Positions 1 through 54,435 of a DNA stretch of 54,435 nt are shown piece by piece. The notes beneath the pieces were generated by a model. It did no database searches. It saw nothing but the letters and a program-made list of their open reading frames with translations, and was not told where the DNA came from. Source of the DNA: Solirubrobacteraceae bacterium (GTDB lineage: Bacteria > Actinomycetota > Thermoleophilia > Solirubrobacterales > Solirubrobacteraceae); the NCBI GenBank assembly GCA_017882375.1, contig JADGPP010000012.1, positions 1-54,435 on the forward strand, given 5' to 3'. The number at the start of each line of letters is the position of its first letter. Position 1 is the first letter of the stretch. A program made the position numbers and the translations under genes.

Positions 1-99
1 TTGGAGTCTCTGGGTCTCTGATCTGTTCGCGAGCAGATCGGCAGAGGCACAGTGGGCTGTGTCCTCTTTACGCGAACTGCGATAGCAATCGTATATACG

Positions 100-207
100 G
101 CGTAAATACTATGGCTATCGCCAGCGCTATCTGCACACACTCAGCCCACGCTGCGTAACTACTATGGCTATCGCTGGCGTTATTTGCGCACACACTCAGC
201 CCACGCT
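100..207. repeat. 53-bp imperfect tandem repeat, two copies
   Basis: Two adjacent copies (about 100-152 and 153-207) both start GCGTAA(A/C)TACTATGGC and end ACACTCAGCCCACGCT. They differ by a few substitutions and a 2-bp insertion. They fill most of the non-coding first 298 bases, which otherwise show no gene. Two copies are too few and too adjacent for a CRISPR. This may be a duplicated regulatory or insertion-scar sequence; function unknown. Confidence 0.75.
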
Positions 208-298
208 GTGCGCCGCGCGCAGTGCGCCATGGGGGAGTGAACCCGCATCAAGTTTCTGTCGGGCGACGACCGGCCCGCTGACGGGCCGAGCCGTTACG

Positions 299-1534
299 TC
301 AGCTGCCGAGCGATCGCAGCAGCTGGAGCTCCTCCATCAGCAGGCGAGGAAGCAGGAAGTGTTCGCGCACGTGCTCGCGTCCGGACTCTCCGAGCTGCTC
401 GGCCAGAGCGCTGTCGTTGAGCAGCTTCAGCATCGCCGCCGCGCACTCCTCGACGGACTCCACGAGCAGGCCGCCGACGCCTTCGGGCATCTGCATCGGG
501 ATGCCGCCGGCGCGACCGGCGACGACCGGCGTGCCCTTCCACAGGGACTCGGACACGACCAGGCCGAAGCCCTCGCGGATCGACTTCTGCACGATCACGT
601 CGGACAGTCGCTGAAAGGCGTTCACCTCGACGTTGCTCGCGCCCGTCAGGTTGGTGTAGATGTGGATCAGCGGGTCGCGCTCGGCGCGCTCGGTCAGCTG
701 GCGGTAGATGTCCCATCCCTCGGGGTCGTCGAGCGCCATCGAGCCGACGAGTGCGAGCTGCAGGCCGGGCACCTCCTCGCGCACGAGGCGGTAGGCGGCG
801 ATCACACCGAACGGGTCCTTCCACGGATCAAATCGCGAGACCTGCGTCACCAGCCGACCCGGCAGGTCGACGCCGATCCAGTCGAGGATCTGGCTGGCCG
901 TGCGGTCGGAGAGGTCGATGTTCTTGGGGCTCAGCGGATCGATCGCCGGCGCGATCGTGCGGACGCGGGCGACCGGCAGGTCGGGCGGCACGAACTCGGA
1001 CATCGTGAACACCGCCGCGTCGAAGTCCGCGATGAACGGTCGCAAGAAGCGCCACGCCTCGGGATTGGGCTCGGACGTGTCGATGTGGCAGCGCCACACC
1101 GTGCGGGCCTGGCCGCGGCCGTGCACGCTCAGCAGCGCGGCGGGCTGGGGGTCGTGAACGACGATGAAGTCGTATCCGTCGTCGAGGCGCGGCGCGTTCT
1201 CGCGCGTGCAATCTAGATAAGCCTTCTGCTCGGCCTGGCTCAGGCTGTGCGGGGCGCCCTGCAGCGCGTTGTGCAGAGCCTTGGTCGCGCGGAAGAACTC
1301 CGGGCTTCCGCCGAGCACCTGCCAGTCGACGGCCAGGCCGAGGTCGCGCAGCAGTGGAACCGAGGAGCGCAGCAGCTCCGAGACGCCACCTCCGTAGGGG
1401 GTCGCGTTGACGTGCAGGATGCGCGCCCCGCTCAGGGCCTTTGCCTGCTTGCGCAGGCCTTCGAGAATCGGCGCCGGGACGATGCCCTCATAGGAGTCCA
1501 ACGACCACCTTCCCACCGAGACGGGCTGCAGCAT
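299..1534 (-). CDS. treT: Trehalose synthase TreT-type glycosyltransferase (GT4)
   Basis: A 411-residue cytosolic GT4 glycosyltransferase. The family joins NDP-glucose and glucose to make trehalose, reversibly. The N-terminal loop HVNATPYGGGVSE (41-53), the acceptor-side segment around VVHDPQPAAL, VSRFDPWKDP (232-241) and the donor-binding REGFGLVVSE with KGTPVVAGRAGGIP (320-346) are all characteristic of TreT rather than of glycogen synthases. Length matches the family. The ATG at 1534 lies just after the stop of the ABC permease gene, so it is probably the last gene of a four-gene minus-strand operon. Trehalose would fit the stress theme of the window. The exact NDP donor cannot be read from sequence. 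Confidence 0.88.
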   Translation of the reverse strand: MLQPVSVGRWSLDSYEGIVPAPILEGLRKQAKALSGARILHVNATPYGGGVSELLRSSVPLLRDLGLAVDWQVLGGSPEFFRATKALHNALQGAPHSLSQAEQKAYLDCTRENAPRLDDGYDFIVVHDPQPAALLSVHGRGQARTVWRCHIDTSEPNPEAWRFLRPFIADFDAAVFTMSEFVPPDLPVARVRTIAPAIDPLSPKNIDLSDRTASQILDWIGVDLPGRLVTQVSRFDPWKDPFGVIAAYRLVREEVPGLQLALVGSMALDDPEGWDIYRQLTERAERDPLIHIYTNLTGASNVEVNAFQRLSDVIVQKSIREGFGLVVSESLWKGTPVVAGRAGGIPMQMPEGVGGLLVESVEECAAAMLKLLNDSALAEQLGESGREHVREHFLLPRLLMEELQLLRSLGS

Positions 1535-1537
1535 CGC

Positions 1538-3113
1538 CTACGCTCCCGCCAGATCGCGCCGCTGGAACAGCCACACCGCGCCGGTGCAGGCAAGCGCCGC
1601 CAGCACGAGCATGACCAGCGCCGCGCCGAGCTTGAACGGCTGCGCGGGAACGAGCCCGACGTGCTGGAAGGGGGAGAGGTCGAGCAGCCAGCGAGGGGCG
1701 CCGAGCAGGCCGCCGAACAGCTGCCAGACGAAGGCGATTGCCACGAGGCCGTAGCCGAGTCCTGCGCTCGCACGCGGCTTGACCGCGAACGCGAGCGCGG
1801 CCAGACCGAGGAACAGCAGCGCCACCGGCAGGCAGTTGGCGCCGGCTTCGAGCATGCTCGCCAGCGACACATCGGCGTTCTGGATCGCGGCGCCGGCCCA
1901 CGCCAGCAGGCCGGCGGCGAGCGAGATCGCGATGGCTCCGGCGAGCGCGAGCCCCAGGCGCCCGGCGAGCCAGCGGCGACGGTCGACGGCGAGCGCGAAG
2001 AGGGTTTCAAGCCGCTGCTCGGATTCCTCGTGGCGCGCGGCGGCGACCTGCGAGCAGGAGAACAGGCTCACAGCCAGCACGAAGAACAGGAACGACAGAC
2101 CGATGTAGCCAGATGGCTTGGTGATCGAGACGGCTCCGAGTTTTCGCAGTTGGCGCTGCAGGTCGTTGGAGATCCCGGCCGAGGATACGCTCGTGGAGAT
2201 CAGCCCGATGATCAACGCGAAGAAGCCGGTGGCGAGCAGCCAGCCGGCGAAGCTCGCCCGCTCATCGCGCAGCGCCAGGGCCGTCGGCGAGGAGAGCAGG
2301 CGCATGTGCGGCTCGGCGCTGTCGCGCGCCTCCAGCAGCCCGCGCCCGACGTCGCGGCGCACGGAGAGGCGCCCGGCCGCGGCGAGCAGGACCGCCGCGA
2401 GGGCGATCGGCAGCAGCAGGACGAGCGGACGCGATCCGCTGAAGGCCCGCATTTCCTCGCTCCAGCCCAGCGGCGTGAGCCAGCGCAGCCAGCCAAGGCC
2501 CGATGCGGTGTCGGCGATCACGCGCAGCACCAGCGCAAGGGTCAGCACAGCGCTCGCGAGCTCGAGCGCGAGCCTGCGCGTCGGTGCGAGTTGGCTGGCA
2601 AGCGCGCCGACGCCGACGAACACCGGGACCACGGCAACGGTCGCGAGCGCGAGATACGCGGACCCTGCCACGGGCAGTCCGCCGCCGAGCAAGCCGAGGA
2701 ACAGCGCGAGCCACAGGGCGGCGATGCCCGCGCCGATCGCCGCCAGCACCGCGACAAAGCAGTCGCGCCGGCTCAGCAGGCCTGCCAGCACGAGCTCCTG
2801 GCGGCCTGCATCCTCCTCGGCGCGCATCGCACGAACGGCCGCGAGCACGCCCCACATCGCCGCGAAGATCGACACGAACCCGCCGACGCGCCATGCCGTG
2901 TAGCCGCCGACGGTCAGCAGTTCGTGGGGCTCGCCGTAGAACAGGCGGACGCTGGCGTTGGCGCCGAACGCGTGCGCGAAGCCGAGACGGTCCTTCAGCG
3001 TCGGGTAGGTGTCGCGGTAGCCGATGACGTTGGCGTAGGCGATCAACGCGAACAGCAGCGCGTAGGAGAGGTTGCGAACGCGCGAGTCGGCGAGCGCGCG
3101 CCGCGCAAGCGCG

Positions 3114-3127
<14 letters not shown>
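1538..3127 (-). CDS. ABC-2 type exporter permease
   Basis: A 529-residue integral membrane protein with two similar halves, each of about six hydrophobic segments (for example near residues 20-38, 85-105, 135-160, 305-330, 345-365, 415-440). It resembles the large fused permeases of actinobacterial ABC-2 exporters. Its start overlaps the 3' end of the ATPase gene by 14 bp, which indicates translational coupling and a shared transporter complex. The substrate is not evident; drug, lipid or polyketide efflux is usual for relatives. Several charged cytosolic stretches (RAMRAEEDAGRQEL) are typical of this family. Confidence 0.82.
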
Positions 3128-4013
<886 letters not shown>

Positions 4014-4019
4014 GGCGAT

Positions 4020-4706
4020 CTACCGGGACTCCTGCGGAACGCCAGCTCGCCGGCTCAGGCTGGCGAACTGCCGGCGTTGCATCACCCAATGCGCGGGCTC
4101 CCAGAAGATCCAGTCGCCGAGGCGCGTCAGCCAGGCCGGCCGGCCACGCTGCACCCCACGCACCACCAGGCGAGTGGCGCCGCTTCCCAGCGGACGCAGG
4201 TAGAACGCCCACGTGCTGTCGCTGAACGCGCCCGGGGGAGGCCCGCTCGGATCGAAGTGGCGGGCGCGCGGCAGCGTCAGCGAGGAGCGCAGTACCAGCG
4301 TTCGCTGCGGCTGCAACACGGCGACATCGAACCACACGCTGCCGTCGGGGACGGCGAGGATGCGATCGCCCTCTGCGAGCGCCTGCCACTCAGGATGGAT
4401 CCGCTCGGCGCTTGGCCGCCCGCCGTTGTCGAGTCGATCCCAGCTGTAGAAGCCGGCCCGGTCGCAGCCCATCTGCACCAACCACCGCCAGACGGTCGCC
4501 GGGGGCGCCTGGATGGTTGTGGCCATCGTCGCCCCCGGTCGTCCATCGGGGATCAGCTCGTCGTCGGGGTAGCGCGCGGCGAGCTCTTCGCGAGTCGCTC
4601 CCGAGCGCCTCATCCGGGGACGCACGAGTGTGGCGTAACAGCACAGCAGCGCCGCGCTGAGAGTCGCGCGGCGCAGCCGCGTCGAGTCATGTTCACACGT
4701 GGCCAT
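4020..4706 (-). CDS. SRPBCC (START-like) family protein with N-terminal hydrophobic segment
   Basis: A 228-residue protein. Residues about 58-200 look like an SRPBCC hydrophobic-ligand fold: TTIQAPPATVWRWLVQMG at the start of the fold, YSWDRLDNGGR, then alternating strands and a final helix. Residues 13-30 are hydrophobic and may form a membrane anchor or simply an over-extended N terminus; an internal ATG at codon 60 is another possible start. It is the first gene of the probable ABC-treT operon. SRPBCC members bind small hydrophobic ligands, and no specific function can be assigned. Confidence 0.72.
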   Translation of the reverse strand: MATCEHDSTRLRRATLSAALLCCYATLVRPRMRRSGATREELAARYPDDELIPDGRPGATMATTIQAPPATVWRWLVQMGCDRAGFYSWDRLDNGGRPSAERIHPEWQALAEGDRILAVPDGSVWFDVAVLQPQRTLVLRSSLTLPRARHFDPSGPPPGAFSDSTWAFYLRPLGSGATRLVVRGVQRGRPAWLTRLGDWIFWEPAHWVMQRRQFASLSRRAGVPQESR

Positions 4707-4834
4707 CGAGCAGCATCATCGGCTTCGACGCGCTCGCCGTCATCGGTTACTCCCCTCGCTCGCCCGCGGATAACTACGGTGGGGCTGACGGCCCGCGCGG
4801 GACGGCCGGATGGCTTGCGCATCCTCCGTACTTC

Positions 4835-4856
4835 TCCGTGGCGGCCGCACGGACGC
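4835..4856 (+). promoter_or_regulatory. Candidate stress-regulon operator upstream of usp
   Basis: TCCGTG (4835-4840) and CACGGA (4848-4853) form a perfect 6-bp inverted repeat. The right half is part of GCACGGACGC (4847-4856), the motif that recurs upstream of other stress genes here (15341, 19011 and near-matches). It lies 74 bp before the usp start. A TACGCT at 4887-4892 could be the -10. Binding protein unknown; the island's response regulator is the obvious candidate. Confidence 0.4.
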
Positions 4857-4929
4857 ACCCCGATGGCCGACCAGCACGCACCGGCGTACGCTTCTGGGAT
4901 CGGGCCCCAGCAAGCAGAAAGGACCGCCC

Positions 4930-5826
4930 ATGTTCGACAGGATCGTCGCCGGCTATGCATCAGACCAGGCTGGGCGCGACTCGATCGTGCTCGCCGCGGT
5001 GCTCGCCGCGAACATGGGCAGCCGGCTGACCGTCGTCTTCCCGTATCAGCCGCTGCTGTGGTCCGTGCCCGCAGACGCCGTGGAGGAGCGTGTCCGCAAG
5101 GAGGTCGGTGCGCTGACGGCCAAGATCGATGGGCTCGCCGCGCCCGCGTTTCACTGGACGTCCTCGCCCTGGCCGATTCACGGCCTGCAGGAGCTCGCCG
5201 AGTACGAAGCGGCACAGCTGATCGTTTTCGGATCGGCGCGCGAGCGCGTCTCCGATCATCTGCACGTGAGCCTGATGGAGCGTCTGGTGCACGGCGCGCC
5301 CTGCGCGGTCGCGATCGCTCCGCCGCGTTACGCCGAGCGCGAGCGCCGACCCCTTCGCCGCGTCGGCGTGGGGTTCTCGAGCTCGGACGAGGGCGTGGCC
5401 GTGCTGCACCTCGCTCGCGAGTTCGCCGAGCGCACGGGCGGGAGCCTGGACGTGATCGCGGGCGCAGGTCTGGAGCCGGCGCTCGCGGGTTACGCATACT
5501 CCTCTCCGGCGCTGCCGGAGGTCGAACGAGAGCTGTTCCAGGAGACCGAGGCGACGCTGCAGCGCGTCACCGCGGATCTCGACGGTGACGTTGCGGTCAA
5601 GCGCGAGACGATCAAAGGCGATCCCGCGGAGGTGCTGATCGAGCGCTCTCGCGAGCTGGACATCCTGATGCTTGGCTCACGCGGCTACGGCCCGCTGCGT
5701 CATGCCCTGCTGGGAAGCGTCTCGGCGCGAGTGATGCGACAGTCGCGCTGTCCAGTGGTCACGTTGCCGCGCGGCGTCGTGCGCGGGGAGCCGCTGCCCA
5801 CCGCGCGCGAGCAGGCGAGCGCCTGA
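4930..5826 (+). CDS. Universal stress protein, two tandem UspA domains
   Basis: A 298-residue protein with two Usp domains (about 1-140 and 150-285). The second domain ends in GSRGYGPLRHALLGS, an exact G-2x-G-9x-G-S ATP-binding motif, so this copy probably binds ATP like mycobacterial Rv2623. In the first domain the matching segment is degenerate (GSARERVSDHLHVS). The ATG at 4930 was chosen because AGAAAGGA precedes it and the Usp fold starts there (MFDRIVAGY); an open frame continues upstream without domain content. It directly precedes a P-type ATPase gene, as Rv1996 precedes ctpF in the M. tuberculosis DosR regulon. Confidence 0.9.
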   Translation: MFDRIVAGYASDQAGRDSIVLAAVLAANMGSRLTVVFPYQPLLWSVPADAVEERVRKEVGALTAKIDGLAAPAFHWTSSPWPIHGLQELAEYEAAQLIVFGSARERVSDHLHVSLMERLVHGAPCAVAIAPPRYAERERRPLRRVGVGFSSSDEGVAVLHLAREFAERTGGSLDVIAGAGLEPALAGYAYSSPALPEVERELFQETEATLQRVTADLDGDVAVKRETIKGDPAEVLIERSRELDILMLGSRGYGPLRHALLGSVSARVMRQSRCPVVTLPRGVVRGEPLPTAREQASA

Positions 5827-5850
5827 GCGCGTTCCCCTGGGCACCCGACG

Positions 5851-8247
5851 ATGAGTACCCCAGTCCGCGCCGCGCGGGCGGATCCTCAGGATGGCGGCGC
5901 GCCGCGAATGGGGCTGAGCGAGGCTGAGGCGTCGCACCTTCTGTCCGCTCGTGGGCCCGCGCCCAAGCCCGCGAGCAGTCGCTCGTACGCGAGCATCGTC
6001 CGCGCGAACGTGCTGACGGTGTTCAACCTGATCCTCGCGGGGTTCGGTGCGGTCACCCTGCTGTTCGGTGATGCGCGCGACGCGTTGTTCCTTGGGATCA
6101 TCGTCGCCAACGCGACGATCGGCATCACGCAGGAGACGCGTGCCAAGCGCGCGCTCGACCGGCTTGCGACGCTCGTCGCGCCGCGCGCGACCGCGGTGCG
6201 CGACGGGGTCGAGCGCCAGCTCGCGACCGCCGAGGTCGTGCCCGGCGATCTGCTGCGGCTGCGCGCCGGTGATCAGGTGGTCGCGGACGGTGAGCTCGTC
6301 TCAGCACAGGAGCTTGCGCTGGATGAATCGGTGCTGACCGGTGAGTCCGAGCCGGTCCGGCGCTCGACGGGGGAGGGCATCCGCTCGGGTAGCTTTGCCG
6401 TTGAGGGAAGCGGCGCCTTCACGGTCAGCGCTGTCGGGCCCGAGAGCTTTGCCGAGCGTCTGGCGGGCTCGGCGCGCTCGTTTCGACACCCGCGCTCACC
6501 GCTCGAACGAGCGGTCAATCGCCTGCTCTACTCGCTTCTCGGACTGGTCGTGATCCTCGGGGCGTTGCTGGGCTACTCGCTCCATCATCGTCACGCCTCC
6601 CTGCACGAGGCCGTGGCGACGTCCACCGCGGGAGTCGTGGCCCTCATCCCCGAGGGGCTGATGGTGCTCGTGAGCCTCACCTACGCGGTTGCGGCGGCGC
6701 GCATGGCGCGACGCGGGGTGCTCGCGCAGCAGTTGAACGCGATCGAGTCGCTGGCCTCCGTCGAGGTGCTGTGCGTGGACAAGACGGGAACGCTCACGGA
6801 GTCCGCCCTGCGAATCGCCGAGGTCGTGCCGGCGCCCGGACAGACGGCCGATGCGGTGACTTCGGCGATGGCCCGCGTGGCCGCCAGTGCCTCCTCGCGA
6901 AATGCCACGTTGCAGGCCATAGCCGACGCCCATCCAGCCACGTCCGAGCGGCCGCTCGGCGAGGTTCCGTTCAGCTCCCGGCGAGCGTGGAGCGCCGTTC
7001 AACTGAGCGATGCGACGTATCTGCTGGGATCCCCGGAACGCTTTGCGCTGGGAGGTCTCGCGGCGCTTGCCGCGCAGCGGCAGAGCGGCGGCCGCCGGGT
7101 GCTCGCGCTGCTGCGCAGCGACCAAGCGCTGCGGTCCGAGGACCACGCTCAGGCTGTTCCTGCGCAGACCGAGCCGATCGGCTTGATCGTGCTCGCCGAG
7201 GGGCTGCGACCCAACGTGCGCGAGACGATCGCGTTCCTGCTCGAGCAGGGGGTCGAGATCAAGGTCCTCTCAGGCGACGCACCCGAGACGGTTGCGGCGA
7301 TCGCGCGCGACGTCGGCATCCCGGTGCGCGGCGTCGAGCTCGGCGCTGACATCCCCGCCGAGGCAGCCGCACGTCCGGAGTGGGCGCTTCGGGCCAACGT
7401 CATCGGACGGATCTCCCCAGAGGGAAAGCGCGACGTGGTGCAAGCGCTCGATCAGGCCGGCCGCTACGTGGCGATGCTCGGCGACGGTGTCAACGATGTT
7501 CTCGCGCTGAAGGTCTCACGGCTCGCAATCGCCCAGGGCAGCGGAGCGCAGATGTCGCGCAGCGTGGCCGACCTGGTGCTCGTCTCCGGCGATTTCGCGA
7601 TCCTGCCGACACTCGTGGCCGAAGGCCGCCGAGCTCTGCGCAACCTTCAGCGGGTGACCAAGCTGTATGTGACGAAGTCGGCGTTCGCCGCCTTCCTGAT
7701 CCTCACGATCGGGATCACGGCGACCGCCTATCCGCTGCTGCCCCGCCACTTCAGCCTGGCCGCCGCGCTGACGATCGGGATTCCCACCTTCTTTCTCGCG
7801 CTGGCCCCGAGCAGTGGCCCGTGGCGCCCGGAGGGCTTCGTGCGTCGGGTCGGCCGCTGGGCCGTGCCGGCCGGCACGATCGCGGGGGTGGGCGTGGTGT
7901 CGGGATACCTGTTCGCGCTGCACGATCTCGCCTTCTCCGTGGCGCGGTCGAGGACGATCGCCACGATCGTGCTGGTGATCGTCGGGCTGTACCTGGTGAT
8001 CGCGCTGGAGGCGACCGGGTCGCGCAAGCGCTCGGCACTCGTCGGTGGGATGTGCCTCAGCCTCGCAGCGGTCTTTGCGACGGTACTGCTGATCGCGCAA
8101 GTGCGACGCTTCTTCGCGCTGAGCGCGCCGACGGCCGGAGTCTTGCTGACGGCAGCGGTCGCGGGCCTACTGGCGATCGGCGCGCTCGCGCTGGCGGGCT
8201 TCTCGCTCACGGCCGGGCGTGGCGAGCTCCCGGGCGGGGAGGGGTGA
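5851..8247 (+). CDS. CtpE-like cation-transporting P-type ATPase
   Basis: A 798-residue P-type ATPase, close to the length of mycobacterial CtpE. An actuator domain carries LTGESEPV, transmembrane helix 4 carries PEGL (267-270), the phosphorylation motif is DKTGTLT with Asp310, and the hinge is MLGDGVNDVLALK. About ten hydrophobic helices are visible, six of them after the P domain. PEGL in place of the PEGLP-type calcium pump motif, and the overall layout, match the CtpE group, reported to handle Ca2+ in mycobacteria. No N-terminal metal-binding domain is present. The stop overlaps the next ATPase start (TGATG). Ion specificity is inferred from family. Confidence 0.87.
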   Translation: MSTPVRAARADPQDGGAPRMGLSEAEASHLLSARGPAPKPASSRSYASIVRANVLTVFNLILAGFGAVTLLFGDARDALFLGIIVANATIGITQETRAKRALDRLATLVAPRATAVRDGVERQLATAEVVPGDLLRLRAGDQVVADGELVSAQELALDESVLTGESEPVRRSTGEGIRSGSFAVEGSGAFTVSAVGPESFAERLAGSARSFRHPRSPLERAVNRLLYSLLGLVVILGALLGYSLHHRHASLHEAVATSTAGVVALIPEGLMVLVSLTYAVAAARMARRGVLAQQLNAIESLASVEVLCVDKTGTLTESALRIAEVVPAPGQTADAVTSAMARVAASASSRNATLQAIADAHPATSERPLGEVPFSSRRAWSAVQLSDATYLLGSPERFALGGLAALAAQRQSGGRRVLALLRSDQALRSEDHAQAVPAQTEPIGLIVLAEGLRPNVRETIAFLLEQGVEIKVLSGDAPETVAAIARDVGIPVRGVELGADIPAEAAARPEWALRANVIGRISPEGKRDVVQALDQAGRYVAMLGDGVNDVLALKVSRLAIAQGSGAQMSRSVADLVLVSGDFAILPTLVAEGRRALRNLQRVTKLYVTKSAFAAFLILTIGITATAYPLLPRHFSLAAALTIGIPTFFLALAPSSGPWRPEGFVRRVGRWAVPAGTIAGVGVVSGYLFALHDLAFSVARSRTIATIVLVIVGLYLVIALEATGSRKRSALVGGMCLSLAAVFATVLLIAQVRRFFALSAPTAGVLLTAAVAGLLAIGALALAGFSLTAGRGELPGGEG

Positions 8248-10178
8248 TGGCCGCAACAGGGCGCCAGCAGGGATCGGACCGAACGGCGCGCCCGTCGCCC
8301 CCGTCGACAGGCGCGGACGGTTCACCGCGTGCGGGGCTGAGAAAGCGACTGCGCGTGGAGGGGTATCCGGCGATCGCGCTGTGCGGCATCGTGATCGGCG
8401 GGATCCTGTCGATCCTCTCGCTGACGGGACCCGCGGACGCCGTCTGGGCGGCGACCGTGGCGGTCATGCTCCTGCCGCTGTCCTGGACGGTTGCGCGGAC
8501 GTTGATGGCGGGAGATCTCGGTGTGGATCTGATCGCCCTGATGGCAATGGCCGGGGCGCTTGCGCTGGGCGAGTATCTGGCGGGTGCGGTGATCGCCTTG
8601 ATGCTCGCGGGGGGCAATGCGCTGGAGGCCTTCGCCTCCGCTCGTGCTCGTCGCGAGCTGACCGCGCTGGTCGAGCGCGCCCCGCGCCTTGCGCGGCGGC
8701 GCACCGATCATGGCTGGGAGGAGATTCGCGTCGAGGAGGTGGATGTGGGGGAGGTGCTGCTGGTCAGGCCGGGCGAGGTCCTGCCGACGGACGGCGTGGT
8801 CGTCGGCGAGCGCGCGGTGATCGACGAGTCCAGCCTGACCGGGGAGCCCCTGCCGGCCACCTACGCGTCCGGGCATCTCGTCGCCAGCGGCACGGCGAAT
8901 GCCGGCGATGCGTTTGAGCTGCGGGCCACTCGCCGCGCCGACGACAGCGCCTATGCGGCCCTCGTCCGCCTCGTGCGCGAGGCCGAGGAGCGTCGCGCGC
9001 CGTTCGTGCGCATGGCCGATCGCTATGCGGCGTTCTTCCTGCCGCTGACGATCGGCATCGCCGCCGGGGCCTGGGCGCTGAGCGGAGACTCCGTGCGAGC
9101 GCTGGCCGTGCTCGTCGTGGCGACTCCCTGCCCGCTGATACTCGCAGCCCCGATCGCTTTCGTCGCGGGTCTTTCGCGAGCAGCCCGGGTAGGGGTCATC
9201 GTCAAGGGAGGGGCAGCGATCGAGGGGCTGGGCGCCGCCCGCACGGTGCTCCTGGACAAGACGGGTACGTTGACTCTCGGGATCCCCGCTGTTGATCGCG
9301 TTGTGGCATTCCCCGGGATCAGCCGCGATGAGCTGTTGCGGCTCGCGGCGTCGCTGGATCAGATCTCCAGCCACGTGCTGGCGCGCGCGATCGTGCGACA
9401 GGCCAGCGGCGAGGGGCTCGCGCTCGTGCGCCCGGTGGAGGTGAGCGAGGCTCCCGGTCAGGGCGTCGAGGGTGTCGTCGAGGGTCGACGAGTCGTCGTG
9501 GGCAGCGTCGCCTGGCTGAAACAGCGCGACGTCGCCTTTTCGCACGAGCAGGCTCTTCCGTCGGCGCTCGACGGAAGCGCGGTCGTGCTCGTCGGGCTTG
9601 ACGGACGTCTCGCCGGGACGCTGCTGATGGGCGATCGCGTGCGCTCGGACGCGCGCGAGCTCGTGCAGCGCCTACGCGCGATCGGGCTGCGCCACATCGC
9701 GCTGCTCAGCGGCGACCGCGCGGAGACCGCGCAGATCGTCGGCGAGGGACTGGACATGGACCGTGTCTACTCCGAACAGAGTCCCGAGGACAAGCTCGCG
9801 ATCGTGCGCCGGATGCGAGAAGATCCGCGCCTGGCGCCGGTGGTGATGGTGGGCGACGGGATCAACGATGCTCCCGCCCTGGCCATGGCCGACGTCGGCA
9901 TCGCGATGGCTGGTGGCGGAGCGACCGTCTCGTCGGAGACCGCCGACGCCGTGATCACGGTGGACAGCATCGCCCGTGTCGCCGACGCGGTCGCGATCGG
10001 ACGGCGCACGGTCGCGATCGCGCGACAGAGCGTGCTCGGCGGGATCGGTCTGAGCATCTGCGGGATGGCGCTCGCCGCGGTGGGCTGGCTGGCCCCGATC
10101 GAGGGCGCGATCGTGCAGGAGGCGATCGACGTCGCGGTGATCCTCAACGCGCTACGTGCCAGGCGACCGGGCGGCTGA
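8247..10178 (+). CDS. P1B-type heavy-metal-translocating ATPase without HMA domain
   Basis: A 643-residue P1B-type ATPase that starts at the ATG overlapping the preceding stop. It lacks an N-terminal CxxC metal-binding domain; after a polar N terminus, helices begin near residue 40. Motifs: SLTGEPLP in the actuator domain, TPCPL (293-297) in the metal-binding helix, DKTGTLTLG with Asp337 and VGDGINDAPALA. The motif is CPL rather than the CPC of Cu/Zn/Cd pumps or the SPC of Co/Fe pumps, so the transported metal cannot be assigned. Co-transcription with a CtpE-like pump in a stress island is notable. Confidence 0.88.
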   Translation: MAATGRQQGSDRTARPSPPSTGADGSPRAGLRKRLRVEGYPAIALCGIVIGGILSILSLTGPADAVWAATVAVMLLPLSWTVARTLMAGDLGVDLIALMAMAGALALGEYLAGAVIALMLAGGNALEAFASARARRELTALVERAPRLARRRTDHGWEEIRVEEVDVGEVLLVRPGEVLPTDGVVVGERAVIDESSLTGEPLPATYASGHLVASGTANAGDAFELRATRRADDSAYAALVRLVREAEERRAPFVRMADRYAAFFLPLTIGIAAGAWALSGDSVRALAVLVVATPCPLILAAPIAFVAGLSRAARVGVIVKGGAAIEGLGAARTVLLDKTGTLTLGIPAVDRVVAFPGISRDELLRLAASLDQISSHVLARAIVRQASGEGLALVRPVEVSEAPGQGVEGVVEGRRVVVGSVAWLKQRDVAFSHEQALPSALDGSAVVLVGLDGRLAGTLLMGDRVRSDARELVQRLRAIGLRHIALLSGDRAETAQIVGEGLDMDRVYSEQSPEDKLAIVRRMREDPRLAPVVMVGDGINDAPALAMADVGIAMAGGGATVSSETADAVITVDSIARVADAVAIGRRTVAIARQSVLGGIGLSICGMALAAVGWLAPIEGAIVQEAIDVAVILNALRARRPGG

Positions 10179-10192
10179 TCCGATCACCCGCC
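10170..10192. terminator. Hairpin between convergent genes
   Basis: GGCGG (10170-10174) pairs with CCGCC (10188-10192), with an inner GATC/GATC pairing. It overlaps the stop of the metal ATPase and precedes the end of the convergent esterase gene. There is no T tract, so it is a candidate bidirectional terminator only. Confidence 0.3.
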
Positions 10193-10210
10193 AGATCGCC
10201 CGCGAGACAC

Positions 10211-11572
10211 TCACAGCGCGGTCGGATAGGTCTCGGGGGGCTCGGTCAGCTCCCACCCACCGGTTCGCTCCAGCGGCTCGACCGCGCGTGTGACGTCGAT
10301 GTGCACCAGCGCATCGAACTGCCGCGACACCGAGGCCGCGAAGAGGTGACTCGAGCGTTCGCTCTCCGGGCGGTAGATCACGCCGATCGCACGCTGCAGG
10401 CGCGGCTCGCGCAAGGCGCGCCCGCTGGGACTCTCGCCCAGCGGGCAGAGCATGAACGCTGGGATCCCGGTCGCATGCAGCAGAGCCTCATAGCTGTCAG
10501 GCGGGGCCGGTCTGACCTGCTTGCGCTCGGCTTCGCCGCCCCACTGCGAGGCGGCGGTGACGGTGCCGGTGTAGGTCGTGAAGCCGACGAGCACGACCTC
10601 GCGACCGTTACGCTCGCGCATCAACTGGCCGAGGTTCAGCTCGCCGCGCTGAGTCATCTCCGTCGCGCGCGCGTCGCCGACGTGGGAGTTGTGCTCCCAC
10701 ACGACGATCTTGCCCGGATCGCCGTGGCGCGCGAGGTGAACGTGAAGCTGGTCCAAGGTGTCGGCCATGTGCCGGTCGCGCAGGTTCCAGGAGGGCGCGG
10801 GGCCGGCGAACATCGTCCGGTAATACTCCTCGGCGTTGGCGACGACGGTCGCGTTCTGCTCAGCCAGGAAGTAGCGGTCCTCTGCCAGGAGACCGTCCGG
10901 GCGCAGGTAGTCTCCGGCGCGGCGTCGCAGCTCGACGAGCTGCTCGAGCACCCGCCGGCGGCACGGCTCGCTGACCCCGAGCAATACGGCTTCTCCATAC
11001 CCCGAGCTGTCCTGGGAGAACGGGTGCAGGCACTCGTAGCGTTCCTTCGCGCGTGCGGCGGCGGGAGGATCGACCTGCTCGAGGTAGGCGACGACGGCTG
11101 CCATCGATGCGCCGAGGCTGTAGAGGTCCAAACCGTAGAAGCCGACGCGCCTGCGCTCGGGCTCCAGCCGATCGTTGTGAGCTCGCAGCCAGCCGACGAA
11201 GTCCAAGACGTCCGCGTTGCGCCACATCCATGTGGGAAACCTGCGAAAGCCGCTCAGCGCCTCCTCGGCGTCGGCATCCTCGCCCGAGCCCTGCACGTAC
11301 CGGCTCACGCGGTCGGCGTCCGGCCAGTCGCCCTCGACGGCAACCGCTTGGAATCCGCGCTCCTCGATCAGCCTGCGCGTGATTCGCGCGCGCTCACGGT
11401 AGAACTCGTGCGTACCGTGACTGGCCTCGCCGAGCAGGACCAGACGAGCGTCGCCGACGAGCTCCAGGAGCGAGTCGTAATCGGATCCCGCTCCGTGCAG
11501 CTGCTGCGCGTCGAGGCGAACCGCTTCGAGCGCTGCGCTTTCGCCCATCGCAAGCGCCGGCGGCGGGCTCAT
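10211..11572 (-). CDS. Erythromycin esterase family protein
   Basis: A 453-residue protein of the erythromycin esterase/EreA-like fold. Signature segments are LGEASHGTHEFYRERARIT (near 45-63), VEGDWPDADRVSRYV and WEHNSHVGDAR, which carry the conserved Glu and His residues of the family. The ATG at 11572 overlaps the upstream stop (ATGA), so it is coupled to the phosphoribosyltransferase-hydrolase gene. In M. tuberculosis, DosR-regulated Rv2030c fuses a phosphoribosyltransferase to this same fold; here they are separate adjacent proteins. The natural substrate is unknown, and macrolide resistance should not be assumed. Confidence 0.88.
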   Translation of the reverse strand: MSPPPALAMGESAALEAVRLDAQQLHGAGSDYDSLLELVGDARLVLLGEASHGTHEFYRERARITRRLIEERGFQAVAVEGDWPDADRVSRYVQGSGEDADAEEALSGFRRFPTWMWRNADVLDFVGWLRAHNDRLEPERRRVGFYGLDLYSLGASMAAVVAYLEQVDPPAAARAKERYECLHPFSQDSSGYGEAVLLGVSEPCRRRVLEQLVELRRRAGDYLRPDGLLAEDRYFLAEQNATVVANAEEYYRTMFAGPAPSWNLRDRHMADTLDQLHVHLARHGDPGKIVVWEHNSHVGDARATEMTQRGELNLGQLMRERNGREVVLVGFTTYTGTVTAASQWGGEAERKQVRPAPPDSYEALLHATGIPAFMLCPLGESPSGRALREPRLQRAIGVIYRPESERSSHLFAASVSRQFDALVHIDVTRAVEPLERTGGWELTEPPETYPTAL

Positions 11573-12939
11573 TGCTCGCCCGCCCGCGACAGCGCCTGCA
11601 CCGGCTGCGCGAGCTGGCGCTTGAACCAGTCGATCGCCAGCTCGGCGACCCGCTCGAGCGCGCCGCGCTCCTCGAACAGATGCCCGGCTGCGTCGACGAC
11701 GACGACCTCGTGCGGGCAGAGCAGCCTCGCCGCGGCCTGGCGGTTGAGATCCAGCACCTCCGGATCGTTGCCGCCGACGATCAACAGCGTCGGCGCGCGA
11801 ACGTCTGCGAGACGGTGTCCGGCCAAGTCCGGGCGCCCGCCGCGGCAGACGACGGCAGCCACGGCATCGGGGGTGGCCGCGGCGGCGATCAGAGCCGCCG
11901 CCGCTCCGGTCGAGGCGCCGAAGTAGCCGATCGGCAATGCGCTGACGGCGGCCTCCGAGGCGGCCCAACGGGTGACCTCCTGCAGCCGCCGCGCGAGCAG
12001 CTCGACATCGAAGACGAGATTGCGGTCAAGCGCCTCTCGATCGTCGAGCAGGTCGAACAGCAGCGTCGCCAAGCCGGCATCGTTGAGTGCCTGTGCGACC
12101 GCTCGGTTGCGCGGGCTCATCCGGCTGCTGCCGCTGCCGTGGGCGAACAGCACCAACCCGAAAGCCGTGGGCGGCAGGGTCAGGTTCCCCGTCAAGCGCA
12201 CGCCGCCGAGATCGAACGTGAGCGTCTCGTTGCGCGCCTCGTCCTCGGTGCGCAGCGGCACGGCTTCCGAGCCAGCCGCGATGGACGGCGTCTGTGCATC
12301 GGCCCGCTCTGCTGCTTGGCTCAGCAGCGCCACGACCTCCTCGTCGGACGTCGGCGCGAAATCGCGATACCACGCTCCCACGCCGAGGAGCGGTTCAGGG
12401 CTCGTGAGGCAGATCACGCGATCTGCCTCCTGCTCCAGCATCGACACCGCCGGCGCGGCGCCGACGGGGACCGCGACCACGATCCGGCGGGCTCCGAGCT
12501 TGCGCAGCGCCCGGACGGCCGCGAGGTCGGTGAGACCGGTCGCGAGCCCGTCGTCGACGACGATCACCGTCCGCCCCTTCACCGAGATCGCTGCGCGGCC
12601 GTCGCGGTAGCGCTCCACTCGGCGGCGCAGCTCGCTGGACTCTCGCGCGAGCGTCTCGTCGAGCATCGCCTGCGTCATCCCGCTCATCTCAGCCGACCGC
12701 GGGTCGAGCACGCCAATGCCGTCCTCGGCGACGGCGCCGACGCCCAGCTCGGGGTTGCCGGGTGCGCCCAGCTTGCGGACCGCCAGGATCTCCAGTGGGG
12801 CCGCGAGCACATGCGCGACCTCTGCCGCCACCGGCACACCGCCACGGGGAAGCGCCACGACGACGGGCTGCTCGGCCGCGAAGTCGACGAGTTCTGCCGC
12901 CAAGCGGCGACCTGCATCGTGGCGATCGTCAAACCGCAT
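11569..12939 (-). CDS. Phosphoribosyltransferase fused to dienelactone-hydrolase-like alpha/beta hydrolase
   Basis: About 456 residues. Residues 1-210 form a type I phosphoribosyltransferase-like domain with VVDDGLATG as its PRPP loop and ALPRGGVPVA near the N terminus. Residues about 235-445 form an alpha/beta hydrolase with FAHGSGSSR, the nucleophile region GYFGASTGAAA, the acid-bearing LLIVGGNDPEV and the final His in AGHLFEE. The ATG at 12939 gives the family N terminus MRFDDRHDAGRRLA; TTG 12957 and ATG 12948 are in-frame alternatives. It heads an operon with the erythromycin-esterase-like gene. Substrates are unknown. The fusion is known in actinobacteria. Confidence 0.88.
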   Translation of the reverse strand: MRFDDRHDAGRRLAAELVDFAAEQPVVVALPRGGVPVAAEVAHVLAAPLEILAVRKLGAPGNPELGVGAVAEDGIGVLDPRSAEMSGMTQAMLDETLARESSELRRRVERYRDGRAAISVKGRTVIVVDDGLATGLTDLAAVRALRKLGARRIVVAVPVGAAPAVSMLEQEADRVICLTSPEPLLGVGAWYRDFAPTSDEEVVALLSQAAERADAQTPSIAAGSEAVPLRTEDEARNETLTFDLGGVRLTGNLTLPPTAFGLVLFAHGSGSSRMSPRNRAVAQALNDAGLATLLFDLLDDREALDRNLVFDVELLARRLQEVTRWAASEAAVSALPIGYFGASTGAAAALIAAAATPDAVAAVVCRGGRPDLAGHRLADVRAPTLLIVGGNDPEVLDLNRQAAARLLCPHEVVVVDAAGHLFEERGALERVAELAIDWFKRQLAQPVQALSRAGEQ

Positions 12940-12973
12940 GGCCTCCATGCTCGCCAATGCTCGAGGCTTGCAC

Positions 12974-12999
12974 GTCCGGAGATGCCCACATCTGCGGAC
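12974..12999. promoter_or_regulatory. Inverted repeat in divergent promoter region
   Basis: GTCCGGAGAT (12974-12983) and ATCTGCGGAC (12990-12999) are inverted copies with one mismatch and a 6-nt spacer. The element lies between the minus-strand phosphoribosyltransferase gene and the plus-strand IMPase gene, so it could control both. It is a candidate operator; no family match is claimed. Confidence 0.45.
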
Positions 13000-13046
13000 G
13001 GTGGACTACCGATGCCGAGCATCGCCCGCGTCGCCACGATGAGCCG

Positions 13047-13874
13047 ATGAGCACCCCGGCGACCGAGCCTCCGGCTGGCCTCGGTGACAGCGACGTCAAT
13101 CAGCTGCTGCTGGTCGCCGGCGGCGTCGTCGACGGCGCCGCGGGGATCCTCGTGCGCGGCCGCTCGCACCTCGGCGGGCTGCTCGCCAAGGGAGATCGCG
13201 ACTACGCCAGCCGGGTGGACTTTCAGGTGGAGGACTACGTCAGGGATGCGCTGGCGGGCTTTGACCACGAGATCCCCTTCCTCGGTGAGGAGCGGGGCGG
13301 GGACCTGCGCGCGCCGCTGCTGTGGGTTCTCGACCCGGTGGACGGGACGACGAACTTCATCAAGGGAAGCCCGCTGTGCGCCATCTCGCTAGCGCTGCTG
13401 GCAGAGGGCCAGCCGATCTTCGGGATCGTCGACATTCCTCTGCTCGGCGAGCGCTACGTCGCGCGTGCGGACGGCGGCGCCTATCTCAACGGCGCGCCGC
13501 TGCACATGCCCACCGTGGAGCGTCTCGCCGATGCCGTGGTCGGGATCACCGATTTTGCCGTGGCCGACGATCGGGCGGTTGAGAACCCGCTGCATGTCGC
13601 GCTGCTCGCCGGACTGGCCCCTCGGGCGCTGGGTATCCGCACGCACGGCTCGGCCGCGCTCGACCTGGCATGGCTCGCCGCCGGGCGCCTGAACGCTTCG
13701 GTGATGCTCTCCAATCGCGCCTGGGACGTGAGCGCCGGAGTGCTCCTGGCCCGTGAGGCGGGGGGCGCGACCTACGACTGGGACGGATCCGAGCACGGCG
13801 TCGAATCCCGCTTCACGCTCGCCTCAGCCCCCGGCCTGAAGGGCAGCCTGGTCGCGCTGCTCGCGGCGATCTGA
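13047..13874 (+). CDS. Inositol-monophosphatase-family phosphatase
   Basis: A 275-residue Mg2+-dependent, Li+-sensitive-type phosphatase. Metal-site motifs are GEERGG (near 80), DPVDGTTNFIKG (near 97-108) and WDVSAGVLLAREAGG (near 224-238). Family members hydrolyse inositol phosphate, fructose-1,6-bisphosphate, histidinol phosphate or PAP; the sequence does not separate these by eye. The start at ATG 13047 follows the divergent promoter region. The stop overlaps the ATG of a PfkB kinase (TGATG), so phosphatase and kinase are co-translated, which suggests a sugar-phosphate substrate cycle. Confidence 0.9.
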   Translation: MSTPATEPPAGLGDSDVNQLLLVAGGVVDGAAGILVRGRSHLGGLLAKGDRDYASRVDFQVEDYVRDALAGFDHEIPFLGEERGGDLRAPLLWVLDPVDGTTNFIKGSPLCAISLALLAEGQPIFGIVDIPLLGERYVARADGGAYLNGAPLHMPTVERLADAVVGITDFAVADDRAVENPLHVALLAGLAPRALGIRTHGSAALDLAWLAAGRLNASVMLSNRAWDVSAGVLLAREAGGATYDWDGSEHGVESRFTLASAPGLKGSLVALLAAI

Positions 13875-14899
13875 TGGGCACTCCCTCACTCGTCGTGTTC
13901 GCGCCGTCGCCGTTGCTGACGATCACGATCGAGTCGGCCGACAGCCCGGATCAGGAGATCCACCTCCACGCCGGCGGCCAGGGGTTCTGGGTTGCCCGCA
14001 TGGCCGCGCTGCTGGGAGCCGAGGTGACGATCTGCTGCGCCCTGGGGGGCGAGTCCGGAGCGGTGCTGGAAGGTCTGATTGCCAGAGAGGACGTCGAGTT
14101 GCTGAGCGTGAGCTGTGCCGAGTCCAACGGCGTCTACGTTCACGCGCGACGATGCGGCGCGCGCCAGCAGCTTGCACGCACGGAGAGCAAGCCGCTCTCG
14201 CGCCACGAGTCCGACGAGCTCTACGGACTGGCGTTGAGCGCGGCGCTCGACGCCGACGTTGCGCTGCTCACGGGGGTGGATCCGGCCACGGTTCTCGATG
14301 GCGAGGTCTACCGCCGCCTGGCTCGCGACCTGCGCAGCAACGGGATCCCCGTCATCGCCGATCTCTCGGCAGCTCTGCTCGAGGAGGCGCTCTCCGGCGG
14401 ATTGGATCTGCTGAAGGTCAGCGACGAGGAGATCGTCGAGGCGGGCCTCGCGCGCAGTGCCGGCGAGGACGATCTGCTCGATGCGTTGGACGCGCTGCAC
14501 GAGGCCGGGGCCGACACGGTGCTGATCTCGCGCGGCGAGCAGCCGGCGCTGATCCTCGACGGCGTGGCCGGGCGCTACCTGGAGTTGACCGGACCCCGCG
14601 TCGAGCCACTCGAGCCACGGGGTACGGGCGACTCGATGTTCGCGGCGCTCGGAGCGAGCCTCGCGCGCGACCGGCGACTGGATGTCGCGCTGCGCCTGGC
14701 GATGGCTGCGGGTGCGCTCAATGCCACGCGTCGTGGGCTGGGCACGGGGGCGCGTGAGCAGATCGAGCGGCTGAGCCGTCACATCGAGATCACCGAGCTG
14801 TCCAGAGCTCGTGGGGGTGAGAGCGATGCGCGCGTAAGTAGTCCTCACGGAGCGCAGCGCGCAGATTCCGCCGATGCCCGCCCGTCGTCGCGCGACTAG
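13874..14899 (+). CDS. PfkB-family sugar kinase, atypical subgroup (copy 1)
   Basis: A 341-residue ribokinase-fold kinase. The C-terminal PfkB signature GTGDSMFAALGAS (near 252-264) carries the catalytic Asp. The N terminus reads APSPLLTITIE where Pfk-2/LacC-type enzymes usually have NPALD, and HAGGQGFWVARM where they have GGKGxNVAR, so the usual substrate Asp and Asn are replaced. The last 30 residues are Arg/Ser-rich and look unstructured. It is coupled to the IMPase upstream. DosR-controlled Rv2029c (PfkB) is the likely functional counterpart. The sugar is unknown. Confidence 0.85.
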   Translation: MGTPSLVVFAPSPLLTITIESADSPDQEIHLHAGGQGFWVARMAALLGAEVTICCALGGESGAVLEGLIAREDVELLSVSCAESNGVYVHARRCGARQQLARTESKPLSRHESDELYGLALSAALDADVALLTGVDPATVLDGEVYRRLARDLRSNGIPVIADLSAALLEEALSGGLDLLKVSDEEIVEAGLARSAGEDDLLDALDALHEAGADTVLISRGEQPALILDGVAGRYLELTGPRVEPLEPRGTGDSMFAALGASLARDRRLDVALRLAMAAGALNATRRGLGTGAREQIERLSRHIEITELSRARGGESDARVSSPHGAQRADSADARPSSRD

Positions 14900-14902
14900 C
14901 CT
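14845..14902 (+). promoter_or_regulatory. Candidate promoter and operator for the DUF5335 gene
   Basis: TCACGGAGCG (14845-14854) resembles the recurring GCACGGANGC motif, and TAGCCT (14897-14902) fits an actinobacterial -10 about 37 bp before the ATG. Both lie within the 3' end of the PfkB frame, so transcription may restart here as well as read through. Confidence 0.3.
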
Positions 14903-14938
14903 CGACCACGAGATCAACGACTCGGCGAAGGAGGCTCG

Positions 14939-15301
14939 ATGAGCCCGACGACACAGCAGCTGGAGGCAGAGGAGTGGGTCGAGTACTTCGACTCGCTGAC
15001 CGAGCGCACCGCCGGGACACTCGTGACGATCGAGGTCATGAGCGAGCAGCTGGGCGCCCAGACGGACGTGGAGCGCCTGCCGTTGCAGACGATCGGCTAC
15101 GACCCCAAGGAGAGCATCCTCGAGATCGCGGTCGGCGGGCGCGGCCTGCGCTATCCGGTCGTACTTCGTCACTTCATCTCAAGCCCTCAGGAGATCAACG
15201 TCGAGGAAGAGGGCTCTGGCCCGAGCGCGCTTCTCGTCAGCGACGCGAGCGGCGCTCGCACGTTGATCAGGCTGTTCGCGCCGACGGCGCTGGAGGCCTA
15301 G
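14939..15301 (+). CDS. DUF5335 family protein (copy 1)
   Basis: A 120-residue soluble protein of the DUF5335 type. Residues WVEYFDSLTERTAGTLVTIE open the fold, then QTIGYDPKESILEIAV, RHFISSPQEINVEE and a final DASGARTLIRL strand, suggesting a small beta-rich fold. GAAGGAGG precedes the ATG. A paralogue lies at 19108. The function of the family is unknown; members sit in actinobacterial stress clusters with Hsp20, CBS and Usp genes, as here. Confidence 0.75.
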   Translation: MSPTTQQLEAEEWVEYFDSLTERTAGTLVTIEVMSEQLGAQTDVERLPLQTIGYDPKESILEIAVGGRGLRYPVVLRHFISSPQEINVEEEGSGPSALLVSDASGARTLIRLFAPTALEA

Positions 15302-15340
15302 CTTCCCGTCCTGAACAAACCCGGGTCTTGGTGCGGCCTT

Positions 15341-15380
15341 GCACGGATGCTCGTGCCCCGAGGATGCGTGACGCTAGCGC
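15341..15380 (+). promoter_or_regulatory. Candidate operator and -10 for the DUF2267 gene
   Basis: GCACGGATGC (15341-15350) matches the copy at 19011-19020 exactly. TAGCGC (15375-15380) is a weak -10 candidate 33 bp before the ATG at 15413. The region lies in a true intergenic gap. Confidence 0.42.
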
Positions 15381-15412
15381 TGTCAACCGCGACGAACTCA
15401 AGGGAGCACGTA

Positions 15413-15841
15413 ATGACCACGGCTGAGCCGAGCATCATTTCTCGCAGCGCCGAGCAGGCGCATATCTGGGTCAACGACGTCGCCGAGGCGCTCGGCGACG
15501 ATGATCACGTGTATGCCTATCGAGCACTCCGCGCGGTTCTGCACAGCGTGCGCGACCGTCTGACCGTCGACGTCGCGGCGAAGCTCGCCGCTCAGCTGCC
15601 GACGCTCATCCGCGGCGTCTACTACGAGGACTGGGATCCCAGTCGCACTCCGCTTCCCATCCATGAGGTGGACGCCTTCCTCGATCATGTTGCCCGCGAG
15701 GGCCGCATGGCAGGGGAGACCGAGGCGTCGATCGCCGTGACGGCGGTGGCGCGCGTGCTGCGCGCGCACGTGAGCGCCGGCGAGATCGAGGGTGTCCTCG
15801 CGGTGCTCCCGAACAAGTTCCGCGTCCTGATCGAGGCTTGA
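15413..15841 (+). CDS. DUF2267 domain protein
   Basis: A 142-residue all-helical protein. The DUF2267 pattern is clear: WVNDVAEALGDDD, YRALRAVLHSVRDRLTVDVAAKLAAQLP, IRGVYYEDWDPS and a C-terminal half repeating helices up to VLAVLPNKFRVLIEA. An AAGGGAG ribosome site precedes the ATG at 15413; an upstream in-frame start at 15347 would run through the operator and is unlikely. DUF2267 genes recur with CBS, Usp and Hsp20 genes in bacterial stress clusters. The biochemical role is unknown. Confidence 0.88.
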   Translation: MTTAEPSIISRSAEQAHIWVNDVAEALGDDDHVYAYRALRAVLHSVRDRLTVDVAAKLAAQLPTLIRGVYYEDWDPSRTPLPIHEVDAFLDHVAREGRMAGETEASIAVTAVARVLRAHVSAGEIEGVLAVLPNKFRVLIEA

Positions 15842-15851
15842 GCGAGAGCAG

Positions 15852-16817
15852 ATGGATCAGCCGGGCGCTGCGCGCCGAGCCTCGCCGGCGGCGCGCGTCG
15901 TCATCTTCGCCCCTCATCCGCTGCTAACCGTCACGCTCGAGCGCGAGGGGTCCCAGCGCGAGCAGGTTCATTTCCATGCCGGCGGTCAGGGTGTGTGGGC
16001 GGCGCGCATGGCGGCCTGCCTGGGAGCCGAGCCCGTGCTCTGCGGATTCATCGGCGGCGAGAGCGGCGATCTGCTCAGCGCACTGCTGGCAGTCACGCCC
16101 GGCGAGCGACACATGGTGCGCACCGCGTCGGCCAGCGGCTGCTATGTGACCGATCGGCGATCCGGCGAGCGCCGCGTGCTCACTTGCACGCTCGCCGATC
16201 CTCCCACCCGCCACGAGCTCGACGCGCTCTTCTCGCTCACCTGCTCGCAGGCGGTCGCCGGCGGCTGGCTGGTGATCACCAACCCGATGCCGCCCGAGGC
16301 GCTTGCGCTCGAGACCTACCGCGACCTGGTCGCCGATTCTCGCGCGGTGGGATGCCGCACGCTCGTCGATCTCTCATCGCCGCGGCTGGACAGTGCGCTT
16401 CGGGGCGAGCCGGACGTCGTGAAACTGAACGACTGGGAGCTGGCGCAGTTCGTCTGCGGGCCTGTGTCTGAGCCCTCGCAGCTGCGCGCGGCCGCGCAGC
16501 AGCTTCGCGATCGCGGCGCGCGATCGGTGATCGTCACGCGTGGTGAGCAGCCGGCGCTCGTGCTCGAGGATGAGCGGGCGTGGTGGGTCACGCCGCCGCG
16601 CCTGACGCGCGGCTTTCGCGAGGGGTGCGGGGACGCGATGGCGGGCGCGCTCGCGGCGAGCCTGGCCCAGGGAGAGAGCTTTGAGCGCTCCGTTGCCCTC
16701 GGCGCGGGCGCAGGTGCGGCCAACTTCCTGCGTCACGGCTTGGGCAGCGCCTCCAAAGAGGTCGTCGAGCAGCTCGCCGGCAGTGTCCGGCTGGAGCCGT
16801 TCACGGCCGGGCAGTGA
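15852..16817 (+). CDS. PfkB-family sugar kinase, atypical subgroup (copy 2)
   Basis: A 321-residue paralogue of the kinase at 13874. It shares the unusual N-terminal segments APHPLLTVTLE and HAGGQGVWAARM. The catalytic signature is GCGDAMAGALAAS near residue 259, and SVIVTRGEQPALVLE is shared almost word for word with copy 1. The gene follows DUF2267 by 10 bp. Its 3' end overlaps the convergent CpsB-like gene by 17 bp. Both copies lack the N-terminal Asp typical of phosphofructokinase-2, so the substrate may differ from fructose-6-phosphate. Confidence 0.85.
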   Translation: MDQPGAARRASPAARVVIFAPHPLLTVTLEREGSQREQVHFHAGGQGVWAARMAACLGAEPVLCGFIGGESGDLLSALLAVTPGERHMVRTASASGCYVTDRRSGERRVLTCTLADPPTRHELDALFSLTCSQAVAGGWLVITNPMPPEALALETYRDLVADSRAVGCRTLVDLSSPRLDSALRGEPDVVKLNDWELAQFVCGPVSEPSQLRAAAQQLRDRGARSVIVTRGEQPALVLEDERAWWVTPPRLTRGFREGCGDAMAGALAASLAQGESFERSVALGAGAGAANFLRHGLGSASKEVVEQLAGSVRLEPFTAGQ

Positions 16818-17520
16818 CCGCGTGGCCGCGCACGATCGCGCGCGGCGCCGAGTCCGCCGTCCACGCGAGCTGCTCTGCGGTGCAGGTCGCGGCAAGGCGC
16901 GCATATCCCTGCCCGAGCCGCACCGGCCGGCCCGCATGAGAGGAGTGGGCGTCACTGCCGAGCAGGTGCACCAAGCCCTCTCTGGCGAGGCTGAAGACCA
17001 GATCCCCGGGCGTGGCCTGCGCGACGAACTCGGCGGTCCATTGGATCAGGCAGCCGCGGGCGGCGAGTCGCTGCAGGCGCTCGCGGAAGTCGGCGCCCGC
17101 GTGACGCTCGGGATGGGCGATCACGCTCCCTATCCCTCGTTTGGCAAGCCGCTCGACGAGTGCCTGCAGGCCGTCGTCGAGCGGCCCTGACGCCGGCTCG
17201 ACGAGCAGCCAGCGACCGGCTGAGCCGAGCGTCACCGAACGCAGCTCAGCCTCCGACAGCCGCTCGGCCTGCTCCTGCGCGAGCTCGCCACCGGGCACGA
17301 CGGCGACGCGCACGCGATGCTCGTCGAGCGTTCGCTGCAGAGCGGCCACGCGCGGGGCGATCTCCTGGATCTGAACGGCGTGATCGGCGCGGATGTGGGG
17401 GGTCGCACACACGATCTCGATCCCGTCCTGCTCGGCCTGTCGAGCCATCGCCAAGCTGTCGTCGAGATCGCGGGCACCGTCGTCGAGGGCGGGCAGGATG
17501 TGGCAGTGGAGATCGATCAT
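16801..17520 (-). CDS. CpsB/YwqE-type PHP-family phosphatase
   Basis: A 239-residue PHP-fold metalloenzyme. Metal-binding motifs MIDLHCHILPALDDG (1-15), ATPHIRAD, IAHPERH and LGSDAHSSH match CpsB/YwqE tyrosine phosphatases that act on capsule-synthesis kinases. No kinase or polysaccharide gene is nearby, so the target is unclear; histidinol-phosphatase-like activity is an alternative. The gene converges on the PfkB gene and lies just downstream of the CBS gene (46-bp gap), so it may be read from the same transcript. Confidence 0.83.
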   Translation of the reverse strand: MIDLHCHILPALDDGARDLDDSLAMARQAEQDGIEIVCATPHIRADHAVQIQEIAPRVAALQRTLDEHRVRVAVVPGGELAQEQAERLSEAELRSVTLGSAGRWLLVEPASGPLDDGLQALVERLAKRGIGSVIAHPERHAGADFRERLQRLAARGCLIQWTAEFVAQATPGDLVFSLAREGLVHLLGSDAHSSHAGRPVRLGQGYARLAATCTAEQLAWTADSAPRAIVRGHAVTARP

Positions 17521-17566
17521 CGTTCGTCGGTCTCCCCGGTGGACTCGGCTCGCTGGTTGTGCGCGG

Positions 17567-17983
17567 TCAGCCTGCGAGGGTTCCGGCCACGTCCAGGCTC
17601 GAGACCACGCCGACCGGCAGATCCTCCTTTGGCGAGACCACGACCAGATGCGTGCATTTGTGCTCGGCCATCAGACGGGCGGCCTGCTCGACACTCTCGG
17701 TGGATTGCACGGTGATGATCTCAGTCGACGCGATCTCGCCTGCGCTGACCTGGGTCTGCTCGGCGGCGATCGCGGTGATCAGGTCGAGGTCGGAGACGAT
17801 GCCCCACACCAGGCGCTCCTGACGATCCTGGCCACGCGCGAGCCCGTCGACGACCACGCAATGAACGCGGTTGCTCACCATCTGCGCGCCGAGCTCGTGC
17901 AGCGATGTCTGCGGCGGGACGTTGATCACGCCCCGGTGCATGACCTCGCTCACAGAGGTGGTTGAGGCGGTCGAGGCGGTCAT
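17567..17983 (-). CDS. CBS-domain pair protein (Hrp1-like)
   Basis: A 138-residue protein made of two CBS domains (about 8-75 and 78-137). It starts with SVSEVMHRGVINVPP and repeats with TEIITVQSTESVEQAARLM. GAAAGGA precedes the ATG at 17983; an upstream in-frame start lacks a ribosome site. CBS pairs usually bind adenine nucleotides and act as energy sensors. Mycobacterial Hrp1 (Rv2626c), one of the most strongly DosR-induced proteins, has the same size and architecture. It lies downstream of hsp20 on the same strand with a 154-bp gap that contains GCACGGAGCA at 18122. Confidence 0.88.
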   Translation of the reverse strand: MTASTASTTSVSEVMHRGVINVPPQTSLHELGAQMVSNRVHCVVVDGLARGQDRQERLVWGIVSDLDLITAIAAEQTQVSAGEIASTEIITVQSTESVEQAARLMAEHKCTHLVVVSPKEDLPVGVVSSLDVAGTLAG

Positions 17984-18137
17984 GGCGTGATCCTTTCGAA
18001 CGATGGGCTGGACCGCAAGCTTCGCCGTGTGTCCGGGCGATGCCATCCGCACGGGCTACTGGCTGTCATGCGCACTGCGCCGCAGCTTCGTCGTCTATTG
18101 GCAGCGCTGGCCCCCTGCTGGGCACGGAGCAGGCCGC

Positions 18138-18599
18138 CTACCCGGCCTTGGGCGTTATCCGCACGACCTTGCTGCTCCCCGTCTCCGGCAGCGGCACCGA
18201 TATCTCGACGACGCCGTCGTGGCATGTCGCCTCGATCTTGCTCGGGTCGACCTTCGGCGGCAGCGCAACGGAGCGCGTGAAGCTCGAGTAGCTGAGCTCA
18301 CGGCGGACGAAGCGCTTACCGTTCTTCTTTCCACTCTTGCCGTTCTTGGACTCCTTGGACTCTTCGTGCTCACCGCTGACGGTGAGCACGTCGTCGGCCA
18401 CCTCGATCTTCACATCCTCTGGCTTGATGCCGGGCATCTCGGCGCGCAGCACCAGCTTGCCATCGTCCTCGATCACGTCGAGCTTGGCCAGCTTGGCGCC
18501 GTCGGCACCATGGGACATCTCGTCGAAGAAGTGGTCGATACGGTGACGAAGCTCGGGATACTCACCCAAGCCGGGCCATCTGATCAGCGCATTGGACAT
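18138..18599 (-). CDS. Small heat shock protein, Hsp20/alpha-crystallin
   Basis: A 153-residue Hsp20. The alpha-crystallin domain runs from about 38 to 140, with EMPGIKPEDVKIEV, DDVLTVSGEHEE and the final conserved strand SVALPPKVDPSKIEATCHDGVVEISVP. A Lys/Ser-rich loop (KESKNGKSGKKNGK) is inserted in mid-domain. AAGGGAA precedes the ATG at 18599. The 5' end lies inside the 3' end of the coiled-coil gene upstream (38-bp overlap), which implies coupled translation. HspX/Acr is the hallmark of the mycobacterial dormancy regulon. It probably acts as an ATP-independent holdase. Confidence 0.95.
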   Translation of the reverse strand: MSNALIRWPGLGEYPELRHRIDHFFDEMSHGADGAKLAKLDVIEDDGKLVLRAEMPGIKPEDVKIEVADDVLTVSGEHEESKESKNGKSGKKNGKRFVRRELSYSSFTRSVALPPKVDPSKIEATCHDGVVEISVPLPETGSSKVVRITPKAG

Positions 18600-18867
18600 C
18601 GCCGGTTCCCTTCGTTGCATTGATTGACTTCGTCTGAGGCCTGGCTTTCGTCGCGAGCTTCAACTCGTGAACCTCGTTCCGGCCGGCATGCTGGCGTTGC
18701 AGACGCCGCACCTCCGCCAGCAATCGACCGTTCTCCATGCGAAGCCGCGTGGCTTGTCGGCGGGCGCTGGCGAGCTCCTGGGCAAAGACCGGCACAATCG
18801 TGCGCAAGCTGTGCAGACGATCGAGCAGGTGCTCGCGATCTCTCTGGTCTTCGACCTCCGGTGACAC
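18562..18867 (-). CDS. Small coiled-coil protein overlapping hsp20
   Basis: A 101-residue protein that I do not recognise. Residues about 8-62 form a continuous amphipathic, Leu/Arg/Glu-rich helix (REHLLDRLHSLRTIVP, then LASARRQATRLRMENGRLLA), predicted coiled coil; the tail is basic and polar. The GTG start at 18867 has an excellent AGGAGG ribosome site six bases upstream, which makes it a genuine gene rather than a chance frame. It overlaps the start of hsp20 out of frame by 38 bp, so the two are probably made together. It could be an Hsp20 partner or a regulator; both are guesses. Confidence 0.7.
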   Translation of the reverse strand: MSPEVEDQRDREHLLDRLHSLRTIVPVFAQELASARRQATRLRMENGRLLAEVRRLQRQHAGRNEVHELKLATKARPQTKSINATKGTGDVQCADQMARLG

Positions 18868-19002
18868 TCCTCACCTCCTCCTGATTGCACATCGGTGGGG
18901 AAGAAGATGGTCCCGCCGGACGGCCCGCCGTGCCATCCGCTGATCGCCCCCTGCGCCAGCGGGTTTTCCACATGAGCGCACCGGAACCGTGCAGCGCTTA
19001 TC

Positions 19003-19028
19003 CGCGCAGAGCACGGATGCGCCCGCCC
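19003..19028 (+). promoter_or_regulatory. Candidate operator between coiled-coil/hsp20 and DUF5335/usp genes
   Basis: GCACGGATGC (19011-19020) is identical to the copy at 15341. With ATCCGCGC just upstream it makes a near-perfect dyad with a 3-nt spacer. The stretch GAGCACGGATGCGCCCG also matches 33067-33083, apart from a 2-nt insertion there. It lies between divergent genes, 88 bp before the plus-strand ATG and about 140 bp before the minus-strand GTG. Confidence 0.45.
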
Positions 19029-19044
19029 GTGCGCGACTGGATCA

Positions 19045-19086
19045 TTGGCCTTGATCTCTTCGTCAATGGCCTTGATCTCTTCGCCC
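19045..19086. repeat. 21-bp in-frame tandem duplication upstream of DUF5335 copy 2
   Basis: Copies at 19045-19065 and 19066-19086 match at 18 of 21 positions and share TGGCCTTGATCTCTTCG. On the plus strand they add possible in-frame starts (TTG, ATG) upstream of the chosen ATG. On the minus strand they read EEIKAID-EEIKAND, a heptad. No ribosome site is visible before them. Confidence 0.7.
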
Positions 19087-19107
19087 ACCGATGAAACGGG
19101 GTTTCGC

Positions 19108-19602
19108 ATGTGCACGACCAGGCAATCGCTGGCACCAGAGAGGTGGGGGGAGTTCTTCGACGGGCTGGTCGCGACCGACGGTCCCTCGCTGGTTGCGGTG
19201 GAGGTCGTCCGCAAGCGGCCGGCCGAGCAGCGCATCGGGATGCCGCGGACGCTTTCGCAGATCGGCTATGACCTCGACCGCGACGTGCTGAAGCTCACCT
19301 CGGGGGCCCTCGATGAGAACGACGCCGGCGTGCTGCGCCATTTCATACACGAGCCTCTGACGATCAGCGTCGAAGATCGTGCACCGCACGGACCCCTGCT
19401 GATCCTGGTTTGCGATGCGACCGGGGTGCGGACGCGGATACGTCTACACGCGCGCGCCTGCACGCGGACACAAGCCGATCTGCGGCGAGCCACCTGTCGC
19501 GCAGCCGGGCGCACGCGGCGCAGGCCGTGCAGCTCGCATCTCCTGACGACGAGCAGCAGCGCAACGGCTCGTCGCGCATGCCGACAGGGCACGAGCGCAT
19601 GA
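19108..19602 (+). CDS. DUF5335 family protein (copy 2) with Arg-rich C-terminal extension
   Basis: A 164-residue protein. Residues 1-115 match copy 1 in layout: RWGEFFDGLVATDGPSLVAVE, QIGYDLDRDVLKL, RHFIHEPLTISVED and DATGVRTRIRL. The remaining 50 residues are Arg/Thr/Ser/Cys-rich and unlike anything in copy 1. That could be a frameshifted 3' end or a lineage-specific tail. The stop overlaps the next ATG (ATGA), which argues that the present frame is the translated one. In-frame TTG 19045 and ATG 19066 in a tandem repeat are alternative starts. Confidence 0.68.
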   Translation: MCTTRQSLAPERWGEFFDGLVATDGPSLVAVEVVRKRPAEQRIGMPRTLSQIGYDLDRDVLKLTSGALDENDAGVLRHFIHEPLTISVEDRAPHGPLLILVCDATGVRTRIRLHARACTRTQADLRRATCRAAGRTRRRPCSSHLLTTSSSATARRACRQGTSA

Positions 19603-20447
19603 GCAGGCCCGAGACGACGTACGCGCGGGCTCCCGGGTCCGGCCGGGCGTTCGCAGACGTCCTCTGCGCGGTCGACGGAACCCGCCGCAGCTACACGGCC
19701 GTCGAGCAGGCCGCGGTGCTCGCGGGTCCGACAGGGAGGCTGACCCTGATGGCCGTGACCGCCGTCGCCGGGGCGGGTGCCTACCGGTCGGCCGCGATCG
19801 ACCCCAAGCGGGTCAACTGGATTCTCGATCGCGCTGCGCAGATCGCCGAGCGCGCGGGCGTCGACTGCGAGCGAGTCGTCGATCCGGGCGGTCCGCCGTC
19901 CGCCGAGATTCTCCGGGCGGCCTCGGCGCACGAGCTGCTGGCGCTCGGGGCGCCCGCGATGTCCTGGCTCGGCGGCGCGCTCGTGGGCGACGTAGCCTTC
20001 GAGACGATGAAGTCGTTTACGACGCCGCTGCTGATGGCCCGGCCGCCCGAGGCCGCGCGGCCGTTCGCCGAGCGCATCCTCGTGGCAAGCGACGCGCTGG
20101 AGGAGTCAGACCGGGTCGTCGAGCTCGCCGGTCGGCTCGCGTTCGAGCAGGGCTCGAGCGTGGTGCTGGTGCATGGCGGCGCCGACTCGCCGGAGCTGCC
20201 CGCTCGTCTGCAGGCGCAGGCGCACGAGCTGGAGCTGCTGCTGCCCGCCAGAAGCGAGGCGTTGCTCGAGCCCGCGGGCGCGCGAGAGGCGATCCTCGAC
20301 GCCGCGCGCAGCAGAGAGGCCTCGTTGATCGTGATCGGCAGTCGCCGGCGCAGCTCCGAGCACGCCCTGGGAAGTGTCAGCAGGCGCATCGTGCACGATG
20401 CGCCCTGCTCGGTGCTGCTCGTGCCGCCCGAGGACCCGCCGCGCTGA
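19599..20447 (+). CDS. Universal stress protein, tandem domains, degenerate ATP motif
   Basis: A 282-residue tandem Usp protein (domains about 20-148 and 158-278). The C-terminal domain ends IGSRRRSSEHALGSVSRRI, where the G-2x-G-9x-G-S ATP motif has lost its second Gly and two spacer residues, so ATP binding is doubtful. The first domain has LGAPAMSWLGGALVGDVAF, also non-canonical. The ATG at 19599 overlaps the DUF5335 stop. It is followed 26 bp later by the APH/P-loop gene, the same pairing as Rv2005c-Rv2004c in M. tuberculosis. Confidence 0.87.
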   Translation: MSRPETTYARAPGSGRAFADVLCAVDGTRRSYTAVEQAAVLAGPTGRLTLMAVTAVAGAGAYRSAAIDPKRVNWILDRAAQIAERAGVDCERVVDPGGPPSAEILRAASAHELLALGAPAMSWLGGALVGDVAFETMKSFTTPLLMARPPEAARPFAERILVASDALEESDRVVELAGRLAFEQGSSVVLVHGGADSPELPARLQAQAHELELLLPARSEALLEPAGAREAILDAARSREASLIVIGSRRRSSEHALGSVSRRIVHDAPCSVLLVPPEDPPR

Positions 20448-20473
20448 CGCCGCGCGGGTCGAGGCGGAGGGCG

Positions 20474-22084
20474 ATGACCAGCTCATCGATCGGTCAGGCG
20501 CGCCCGCAACAGAAAGAGCTTGGCGACCCCGATCTGCTGCGCGCGCTCGCCACCGCGGAGCTGTTTCCCGGCGCCGGCTCTGTCGCGATGCACGAGACGC
20601 ATGCGTCGTGGGTGTTCGTGGCGGGCGGCCGCGCATTGAAGGTGAAGAAGCCCGTCGCACTCGGCTTCCTCGACTACAGCACGCTGTCGCGACGGCTGCG
20701 CGCCTGCCGCGAGGAGGTGCGCGTCAACCGGGCGCTGGCCCCGGACATCTACCTGGGGGTGCGGGCGATCGTCAGGGACCTCGGCGGTTTTCGCCTGGCG
20801 CCAGAGGACGCCGCCGAGGCGGTCGAGTACGCGGTCGAGATGAATGGCTACCGTGAGCAGGACACGTTCGCCGGCCTGATCGCGGTCGGCTGCCTCGAGC
20901 GCAAGGACATCGTCGCCGTGGCCCGCGTGCTGGCCGACTTTCACCGCTCGGCCGAGGTCGTGCGCGATTGGGGGCCACAGCGAGCGCTCGCTCGCTGGCG
21001 GCAGAACATCGAGGAGCTGGCGCGAACCGAGCACCCGGCGGAATGGTCGCTGGAGGCCTCGGAGCTCTTCGGCGATGCCTTCGTCAAGGCGCGCCAATCG
21101 GAGCTGCGCCAGCGCGCGCTGATGGGACTCGCGCGCGACGGCCACGGCGACCTGCGCTGCGAGCACGTGCTCGCCCGGCCGGCGGTCAGCGTGGTCGATC
21201 GCATCGAGTTCGATCCGAGCCTGCGCCGCATCGACGTCGCGGCCGACCTGGCATTCCTGACGATGGATCTGGAGGCGCTGGGCCACCGCTGGGCTGCCCA
21301 CGAGCTCGTCGATGCCTATCGCGATTGCGGGATCGACCCCGCCAGCGAGGCGCTGCGCTGCTTCTACGCCGCGCACTGCGCGCTGGTTCGCGCGAAGGTG
21401 GCCCTGATCTCCGCGTCTGAGCGCACCGGCGCAGCGCGCGAGGCCCAGTGGCAGGCGGCGCAGCAGCTGTGGTCGCTGAGCCAGCGCCTGTGCTGGCGCG
21501 CGCGCAGGCCTCTCGCGCTCGTGATCTGCGGGCCGGCCGCGAGCGGCAAGTCGGTGCTCGCCGAGGAGCTGGCCAGGCACTCGGAGCTGCCGGTCGTCTC
21601 CTCCGATGCCGTGCGCAAGCGTCTGGCGGGTCTCGAGCCTTCACAGCCGGCGAGCCCGGAGCACTACACCGACGACTTCACGCGCGCGACCTATGCGCGG
21701 CTCGCGCGCGATGCGCTGGACGCGCTGCAGGACTGCGGTGGAGTTCTCGTCGACGCGACCTGCCGCACGCGCCGCTCACGCGAGCCGCTGCTGAGCGGCC
21801 TGCGGGCAGCCGGCGCAACAGTCCTGCTGGTGCGCTGCGAGATACCGCTGGAGATCGCGCTGGCCCGTGTCGAGCGACGGCTGAGCCAACCGGGACACGT
21901 GTCCGATGCAACGCCGGAGATCGTCGAGCGCCAGCACCGCGACTTCGACGAGCCGGCGGGCGATGGCGTGGTGCGCCTGGACACGTCGCTGTCCCTGGAC
22001 GCGCAGGTCGCCGAGCTCGCGCGTGCGGTGGATCGCGCACTGCCCGTGCGTGCCGAGGACAGCGCGGCGAAATCCGGTCCGTAG
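20474..22084 (+). CDS. Bifunctional aminoglycoside-phosphotransferase-like/P-loop kinase (Rv2004c-like)
   Basis: A 536-residue two-domain protein. Residues about 20-335 form an APH-like kinase fold with LKVKKPVALGFLDYST (the Lys-bearing strand), the catalytic loop HGDLRCEHV near 222 and the metal-binding region IEFDPSLRRIDVAADLA. Residues about 345-525 form a P-loop kinase with Walker A GPAASGKS and a VDATCRTRRSRE segment. The same architecture is seen in DosR-regulated Rv2004c. Substrates of either domain are unknown, and antibiotic resistance should not be inferred. It probably forms an operon with the usp gene upstream. Confidence 0.87.
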   Translation: MTSSSIGQARPQQKELGDPDLLRALATAELFPGAGSVAMHETHASWVFVAGGRALKVKKPVALGFLDYSTLSRRLRACREEVRVNRALAPDIYLGVRAIVRDLGGFRLAPEDAAEAVEYAVEMNGYREQDTFAGLIAVGCLERKDIVAVARVLADFHRSAEVVRDWGPQRALARWRQNIEELARTEHPAEWSLEASELFGDAFVKARQSELRQRALMGLARDGHGDLRCEHVLARPAVSVVDRIEFDPSLRRIDVAADLAFLTMDLEALGHRWAAHELVDAYRDCGIDPASEALRCFYAAHCALVRAKVALISASERTGAAREAQWQAAQQLWSLSQRLCWRARRPLALVICGPAASGKSVLAEELARHSELPVVSSDAVRKRLAGLEPSQPASPEHYTDDFTRATYARLARDALDALQDCGGVLVDATCRTRRSREPLLSGLRAAGATVLLVRCEIPLEIALARVERRLSQPGHVSDATPEIVERQHRDFDEPAGDGVVRLDTSLSLDAQVAELARAVDRALPVRAEDSAAKSGP

Positions 22085-22193
22085 TAACGCGCAGGCGCCC
22101 GGCGGAGAGATCCCGATGGCCCGATCGTGCGTCGGTTCTAGCGTCGTGGAGTGAACTGCTCACCACATAGAACGACGACGGGAGATGCACGAG

Positions 22194-23735
<1,542 letters not shown>

Positions 23736-23744
23736 GAAGGCGGG

Positions 23745-23801
23745 CAGAAGCCGCCGAGGCTCCCCGGGGCCGGATGCGCCCTGGGGCCTCGGCGGAATCT
23801 G
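23745..23801 (+). terminator. Strong GC-rich hairpin after aldehyde dehydrogenase
   Basis: CCGCCGAGGC (23751-23760) pairs perfectly with GCCTCGGCGG (23786-23795), extended outside by CAGA/TCTG and inside by a CCC/GGG pairing. No T run follows, which is common in high-GC actinobacteria. It probably insulates the hydrogenase operon. Confidence 0.6.
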
Positions 23802-23828
23802 CTTGCGCTTATCCGTGCCAAGCGCAAG
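23802..23828. promoter_or_regulatory. Perfect inverted repeat just upstream of hydrogenase operon
   Basis: CTTGCGCTT (23802-23810) and AAGCGCAAG (23820-23828) form a perfect 9-bp inverted repeat around ATCCGTGCC. The loop contains the reverse of the GGCACGGAT core seen in other promoters here. TATCCG inside it could be a -10. It ends nine bases before the hydB ATG, so it is either an operator over the start site or an mRNA hairpin that limits translation. Confidence 0.5.
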
Positions 23829-23837
23829 ACTCCACCG

Positions 23838-24980
23838 ATGAGCGAGACCGACCGCTACACACTGGAGCGGGAGGCCTTCGACGAGCTGTTCGCGGCGCTT
23901 GCTCGGCGCGGGTACACGGTCGTCGGCCCGACGGTGCGCGATCAGGCGATCGTCTACGACGAGATCGCCTGCAGCGCCGACCTGCCGCTCGGCTGGACCG
24001 ACGAGCAGGACGGCGGGCACTACCGGCTGCGGCGCCGCGACGATCAGGCGCTGTTCGGCTACAACGTCGGACCGCACTCGTGGAAGCGCTACCAGCTGCC
24101 GCCGGAGGTGCGCCTGTGGCGCGCGCGCCGCGACGAGCACGGCGGCCTGAGCGAGCTCGCCGAGGCTCCCCGTGAGCCGCCGCGCTACGCCTTCCTGGGC
24201 GCGCGCTCCTGCGAGCTGCACGCGATGGGCATCCTCGACCGCGTGCTGGTCGGCGGCGCTCATCCCGATCCCGCCGATCGCGCCCGGCGCGAGGACGTGC
24301 TGGTCATCGCCGTCCAGTGCGCGCAGGCCGGCGGGACGTGCTTCTGCGTCTCGATGGGCACGGGCCCAACGGCCGACAGCGGCTTTGACATCGCGCTGAC
24401 CGAGGTGCTCGACGGTGCCCGTCACTACTTCGTGCTCGAGGTCGGCAGCGAGCGTGGCGCCGACGTGCTCGGTGATCTTCGCCATGCGCGTGCCCAGGAC
24501 GACGAGCGCGAGGCGGCGGCGGGCGCACATGCGCGCGCGGCCGCGCAGATGGGTCGCGAGATCGACGTCACCGACATCCGCGAGCTGCTCTACCGCAACT
24601 ACGAGAACCCGCGCTGGGACGACGTCGCCGAGCGCTGTCTGTCGTGCGGCAACTGCACGATGGTCTGTCCGACGTGCTTCTGCACGACCGTCGAGGACGT
24701 CACCGATCTCGCCGGCGAGCACGTCGAGCGCCATCAGCGCTGGGACTCGTGCTTCACGATCGACTACTCGAACATCCACGGCGGCGCCGTGCGCGCCAGC
24801 ACGCGCTCGCGCTACCGGCAGTGGATGACGCACAAGCTCGCCACCTGGATCGATCAGTTCGGCAGCTCGGGCTGCGTCGGCTGCGGGCGCTGCATCACGT
24901 GGTGTCCGGTGGCGATCGACATCACCGAGGAGGCTCGAGCGATCCGCGCGAGCGAGGAGACCGGCGATGCAGGGGCTTGA
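23838..24980 (+). CDS. hydB: Group 3b NiFe hydrogenase (sulfhydrogenase) beta subunit, 4Fe-4S ferredoxin-like
   Basis: A 380-residue iron-sulfur subunit. Two C-terminal 4Fe-4S sites are visible: [16 protein letters not shown] (near 269) and [12 protein letters not shown] (near 345). The N-terminal two thirds match HydB/AsrA-like electron-transfer subunits ([19 protein letters not shown]). It would relay electrons between the FAD subunit and the small subunit in the cytosol. It is the first gene of a co-directional operon with overlaps at nearly every junction. A GTG- or upstream-start alternative is not needed. Confidence 0.9.
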
Positions 24981-25434
24981 GGAGCTGATCGCCGCCTCGC
25001 CGGTGTTCGCCGGCCTGTCCCCGGCGCACCTGCAGCTGATCGCCGGGTGCGGCGCCAACGAGCACTTCAGCGCCGGCGCGCGGCTGTTTGCAGAGGGGGC
25101 TCCCGCCGATCGCTTCTTCCTGATCCGCGAGGGCGCGGTCGCGCTGGAGGTCGACGCTCCCGGTCGCGGCGCGCTGGTGATCGAGACGCTGCAGCGCGGT
25201 GAGGTGGTCGGCTGGTCGTGGCTGTTTGAGCCATACCTGTGGCAGTTCGATGGCCGAGCGGTCGCGCCGACGCGCGTCGTCGCCTTCGACGGCGCGTGCC
25301 TGCGCGGCAAGTGCGAGGCCGACCACGAGCTCGGCTTTCAGCTGATGCGGCGCTTCGCCGCCTCTGTGATCGAGCGCCTGCAGGCCACGCGCCTGCAGCT
25401 GCTGGACGTCTACGGTCATGCTCGGCTCGACTGA
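24967..25434 (+). CDS. Stand-alone cyclic-nucleotide-binding-like domain protein within hydrogenase operon
   Basis: A 155-residue protein that is only a CRP-type beta-roll domain with a C-terminal helix; there is no helix-turn-helix. Aligned to [14 protein letters not shown] (78-88) replaces GDFIGELGLFE, so the Glu that contacts the cAMP ribose is Trp83, while the phosphate-contacting Arg is kept (Arg97 in GRAVA). Canonical cAMP binding is therefore doubtful. It overlaps hydB by 14 bp and ends 25 bp before the chosen hydG start, so it is stoichiometrically tied to the hydrogenase. It may be a regulatory subunit; that is inference. Confidence 0.82.
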
Positions 25435-25459
25435 GGCCGTCGGCCCCGAGGTCGGGCCG

Positions 25460-26269
25460 ATGGTGCCGCAGCCGTTCGTGGTCGCGGCCAAGCGGCGCGA
25501 GACCGTCGACACCTGGACGCTCGAGCTGCAGCCGAGCGGGGGAGAGGGGCTGGCGTTCGCACCGGGGCAGTTCACGATGCTGTCGGCCTTCGGCGCCGGC
25601 GAGGTGCCGATCTCGATCAGCGGCGATCCGAACGCCAGCGGCCCGCTCGTGCACACCGTCAGGTCGGTCGGGCTGGCGACCGAGGCGATCTGCGCGGCGC
25701 CGGTCGGCGAGGTGCTCGGCGTACGCGGTCCGTTCGGCCGGCCGTGGCCGGTGGCGGAGATCGCCGGCTCCGACGTGCTGGTCGTCGCTGGGGGGATCGG
25801 TCTGGCGCCGCTGCGCCCGGCGATCCTCGCGCTGCTGGCCGATCGCGAGCGCTACGGGCGCATCGTGCTGCTCTACGGCGGCCGGGCGCCCGATCAGCTG
25901 CTGTACCCCGGCGAGCTGGAACGGTGGTCGGAGCTCGGGCTGGACGCGGCCGTGACCGTCGACAGCGCCGGGCCGGAGTGGCTCGGCCATGTCGGCGTCG
26001 TGCCACGGCTCGTGCGCCGCGCCGGCTTCGACGCCGCGCGCGCCGTGGCGCTGCTCTGCGGGCCCGAGGTGATGATGCGCTTCACGGTTTCCGCGCTCGC
26101 CGCGCGCGGCGTGGACAGCGAGCGTGTGTACGCGTCGATGGAGCGCAACATGCAGTGCGGCATCGGGCATTGCGGGCACTGCCAGCTCGGACCCACGCTG
26201 GTGTGCCGCGACGGGCCGATCTACCCGTGGAGCGAGCTCGCGCCGTGGCTGGCGATCAGGGAGCTGTGA
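25460..26269 (+). CDS. hydG: Group 3b hydrogenase gamma subunit, FAD/NAD(P)-binding reductase
   Basis: About 269 residues, of the ferredoxin-NADP reductase-like HydG family. FAPGQFTML (flavin binding), the pyridine-nucleotide site [14 protein letters not shown] and the C-terminal 2Fe-2S Cys set [17 protein letters not shown] are all present. It would exchange electrons with NAD(P)H. ATG 25460 has GAGG nine bases upstream and gives the family N terminus MVPQPF; ATG 25418, in frame and overlapping the previous gene, is the alternative. Its stop overlaps the hydD start (TGATG). Confidence 0.92.
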
Positions 26270-27051
26270 TGAGCACTCCGCGCAGGCAGACGCTGGCCGT
26301 GTGGAAGTTCGCCTCCTGCGACGGCTGTCAGCTGAGCCTGCTCGACTGCGAGGACGAGCTGTTGCTGCTTGCCGATCGCCTGCAGATCGCCTACTTCCTG
26401 GAGGCCACCAGCGCGACGGTCGAGGGTCCCTACGACATCTCGATCGTCGAGGGATCGATCACCACCGCGCACGACGCCGAGCGCATCCAGGAGGTTCGCC
26501 GCAGCTCGCGCGCGCTGATCACGATCGGCGCCTGCGCGACCGCCGGGGGCATCCAGGCGCTACGCAACTTCGCCGACGTGGAGGACTTCACGCAGATCGT
26601 CTACGCCGAGCCCGACTACATCTCGACGCTGGCGACCTCGACGCCGATCAGCGCGCACGTGCCGGTCGACTTCGAGCTCCACGGATGCCCGATCAACAAG
26701 CAGCAGCTACTCGAGGTGATCGCCGCCCAGCTCGCCCGCCGCCGGCCGCGCGTGCGCGCGCACAGCGTGTGCGTGGAGTGCAAGCGCCGCGGAACCGTCT
26801 GCGTGATGGTCGCCCACGGCACGCCGTGCCTCGGCCCCGTCACCCACGCCGGCTGCGGTGCGATCTGCCCGGCCTACGACCGCGGCTGCTACGGCTGCTA
26901 CGGGCCGATGGAGGCTCCGAACACCGCGGCCTTGAGCCGACAGATGAGCCAGCAGGGCTCCGACGAAGTGGACCTGGTGCGCGTGTACCGCACCTTCTAC
27001 GCCGGCGCCGAGCCGTTCCGGCGGGCAGGCGAGGCGCATGAGCGAGGATAG
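26269..27051 (+). CDS. hydD: Group 3b NiFe hydrogenase small (delta) subunit
   Basis: A 260-residue small subunit. The proximal-cluster Cys set is visible: [16 protein letters not shown] (near 15-30), IGACATAGG, the region near LHGCPINK, and later Cys residues in [11 protein letters not shown] and [15 protein letters not shown] that serve medial and distal 4Fe-4S clusters. There is no Tat signal peptide, consistent with a cytosolic enzyme. It pairs with the large subunit encoded downstream (14-bp overlap). Confidence 0.94.
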
Positions 27052-28342
27052 GCAGCGACGAGTGATCCGCACCGACCTGCTCGCGCGCGTGGAGGGCGAG
27101 GGGGCGATGTACGTGAGGATCGACGGACGCCAGGTCGCCGAGGTCAAGCTGCGCATCTACGAGCCGCCACGCTTCTTCGAGGCGTTCCTGCGGGGCAGGG
27201 CGTTCACCGAGGCCCCCGACATCACGGCGAGGATCTGCGGGATCTGCCCGATCGCCTACCAGATGAGCGCAGTGCGGGCGATGGAGGACGCGTGCGGCGT
27301 CGCGATCGACGACGGTCCGCTGCGCGACCTGCGCCGGCTGATCTACTGCGGCGAGTGGATCGAGAGCCACAGCCTGCACGTGTACATGCTCCACGCGCCG
27401 GACTTCCTCGGCTACGCGGGCGCCGTCGAGATGGCTCGCGACCACCGCGAGATCGTCGAACAGGGTCTGCAGATGAAGAAGATCGGCAACGCCCTCATGG
27501 CCCTGGTCGGCGGACGCGAGGTCCACCCGATCAACGTCCGCGTCGGCGGCTTCTATCGCGCCCCGACCGTCGCGCAGCTGCGATCGCTGCGCGAGCCGCT
27601 GCTGCGGGCACGCGAGACGGCGCTGGCGACGGTCCGCTGGACGGCGCAGCTGCCGTTTCCCGAGGTCGAGCGCGCGCCCGAGCTGGTCGCGCTGGCGGAT
27701 CCCGGCGGCTACCCGATCGACCTCGGGCGGATCGTCTCAGACGCCGGCCTGGACATCGCGGCGCACGAGTTCGACGAGCACTTCATCGAGGAGCACGTCG
27801 AGCACTCAAACGCCCTGCACGCGCGCATCCGCGAGCGCGGCAGCTACCTGACGGGCCCGCTGGCGCGCTACGGCCTCTGCTCGGGGCAGCTGCGACCGCT
27901 CGCTGGCGAGGCTGCGCGCGAGGCCGGGCTCGGGCCGGTCTGTCGCAATCCCTTCCAGAGCATCGTCGTGCGCGCGGTGGAGCTCGTGCAGGCCTGCGAC
28001 GAAGCGCTGGCGATCGTCGAGCGCTACGAGCTGCCCGACGCACCCGCCGTCGAGGTCGTCCCGCGGCGGGCGACCGGACACGGCGTCACCGAGGCGCCGC
28101 GCGGCATGCTCTACCACCGGTATGAGATCGACGATGACGGCACGATCCTCGATGCCCGAATCGTGCCGCCGACATCGCAGAACCAGCTGGCGATCGAGGA
28201 GGATCTGCGCGCCGTCGTCGAGCAGGAGCTGGACCTGCCCGACGACGAGCTCTCGCTGCGCCTGGAGCAGGCGATTCGCAATCACGATCCGTGCATCTCC
28301 TGCGCGACGCACTTCTTGAAGCTGACAGTCGACCGTGGCTGA
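27038..28342 (+). CDS. hydA: Group 3b NiFe hydrogenase large (alpha) subunit
   Basis: A 434-residue catalytic subunit. The NiFe ligands are in [13 protein letters not shown] (about 64-76) and DPCISCATH near the C terminus (about 416-424). About ten residues (FLKLTVDRG) follow the final His and would be cut off by the maturation protease encoded next. In family terms it is the bidirectional NADP-coupled, O2-tolerant group 3b, also called sulfhydrogenase. A 3b enzyme (Hyd3) belongs to the DosR regulon of M. smegmatis. No hyp accessory genes other than the protease are in the window, so they must be elsewhere. Confidence 0.95.
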
Positions 28343-28832
28343 GGCGCGGGCGCGCGCGACGGTCGTGATCGGCGTCGGCAACTCGCTGCGCCACGACGAC
28401 GCGGCCGGGCTTGAGGCGGTGCGCCGGCTGCGCACGCGCGCCGAGCGGGCAGGGGTGGTCGTGTGCGAGCAGCAGGGCGAGTGCCTGGGGCTGCTGGCGC
28501 AGTGGGAGGGCGCCGGGGCGGTGGTCCTCATCGACGCGATCCACTCCGGTCGCGCGCCGGGCACGATCGATCGTCTCGACGCGTCAGCGACGGCGCTGCC
28601 CGCGGAGCTCGTCGGCTCCTCCTCCACGCACGCGGTGGGCATCGGCGAGGCGATCGAGCTCGCGCGCGCGCTCGATCGCCTGCCGGCGCGCGTCGTCGTG
28701 TTCGGCGTCGAGGGCCGCTGCTTCAGCGCCGGCGAGGGTCTCTCAGAGCAGGTGCGCGCGGCGATCCCCGCGCTCGCCGACGCGGCCGTGCAGGAAGCCC
28801 TGCGCCTGGCCGGTCGATCGGCGACCGGTTGA
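28335..28832 (+). CDS. Hydrogenase maturation endopeptidase
   Basis: A 165-residue HycI/HoxW-type protease that starts at GTG 28335, overlapping hydA by 8 bp. [20 protein letters not shown] (residues near 12-31) holds the Glu/Asp expected near the Ni-binding site, though the family Asp/Glu spacing is slightly altered; DAIHSG carries the second acidic ligand and [16 protein letters not shown] the His. It should remove the C-terminal tail of HydA after nickel insertion. It is the last gene of the operon. Confidence 0.92.
28810..28828 (+). terminator. Hairpin at end of hydrogenase operon
   Basis: CCGGTCG (28810-28816) pairs perfectly with CGACCGG (28822-28828) around a 5-nt loop. It sits within the last codons of the protease gene and before the convergent gpmI end. 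There is no T run; candidate terminator only. Confidence 0.35.
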
Positions 28833-28886
28833 CGCTTGAGCGCCTGAGCCTGCTCGTGCCCGAGGGGTCGCCGGGCGCCGCGACGC

Positions 28887-30469
28887 TCAGGTGGCTTGCG
28901 AGAGGCTGCCGACGGCGCTGAGCAGAGAACGCCCGGTCATCGCGGCGGGTTGCTGGAGGCCGAGCAGCGCAAGCACGGTCGGTGCGACGTCGGCGAGCGT
29001 GCCTTGCGCGGACAGCTCGATGCCGCGTGCCGTGACGATCAGCGGCACCGGGTTCAGGCTGTGGGCGGTACTGGGGCCGCCGTCGGCGGCGAGCATCTGC
29101 TCGGCATTGCCATGGTCGGCGGTGATCACGCACACGCCGCCCTGGCGGCTGACCTCGTGGACGATCTTGCCGACGCACTCGTCCACCGTCTCGACCGCGG
29201 CGACGGTCGCCGCGATCACGCCGGTGTGGCCGACCATGTCGGCGTTGGCGAAGTTGACGACCGAGAAGGCCGGAGAGTCCTCGCGGAAGGCCGCGATGAA
29301 CTCCTCGGCGATCTCCCGGGCGCTCATCTGCGGCTTGTGATCGTAGGTGGGCACGTCGCGCTGGGAGGGCACGAGCTCGCGACGTTCGCCGGTCAGCGGC
29401 GACTCGGTTCCACCGTTGAAGAAGTAGGTGACATGCGCGTACTTCTCCGTCTCGGCGACGTGCAGCTGGCGCTCGCCCGCGCGCGAGACCGCCGCCGCAA
29501 GCGTGTCCGCCGGCGTGGCCGTCGGGAACGCCGCCGGGTAGGGCCAGCCCTCGCGGTAGGGGGTCATCGTCGCCAGTCTCGACACGGGCGGCGCACCGTC
29601 GCGCCCGCGCCAGCCGGGCAGCGCGTCGCCGTCGGCGCCGAAGCCGGGCTCGGCGAGCGCGCGCACGAGCTGGCGCATGCGATCGGGTCTGAAGTTCGTG
29701 CACAGCACGCTGTCTGCGGGACGGATGCATCCCTCCTCGCCGACGAGCGTCGCGGCGATGAACTCGTCGGTCTCTCCGCGGCGGTACGCCTCGCGGGCGG
29801 CGGAGCCGGCATCGGAGGCGCGATGCTCTGCGCGGCCGTGCACGAGCAGGTCGTAGGCGGACTGCGTACGGTCCCAGCGCGAGTCGCGATCCATCGCGAA
29901 GTAGCGACCGACGACGCTTGCCACGCGCCCGGCGCGCGCCTGCATGCACCAGCGCTCGACGGTCTCCAGGTAGTGCATGCCCTCCGTCGGGGAGGTGTCG
30001 CGCCCGTCGGTGATGCAGTGCAGGACGAGGTCCTCGGTGTGCAGATCCCCGGCCAGCTCGATCAGGGCGCGCGTGTGTTCGAACTGGGAGTGCACGCCGC
30101 CGTCGGAGGTGAGTCCGATCAGATGCACGCGGCGCGCGCCCGTGAGCGCGTCTCGCAGGACCTCGTTGCGCGCGAACTCGCCGTGTGCCGCGGCGTCGTT
30201 GAGCCGCGTGAGCGGCTGCGCGACCACCGCTCCGGCACCGAGCGTCAGGTGTCCGACCTCGGAATTGCCCATCTGGCCCTCGGGGAGCCCGACACTCGGC
30301 CCCGAGGCCTGCAGCGTGCTGCGCGGACAGGTGCTGGAGAGCTCGTCCAGGACGGGTGTCGCGGCGAGTGAGATCGCGTTGCCCGGTCCGGCCGCGGCGA
30401 TGCCCCAGCCGTCGAGGACGATCACGCACACGTGTCCGCTCGGCACCGCTCCAGCGCCGGCGAGAAGGC

Positions 30470-30473
<4 letters not shown>
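28887..30473 (-). CDS. gpmI: 2,3-bisphosphoglycerate-independent phosphoglycerate mutase
   Basis: A 528-residue alkaline-phosphatase-superfamily enzyme that interconverts 3- and 2-phosphoglycerate. Metal and catalytic residues appear in LDGWG (20-24), MGNSEVGH with nucleophile Ser71, HCITDGRDT, NFRPDRMRQL, NFANADMVGHTG and TADHGN. GTG 30473 is chosen because it overlaps the pgk stop (GTGA) and puts the fold at the right distance; the open frame continues upstream antisense to nothing recognisable. It is coupled to pgk, while gap and tpi are absent here. Confidence 0.93.
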
Positions 30474-31735
<1,262 letters not shown>

Positions 31736-31801
31736 CTGCAGCGCACGCTACGGGCGCCGTCGAGCTGGGTCATCGTGCACGGCCCACAGCTGCACTAGGT
31801 A

Positions 31802-31863
31802 GTTTGCCCTGACCCGCACGCGCGGTGAACGACCGAAGCCCGACGACGGGCAAACACGGATGC
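31802..31863. promoter_or_regulatory. Widely spaced dyad plus ACACGGATGC in pgk/DUF779 divergent region
   Basis: GTTTGCCC (31802-31809) and GGGCAAAC (31848-31855) are perfect inverted copies 38 bp apart. The right arm overlaps ACACGGATGC (31854-31863), one base off the recurring island motif. The site lies between divergent pgk and DUF779 genes and could act on both. Confidence 0.4.
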
Positions 31864-31901
31864 ACGGGGACCTGGCGCGGTGTTTCAGTCGTGGTGTGGC
31901 G

Positions 31902-32261
31902 ATGCCCAACAGATCAAGCGCCCCGGAAAGCGGGGTGACTGCCTCCGCGGAGGCAGTCGCGATGGCGAAGACGCTGTCGGCAAAGCACGGTCCGCTCGCC
32001 TTCTTTCAGTCCGGCGGCTGCTGCGACGGGAGCTCTCCGATCTGCCTGTGCGACGGCGAGCTGCCGCCCGGGGCCAACGACCTGCTGCTGGGAAGCATCG
32101 CCGGGGCCCCGTTCTACGTCGACCGCGAGCAGTACGAGCGCTGGGGCCGCCCGTCGTTTCTGATCACCACGGCTTGCGGGCCGGCCGAGGGCTTCTCGCT
32201 GTCGCTGCCCGACGCTCACTTCGTCACGCGGGCGCCGGGCGCTCCAAACCCGCAGGCCTAG
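31902..32261 (+). CDS. DUF779 family protein
   Basis: A 119-residue soluble protein with the DUF779 hallmarks: AFFQSGGCCDGSSPICLCDG with paired Cys residues, DLLLGSIAGAPFYVDREQYE, and a C-terminal GFSLSLPDAHFVTRAP. The Cys cluster suggests metal or thiol chemistry. DUF779 genes usually neighbour ExaC-type aldehyde dehydrogenases; the matching ALDH here is at 22194. Function unknown. ATG 31902 gives the family length; 31860 is an in-frame alternative. Confidence 0.87.
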   Translation: MPNRSSAPESGVTASAEAVAMAKTLSAKHGPLAFFQSGGCCDGSSPICLCDGELPPGANDLLLGSIAGAPFYVDREQYERWGRPSFLITTACGPAEGFSLSLPDAHFVTRAPGAPNPQA

Positions 32262-32293
32262 TCAGTGCTAGACCCCGTCCAAGTCGGTCGTTT

Positions 32294-32328
32294 GCACGGA
32301 GGACAGGCCCGTAGCCGAGGACTAGCTT
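32294..32328 (+). promoter_or_regulatory. Candidate promoter of the response regulator gene
   Basis: GCACGGAGGA (32294-32303) resembles the island motif. TAGCTT (32323-32328) fits a -10, and its position puts transcription start at about the ATG (32335). No ribosome site is visible, so the mRNA is probably leaderless. The motif before the regulator's own gene suggests autoregulation. Confidence 0.42.
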
Positions 32329-32334
32329 GCGCTC

Positions 32335-33042
32335 ATGACCCCGGATCTGCACGTTGTCCCGCCGCCGGCCGATCCGCAGTCGACTGAGAAGGCGTCGAGC
32401 GCGATCCGCGTGATCGTCGCCGACGATCACGAGCTGATGCGGTTCGCTTTGCGAGCGCTGTTGAGCACCGAGCAGCAGATCGACGTGATCGCCGAAGCCG
32501 AGCAGCTGTCGCTGGCGATGAGAAATGTTCGCGAGCTCAGGCCCGACGTGCTCGTGCTCGACCTGCGCATGCACGACGGCTCGAGCATTGATGCGATCGG
32601 CGAGTTGCGCGAACAAGCCCCGGAGACGAGAGTCGTGGTCATCACGGCCGAGGACAACCCGCTGTACGCCGAGCATGCGCTGGCTGCCGGCGCGTTCGGC
32701 TTCGTGCTCAAGGATCAGGCCGACGTGGAGCTTGCGCCGGCCGTTCGCGCGGCGGCGGAAGGTCGACGCTACGTCAGTCCGGAGATCGACGCGAAGCTCG
32801 CCGACCTGCGCCGGGGGCTGACCAGCGACAAGCTCACGGGGCGCGAGCTGGAGGTGCTGCGGCTGATCGCGCTCGGCCACACGAGCGTCGAAGTGGCCCG
32901 CATCTTGCAGATCTCCTCACGCACCGTTGAGTCTCACCGGGCGCGAGTCCACGCCAAGCTCGGTCTCAGCACGCGCGCCGAACTGGTGCGCTACGCGCTG
33001 CGGCGCGGCTTGCTCGGGACCGAGAAGGGCAGGCATGCGTAG
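32335..33042 (+). CDS. NarL/LuxR-type response regulator (DosR/DevR-like)
   Basis: A 235-residue regulator. The receiver domain (about 24-145) has the acidic pocket DD (30-31), phospho-acceptor Asp76 in VLDLRM and Lys126 in GFVLKDQ. The LuxR/NarL helix-turn-helix runs 166-226 (LTGRELEVLRLIALG, ARILQISSRTVESHRA). The N-terminal 22 residues are extra and disordered. The double-GAF kinase at 34286, separated only by a usp gene, is its likely partner, the same neighbourhood as mycobacterial dosR-dosS. It may control the whole island. Confidence 0.9.
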   Translation: MTPDLHVVPPPADPQSTEKASSAIRVIVADDHELMRFALRALLSTEQQIDVIAEAEQLSLAMRNVRELRPDVLVLDLRMHDGSSIDAIGELREQAPETRVVVITAEDNPLYAEHALAAGAFGFVLKDQADVELAPAVRAAAEGRRYVSPEIDAKLADLRRGLTSDKLTGRELEVLRLIALGHTSVEVARILQISSRTVESHRARVHAKLGLSTRAELVRYALRRGLLGTEKGRHA

Positions 33043-33066
33043 AAGTCCGCATCCGTAGTAGTGGTG

Positions 33067-33101
33067 AGCACGGAAGTGCGCCCGTCGCAGGCGATTAGCC
33101 T
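33067..33101 (+). promoter_or_regulatory. Candidate operator and -10 upstream of usp
   Basis: GAGCACGGAAGTGCGCCCG (33067-33085) matches the element at 19009 apart from a 2-nt insertion. TAGCCT (33096-33101) is a good actinobacterial -10 about 22 bp after the motif core and 30 bp before the ATG. Confidence 0.45.
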
Positions 33102-33130
33102 CGATGGCAGGCGACAACAAGGAGATCACG

Positions 33131-34024
33131 ATGTTCAAGAACGTTCTGGTGGGTGTCGACGGTCGCGCAAACGGCCGCGACGCGATCGCGCTCGCCTCAC
33201 AGCTTGTCGCTCGCGACGCAAGCCTCACGCTCGCCCACGTGCGCGGCGGCGGGCTGCGCCCGTTTCAGCCTCTCGGTCCCGCGCTGCTGGTCGACGAGGC
33301 GAAAGCCTCGCGAGAGCTGCTCGAGCGCGAGCGCGCGGCCGCCGGCGTCGATGCCGAGCTGGTCGGTGTCGTCGCCGCGAGCCCCGGACGCGGCCTGCAC
33401 CAGCAGGCAGAGAGGCAGGGCGCAGACCTGCTCGTCGTCGGATCCTGCAGTCGCGGTCTGCTCGGACGCGCGGTGCTCGGAGACGACGCGCGCGCAGCAC
33501 TGGATGGCGCTCCCTGCGCGATCGCGATCGCCTCACGCGGCTACGCCGACGGCGCTCGATCGATCGACAGGATCGGCGTCGGCCTCGACGGATCGCGCGA
33601 GAGCGAGGCCGCCCTCGCGCGGGCGCGAGAGTTGGCGGGCGAGCGCAAAGCATCCGTCAGCGCGCTGGAGGTCGTCACGATTCCGCCCGTCATGTACACG
33701 GGTCTGATGCCGCCGCTGGCGGGCGAGAGCATCGACGCGCTGCTCGAAGAAGCGACGGGACGCATGCGGGAGATGCCCGATGTCGCCGGGCGGGCGGTGT
33801 ACGGGATTCCGGGCGAAGAGCTGGCTGCGTTCGGAGACGAGTTGGACCTTCTCGTCGTCGGCTCGCGCAACTACGGCCCGGTCCGGCGCATGGTCGCGGG
33901 CAGCACGTGCGACTACCTCGAGCGTCACGCCCGCTGCTCGTTGCTCGTGTTTCCCCGCACGACGATCGGGTCCTCGCAGGAGGGCGACTCCAGCGCGCAG
34001 ACAGAGGTGCCCGCGACCGCCTGA
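33131..34024 (+). CDS. Universal stress protein, tandem domains
   Basis: A 297-residue protein with two Usp domains (about 1-135 and 148-280). The C-terminal motif GSRNYGPVRRMVAGS keeps the spacing of the ATP-binding loop but has Asn for the second Gly; the first domain has GSCSRGLLGRAVLGDD, also degenerate. AAGGAGATCACG precedes ATG 33131, an ideal ribosome site. It lies between the response regulator and the histidine kinase, which suggests it is one of their direct targets. Confidence 0.9.
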   Translation: MFKNVLVGVDGRANGRDAIALASQLVARDASLTLAHVRGGGLRPFQPLGPALLVDEAKASRELLERERAAAGVDAELVGVVAASPGRGLHQQAERQGADLLVVGSCSRGLLGRAVLGDDARAALDGAPCAIAIASRGYADGARSIDRIGVGLDGSRESEAALARARELAGERKASVSALEVVTIPPVMYTGLMPPLAGESIDALLEEATGRMREMPDVAGRAVYGIPGEELAAFGDELDLLVVGSRNYGPVRRMVAGSTCDYLERHARCSLLVFPRTTIGSSQEGDSSAQTEVPATA

Positions 34025-34032
34025 CGGGAGAG

Positions 34033-34057
34033 GCCGCCGAAACCGTGGTTTGGCGGC
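34033..34057 (+). terminator. Hairpin after usp
   Basis: GCCGCC-G-AAACC (34033-34044) pairs with GGTTTGGCGGC (34047-34057) around GT, with one bulged base. There is no T tract. The remaining 230 bases before the kinase gene show no gene. Confidence 0.45.
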
Positions 34058-34285
34058 GGCGCGCGCTCGCGGCGACCGGCGGGAGACGATGCGCGGCCAC
34101 GTGGCCGTGGCGCCGATGGACGCCCCAGCTCGACGCGCAGGCCGGGCGGGTGCTCAACGCGTCCATCGAGCCCACGCCGACCGCCCCAAGGTGCTTCAAT
34201 GAGGTCAGTTCACATAGCTGCGTTAGGGCGGGATGCTCGCCTCAGAGCGCGGCATGACGGGGTAACTATTGGGAGCTGACCGACG

Positions 34286-35998
34286 ATGGACCGACCGACG
34301 CAGGGGATCCTCGAGGTTGCCCGCAGCGTTCTCTCCGAGCTGGACCTTGATGTCGTTCTCGATCGCGTGCTGGAGGCTGCGCAGGAACTGACGCAAGCGC
34401 GCTATGCCGCGGTCGGCGTATTGAACGAGTCGAGGACCGAACTGGCGCGCTTCTTGACCCGGGGAATCGACCAGGCGGCGCACAGCGCGATCGGCAACCT
34501 GCCCCGGGGTCGCGGCGTGTTGGGGGCTCTGATCAACGACCCGGTCCCGCTGCGCGTCGGCGACGTCGGCGAGCATCCGCACTCCTACGGATTCCCACAC
34601 GGCCATCCGCCGATGCGCTCGTTCCTCGGCGCGCCGATCCTCACCGCAGGTGTGCCGTTCGGGAACCTGTACCTGACCGAGAAGGCCGGAGGTGAGCAAT
34701 TCACCGAGGAGGACGAGCAGGCGCTCGTCGTGCTGGCCGACTTCGCCGGCGTGGCAATCGACCACGCACGTCGCTACACGGGAGCAGCAGATCGCCGCGA
34801 CGAGCTGCAGCGCACCGTCGCGGCGTTGGAGGCCACGACGCAGATCGCGCGAGCCGTCGGAGGCGAGACCGACCCGGAGGTGGTCCTCGAGCTCGTGGCC
34901 AAGCGCGGTCGCGCCCTCGTCTCGGCGCGCGCGCTGGTGATCGAGCTCGAGCGCGGCTCTGAGCTGGAAGTCGCCGCGGGCGCGGGCGAGCTGCCGGCGG
35001 AGCTGATCGGCCGGCGCGTCGCGCTCGCCGACACGGTCGCCGCGCACGCCATGCGCACCAGTCGCGTCCAGCGCCTGGAGGATCAGCTCAATCGCGCGCG
35101 CTTCGAAGAGCATGGGCTTGGCGGGTTGGGCGTCCAGGCCGACGGCGGACTCGTCGTCCCGCTGATCTTCCGCGGGCGAAGCCACGGCGTGCTGCTCGCG
35201 CTCGACCGCCTCAAGGACGGGCCCAGCTTCTCGGCCGAGGACGAGCGTTTGCTGGAGTCCTTCGCTACGAGCGCCGCGACCGCGGTGGCAACCGCGCAGT
35301 CGGTCACCTCCGAGCGCCAGCGCCAGCGCCTGGCTGCCGCCGAGGGCGAGCGCCACCGCTGGGCGCGAGAGCTGCACGACGAGACGCTGCAGACACTCAG
35401 CGCGCTGCGCTTCGGGCTGTCCGCCGCGAGGCGCTCGGACAAGCAGGGGGGTCTGCAGGAGGCGGTCGGGCGGGCCGTCGAACAGATCGAGGAGACGATC
35501 GCCGATCTGCGGGCGCTGATCAGCGATCTGCGTCCGGCGGCGCTCGACGAGCTCGGTTTGCAGGCGGCCATCGAGACGCTGTCCGAGCGCAGTGGGCGCA
35601 ACGGGATACAGGTCGACCTGAGTATCGAGCTCGCGCACGAGAGTGGTCTGCAGCCGACGCGACTCTCCAGCGAGCTCGAGACGGCGCTGTACCGCATCGT
35701 GCAGGAGGCGCTGACCAACGCGAGCAAGCACGGACAGGCCGCCCGCGCGGTCGTCGAGCTGCGCGAGGACCCGACCTCCATCTGCCTGCTCGTCCGCGAT
35801 GACGGCAAGGGCTTTGATCCGAGCGCGAGCAGCTCAGGGTTCGGTCTGCTCGGCATGCGCGAGCGCGCCGCGCTGCTCGGCGGCGAGCTGCGGATCGAGT
35901 CGCCGAGCACGGGGGGGACCGAGCTGCGCGTCCGGATACCCACACAACGGCGCGAGCCGGCCGGAGCATCCAGGGCCGTCGCCTCGTTGGGCAGCTAG
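34286..35998 (+). CDS. Double-GAF sensor histidine kinase, DosS/DosT-like heme sensor
   Basis: A 570-residue soluble kinase: GAF-A (about 15-165), GAF-B (about 185-340), HisKA_3 with phospho-acceptor His364 in RELHDETLQTL, and HATPase with QEALTNASKHG (473-483), DDGKGFD and GFGLLGMRER. By alignment from memory to DosS, the proximal heme ligand His149 corresponds to His107 (GFPHGHPPM) and the distal Tyr171 to Tyr129 (NLYLTEK). DosS Glu87, which limits heme access, is Gly44 here, as in the O2 sensor DosT (Gly85). The N terminus is about 40 residues shorter than in DosS. GGGAG precedes the ATG. Confidence 0.92.
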   Translation: MDRPTQGILEVARSVLSELDLDVVLDRVLEAAQELTQARYAAVGVLNESRTELARFLTRGIDQAAHSAIGNLPRGRGVLGALINDPVPLRVGDVGEHPHSYGFPHGHPPMRSFLGAPILTAGVPFGNLYLTEKAGGEQFTEEDEQALVVLADFAGVAIDHARRYTGAADRRDELQRTVAALEATTQIARAVGGETDPEVVLELVAKRGRALVSARALVIELERGSELEVAAGAGELPAELIGRRVALADTVAAHAMRTSRVQRLEDQLNRARFEEHGLGGLGVQADGGLVVPLIFRGRSHGVLLALDRLKDGPSFSAEDERLLESFATSAATAVATAQSVTSERQRQRLAAAEGERHRWARELHDETLQTLSALRFGLSAARRSDKQGGLQEAVGRAVEQIEETIADLRALISDLRPAALDELGLQAAIETLSERSGRNGIQVDLSIELAHESGLQPTRLSSELETALYRIVQEALTNASKHGQAARAVVELREDPTSICLLVRDDGKGFDPSASSSGFGLLGMRERAALLGGELRIESPSTGGTELRVRIPTQRREPAGASRAVASLGS

Positions 35999-36303
35999 CT
36001 TCCAGCCTGCTCGGGCGCGTCGTGCTGTCCGGCCTTGCGGTGCACGATGAAGCCTCTCTCGGCAGGGTAGAAGAGCGACTCGTGCTGCTCGTCCCAGCGC
36101 ACCCGGAAGTGCCTGTGCACGCCCGTGCCGAGGGTCTCGAGGATCAGACCGCGCCTGGCAAACCCGCCCTGCGTCGCGTCGACCTCGATCCAGTCGCCGG
36201 ACATCGCCTCGGGGGCAGCCGAGTCGCCGCCGCCGAGGTCGCTCTGCTCGCCGGCGCTCGGATCGGAGCCGACCGTCTGATCATCGGGGTCTGCTGGCGT
36301 CAT
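35995..36303 (-). CDS. DUF1918 domain protein
   Basis: A 102-residue protein. The C-terminal 60 residues match DUF1918, a small SH3-like beta-barrel: GDWIEVDATQGGFARRGLIL then HRHFRVRWDEQHESLFYPAE and RGFIVH. The N-terminal 40 residues are acidic and disordered. ATG 36303 follows the stop of the upstream zinc-ribbon gene by 4 bases, so the two are coupled. The stop codon interlocks with the convergent kinase stop. Family function unknown. Confidence 0.8.
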   Translation of the reverse strand: MTPADPDDQTVGSDPSAGEQSDLGGGDSAAPEAMSGDWIEVDATQGGFARRGLILETLGTGVHRHFRVRWDEQHESLFYPAERGFIVHRKAGQHDAPEQAGS

Positions 36304-36307
36304 CCGC

Positions 36308-36502
36308 TCAGCTCGTGTCTGTCGCATCGCGTGTGCGCATGAAGCAGAGCGCGTGGTAGCACGGTCCAGCAAGCGCCAGCTCGCCCTGCGCGGCGGCCCG
36401 GGACGTTTGCACGGCCTCGCCCTCGACGATCACGATCAGCGGCTCGTACACGCCGATGACGTCGCCGCAGTGCCGGCAATGGATGTTCTCCGCTGGTGAC
36501 AT
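36308..36502 (-). CDS. Small zinc-ribbon-like protein
   Basis: A 64-residue protein with CRHCGD (Cys9 and Cys12) near the N terminus and GPCYHALC near residue 48, giving two Cys pairs that could bind one zinc ion. The middle, VYEPLIVIVEGEAVQTS, would form beta strands. No close named family comes to mind. It is translationally coupled to the DUF1918 gene. The 150 bases upstream hold no gene and probably contain its promoter. Confidence 0.65.
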   Translation of the reverse strand: MSPAENIHCRHCGDVIGVYEPLIVIVEGEAVQTSRAAAQGELALAGPCYHALCFMRTRDATDTS

Positions 36503-36656
36503 CGGATGGTGCGCTGGGATCCACGGACGCTTGCAGACCGGCGTCCACCGTTCATGCAGTCACGTTAGGAAACCGGCGCAGCTGCACCCAGCGGGAAAAG
36601 GCGCCGTCAAATTGCGGAAAACGACTGATTACACGCAGGTCCGTGATGGCGCCCGG

Positions 36657-37229
36657 CTACGGCGCGCGGACGACCTCGGGGTAGCGCTCGCGGGCGAGCC
36701 GCCACGCCGACGTCGGGAACTCGACTGCCTCCACGCCCTCGCGCCAGGCGACCTGCGCGTCGAAGCCGTCGCGGAACACGTCGAGCATCTCGTCGTTGTC
36801 GGCGAGAACCTCGGCCACGAAGCGCGAGATCCCGTGGCGCTCTGCAAGTACCGCCAGCTGCACGACGAGCAGCGTCCCGAGACCCTGCCCGTGCAGACGG
36901 TCGGCGACCTCGACTGCGACTTCCGCGCGACTGGGATCGAGCTCGATGCACAACGCGTGCCCGACGATCTCACCGCGCTCGTCGAGGGCCAGCAGGCCCA
37001 GGCGATCCGGCCCGGTGGCAGCCGTCAGATGCGCGGCCGTGGCGATGTCGACCGCTCCGGTGAAGAAGCGAAGCCGTCGGGCCTTCAGGCTTAGCGCCTG
37101 CAGAAACGCGCGCAGGGCGGGCTCGTCCGCGGCGATGCAGCGGCGGACCGTGACCGTCGAGCCGTCGCGCAGCCGTGACGAGCGCTGATCGTCGGCATCG
37201 TCGAAGTGCGAGAACGCGACTCTGCTCAT
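36657..37229 (-). CDS. GNAT-family N-acetyltransferase
   Basis: A 190-residue GNAT protein. The acetyl-CoA loop is VEVADRLHGQGLGTLLVVQLA, preceded by the strand GHALCIELDPSRAEVAVE. It resembles the acetyltransferase domain of actinobacterial and Pat-type protein lysine acetylases, without an added regulatory domain. The ATG at 37229 overlaps the stop of the deacetylase gene (TGATG), which suggests opposing partners in reversible acetylation. Small-molecule substrates cannot be excluded. Confidence 0.85.
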   Translation of the reverse strand: MSRVAFSHFDDADDQRSSRLRDGSTVTVRRCIAADEPALRAFLQALSLKARRLRFFTGAVDIATAAHLTAATGPDRLGLLALDERGEIVGHALCIELDPSRAEVAVEVADRLHGQGLGTLLVVQLAVLAERHGISRFVAEVLADNDEMLDVFRDGFDAQVAWREGVEAVEFPTSAWRLARERYPEVVRAP

Positions 37230-38308
37230 CACAGCTCCCAGTAGTGCCCGACGCGCGCCGCGGCGCGCGAGGTCAGCAGCGGATCGGGCGCTGCCGAGCT
37301 CGCCGGCCGATCGCCGCTCAGCGCCCGCAGCGTCTCGGTCACGCACCGCGCAAGGACCGCTGGCTCGTAGCCGCCCTCGAGCACCGCGCCGAGCGGAGCC
37401 TGCACGCGCTGCGCGAGATCGCGCGTCCGGCGGGCCATCTCGGCGAAGGTGCCGGTTTGCAGGCGACAGCTCGCCAGTGGGTCGGACTCGTGCGCGTCAA
37501 AGCCCGCGGATATGAGGATCAGGTCCGGATCGAACTCGTGCGCGGCGGGAATCAGCACGTGCTCGAGCAGCGACAGCCAGAGCTCGCCGTCGGAGCCGGC
37601 CGGCACGGGGAGGTTGATCGTGTAGCCCTCGCCCTCGCCGGAACCCGCGTCGTCGGCTGCGCCGGTTCCGGGAAAGATGCCCGCCTCGTGGATGCTCGCG
37701 AACAGCACGTCGCGCCGGTAGCGAAACGCCTCGGCGGTGCCGTTTCCGTGGTGGACGTCCCAGTCGAGAATGAACACGCGCTCAGCGCCCAGCTCGCTGA
37801 TCGCCAGCTCGGCGGCGATCGCCACGTTGTTGAACAGACAGAAGCCCATCGCGCGATCGCGTTCGGCGTGGTGGCCGGGCGGGCGCACGCCGCAGAACCC
37901 GCGATCGGCCTCGCCCCCGAGCAGCGCCCGTGTCATCTCACACGCCGCGCCGGCGGCGTGCAGCGCGGCGCGGTAGGAGGCCTCGCCGACCCACGTCTCC
38001 GGGTCAGCGGCCCCACCGCCCGCCAGCGCGAGGCCGCGGATGCGCTCGACGTGGCCGGGGCTGTGGATCAACTCGACGTCAGACTCGCGCGCCGCCGGTG
38101 CCTCGCGCGGCTGCCAGCCCGCCCAATCCAACGCCCGCAGATGGCGCTCAAGCGCTTCCACGCGCTCTGGCGTCTCGGGCATCCACGGCATCTCCTGGCG
38201 CGGGTCGTGCTCCAGGCAGGCCCGAGCGTGGAAGTACAGGCCGGGTGGCCGCACGTCGCTCGCATCACTCATAGAAAAAATCTTCACGTCACTCGCGGCT
38301 GCGGTCAT
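37229..38308 (-). CDS. Histone deacetylase family protein (AcuC/acetylpolyamine amidohydrolase-like)
   Basis: A 359-residue zinc-dependent deacetylase of the arginase/HDAC fold. GVRPPGHHAERDRAMGFC contains the catalytic His pair, DWDVHHGNGT gives two zinc ligands, AGFDAHESDPL the third, and VLEGGYEPAVL closes the site. In bacteria such enzymes act on acetylated acetyl-CoA synthetase (AcuC), polyamines or small acyl amides. Coupling to a GNAT gene favours protein deacetylation. ATG 38308 has GAGG upstream; ATG 38272 is an in-frame alternative. Confidence 0.9.
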   Translation of the reverse strand: MTAAASDVKIFSMSDASDVRPPGLYFHARACLEHDPRQEMPWMPETPERVEALERHLRALDWAGWQPREAPAARESDVELIHSPGHVERIRGLALAGGGAADPETWVGEASYRAALHAAGAACEMTRALLGGEADRGFCGVRPPGHHAERDRAMGFCLFNNVAIAAELAISELGAERVFILDWDVHHGNGTAEAFRYRRDVLFASIHEAGIFPGTGAADDAGSGEGEGYTINLPVPAGSDGELWLSLLEHVLIPAAHEFDPDLILISAGFDAHESDPLASCRLQTGTFAEMARRTRDLAQRVQAPLGAVLEGGYEPAVLARCVTETLRALSGDRPASSAAPDPLLTSRAAARVGHYWEL

Positions 38309-38372
38309 CGGCGAGATGCCTCATGCCCACGTGGTGGCGCCGCGGGTGCGCTAGGGAGTTTCTACGGAGCGC

Positions 38373-38594
38373 TCAGGCCGGTGCCTTGTCCTTTTCGACG
38401 AGTAGCGCGAACGTCGGACAGGCCTGGGCCGCACGCCTGGCGTGCGACAGCAGCGACGGTGAGATCGGCTCGCCGGCGATCACCGGATAGCCCCACTCGT
38501 CGAGCGAGATCCGCTCGGGAAACAGCTCGGCGCACATGCCGTGCGCCTCGCAGGCGATCGGGTTCAGGCGCAGCTTGTGGCTGGAGTGGCTCAT
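38373..38594 (-). CDS. Ferredoxin, 3Fe-4S type
   Basis: A 73-residue single-cluster ferredoxin. Cys15, Cys21 (CEAHGMC) and the Cys-Pro near residue 59 (AQACPTFALLVEK) supply three ligands, the 3Fe-4S pattern of actinobacterial P450-type ferredoxins. It starts in the stop of the NuoF-like gene (TGATG) and is the last gene of the electron-transfer operon. It likely passes electrons to or from that flavoprotein. No P450 is nearby. Confidence 0.88.
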   Translation of the reverse strand: MSHSSHKLRLNPIACEAHGMCAELFPERISLDEWGYPVIAGEPISPSLLSHARRAAQACPTFALLVEKDKAPA

Positions 38595-39946
38595 CAGAAC
38601 GCGACCGGTTCGCGTCGGCGAGCGTTGCGGGTCGATCTGGCGGGCAAGGGAAGCTCCGGGGCCCTGTCGCAGGCCTCGCACGGCCCATGGCGCGCGTGAT
38701 CGGCAAACTCCGCGGCGAAGGTCTCGACTGCGCTGAGGATCAGCCTGACAGTGCCGTCGGGGTGGCCGCAGGCCCCGCGCCGGCGCACCAGCGCCGCGAG
38801 GCGCTCGATTCGCTTGCTCGCATTGCCCTCGACCGTCCCGCCGGCGATCTCCTCGACGGTCGCCGCGAGCGCGTCCAGCCCGTTCAGGCACGGCCCGCAC
38901 TGGCGAGCGCTTTGATCTGCCAGCCAGCGCGCGACGCTCGCCGTCTCGGCCACCGGGCAGGCGTCCTGGGAGAGCAGTAGCACGACGCCCGCACCGAGCG
39001 ATGCGCCGTGTGTGGCCAGATGTTCGTCTGACAGGCTCAGGCCGCCCAGCAGCGAGCCGTCGATCCAGGCTCCCGCGTAGCCGCCGAGCAGCGCTGCACG
39101 CGCTGCAGCGGTGGTGCCGCCGGCGGCGTCGATCAGCGAAGCCAGCGAAGCGCCGTGCTCGATCTCATAGACGCCCGGATAGGCGACCGGGCCCGACAGC
39201 GTCACCAGCGCCGAGCCTGGCTGGCTGGGGGTGCCCAGTTCACGAAACCAGGTCGATCCGTAGCGGGCGATCAGCGCGAGCTGCGCCAGCGTCTCGGCGT
39301 TGTTGATCAGCGTCGGGCGGCGCCTGACGCCCTGCTCGAAGGGCATCGGCGGCGTGAACGTCGGTAGCGCCGGACCGCCGTTGAGGTGGTTCACGAGCGC
39401 CGACTCCTGGCCGGCGACGTAGCCGGTCGGCACCGTGCTCAGCTGCATCCGCACCGACGATTCGCCGCTGCGTTCTTCGATCGCCGCGGACACGCTCTCG
39501 ACGCCGGCGATCGCCGACTCGCAAACGCAGACGATCACTTCCTCGGCGCCGACCGCCTGGGCGGCGAGCTCGCCGCCGTCGAGCATCAGGTGCGGAAGCA
39601 GCTCCGACAGCGTGCGGTCCTTCAGGCTCGCCGGCTCGCCCTCGGCCGCGTTGATTACGACGATCGGACGGCGCCCGTGCGCGACCGCGCGCAGCTTCAC
39701 CGCCGTCGGGAAGCCCGCGCCGCCGCGCCCGCGCAGGCCGGCGCGCTCGACGCGCTCGATCAGTGCGGACTCGTGGCGTCGTCCGTGGCGGTGTTCGTGC
39801 GGCAGCTCTCCGTGGACCGCGAGGTGGTGGTCGAGGCTCATCGGCTCGCGCGAAGGCACCTCGGCCAGCAGCCGCGGCAGGCTGCGCCCGTCCGGGGCGC
39901 CGGCTCTTGGGGCAGCCTCGGCGACGGTGGCATGGTGGCGGCTCAT
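38594..39946 (-). CDS. NuoF-like NADH-dehydrogenase flavoprotein with SLBB and Fe-S binding region
   Basis: A 450-residue homologue of NuoF. RGRGGAGFPTAVK and NAAEGEPASLKDR are the FMN/NADH-site motifs, an SLBB region lies mid-protein, and the C-terminal Cys residues (QCGPC, GACGHPDG) could bind a 4Fe-4S cluster. No NuoE or NuoG partner is adjacent, so this is not complex I; it is an NAD(P)H or ferredoxin dehydrogenase module of the membrane system encoded alongside. AGGGAAAGAAG precedes ATG 39946. It overlaps the neighbouring genes by 4 bases and 1 base. Confidence 0.87.
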   Translation of the reverse strand: MSRHHATVAEAAPRAGAPDGRSLPRLLAEVPSREPMSLDHHLAVHGELPHEHRHGRRHESALIERVERAGLRGRGGAGFPTAVKLRAVAHGRRPIVVINAAEGEPASLKDRTLSELLPHLMLDGGELAAQAVGAEEVIVCVCESAIAGVESVSAAIEERSGESSVRMQLSTVPTGYVAGQESALVNHLNGGPALPTFTPPMPFEQGVRRRPTLINNAETLAQLALIARYGSTWFRELGTPSQPGSALVTLSGPVAYPGVYEIEHGASLASLIDAAGGTTAAARAALLGGYAGAWIDGSLLGGLSLSDEHLATHGASLGAGVVLLLSQDACPVAETASVARWLADQSARQCGPCLNGLDALAATVEEIAGGTVEGNASKRIERLAALVRRRGACGHPDGTVRLILSAVETFAAEFADHARHGPCEACDRAPELPLPARSTRNARRREPVAF

Positions 39947-40665
39947 GGCTTCTTTCCCTTCTGGGACGAGGGGTGGGCGGAGTGCGCGAGCAGCGCCGAC
40001 GGGGTGCCCGATCGCCGCGGCCATTCCGAGCCGAGCGGGCCGCCGGGCAGCCACAGCAGCAAGAACAGCGAGAAGACCCCTGCTCCGCCGAGCGCCGCGC
40101 CGCGCAGGCGCTGGTTCTCCGGCCAGCCCGAGATCACGCGCACGAGCACGGCCGCGAGCACCACCAGCAGGCAGGCCACGCTCAGGCCGAGCAGCCACGT
40201 CGCTTTCACGTCGCTGCCCGTGCCGAGGCCGTGCAGCAGCGCGATCGGCCAGCTCGCATACGTCAGCCAGTGGATCGCGCGCCAGGTCGAGTAGCCCATC
40301 CGCTGGCGCAGCATGCTGGTGATCGTGACCGCCAGCAGCAGGTCGAGGGAGACTGCGCCCAGCCCCAGCCAGAACGGCCTGTAGGACCCGACGAAGGGGA
40401 TGAACACATCGAACAGCGAGATCGGCGCGAAGCTGTCGAGCACCGAGGTGAGGATGTGCAGGCCGAGGAAGGCCATCGCCAGCAGCGAGACGTTGCGGTG
40501 CAGCGAGTCCACGACGAAGCGCGGCCAGCGAGGCGTGGCCCAGCGGCGCACGTCGATCACGCCGAGCGCGACGGCGAAGGTCAGCAACAGCAGCGCCACG
40601 GCGCCCGTCGAGCGGGTCAGATACCAGTACGCGCTCCCTCCCGATGCGGCCAGCGTCAGGCTCAC
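39943..40665 (-). CDS. Ferric-reductase-like transmembrane heme protein
   Basis: A 240-residue membrane protein with six hydrophobic helices. Paired His residues in DSLHRNVSLLAMAFLGLH and in IHWLTYASWPIALLHG are spaced as in the ferric-reductase/MsrQ fold, which holds b-type heme between helices. The cytosolic FAD/NAD reductase domain of NOX enzymes is missing, so electrons should come from a separate protein, plausibly the NuoF-like one. The C-terminal 25 residues are polar. It overlaps both neighbouring genes by 4 bp. Confidence 0.83.
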   Translation of the reverse strand: MSLTLAASGGSAYWYLTRSTGAVALLLLTFAVALGVIDVRRWATPRWPRFVVDSLHRNVSLLAMAFLGLHILTSVLDSFAPISLFDVFIPFVGSYRPFWLGLGAVSLDLLLAVTITSMLRQRMGYSTWRAIHWLTYASWPIALLHGLGTGSDVKATWLLGLSVACLLVVLAAVLVRVISGWPENQRLRGAALGGAGVFSLFLLLWLPGGPLGSEWPRRSGTPSALLAHSAHPSSQKGKKP

Positions 40666-41660
40666 TGTGCGAGCACCTCCTGGCGGCTCGTCTCACGGGG
40701 TGCCACAGGGCGCTGCGCGGGCCAGTTGCCGACCGTCGTCGCGGGTCCCTGCCAGGGCTGCAGACGCGCCGGGAGTCCGCGGTCCTCGAGCCATGCGGGC
40801 GCGGCATCTGAGCGCAGCAGCGCCGCCGTGGCAGCGATGTTCGCCTGTGCGCAATCGGCCGCCGCGACGCTGACCGTGCGCCACGGCGTGCTCGCCGGCA
40901 CCCCCGTGGCGGGATCGATGACGTGGTGCATCGTGTGCCCGGCATGGCTCCAGCGACGCACGGCCGTGCTCGAGGTGGCGAGTCCTCCACCGCGGATCGT
41001 GATCGTCTGTCCCGCCGCCGCCGGGCCGCTGCGGTGGTCGTCGGTCACCCTGATCGCCCAACCGTCTCGTGGGGCGGGTCCAGCGGTGGCGACGTCTCCG
41101 CCCAGGCTCACGAGCACGCCGCACGCGGTGTCGGCGAAGGCGGCGCTCGCCGCACGGTCGGCCGCCCACGCTTTGGCCGTGGCGCCGAGATCGAGGCGCA
41201 CGCCTGCCGGGATGCGCACCTCGCAGGACGCAGCGTCGAGCTCCACCGTCTGCCAGCCGCTGCGGCGCCGGACGGTGATCGCGGGCGTCTCGGGCTCGCC
41301 GCAGGCGCTTGGCAGAAGGCTCCAGTCTCGGTCATAGCCAGCCAGCTCCAGCGCGCGCCCGACCGTCGGGTCGACGGCGCCGTCGGTCGCACCCGCGGCG
41401 CCGAGCGCCAGCTCCAGCGCCGCCACCAGCAGCGGGCTCACGCTGACCCGCCTGCCCGCGCGGGCGTTGACCCGCGAGAGCTCGGAGTCTGCGCGAAAGC
41501 GGCTGCACGCCCGGTCGATCGCGGCGAGCTCATGTTCGACTCGATCGCGCGCCTGCGCGAGCGCGCCTGCGTCGGTCAGGCGCAGGACGACCGTGCTGCC
41601 GAGAGCCTCCCAGCGGGCGCCGGCGAGGCTGGTCGTGTCGTGCGAGCCCGAGCGCATCAC
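40662..41660 (-). CDS. apbE: FAD:protein FMN transferase (ApbE family)
   Basis: A 332-residue ApbE-type enzyme that attaches FMN to Thr/Ser of target proteins. Family segments are CSRFRADSELSRVNA, GAVDPTVGRALELAGYD, DLGATAKAWAADRAA, LVSLGGDVATAG and HHVIDPATGVPAS. No lipobox or clear signal peptide is seen, unlike many exported ApbE proteins. Its target in this operon is not obvious: none of the neighbours has a classical FMN-binding domain. The 4-bp overlaps on both sides place it firmly in the operon. Confidence 0.92.
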   Translation of the reverse strand: MMRSGSHDTTSLAGARWEALGSTVVLRLTDAGALAQARDRVEHELAAIDRACSRFRADSELSRVNARAGRRVSVSPLLVAALELALGAAGATDGAVDPTVGRALELAGYDRDWSLLPSACGEPETPAITVRRRSGWQTVELDAASCEVRIPAGVRLDLGATAKAWAADRAASAAFADTACGVLVSLGGDVATAGPAPRDGWAIRVTDDHRSGPAAAGQTITIRGGGLATSSTAVRRWSHAGHTMHHVIDPATGVPASTPWRTVSVAAADCAQANIAATAALLRSDAAPAWLEDRGLPARLQPWQGPATTVGNWPAQRPVAPRETSRQEVLAQ

Positions 41661-42061
41661 GATCCTCCCGAGACGACCGGGGCCGAGGGTTCTTCGACGG
41701 GCGCTTCCTGGGCTGGCGCCGCTTCCGGCGCGGCTTCCCGTTGCGGTGTCGGTTCGGCGGGGACCGGTCCTTCGGCGGGAGCGGATTCCGGCGCGGGTTC
41801 TTCGCCGGCCGGCGATTCCGTCGTCGCCTGCGGCGCTTCGGCCGGAGGGTTCAGCTTGTGCGAGGGCGTCGAGGTTTGTGCTTTGGCCGAGTTGTGCTTG
41901 CCGGCCTTGGTCGTGGAGTGAGTCGACTTGCTCGGGAAGGCGTGAGCCGCGACATCGGTCAGCACCCCCGTGAGGGTGACGCTGGCGGCGATCAGCCAGC
42001 GGTTGATGACGCTGAGCTTGCGCAGTGAGCTGTCGCGGGTGTGTGTGCTGTGCAGGCGCAT
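41657..42061 (-). CDS. Membrane-anchored Pro/Ala/Glu-rich protein
   Basis: A 134-residue protein with one hydrophobic segment (about 14-38: LSVINRWLIAASVTLTGVL) followed by a long extracytoplasmic tail rich in Pro, Ala, Glu and Ser/Thr. The tail is disordered and could span the wall. The conserved-looking KLSVINRW segment recurs, from memory, in proteins beside similar ferric-reductase operons. ATG 42061 follows the cytochrome gene stop by 7 bases. Function unknown; a scaffold or anchor is possible. Confidence 0.72.
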   Translation of the reverse strand: MRLHSTHTRDSSLRKLSVINRWLIAASVTLTGVLTDVAAHAFPSKSTHSTTKAGKHNSAKAQTSTPSHKLNPPAEAPQATTESPAGEEPAPESAPAEGPVPAEPTPQREAAPEAAPAQEAPVEEPSAPVVSGGS

Positions 42062-42068
42062 GAGAGGG

Positions 42069-42731
42069 TTAGTGGCGGGCCGCAATCCACGGGGCGAAGT
42101 CCGGAATCACGAGGATCGCCAGCACCAGGCCGAGTACGAGTGCGCTTGCCAGCGACAGCACGCGACCGGCCCGACCATTGGCATCGTTTGGCCAGCCGCC
42201 CGAGTCCTCGCGCCGTGCCGGGCGCACGTAGTCGGCTTTCAGCGAGCTCAGCATGGTGGGCAGGTGGGCCAGGACGTGCACCGCCATGAAGGCGACCCAG
42301 ATGATGAAGCTCGCCTTGTGAATCGGCAGCAGCGTGCCGCGCGAGCTAGGCCCCACGAACAGCAGCGCGACGCCGCTGGCGAAGACCACGATCGTCGTGA
42401 GCACTACCAGCGGGGCGATCAGCCGCAGCGCAGGCGCCGGAGGTCCCTTTCGCTTGTAGGGCGGATCGGCCGTGTAATAGCGAAAGAAGCGGTAGCCGGT
42501 GCTCGCCAGCTTCAGCGCGACGGGACCGATCAGCAGCATGCCGACGAACAGGTGAACCCACAGCAGCGGCCCGAGCCTGACGATCGTCAGGCCGATGATC
42601 GCCAGCAGGACGACCAGGATGCCGCCGGTCGCGCCGGTGAGGCGCTCGTTGCCCGTCGTTCCGCCGCCGAACAGGCGCCGCGGGCGCGACCATGCCGGCG
42701 CGGACGCCGAGGCTTGGCGATTGACTGCCAT
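42069..42731 (-). CDS. Cytochrome-b-like integral membrane protein
   Basis: A 220-residue protein with five hydrophobic helices. His residues in LLWVHLFVGMLL, PIHKASFIIW and VAFMAVHVLAHLP fall within helices and could ligate b-type heme. The loop YRFFRYYTADPPYKRKGPP is characteristic of a family found beside ferric-reductase/ApbE genes. It is the first gene of the minus-strand operon and diverges from the OmpR-type regulator gene. It probably carries electrons across or along the membrane. Confidence 0.78.
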   Translation of the reverse strand: MAVNRQASASAPAWSRPRRLFGGGTTGNERLTGATGGILVVLLAIIGLTIVRLGPLLWVHLFVGMLLIGPVALKLASTGYRFFRYYTADPPYKRKGPPAPALRLIAPLVVLTTIVVFASGVALLFVGPSSRGTLLPIHKASFIIWVAFMAVHVLAHLPTMLSSLKADYVRPARREDSGGWPNDANGRAGRVLSLASALVLGLVLAILVIPDFAPWIAARH

Positions 42732-42752
42732 GCTCGCAGTGTGTGTTCGCTT

Positions 42753-42789
42753 GCTAAGCGGCCGCTAAGACGTCGATGAGAAAGCTCAT
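42753..42789. promoter_or_regulatory. Direct repeats and dyad in divergent promoter of electron-transfer operon and two-component system
   Basis: GCTAAG occurs at 42753-42758 and 42764-42769, 11 bp start to start, the spacing typical of OmpR/PhoB half-sites. ATGAG-AAAG-CTCAT (42776-42789) is a short dyad beside it. The OmpR-family regulator encoded at 42842 is the natural candidate to bind the repeats. Confidence 0.45.
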
Positions 42790-42829
42790 GCAAAGATTTG
42801 CGGGTGAAAAGCCCCTGCACGCGTGCGCT

Positions 42830-42835
42830 TATGCT
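42830..42835 (+). promoter_or_regulatory. -10 element, probably leaderless transcript
   Basis: TATGCT (42830-42835) lies six bases before ATG 42842. No ribosome site precedes the ATG, so transcription probably starts at or next to it, as is common in actinobacteria. Confidence 0.45.
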
Positions 42836-42841
42836 TGAACG

Positions 42842-43600
42842 ATGCCAGAGGCCGCCGACTCAGCCCTAGAGCAACCGTCGCCCTCCGCGGAGAGCGCACC
42901 CGCGGCGAGGGACGAGCTCGTGCCGCCGCGCGTGCTGCTGGTCGAGGACGAGCCCGGGATCGTCGACTTCGTGCGCCGCGGCCTGGAGGCCGACGGGTTT
43001 GTCGTGGAGGCGGCGCTGGACGGAGTCGCCGGCGAGAGGTTGGCGCTGGGCGGTGACTTCGACGCGGTCGTGCTCGACCTGATGCTCCCCGGTCGCTCCG
43101 GCCTGGACATCCTGGAGACGGTGCGCTCGGCCAAACCGTCGATGCCGGTGATCGTGCTGACGGCCCGTGGCGAGATCGAGGACCGCGTTGCCGGACTGAA
43201 CGCCGGCGCTGTCGACTATCTGGTCAAGCCGTTCTCGCTGGCCGAGCTGGTGGCTCGCGTGCGCGCCCACCTGCGCGTCGTCGAGCAGGCCTCGGCGAGC
43301 AATCTCCGGGGCGAGGACATCGAGGTGAACCTGCTGACGCGCAAAGCCCATCGCGGCGGCCGGCCGGTCACGCTCTCGACGACCGAGTTCGAGCTGCTCG
43401 TCTACCTGCTGCGCCATCACGGCCAGGTACTCTCGCGCGAGCAGATCCTCAGCGCCGTCTGGGGCTACGAGCACGATCCCGCCACGAACGTCGTCGACGT
43501 CTACGTCGGCTACCTGCGGCGAAAGCTCGGCCAGCCGGACGATCCTGCGCCGATCTTCACCGTGCGCTCGGTCGGCTATCGCCTCGGCAGCACGAGCTGA
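42842..43600 (+). CDS. OmpR-family response regulator
   Basis: A 252-residue regulator. The receiver domain (about 30-145) has acidic residues Glu35/Asp36, phospho-acceptor Asp79 in VVLDLMLPG and Lys129 in YLVKPFS. The winged-helix domain (about 155-250) shows STTEFELLVYLLRHHGQVLSREQIL and VDVYVGYLRRKLG. A 28-residue disordered N terminus precedes the receiver domain. It is followed after 3 bases by its kinase gene and diverges from the electron-transfer operon it may regulate. Confidence 0.95.
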   Translation: MPEAADSALEQPSPSAESAPAARDELVPPRVLLVEDEPGIVDFVRRGLEADGFVVEAALDGVAGERLALGGDFDAVVLDLMLPGRSGLDILETVRSAKPSMPVIVLTARGEIEDRVAGLNAGAVDYLVKPFSLAELVARVRAHLRVVEQASASNLRGEDIEVNLLTRKAHRGGRPVTLSTTEFELLVYLLRHHGQVLSREQILSAVWGYEHDPATNVVDVYVGYLRRKLGQPDDPAPIFTVRSVGYRLGSTS

Positions 43601-43603
43601 GCG

Positions 43604-45130
43604 ATGCGCCGAGTTCGCGATCGCCTAGCGCTGGTCGGCCTGCGCTGGCGCCTGGCGGGATGGGTGACCGTCGTCGTCCTGCTGTGCACGGGCATCTCCT
43701 TCGTGGCGGTCTACCGCGGAACCGGATCGCAGGTCCGCCAGCAGATCGACAAAGAGATCTCCGGGGACGCCGGCGATCTGGCGCACGACCTCTCGCTGAC
43801 CAGGCGGGCGACGCCGGCTCGTGTCTCTCGGGCGGCTGACAGCTATGTCCGCGACCAGTCCTTCGCGGCGAGCTCGACCGTGCTGTTCACGCTCGTGCCC
43901 GGCGGCACCACGAGCACCAACCGTCCGGAGCTGTTCTCGCAATCGGCTCCGGACAACACCGAGACGGCCGCCAACCAGGCCCAGGAGAATCGCCTCTCAC
44001 GCAAGCTGCTGACGACGCCCGACGGCTACTCGACCGTCTCGCTGCCGGATCTCGGCGAGCTGCGCGTGCTCAAGCGCTCGGTACGACTGCGCAGCGGGCT
44101 GCGGATCACCGTCGGCGTGGGGGAGCCGTTGTCGGCGGTCAAACACGCCCAGGTCGGCGTGGCACGCGCGTTCATCCTCGCCGGGCTCCTCGCGCTCGCC
44201 GGCGCCCTGCTGGCCTCCTACCTGATCGGCACGCGCGTATCGCGCCCGCTGCGGCGTATGGCGGCGGTCGCCGCGCGCGTCGACGCGGGCGACCTGCATC
44301 CGCGCATCCACGACCCCGGCGGCCAGGGCCACGAGGTGCGCGTGCTGGCCGAGGCCTTCAACCACATGCTCGACCGCCTCACCGAGGCCTTCGCGGGCCA
44401 GCGGGCGTTCGTCGCCGACGCCTCGCACGAGCTGCGAACGCCGCTGACGGTGATCCGCGGACAGCTCGAGGTGCTCGCCGGTCTGCGCGAGCCGTCGGCG
44501 GCGGAGGTGCGTCGCGTCGAGTACCTCGTGCAGGCCGAGATCGCCCGCATGAGCCGCCTGGTCGACGAGCTGCTGCTGCTGGCCAAGAGCGAACAGACGC
44601 AGTTCCTGCGCGTCGAGCCGATCGATCTCGCACCGTTCGTGTCCGAGCTGTGGGACGGCGTGAGCCTGATCGCCGACCGCCGCTTCGAGCTCGGGCCGAT
44701 CCCGCAGGGCACGCTGCGAGCAGATCCCGATCGACTCGCGCAGGCGTTGCGCAATCTGCTCGACAACGCGATCGAGCACACCGCTGCAGAGCATGGGCTG
44801 GTGCGTCTGCAGGTGACGGCGCTGGCCGGACGGCGCGTGCGCTTCACCGTCGAGGACGATGGCCCGGGGATCGATGCGGCGCAGCGCGAGCGGGTCTTCG
44901 ACCGCTTGCACAGGACCGACGCCGCGCGCGACCGAGCCACGGGAGGGGCCGGGCTGGGGCTGGCGATCGTGCGCGCGGTAGCCGAGGCCCATGGGGGCTC
45001 TGTCGCCGCGGGCGAGTCGCCCGAGGGCGGCGCGCGTCTGGAGCTTGAGCTCTCCGGCTTCACCCTTGCGCGCGGATCCGGCCCGCGTCCGGTGGCGACG
45101 CGGCCGGTCGCCTCCGGTCGCCGGCCGTAA
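43604..45130 (+). CDS. Membrane sensor histidine kinase (HAMP, HisKA, HATPase)
   Basis: A 508-residue kinase. Helix 1 is about 17-38, an extracytoplasmic domain of about 145 residues follows, and helix 2 is about 186-208. HAMP covers about 208-262, the phospho-acceptor His275 is in ADASHELRTPL, the N box is LLDNAIEHT, and DDGPGID and TGGAGLGLAI close the ATP site. The sensor domain has no recognised fold. It is the partner of the OmpR-type regulator upstream. The tail is Gly/Arg/Pro-rich. Confidence 0.95.
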   Translation: MRRVRDRLALVGLRWRLAGWVTVVVLLCTGISFVAVYRGTGSQVRQQIDKEISGDAGDLAHDLSLTRRATPARVSRAADSYVRDQSFAASSTVLFTLVPGGTTSTNRPELFSQSAPDNTETAANQAQENRLSRKLLTTPDGYSTVSLPDLGELRVLKRSVRLRSGLRITVGVGEPLSAVKHAQVGVARAFILAGLLALAGALLASYLIGTRVSRPLRRMAAVAARVDAGDLHPRIHDPGGQGHEVRVLAEAFNHMLDRLTEAFAGQRAFVADASHELRTPLTVIRGQLEVLAGLREPSAAEVRRVEYLVQAEIARMSRLVDELLLLAKSEQTQFLRVEPIDLAPFVSELWDGVSLIADRRFELGPIPQGTLRADPDRLAQALRNLLDNAIEHTAAEHGLVRLQVTALAGRRVRFTVEDDGPGIDAAQRERVFDRLHRTDAARDRATGGAGLGLAIVRAVAEAHGGSVAAGESPEGGARLELELSGFTLARGSGPRPVATRPVASGRRP

Positions 45131-45254
45131 GCAGTTGCGTGCGCGATGCCACGTGAGCAGTTGCGGCCCAGAGCGCCTGCGGCTGGCGGGAGCGCTGCGA
45201 TGAGCCGGCGCAGCGGGTGAGCGCCGGGGAGACGCGCCGTGGCGCCCGCCCGTG

Positions 45255-46205
45255 TCAGCGCCGTACCTGGCGGGCGCGCCGGGCAACCGAGAACCACAGC
45301 AGCGCGAGCATTGCCATCGGCATCGGGTACCACGCCGGCGAGACGGTCGCCAGCAGTGCGGTCAGCGCCAGCGCCGCGAGGACCCCGGCGGCCACCAGCC
45401 AGTCGTCGCCGACGAAGAAGCTGAGCGTCGCGGCGAGCCGTCGCGCGGGCGCCGCCGAGCTCCCGCGGGCCGTCTGGGCGCGCCCGCGCCGGCGCAGGTC
45501 TGCGGCGATCAGCAGCGCCGAACCGAGGGCCAGGGCGATCAGCACCGGCAGCGCGCCCTCGCCGGCCGGCCATTTCGCGCCAACTCCCTCGGCGCCCCAG
45601 AACGTGCCGAACGCCGTCAGCAACGCGCCGACGGTCAGCTTCAACGCGTTCTCCGGAACGCGCGCGAGGGGCGCTCTCAGCGCGAACCCCAGAGCAGCGA
45701 CCGCGACGATCGACGAGCCGGCGGCGAGCGCGGCCAGCCCGACGCGATGTTGAGTGGCGCCGAAGGTGATCACGATCAGCGCCACCTCGAGCCCCTCCAG
45801 CAGCACGGCTTTGAAGGAGATCGCCAGCGAATAGTGGTCGATCCCCGCGCCGGGACTCCCGGCCGCCAGCGCCGACTCGGTCTCGCGGCGGTAGGCGAGC
45901 TGCTCGTCGTGGATCGCCAGCACGCCGGCGGCGCGCAGGATCGCCTTGCGCAGCCATTGCAGCCCGAACAGCAGCAGGAAGGCGCCGACGAACGTGCGCA
46001 GGACGTCGATCGGAACCTCGATCAAGGCGCGTCCGAACACCGCCACGAGCGCGGCCAGTCCGATCAGCGCCGCCGCGGCTCCGAGCAGCGAGGACTCCCA
46101 GCTGCGGGTGCTGCCGACGGCGAGAACGACTGTGAGCGCCTCGACCGCCTCGACGGCCGAGGCGAGAAAGACCGAGGCGACGAGTGTGAGCTCGGCCCCG
46201 CTCAT
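45255..46205 (-). CDS. COG4280-type membrane protein with paired ExxE motifs, FTR1-like
   Basis: A 316-residue protein of about eight helices in two halves. Each half has an ExxE pair inside a helix: Glu19/Glu22 (VEAVEAL) and Glu137/Glu140 (LLEGLEVALIV). This recalls the REXXE iron-binding motifs of FTR1/EfeU permeases, and the symmetry suggests an internal duplication. A metal-ion transporter is the best guess; the known family label is only 'predicted membrane protein'. No efe partner genes are adjacent. The 124 bases before 45255 show nothing recognisable. Confidence 0.7.
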   Translation of the reverse strand: MSGAELTLVASVFLASAVEAVEALTVVLAVGSTRSWESSLLGAAAALIGLAALVAVFGRALIEVPIDVLRTFVGAFLLLFGLQWLRKAILRAAGVLAIHDEQLAYRRETESALAAGSPGAGIDHYSLAISFKAVLLEGLEVALIVITFGATQHRVGLAALAAGSSIVAVAALGFALRAPLARVPENALKLTVGALLTAFGTFWGAEGVGAKWPAGEGALPVLIALALGSALLIAADLRRRGRAQTARGSSAAPARRLAATLSFFVGDDWLVAAGVLAALALTALLATVSPAWYPMPMAMLALLWFSVARRARQVRR

Positions 46206-46230
46206 CGATCCGCGAAGCGGGAACGGTCGT

Positions 46231-48414
46231 TCACTTGACGAAGCGTTCCAGCGCGACGATCGGCGCTGGCCGCTGGTTGCCGAGTCCGTTGAGGATGCGC
46301 GTTGCTCCGACCACGTCGCCGCTGTCGTAGAAGTCGGTGAGGATCAGGTTGGGGATGTGGTGGCGTTCTGACTGGCATTGCCGTGCGCGGCGGAGAATAA
46401 AGCTGCGCTTGGTGAGCGGGAGGTTGGGGCTGCGCCGAGGTGGAAAGACGTCGGCCCAGTTGTTCATCATCAGCAGCGGGCTGCTCGGCACGCCGCGATA
46501 CAGCTTGCAGCTGAACTGCGACGGCTTGACCGCGCCCAGCGGAGTGTCCTGGATGAAGCCGAACCCGTACATGTCCCACGGGTAGCGACCGCTCACCGGC
46601 TCCTGAGTGAAGACGAGCACGTTGTGCTGGGAACGCACGAGCTCGCCGAGCGTCGGCATCTGCTGACCCTCGCGCAGCACGGCGAGGTGGGAGAACAGGC
46701 CCGCGCGCTTGAATTCCCGTTCGAGCGAGCGCTCGGATACGTAGTCCTCGTCGAACAGGATCAGCACCTGCCCGGGGTTGTCCTTGAGGAACCTGCTGAT
46801 CGTGGCGAGGAAGCTGACCATGCTGGTGGCTCCGAGCTCGCACAGCGTGTGACACAGCCACACCGACGGCTTGCCCTTGGGCGGTCCGAAGCCGACGGAG
46901 CCGCTGAGGCGCTGCAGCGCCGCGCGGGCTTCGCGGCTGAGCTTCTCCGACACGCGGTTGACGCGCTGGCCCTCGGCGGCGATGTCGGTGCGAATGCGAC
47001 CGGGCGCGTTGCCGACGGCGTAGTGGGTGGAGATCTTGAAGGCGCGGATGCCGTCGTCGAGCTGGCGCGCGATCGTGCGCGCCTGGTTGGCGATCAGCCA
47101 GCCGGGAGAGTCAGCGGCGGACATCGAGTTGTGCGTCCCTGCGAACACGACCTGGTCGATGCGCCGTGAGCACAGCTGGGCATAGCCGTTGCACGTCAGC
47201 TGCGCGAGCGCCGGAGGCCGTGAGGGGGAGGGGCCGCCGACCCCCAACGCGATGGCGACGCCGCCGATCAGGATGCCGAGGCTCACCGTGATCGCGGCGA
47301 GGCCGGCGCGGCTGGAGGCGAGCGACAGTCGCTCGTGCTCGGGTGCGACCCCGACCGCGGAGAGCAGCTCTCCCGTGCCGAAGTACGCGAGCAGCGCGCC
47401 GGCGCACACGACGACTATGTCGAGGACCAGCGTGGGCTCTGCGATCAGCAGCAGACCGAGCGCGATCGCCGCGCCGCCGATCAGCCCGCGGGCGCGGCGC
47501 GTGCGCGGCGGCCATGCCCGTGCGCGCAGGCGCCGCAGGCGAGCCACGGCCCCATACGGTCGCAGGACGTTCGCCGACGCTGCGGCCACGATCGTGCCGA
47601 TCGCGGCGAGGGCGAGCGCCGAGGCCGAGAGATCGCCGAGATAGGCGTCCCAGAGCGACCCGGCCGCAGCGCGCACGTCGGCGTTGCTCAGCTCTTCGGA
47701 TCCGAACAGGTTCGCGAGGACGCTGTGGCGCAGCAACGCCAGATCGACGAACACGGCGACGCCGGCGACGGCGAGCGCGACGGCGCAGCGGGTGATCGCC
47801 TGGCGCCGGCGCGGGGCCACCGCCACGGCGCCCGCGAGCAGCGCGAGCGCGAGCAGCGACAGGACGAGGCCGAGCGTGCGGATCTTGTCGGCGGCGCGCA
47901 GGGTGCGAACTGCGAAGCTCTGGCGTCGCAGGTCAAGCAGCCGCGCATCCACGCCGGGGGGGATCTTGCGCGCGACGTTCGGTGCGAGCGTCCGCACGGC
48001 GGAGATGACGACCGTGCCGGCGTCGGCGAGGCTGAAGGCGACGTTGCCGCCGCGATCGAACAGCAGGCGGTGCCCTTGATCGGCCGCGAGCCGGATCAGG
48101 GCGCGGAACTGCTGCGTGGCGACGACCGTGTCGACCACCGAGGTGATCACCGGCCGCGCGGCGATCAGGTCCGGGGAGCTCTTGTCGATGACCTGCACGA
48201 CGATCTCGCGCGACACCACGCGGCGCACCGGCTCTTGGCCGAGCGCGGCGACCGTGCGATCGGCGAAGGCGTGCGAGCTGAGCAGCTCCTGGCGAACGTA
48301 CAGACATGAACCACCGACGACCACCGCCGCGGCGGCGAGGATCGCCAGCGCGATGCTGGACGCCGAGCGCGCGCGTGACGATAAGCCGGCGTCTCGCATC
48401 AGTCGCCCGAGCAT
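46231..48414 (-). CDS. Polytopic membrane protein with C-terminal PI-PLC-like domain
   Basis: A 727-residue protein. Residues 1-425 contain about seven hydrophobic helices (one near 20-42, then clusters near 180-235, 260-290 and 320-415) with an extracytoplasmic loop of about 120 residues after the first. Residues about 430-727 form a TIM-barrel phosphodiesterase-like domain with FAGTHNSMS and the region around AFKISTHYA and WLCHTLCELGA, as in bacterial PI-PLC-X proteins. The domain lies after the last helix, probably outside the cell. Substrate unknown. Confidence 0.8.
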   Translation of the reverse strand: MLGRLMRDAGLSSRARSASSIALAILAAAAVVVGGSCLYVRQELLSSHAFADRTVAALGQEPVRRVVSREIVVQVIDKSSPDLIAARPVITSVVDTVVATQQFRALIRLAADQGHRLLFDRGGNVAFSLADAGTVVISAVRTLAPNVARKIPPGVDARLLDLRRQSFAVRTLRAADKIRTLGLVLSLLALALLAGAVAVAPRRRQAITRCAVALAVAGVAVFVDLALLRHSVLANLFGSEELSNADVRAAAGSLWDAYLGDLSASALALAAIGTIVAAASANVLRPYGAVARLRRLRARAWPPRTRRARGLIGGAAIALGLLLIAEPTLVLDIVVVCAGALLAYFGTGELLSAVGVAPEHERLSLASSRAGLAAITVSLGILIGGVAIALGVGGPSPSRPPALAQLTCNGYAQLCSRRIDQVVFAGTHNSMSAADSPGWLIANQARTIARQLDDGIRAFKISTHYAVGNAPGRIRTDIAAEGQRVNRVSEKLSREARAALQRLSGSVGFGPPKGKPSVWLCHTLCELGATSMVSFLATISRFLKDNPGQVLILFDEDYVSERSLEREFKRAGLFSHLAVLREGQQMPTLGELVRSQHNVLVFTQEPVSGRYPWDMYGFGFIQDTPLGAVKPSQFSCKLYRGVPSSPLLMMNNWADVFPPRRSPNLPLTKRSFILRRARQCQSERHHIPNLILTDFYDSGDVVGATRILNGLGNQRPAPIVALERFVK

Positions 48415-48420
48415 GAGTTG

Positions 48421-48555
48421 CGGGGCATCGCCTGGGGCTCGCTGATCGTGTGGAGCGACATCCCGCGGAAAGCATCACATGCCGGGGCGCTGGCCGCGAT
48501 CATCCCGTTCGCGTGGCGCTTTCGCCAGGTGTTCCTGGACGCCTATGGGGGCTAG
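48421..48555 (+). pseudogene. 3' fragment of an unidentified gene
   Basis: The plus-strand frame reads RGIAWGSLIVWSDIPRKA, then HAGALAAIIPFAWRFRQVFL and ends DAYGG-stop. It looks like folded-protein sequence (Trp-rich amphipathic helices) but has no start codon; stops lie just upstream within the PI-PLC gene. It is probably the surviving 3' end of a gene cut off by rearrangement. I cannot name the family. The rest of the gap to 48628 shows nothing else. Confidence 0.35.
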
Positions 48556-48628
48556 CGCCCAACCGCCGGTGACGCGCGAGGTGTACGGTGCGGCCTGACA
48601 GGGGTTGAAAACGAATCGGGGGTAGCGA

Positions 48629-48931
48629 ATGCCTGAGGCATTGATTCTGGAGTTCGACGGGGTGGACGACGAGCAGTACAGGGCGGTCAACGAGCGCTTG
48701 GGCATCGACCCGGTGAGCGGTCGGGGGGACTGGCCCGACGGCATGGTCTCTCACACCGGTGCCGCCAAGTCCGGAGGCTTGGTCGTCTTCGAGGTCTGGG
48801 ACTCCAAGGACGCGCAGGAACGGTTCATGAACGAGCGCCTCGGCAAGGCTCTGCAGGAGGGCGGCGTGACTTCGCCTCCCACGCGGGTCGAGTGGCTGGC
48901 GGTCGCTGGGTACAGCACGCCGGGGGGCTGA
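48629..48931 (+). CDS. Antibiotic-biosynthesis-monooxygenase-like dimeric alpha/beta-barrel protein
   Basis: A 100-residue protein with a ferredoxin-like alpha+beta layout: LILEFDGVDDEQYRAVNERL, then GGLVVFEVWDSKDAQERFMN, then VEWLAVAGY. These match small ABM/EthD-type proteins that form dimeric barrels. GGGGG lies seven bases before ATG 48629. The natural activity is unknown; many relatives have no enzymatic role. It stands alone between gene remnants. Confidence 0.7.
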   Translation: MPEALILEFDGVDDEQYRAVNERLGIDPVSGRGDWPDGMVSHTGAAKSGGLVVFEVWDSKDAQERFMNERLGKALQEGGVTSPPTRVEWLAVAGYSTPGG

Positions 48932-48958
48932 GAGCGAAGGAGCGAAGGAGCGATCCTA

Positions 48959-49697
48959 TTCGGCGATTCCCCGAACGAGTGCTCAGGCTTTGCCAGCGTC
49001 GGCACGGCCGTTGCCAACATCGTGTTCGGGCCCTCCCTATGCCCATTCTCGGGACCCGCGCCCCTGAGGCCGACCCGAAGCTCGGCGCGCTGTCAGCCAA
49101 CTTAGGCCTCGGCGCGACGCTCCCGCCGCTGCGCGGCAGCGCGGCGGCGAACGCCGGCGGTTCTTCGTGCCCGGCGTCGTTGACGGCGACCGTCGCCGAC
49201 TCGGGCTCAGAACCGCTGAGCGGCGTGATTCTCACAGTCCCGGTGCCCTCCGGGGCGAGCTTCGTGTCGGCTCCGGCGGGGTGCAATGCTGCGTTCTCCG
49301 GCACAACGACGGTCACTTGCCAGCTCGGATCGATCGCCCCCGGGCAGTCCATACCGATCTCGATCGTGGTGCGCCCTGAACGGACCGGGGTTGCCCTGCG
49401 AGTGCAAATGGCGGTTGCCACGACGCTCTCGCCATCTACTCCAGCAGCGGTGTGTTGCCGGCCGCGCTCGCCCGCAAGCTCACCAAGGCGACTGTGCTTA
49501 CGATCGCGCACGCAGCCATCAAAGCCGGCAGGACGGTGAGCGTGCGTTTACGCCTCAACACGGCCGGTCGCAGACTTGCCAAAGCACACAAGAGCTTTCA
49601 TGTCCGACTGCTGTTGAGCGCCCACGACGCCTCCAACAAGATCAGCTCACACTCCTACGCCGTCACCCTGAAGCGCGCGTCCAAGCACCGTCGCTGA
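48959..49697 (+). pseudogene. Decayed beta-helix/DUF11 surface protein, at least two frameshifts
   Basis: Three consecutive pieces lie in three different frames. Frame A (from 48959) reads FGDSPNECSGFASVG and NIVFGPSLC. Frame B (to about 49440) reads DPKLGALSANLGLGATLPPL, typical of the end of right-handed beta-helix (CSLREA-type) proteins, followed by a DUF11 domain (GSEPLSGVILTVPVP, CQLGSIAPGQSI). Frame C (49452-49697) reads LTKATVLTIAHAAIKAGRTV and VRLLLSAHDAS, a usual C-terminal domain of such proteins. The parts make sense together only as one broken secreted protein whose 5' end is missing. Sequencing error is a less likely alternative. Confidence 0.6.
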
Positions 49698-49757
49698 GCA
49701 CCGCCGACGAATTCACGTACTTCTGACGTCATGCGTTGACGACTGGTAGGCAGGTTC

Positions 49758-51749
49758 TCAGCGACTTCCGCTGAGTACGACCGTTTGGCTCGAGCGCCGG
49801 GCGGCGCCGTCGGTTCCGGGCGTCGCAAGCGAAAGGATCGCCGGGATGCTTTGTCTGCGGCGCAGGTAGTGGATCGCGCGGGGGTTGAGGTACAGCGTGA
49901 GGTCGCGCGTGACGCCGGCGAGCTGCAGATAGGGACGTGAGGCGAGCTGCCTCGGCGCACCTCGGCGGGGGGTCCGTAGGGTGAGCGTTGCGGTTCCGCG
50001 ACAGAGGGTTCCAGCGGTGCCACGGCACTGCGCGGTGATCGTGACTCCGTCCCCCAGCGCTCGAGGTGCCGGGTGCGGCGCAGCGAGAAGTCCGGTTGCC
50101 CGAGCGCCGGGCGGCGCTCCGAGCGCCAGCGCCAGCGCATCCCCGGGGACGTTGTTGAACACGTCGGAGCCGATCCTGCCCGAGAGGGGGTCGGCTGCAT
50201 TTCCGGTGTGCGGGAGCCCGAAGACGTCCTGGATCGTGCGCAGCAGGCTGAAGTGGTTGTAGTGGACCGTCGTGACCGTGCCCGGCTTGATGAACGGCGA
50301 GAGCAGCAGCGCCCCGGAGTCGCCTCCGCCAGGCTGCATCGAGAGCGCCTGATGGGGGTGGCTGAACAGCAGCTTCAGAGCGGCGAGGATGTTGGCGAAC
50401 GTGTCAGGTCCGCCGAGCAGGAGTCGGTTGGTGCCGGGGGTCACGTTGATCGTGCCGAACAGCGGGATGTGCACTTGGCCTGCGACTCCGGGCCTGCCGC
50501 TGGCGCCGGGTTGGTTTGGCTCGTTGCAGCACGCGCGGTTGTCGACGTACGGGCTGTCGTTGTAGAAGTTCGCCTCGTCCCAGACGATCGCGATCAACCC
50601 ATCCTTCCGATACGCCGGTGAGGCGGTGATCCGGGGGATCAGCCTGCTGAGGAACCAGGAGGCCTGTGCGTCGCAGTACTCCGACGCCGGCTGGGCTCCG
50701 TCGCAGACGGCGGCGCTGTCGAAGAACGAAGCGCTCCCGCGATCGGCGTAGAAGTTCGGGCAGTTGTCGTGACCCTGGTCGCAGAGGTTCATTCCGATCC
50801 AGCTCAGGTTCGGCGTGGTCGCGACGTTGCTCAGATCGCTGATCAACGGTTCGAACGTGTTGCGGTCTAGCGGGACGTCGTCGGCGTTGCAGACCGTCGG
50901 ATGGTCGATCCAGTTGTGGAAGTAGACGAACGGGTTGTTCCCGGTCTCATAGCCGGCGCCGCCGCCCGCGTCGCCTTCGTCGTAGGCGCCGAGCGGCGGA
51001 TGCGTGCACGGGGCGGGCATGTCCTCCTGGTAGGCCTTCACGGTCAGCGCCGGCGAGGCGCCGCGAAGCTGGGTCCCGATGTCCGGGACCGAAGCGGGGT
51101 AGACGCACCCCTGCCCGACCGCGACGCCATTGTCGGTGGTGCGCTGCGCGGCGAAAGGCGTGAAGTAGAGGCAGTCGAGCAGGTTGCCCGTGCAGAACGT
51201 CAGGCCGATCTTCGGGAGCCCCGTCTTTGGACAAGCGCTGGCGCTGAAAAAGCCGAAGCTCGGCGGCTGACCGCTCAGCAGCGCCGTGTAGTTGGCGTTG
51301 CTCGGGTGAGCGACCCCGTAGTAGTCGTCGAGCAGCGCACCCTGCGACGGCAGCGTGCTCGACAGATAGGTCATCGAGGCAGGCGACCCCGGCTTTGGAT
51401 TGAACGCCTTGGCAGGGGCTCCGAAGTTCTCGGCGAAGCTGTGGTTCTCGAGCATGATCACCCAGACATGCCCGACCGGAGGTGCACCGTTCGCCGGCGC
51501 GCCAAGCGACGTGCCGCCAGCCGCCGTCGCCGACGCCGGCAGGATGGCAAGCGCGGCGAGCGCGACGACCAGGGTGCACGTGCCTGATCGCCTCAGGATG
51601 AGCCTCCGGTCAGAAACTGCTCGACGTGTCGCTGCGCCACGATTGGGCGCGGACTCTACCGGGGCGGACTCGACTTGCGAGAGATGCTCGCCGGTACGGC
51701 TGGCGGTGGCACGAACGTGCGTGCGCGTGCGCCGGCGCTCGCGCTGCAC
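49758..51749 (-). CDS. Secreted phosphoesterase (acid phosphatase/phospholipase C AcpA-like)
   Basis: Up to 663 residues. After a signal-like segment (SGTCTLVVALAALAILPASA) the mature protein begins near residue 80. VWVIMLENHSFAENFGAP opens the phosphoesterase family (PF04185), HPSNANYTALLSG holds the probable nucleophile region, and IVWDEANFY, SPFIKPGTV and HYNHFSLLRTIQDVFG are further metal or family motifs. A C-terminal domain of about 110 residues follows (TLTLRTPRRGA). The GTG at 51749 makes an unusually long N terminus; the true start is probably nearer 51600 but no good start codon with a ribosome site is visible. Confidence 0.8.
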   Translation of the reverse strand: MQRERRRTRTHVRATASRTGEHLSQVESAPVESAPNRGAATRRAVSDRRLILRRSGTCTLVVALAALAILPASATAAGGTSLGAPANGAPPVGHVWVIMLENHSFAENFGAPAKAFNPKPGSPASMTYLSSTLPSQGALLDDYYGVAHPSNANYTALLSGQPPSFGFFSASACPKTGLPKIGLTFCTGNLLDCLYFTPFAAQRTTDNGVAVGQGCVYPASVPDIGTQLRGASPALTVKAYQEDMPAPCTHPPLGAYDEGDAGGGAGYETGNNPFVYFHNWIDHPTVCNADDVPLDRNTFEPLISDLSNVATTPNLSWIGMNLCDQGHDNCPNFYADRGSASFFDSAAVCDGAQPASEYCDAQASWFLSRLIPRITASPAYRKDGLIAIVWDEANFYNDSPYVDNRACCNEPNQPGASGRPGVAGQVHIPLFGTINVTPGTNRLLLGGPDTFANILAALKLLFSHPHQALSMQPGGGDSGALLLSPFIKPGTVTTVHYNHFSLLRTIQDVFGLPHTGNAADPLSGRIGSDVFNNVPGDALALALGAPPGARATGLLAAPHPAPRALGDGVTITAQCRGTAGTLCRGTATLTLRTPRRGAPRQLASRPYLQLAGVTRDLTLYLNPRAIHYLRRRQSIPAILSLATPGTDGAARRSSQTVVLSGSR

Positions 51750-51884
51750 GTGGAGGACGTGGGCGGAACTGCGGAGCGCCCCCGCGTGGGCGGGGGCGCT
51801 CGCTCCATCTCAGAGTTCGGCTGTGAGGCCTGGTCAACCGCGATAGCGACGGTGACGGGTTTCGCAATCCCGACCCGGCGATGA

Positions 51885-52253
51885 TCACCGGGCGATCGCG
51901 CTCAAGCTCGTCCCGACTCGCGGCAGGCTGCCGGAGACGGGCGGGGCCTTCGGCGGGTGCTTGACGGCTGGAAACCAGCACTGGGCTTCTGTGCCCATCT
52001 CGAAATAGATCTGTGCAATGCCCAACGATGCTTCGGCGCTCGCTTTGTCGCCTTCCCTTTCGTATTTTTCGGCGGCCTGTGCCTCTTTGGTGAAGAGTTC
52101 CGCGAGCGTCGCACACTCTTCCTCATGGGAGATCGTCTTGTGAGTCGGGGTGTTCTTCTGGGCCTGCGAGACGGCGGGGGCGACCGTCGCGGCCGCGAAG
52201 CTGACCGATGCGACGAGAGCGAGGATGGTTGTGTGGATCTTGGTGCTGAGCAT
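51885..52253 (-). CDS. Small secreted protein of unknown family
   Basis: A 122-residue protein with a signal peptide (about 1-31: TILALVASVSFAAATVAPA, cut after an Ala). The mature part is helical and acidic (EEECATLAELFTKEAQAAEK) with two Cys residues, near 48 and 93, that could form a disulfide. GAGGCACGCGAA precedes the ATG. No family recognised. Confidence 0.65.
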   Translation of the reverse strand: MLSTKIHTTILALVASVSFAAATVAPAVSQAQKNTPTHKTISHEEECATLAELFTKEAQAAEKYEREGDKASAEASLGIAQIYFEMGTEAQCWFPAVKHPPKAPPVSGSLPRVGTSLSAIAR

Positions 52254-52559
52254 TTCGCGTGCCTCCTGCGAGCGGAATTGGTTTGTGTGACTATCCTCGT
52301 CGTCGATCGAGCCGCTGGAAAGACACCCTAGGGGTGGAGTTGGCTTACCTGCTGCTGCACGCCGGTGGTCACGGCGAACGGCACCGGTCAGCTGGAGGGC
52401 ACTACCCTCGTCGTTGGGCGATGAAGGGCGGGGCGGCCGCCCCGCTCTCGGTTCGAGGGCCTACAAGGCAGTGCTGAGCACAGCTCGAGGCATCGGCTCG
52501 CGCAGTCCGCGCATTTGCCCGCGCTAGGTTGCCGACGGTTCGGGCGCTCGCCTAGCCGC
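52254..52559. other. Non-coding gap, 306 bp
   Basis: No supported gene in either direction. It should contain the promoter of the small secreted protein gene. The run CTAGCCGCCTAGCCGCC at 52553 upstream of the next gene's stop is a short direct repeat. Nothing else is recognised. Confidence 0.5.
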
Positions 52560-53021
52560 CTAGCCGCCGAGCACCTGAACGACCTGCTTTGCATGTTTCT
52601 TGGAGGGCCGTGGAACCTCCAACTGCCAACTGTCACCGCTGGCGAACGTGATCGTCAGCGGGGGCGAGTAGATACCGCCGCCACCGAGCTCAGCCGACGC
52701 CACCTCGCTGCGGGGGATGCGCGCGATCATCTCGCCCAGGTGCACGGTCAGCGACCCCGCATTGGCGTCTATCAGCGCAACCTCGTCCTCAGTGACCGCG
52801 AGATAGGCGAGCCGGCCGAACTTCGGCGTCTCCGAGCCTGCCGCAATCTGCTGCTGCTTGTGCTCCGCCTTCATCCCGGCCGCGGCGCTGATCCCGGCGC
52901 CGACAACACCTGCGTACATGCCGGAGAAGTTCGCCGCCTTGCTCTTACCGGCTCCCCTCGGATTGACCTTGACGCCGGCGAGCTGCGGCGAGCTGAGCAT
53001 CGACGAAGCATCAAGCGCCAT
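52560..53021 (-). CDS. PH-like beta-barrel protein of unknown function
   Basis: A 153-residue protein. Residues 1-65 are Ala/Gly/Ser-rich with a possible weak hydrophobic stretch (SGMYAGVVGAGISAAAG). Residues 75-150 form alternating strands ending in a helix (YLAVTEDEVALIDAN, GEMIARIPRSEVASAEL, LTITFASGDSWQLEVP, KKHAKQVVQVL), the usual layout of bacterial PH-like domains. AGGAGG precedes ATG 53021. No partner is evident. Confidence 0.68.
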   Translation of the reverse strand: MALDASSMLSSPQLAGVKVNPRGAGKSKAANFSGMYAGVVGAGISAAAGMKAEHKQQQIAAGSETPKFGRLAYLAVTEDEVALIDANAGSLTVHLGEMIARIPRSEVASAELGGGGIYSPPLTITFASGDSWQLEVPRPSKKHAKQVVQVLGG

Positions 53022-53254
53022 CACGGCCTCCTGCGCAGCCCTCAAGTCGAGATGGCATGGATGCCCTCCTCTCGTCGACCCGCATTTGCGGCGACACTAA
53101 CCGCTCCTGGGGCGGAAATCCACCCGGGCAGGGCCATGCAGCTCGGCGACTCGTCCCTCGTGGTCGAGCCGCCGGTGCCTCGGGGCCGACGGTGAGCGCT
53201 CTCGCCAGCTCCGGGGCGCTCGGTCGTTTGTGGCGGTCAAACGGCAGCCGTCGG

Positions 53255-53959
53255 CTAACGCAGCGTCGCGGTGTGGAGGACGCCCGCGTGCATCCACGTG
53301 GCCGTCTGGCCCACCACCGTGAGCTTCGAGATCGACCCCGCCGAGTCGCTCGGGGTTTCGCAATCGAGCGTGTGTCTCTTCACACCAGGTTCGACCGCGA
53401 TCAGGGCGTCGTCCGGTCGGCGTTCGCCGTCCTTGAGCGTGCGTTCGCCGGGACACGGCGTGCCGTCCGCCTGCAGGTACACCAGCGCCCCGTCCGCCGC
53501 GACTCCGACGTCTTCGACGAAGCTGCTGAAGCTTTCCGTTTCGCTCGGTTCGACTTCGCGCGCCACCCGACCCGTGCGGGCGTTGACGGACACGACCCGC
53601 GAGAGACTGAACCCCGGGTCGCCGGTCTGCTGGGTGGCGAATGCGACATAGTGCCCGTCGATCCGAACGTGCGTCGCAAGCGTCGCCGCCTGGTTGGGAA
53701 TCGATTCGCCGAGCCGGCCGAGGGTCGTGCGGAGCCTCGTAGGGAGCCAGCAGCTGTAGAACTTGCCGCGACGGGCGAACACGCGCACGTGATGCGACCT
53801 CGCGATCGTGCGTCCGCCGCCCGGCGAACACGGGACCGTGGGCGAGGTGCGCGGAGCGGCATTCGCCGAGGCTGTCCCAACGACGGTGAGCGCCAGCGCA
53901 CAGGCCAGCGCACGCCCGAGGCCGGATACGCAGTTGAGCTGCCCGCACCGCCAGCGCAT
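53255..53959 (-). CDS. Secreted protein, possible beta-propeller fragment
   Basis: A 234-residue protein with a signal peptide (about 10-35: LGRALACALALTVVGTASANA). The rest alternates strands and turns (HVRIDGHYVAFATQQTGD, VVSVNARTGRVAREVEPS, ISKLTVVGQTATWMHAG), like the blades of a TolB/WD-type propeller, though only three or four blades fit. Several Cys residues suggest disulfides. The family was not recognised. The 233 bases before 53255 hold no gene that I can support. Confidence 0.65.
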   Translation of the reverse strand: MRWRCGQLNCVSGLGRALACALALTVVGTASANAAPRTSPTVPCSPGGGRTIARSHHVRVFARRGKFYSCWLPTRLRTTLGRLGESIPNQAATLATHVRIDGHYVAFATQQTGDPGFSLSRVVSVNARTGRVAREVEPSETESFSSFVEDVGVAADGALVYLQADGTPCPGERTLKDGERRPDDALIAVEPGVKRHTLDCETPSDSAGSISKLTVVGQTATWMHAGVLHTATLR

Positions 53960-54102
53960 GGCCGAACATTATGCGATCAGATGGGATCTGCTCAACGCGT
54001 CGATGCCTCGCCGCGATTCGAGGGGGCTTCCTCGTCGGCGGGTTAGGATGCGCCGATGGCAGGCGAGCTGATCCGGGTCGGCGATATTCTCCCGGAGAGG
54101 CG

Positions 54103-54357
54103 GTGAGCGAGCGGGGGCGGTACCCCGCGGGCGTTCCGTGCTGGGTGGACACGGCGCAGCCTGATTCAAAGGCAGCGTTGGACTTCTACGGATCGATCCT
54201 CGGGTGGGAGTTCGCCGGGCCGGGGCCGATGCCAGGCGGCATTCCGGGCCAGTACTTCGTTGCGCAGGTCAATGGCCGGGACGTTGCGGGGATCGGCTCG
54301 CTTCCCGATCTCGGAGGAGCGGCGTCGTGGAACACCTACTACTCCGGTCTAGTAAAT
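54103..54357 (+). pseudogene. VOC (glyoxalase) family gene, 3' end lost
   Basis: A GTG at 54103 with GGAGAGG upstream opens a VOC domain: GVPCWVDTAQPDSKAALDFY, GSILGWEF, GQYFVAQVNGRDVAGIG and SWNTYYS. The family would continue for at least 60 residues, usually 200 with a second VOC domain. Here homology stops near 54345 and the frame runs into AT-richer DNA, ending at a TAG at 54352 in one frame or at 54390 in the VOC frame with an unrelated tail. An insertion has probably truncated the gene. Confidence 0.7.
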
Positions 54358-54377
54358 AGCCGTCAAGTTAGACGGCT
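54358..54377. terminator. Perfect 7-bp hairpin at insertion boundary
   Basis: AGCCGTC (54358-54364) and GACGGCT (54371-54377) pair perfectly around AAGTTA. The loop contains the stop codon of the minus-strand frame entering from the right. It may be a terminator or the terminal structure of an inserted element. Confidence 0.5.
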
Positions 54378-54435
54378 TTGGCGTAGCTGACTTGTTTCTC
54401 CTCGAAGTAGCGGGCGACGATCCGGGGGGTGCGTT
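54368..54435 (-). CDS. C-terminal end of a gene entering from the right, possibly transposase
   Basis: The minus-strand frame reads RTPRIVARYFEEKQVSYAKAV then TAA at 54370-54368. It runs off the window, so only about 22 residues are visible. The lower GC content, the broken VOC gene and the adjacent hairpin suggest a mobile element, but 22 residues cannot identify a transposase family. Confidence 0.35.
   Translation of the reverse strand, partial: RTPRIVARYFEEKQVSYAKAV

What the first reader, a model, noticed from the sequence alone, without database searches (positions are those of the whole stretch)
34286..35998. Sensor kinase keeps both heme-side residues and has the DosT-type Gly, predicting a direct O2 sensor
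In GAF-A, His107 and Tyr129 fall exactly where DosS His149 (proximal) and Tyr171 (distal) lie, in near-identical surroundings (HPPMRSFLG, LYLTEK). DosS Glu87, which restricts heme access, is Gly44, as in DosT. The alignment was made from memory of DosS.
Basis: partly seen in the sequence, partly recalled or inferred. Interest (0 to 1): 0.8.

Follow-up and report, generated by a model that had tools for sequence, protein, structure and literature searches.

The report
DosT-like heme oxygen-sensing kinase
A soil-type actinobacterium (Solirubrobacterales) carries an ordinary member of the heme-based oxygen-sensor kinases known from tuberculosis bacteria; the glycine that looked special is the normal state of the whole family, and it is M. 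tuberculosis DosS that is the odd one out.

Summary
ORF 34286-35998 (+, 570 aa) is GAF-A/GAF-B/HisKA_3/HATPase. Its GAF-A is 50% identical to DosT and 45% to DosS; His107, Tyr129 and Gly44 align with DosS His149/Tyr171/Glu87 and DosT His147/Tyr169/Gly85. An AlphaFold2 model matches DosS/DosT heme domains (Z about 24) better than any other GAF (at most 19). Heme binding is likely. The interpretation needs correcting. In 179 family members His and Tyr are near universal and Gly is the default (167); Glu occurs only in DosS and one close orthologue, a single change on the tree. With those three columns masked from the profile, 172 of 175 top-scoring GAF domains have His+Tyr, 164 of these 172 have Gly, and none of 95 weaker GAFs has the pair. 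So His+Tyr+Gly is the family signature; Gly does not single this kinase out, and the Glu87 channel-blocking idea is disputed in the literature. Other pocket positions match neither DosS nor DosT (Leu46, Thr58). Most likely it is a DosT/OsdK-type ferrous-heme O2/CO/NO sensor signalling to the NarL-type regulator at 32335, which is only 34% identical to mycobacterial DosR; no DosR box was found. New member of a known kind; modest interest.

The parts
34286..35998 (+). Sensor histidine kinase, 570 aa: GAF-A, GAF-B, HisKA_3, HATPase_c
   Evidence: ORF; Pfam PF13185/PF01590, PF13492, PF07730, PF02518 above cut-off; motifs HDET 364, EALTN 474, DDGKGF 505, GLLGM 520
34340..34762 (+). GAF-A, DosS/DosT-type heme GAF domain (aa 19-159)
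   Evidence: phmmer E 1.9e-39 to DosT 2vzw; AF2 model pLDDT 90, VIA Z about 24 to DosS/DosT GAF-A
34415..34417 (+). Gly44 codon, position of DosS Glu87 / DosT Gly85
34604..34606 (+). His107 codon, predicted proximal heme ligand (DosS His149 / DosT His147)
34670..34672 (+). Tyr129 codon, predicted distal tyrosine (DosS Tyr171 / DosT Tyr169)
34871..35290 (+). GAF-B (aa 196-335)
   Evidence: Pfam GAF_3
35375..35377 (+). His364, predicted phospho-acceptor in HisKA_3
   Evidence: HDET motif; family knowledge of HisKA_3 H-box
32335..33042 (+). NarL/FixJ-type response regulator (REC + LuxR HTH), probable partner
   Evidence: Pfam PF00072 + PF00196; best PDB matches VraR, then DevR/DosR; 34% identical to a mycobacterial DosR
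33104..34024 (+). Tandem universal stress protein between regulator and kinase
   Evidence: Pfam Usp x2; weak PDB match to M. tuberculosis TB31.7 2jax

Best explanation
A cytoplasmic DosT/OsdK-type sensor kinase. GAF-A binds heme b through His107; the open distal side, with Tyr129 and a small residue (Gly44), lets ferrous iron bind O2, CO or NO with Tyr129 hydrogen-bonding the ligand. By analogy with DosT, O2 keeps the kinase off; loss of O2 (or NO/CO) switches His364 autophosphorylation on and phosphate passes to a NarL-type regulator, most likely the one at 32335-33042, which would activate nearby stress and low-oxygen genes. Shown here: the sequence, domain order, residue correspondence, predicted fold, and that His+Tyr+Gly is the conserved signature of the family. 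Inferred: heme binding, ligand preference, sign of the response, partner, regulon.
For:: residue correspondence and 45-50% identity to solved heme domains; confident model, DosS/DosT GAF-A Z 23.9-24.7 versus at most 19.4 for other GAFs; with the three columns masked from the profile, His+Tyr in 172 of 175 top-scoring members and in 0 of 95 others, Gly in 164 of those 172, i.e. conserved together as a pocket; complete HisKA_3 and HATPase; the genome encodes three heme-copper oxidase subunit I genes and HemQ-family protein, so it is aerobic and very likely makes heme; regulator, USP and kinase on the same strand; in M. tuberculosis the USP gene Rv3134c forms an operon with devRS (PMC5309233).
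Against: No heme or spectrum measured. The Glu87-to-Gly argument is disputed. Pocket positions 46 (Leu; His in DosS, Arg in DosT) and 58 (Thr; Tyr in both) differ from both M. tuberculosis proteins, so the affinity could differ. USP adjacency is not generally conserved in relatives (11 of 109 loci).
Confidence: 0.72

Rival explanations
1. Heme-binding but redox rather than O2 sensor: the ferrous heme auto-oxidises quickly and the ferric/ferrous switch is the signal, as some groups hold for DosS.
For: DosS has been purified as ferric by two groups (PMC4082495); the distal surroundings here are not identical to DosT: Leu46, Thr58.
Against: In the reported mutants the Gly/Ala state gives a stable oxy complex and Glu promotes oxidation; the query has Gly; the DosS Tyr-Glu-His relay is absent (G44, L46).
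Confidence: 0.12
2. Heme sensor whose physiological ligand is NO or CO rather than O2.
For: DosS/DosT bind all three and the NO/CO complexes are the active ones (PMC4082495).
Against: Nothing in the neighbourhood points to NO or CO: no nitroreductase, nitrate reductase or CO dehydrogenase was recognised in the Pfam scans.
Confidence: 0.1
3. GAF-A no longer binds heme and senses another small molecule, the residues being inherited.
For: Cyclic-nucleotide GAF domains share the fold (Z up to 19).
Against: His and Tyr are kept in 172 of 175 family members down to about 40-50% identity while GAFs outside the family lack the pair: maintained, not relic.
Confidence: 0.06

Closest known systems
Mycobacterium tuberculosis DosT (Rv2027c)
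   Same: Domain order; proximal His, distal Tyr and Gly85 equivalents; 50% identity over GAF-A; highest-scoring PDB sequence.
   Different: Leu46 for Arg87, Thr58 for Tyr98, His66 for Arg106, Asn71 for Ser111; one extra residue near position 51; next to a regulator and a USP gene.
Mycobacterium tuberculosis DosS/DevS (Rv3132c)
   Same: Proximal His149 and distal Tyr171 equivalents; 45% identity; structural match Z 24.7.
   Different: Glu87 is Gly and His89 is Leu, so the Tyr171-Glu87-His89 relay is absent. On the tree the Glu arises once, in DosS and its close orthologue.
Streptomyces coelicolor OsdK/OsdR (SCO0203/SCO0204)
   Same: DosT-like kinase of a non-pathogenic actinobacterium with USP genes nearby; 15 of 18 oxygen-sensing residues of DosT kept (PMC5069765).
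   Different: OsdR is 61% identical to DevR and binds DevR sites; the regulator here is 34% identical to a mycobacterial DosR and no such site was found.

Membership tests
DosS/DosT-type heme GAF sensor kinase | GAF-A, GAF-B, HisKA_3, HATPase order | tested here: met
   Pfam
DosS/DosT-type heme GAF sensor kinase | Proximal His and distal Tyr at the DosS 149/171 positions | tested here: met
   H107, Y129
DosS/DosT-type heme GAF sensor kinase | GAF-A sequence and fold closest to DosS/DosT among solved structures | tested here: met
DosS/DosT-type heme GAF sensor kinase | Binds heme b through the proximal His | not testable with these tools
   Needs purified protein and H107A
DosS/DosT-type heme GAF sensor kinase | O2 suppresses, deoxy/NO/CO allow autophosphorylation | not testable with these tools
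   Needs a kinase assay
DosT-like (gas sensor) subtype | Gly rather than Glu at the DosS-87 position | tested here: met
   Gly44, but Gly is the family default (167 of 179), so not diagnostic
DosT-like (gas sensor) subtype | DosT residue at the seven DosS/DosT differential positions | tested here: inconclusive
   3 of 7 DosT-like, 0 DosS-like, 4 neither
DosR/OsdR regulon system | Partner regulator is a close DosR relative (OsdR is 61% identical to DevR) | tested here: not met
   34% identity; recognition helix differs (SRTVESHR against EKTVKNYV)
DosR/OsdR regulon system | DosR box or OsdR site upstream of neighbouring genes | tested here: not met
   0 DosR-box matches with up to 3 mismatches; OsdR-like pattern at or below chance; no shared dyad

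The most novel reading that the evidence does not exclude
A DosT-type O2 sensor in Thermoleophilia that acts through a regulator of different DNA specificity from DosR yet controls a neighbourhood functionally like the mycobacterial dormancy regulon (USPs, HSP20, CBS protein, PfkB, an erythromycin-esterase/phosphoribosyltransferase pair, group-3b-like hydrogenase). That would mean the heme-sensor/dormancy-gene association outlived replacement or deep divergence of the regulator and its operator, and that DosS's Glu87 state is a late mycobacterial exception.
Probability: 0.35. Interest if true: 0.45.

Novelty: new member of a known kind. Interest (0 to 1): 0.3.

Why it matters
It extends the DosS/DosT/OsdK class to a detailed example in Solirubrobacterales, and the survey turns the question round: the usual state of the heme pocket is His + Tyr + Gly, so DosS's Glu87 (and the debated redox-sensor behaviour tied to it) looks like a single late change near M. 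tuberculosis. Testing several Gly members, including this one, would separate what the pocket does by default from what DosS added.

Tried and rejected
Mtb DosR box in the window, 0 matches. OsdR-like pattern GGGMCNNNNGKCCC, 14 matches against 19 expected. Perfect or near palindromes: no repeated upstream motif seen. Dyad enrichment over 16 upstream regions: observed best 4, random sets mostly 5-7. The P-type ATPase at 7380-10178 was first noted as CtpF-like; NCBIfam places it with heavy-metal IB ATPases, so the CtpF parallel is dropped. USP adjacency as a conserved family trait: only 11 of 109 loci (0 of 34 controls); regulator adjacency is no better than for unrelated HisKA_3 kinases (84 of 109 against 28 of 34). 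Cho 2009 and Podust 2008 are not held, so their contact-residue lists come from the review.

Full report
What is there. The ORF at 34286-35998 (+) encodes 570 aa with a GGGAG-like ribosome site upstream. Pfam finds two GAF domains, HisKA_3 and HATPase_c, with intact H-box (His364), N-box (EALTN 474), G1 (DDGKGF 505) and G2 (GLLGM 520) motifs. The host is a member of Solirubrobacterales/Thermoleophilia, judged from the named relatives; its 3.57-Mb draft genome has one such kinase with GAF-A and a paralogue lacking it, three heme-copper oxidase subunit I genes and a HemQ-family gene.

In the alignment G44 = DosS E87/DosT G85, H107 = H149/H147 and Y129 = Y171/Y169, with 45% identity to DosS and 50% to DosT. 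An AlphaFold2 model from 38 relatives (pLDDT 90, pTM 0.86) matches DosS/DosT GAF-A at Z 23.9-24.7, ahead of every other GAF (at most 19.4); model residues 20-166 align to DosS 63-208.

What the residues mean. GAF-A domains were collected from 231 loci of the family and the phylum and aligned with DosS and DosT (179 rows). His is kept in 176 and Tyr in 175. The DosS-87 position is Gly in 167, Ala in 7 and Glu in two only: DosS and L205, which is 88% identical to it. On a maximum-likelihood tree built without that column, Glu needs one change; support on the tree is modest, but the DosS+L205 pair has 99% SH-aLRT. When a profile is built with the three columns masked, GAF domains split cleanly: of 175 scoring above 100 bits 172 have His+Tyr; of 95 below, none do; Gly is present in 164 of 172 His+Tyr domains and in 2 of 98 others. 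So His, Tyr and a small residue at position 44 are kept as a set, which argues for a working heme pocket, and the Gly is ancestral and not a special mark of this kinase. The sample was gathered by similarity to the query, DosS and DosT, so the percentages describe that family and not GAF domains at large.

Limits of the O2-sensor inference. [quoted passage not shown] DosS signalling has been linked to a Tyr171-Glu87-His89 relay (PMC9062744); here Glu87 is Gly and His89 is Leu, as in most of the family (position 46 is Leu, Ile or Val in 150 of 179), so that relay cannot operate. Of seven DosS/DosT differential positions the query is DosT-like at three, DosS-like at none and different at four; the heme-contact Tyr98 of DosT is Thr58. 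A DosT-like ferrous gas sensor is the best guess; its affinity cannot be read from the sequence.

Surroundings. A NarL-type regulator (32335-33042) and a tandem USP (33104-34024) precede the kinase on the same strand; in M. tuberculosis a USP gene, Rv3134c, forms an operon with devRS (PMC5309233). The window also holds two further USP genes, HSP20, a two-CBS protein, two PfkB kinases, an erythromycin esterase next to a phosphoribosyltransferase, an AAA_33 protein, an acetaldehyde dehydrogenase with DUF779, and a group-3b-like [NiFe] hydrogenase operon. USPs, HspX, Rv2626c, PfkB Rv2029c, Rv2004c and Rv2030c are DosR-regulon genes in M. tuberculosis (the domain equivalences of Rv2004c, Rv2626c and Rv2030c are from my own knowledge) and Hyh belongs to the dos regulon of M. 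smegmatis (PMC8125079). The resemblance is suggestive only: the regulator is 34% identical to mycobacterial DosR with a different recognition helix, there is no DosR box, no OsdR-like site above chance and no shared dyad, and in close relatives the kinase has other neighbours. The genome has a second USP-regulator pair on contig 85 beside a phosphoketolase and without its own HisKA_3 kinase among the genes scanned there.

Verdict. A new member of the DosS/DosT/OsdK class. Family membership rests on domain order, residues and fold, all met; the two biochemical features cannot be tested here. It is not shown to be a DosR-type regulon system: the two features tested for that were not met. Interest is modest; the more useful result is the reversed polarity, with Gly the rule and DosS Glu87 the exception.

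Noticed in passing
window 23838-28832 (+): Group-3b-like [NiFe] hydrogenase operon: Fer4_22 subunit, cyclic-nucleotide-binding protein, NAD-binding Fe-S subunit, small subunit (Oxidored_q6, in the frame of ORF 25744-27051), large subunit, HycI protease; best PDB match is an archaeal cytosolic/sulfhydrogenase alpha subunit.
   Followed up: partly
window 4810-22084: Cluster resembling parts of the mycobacterial dormancy regulon: USP, erythromycin esterase next to phosphoribosyltransferase/hydrolase, two PfkB kinases, CBS protein, HSP20, USP, AAA_33 protein.
   Followed up: partly
L253 9251-10870 (own genome, contig 85): Second USP plus NarL-type regulator pair (62% and 50% identical to those in the window), divergent from a phosphoketolase and with no HisKA_3 kinase recognised beside it: a possible second output of the same kinase.
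   Followed up: partly
L205 near 4432: The only other Glu at the DosS-87 position, in a domain 88% identical to DosS; it also has His at the DosS-89 position, so Glu87 and His89 go together.
   Followed up: partly
L221, L222, L223, L224: Group in the same family as the DosS/DosT-like loci with Ala at the DosS-87 position, the state of the E87A mutant that binds O2 stably.
   Followed up: no
window 22185-23735 and 31860-32261 (+): Acetaldehyde dehydrogenase ExaC (above NCBIfam cut-off) and a DUF779 protein flank the hydrogenase and PGK/iPGM genes.
   Followed up: no
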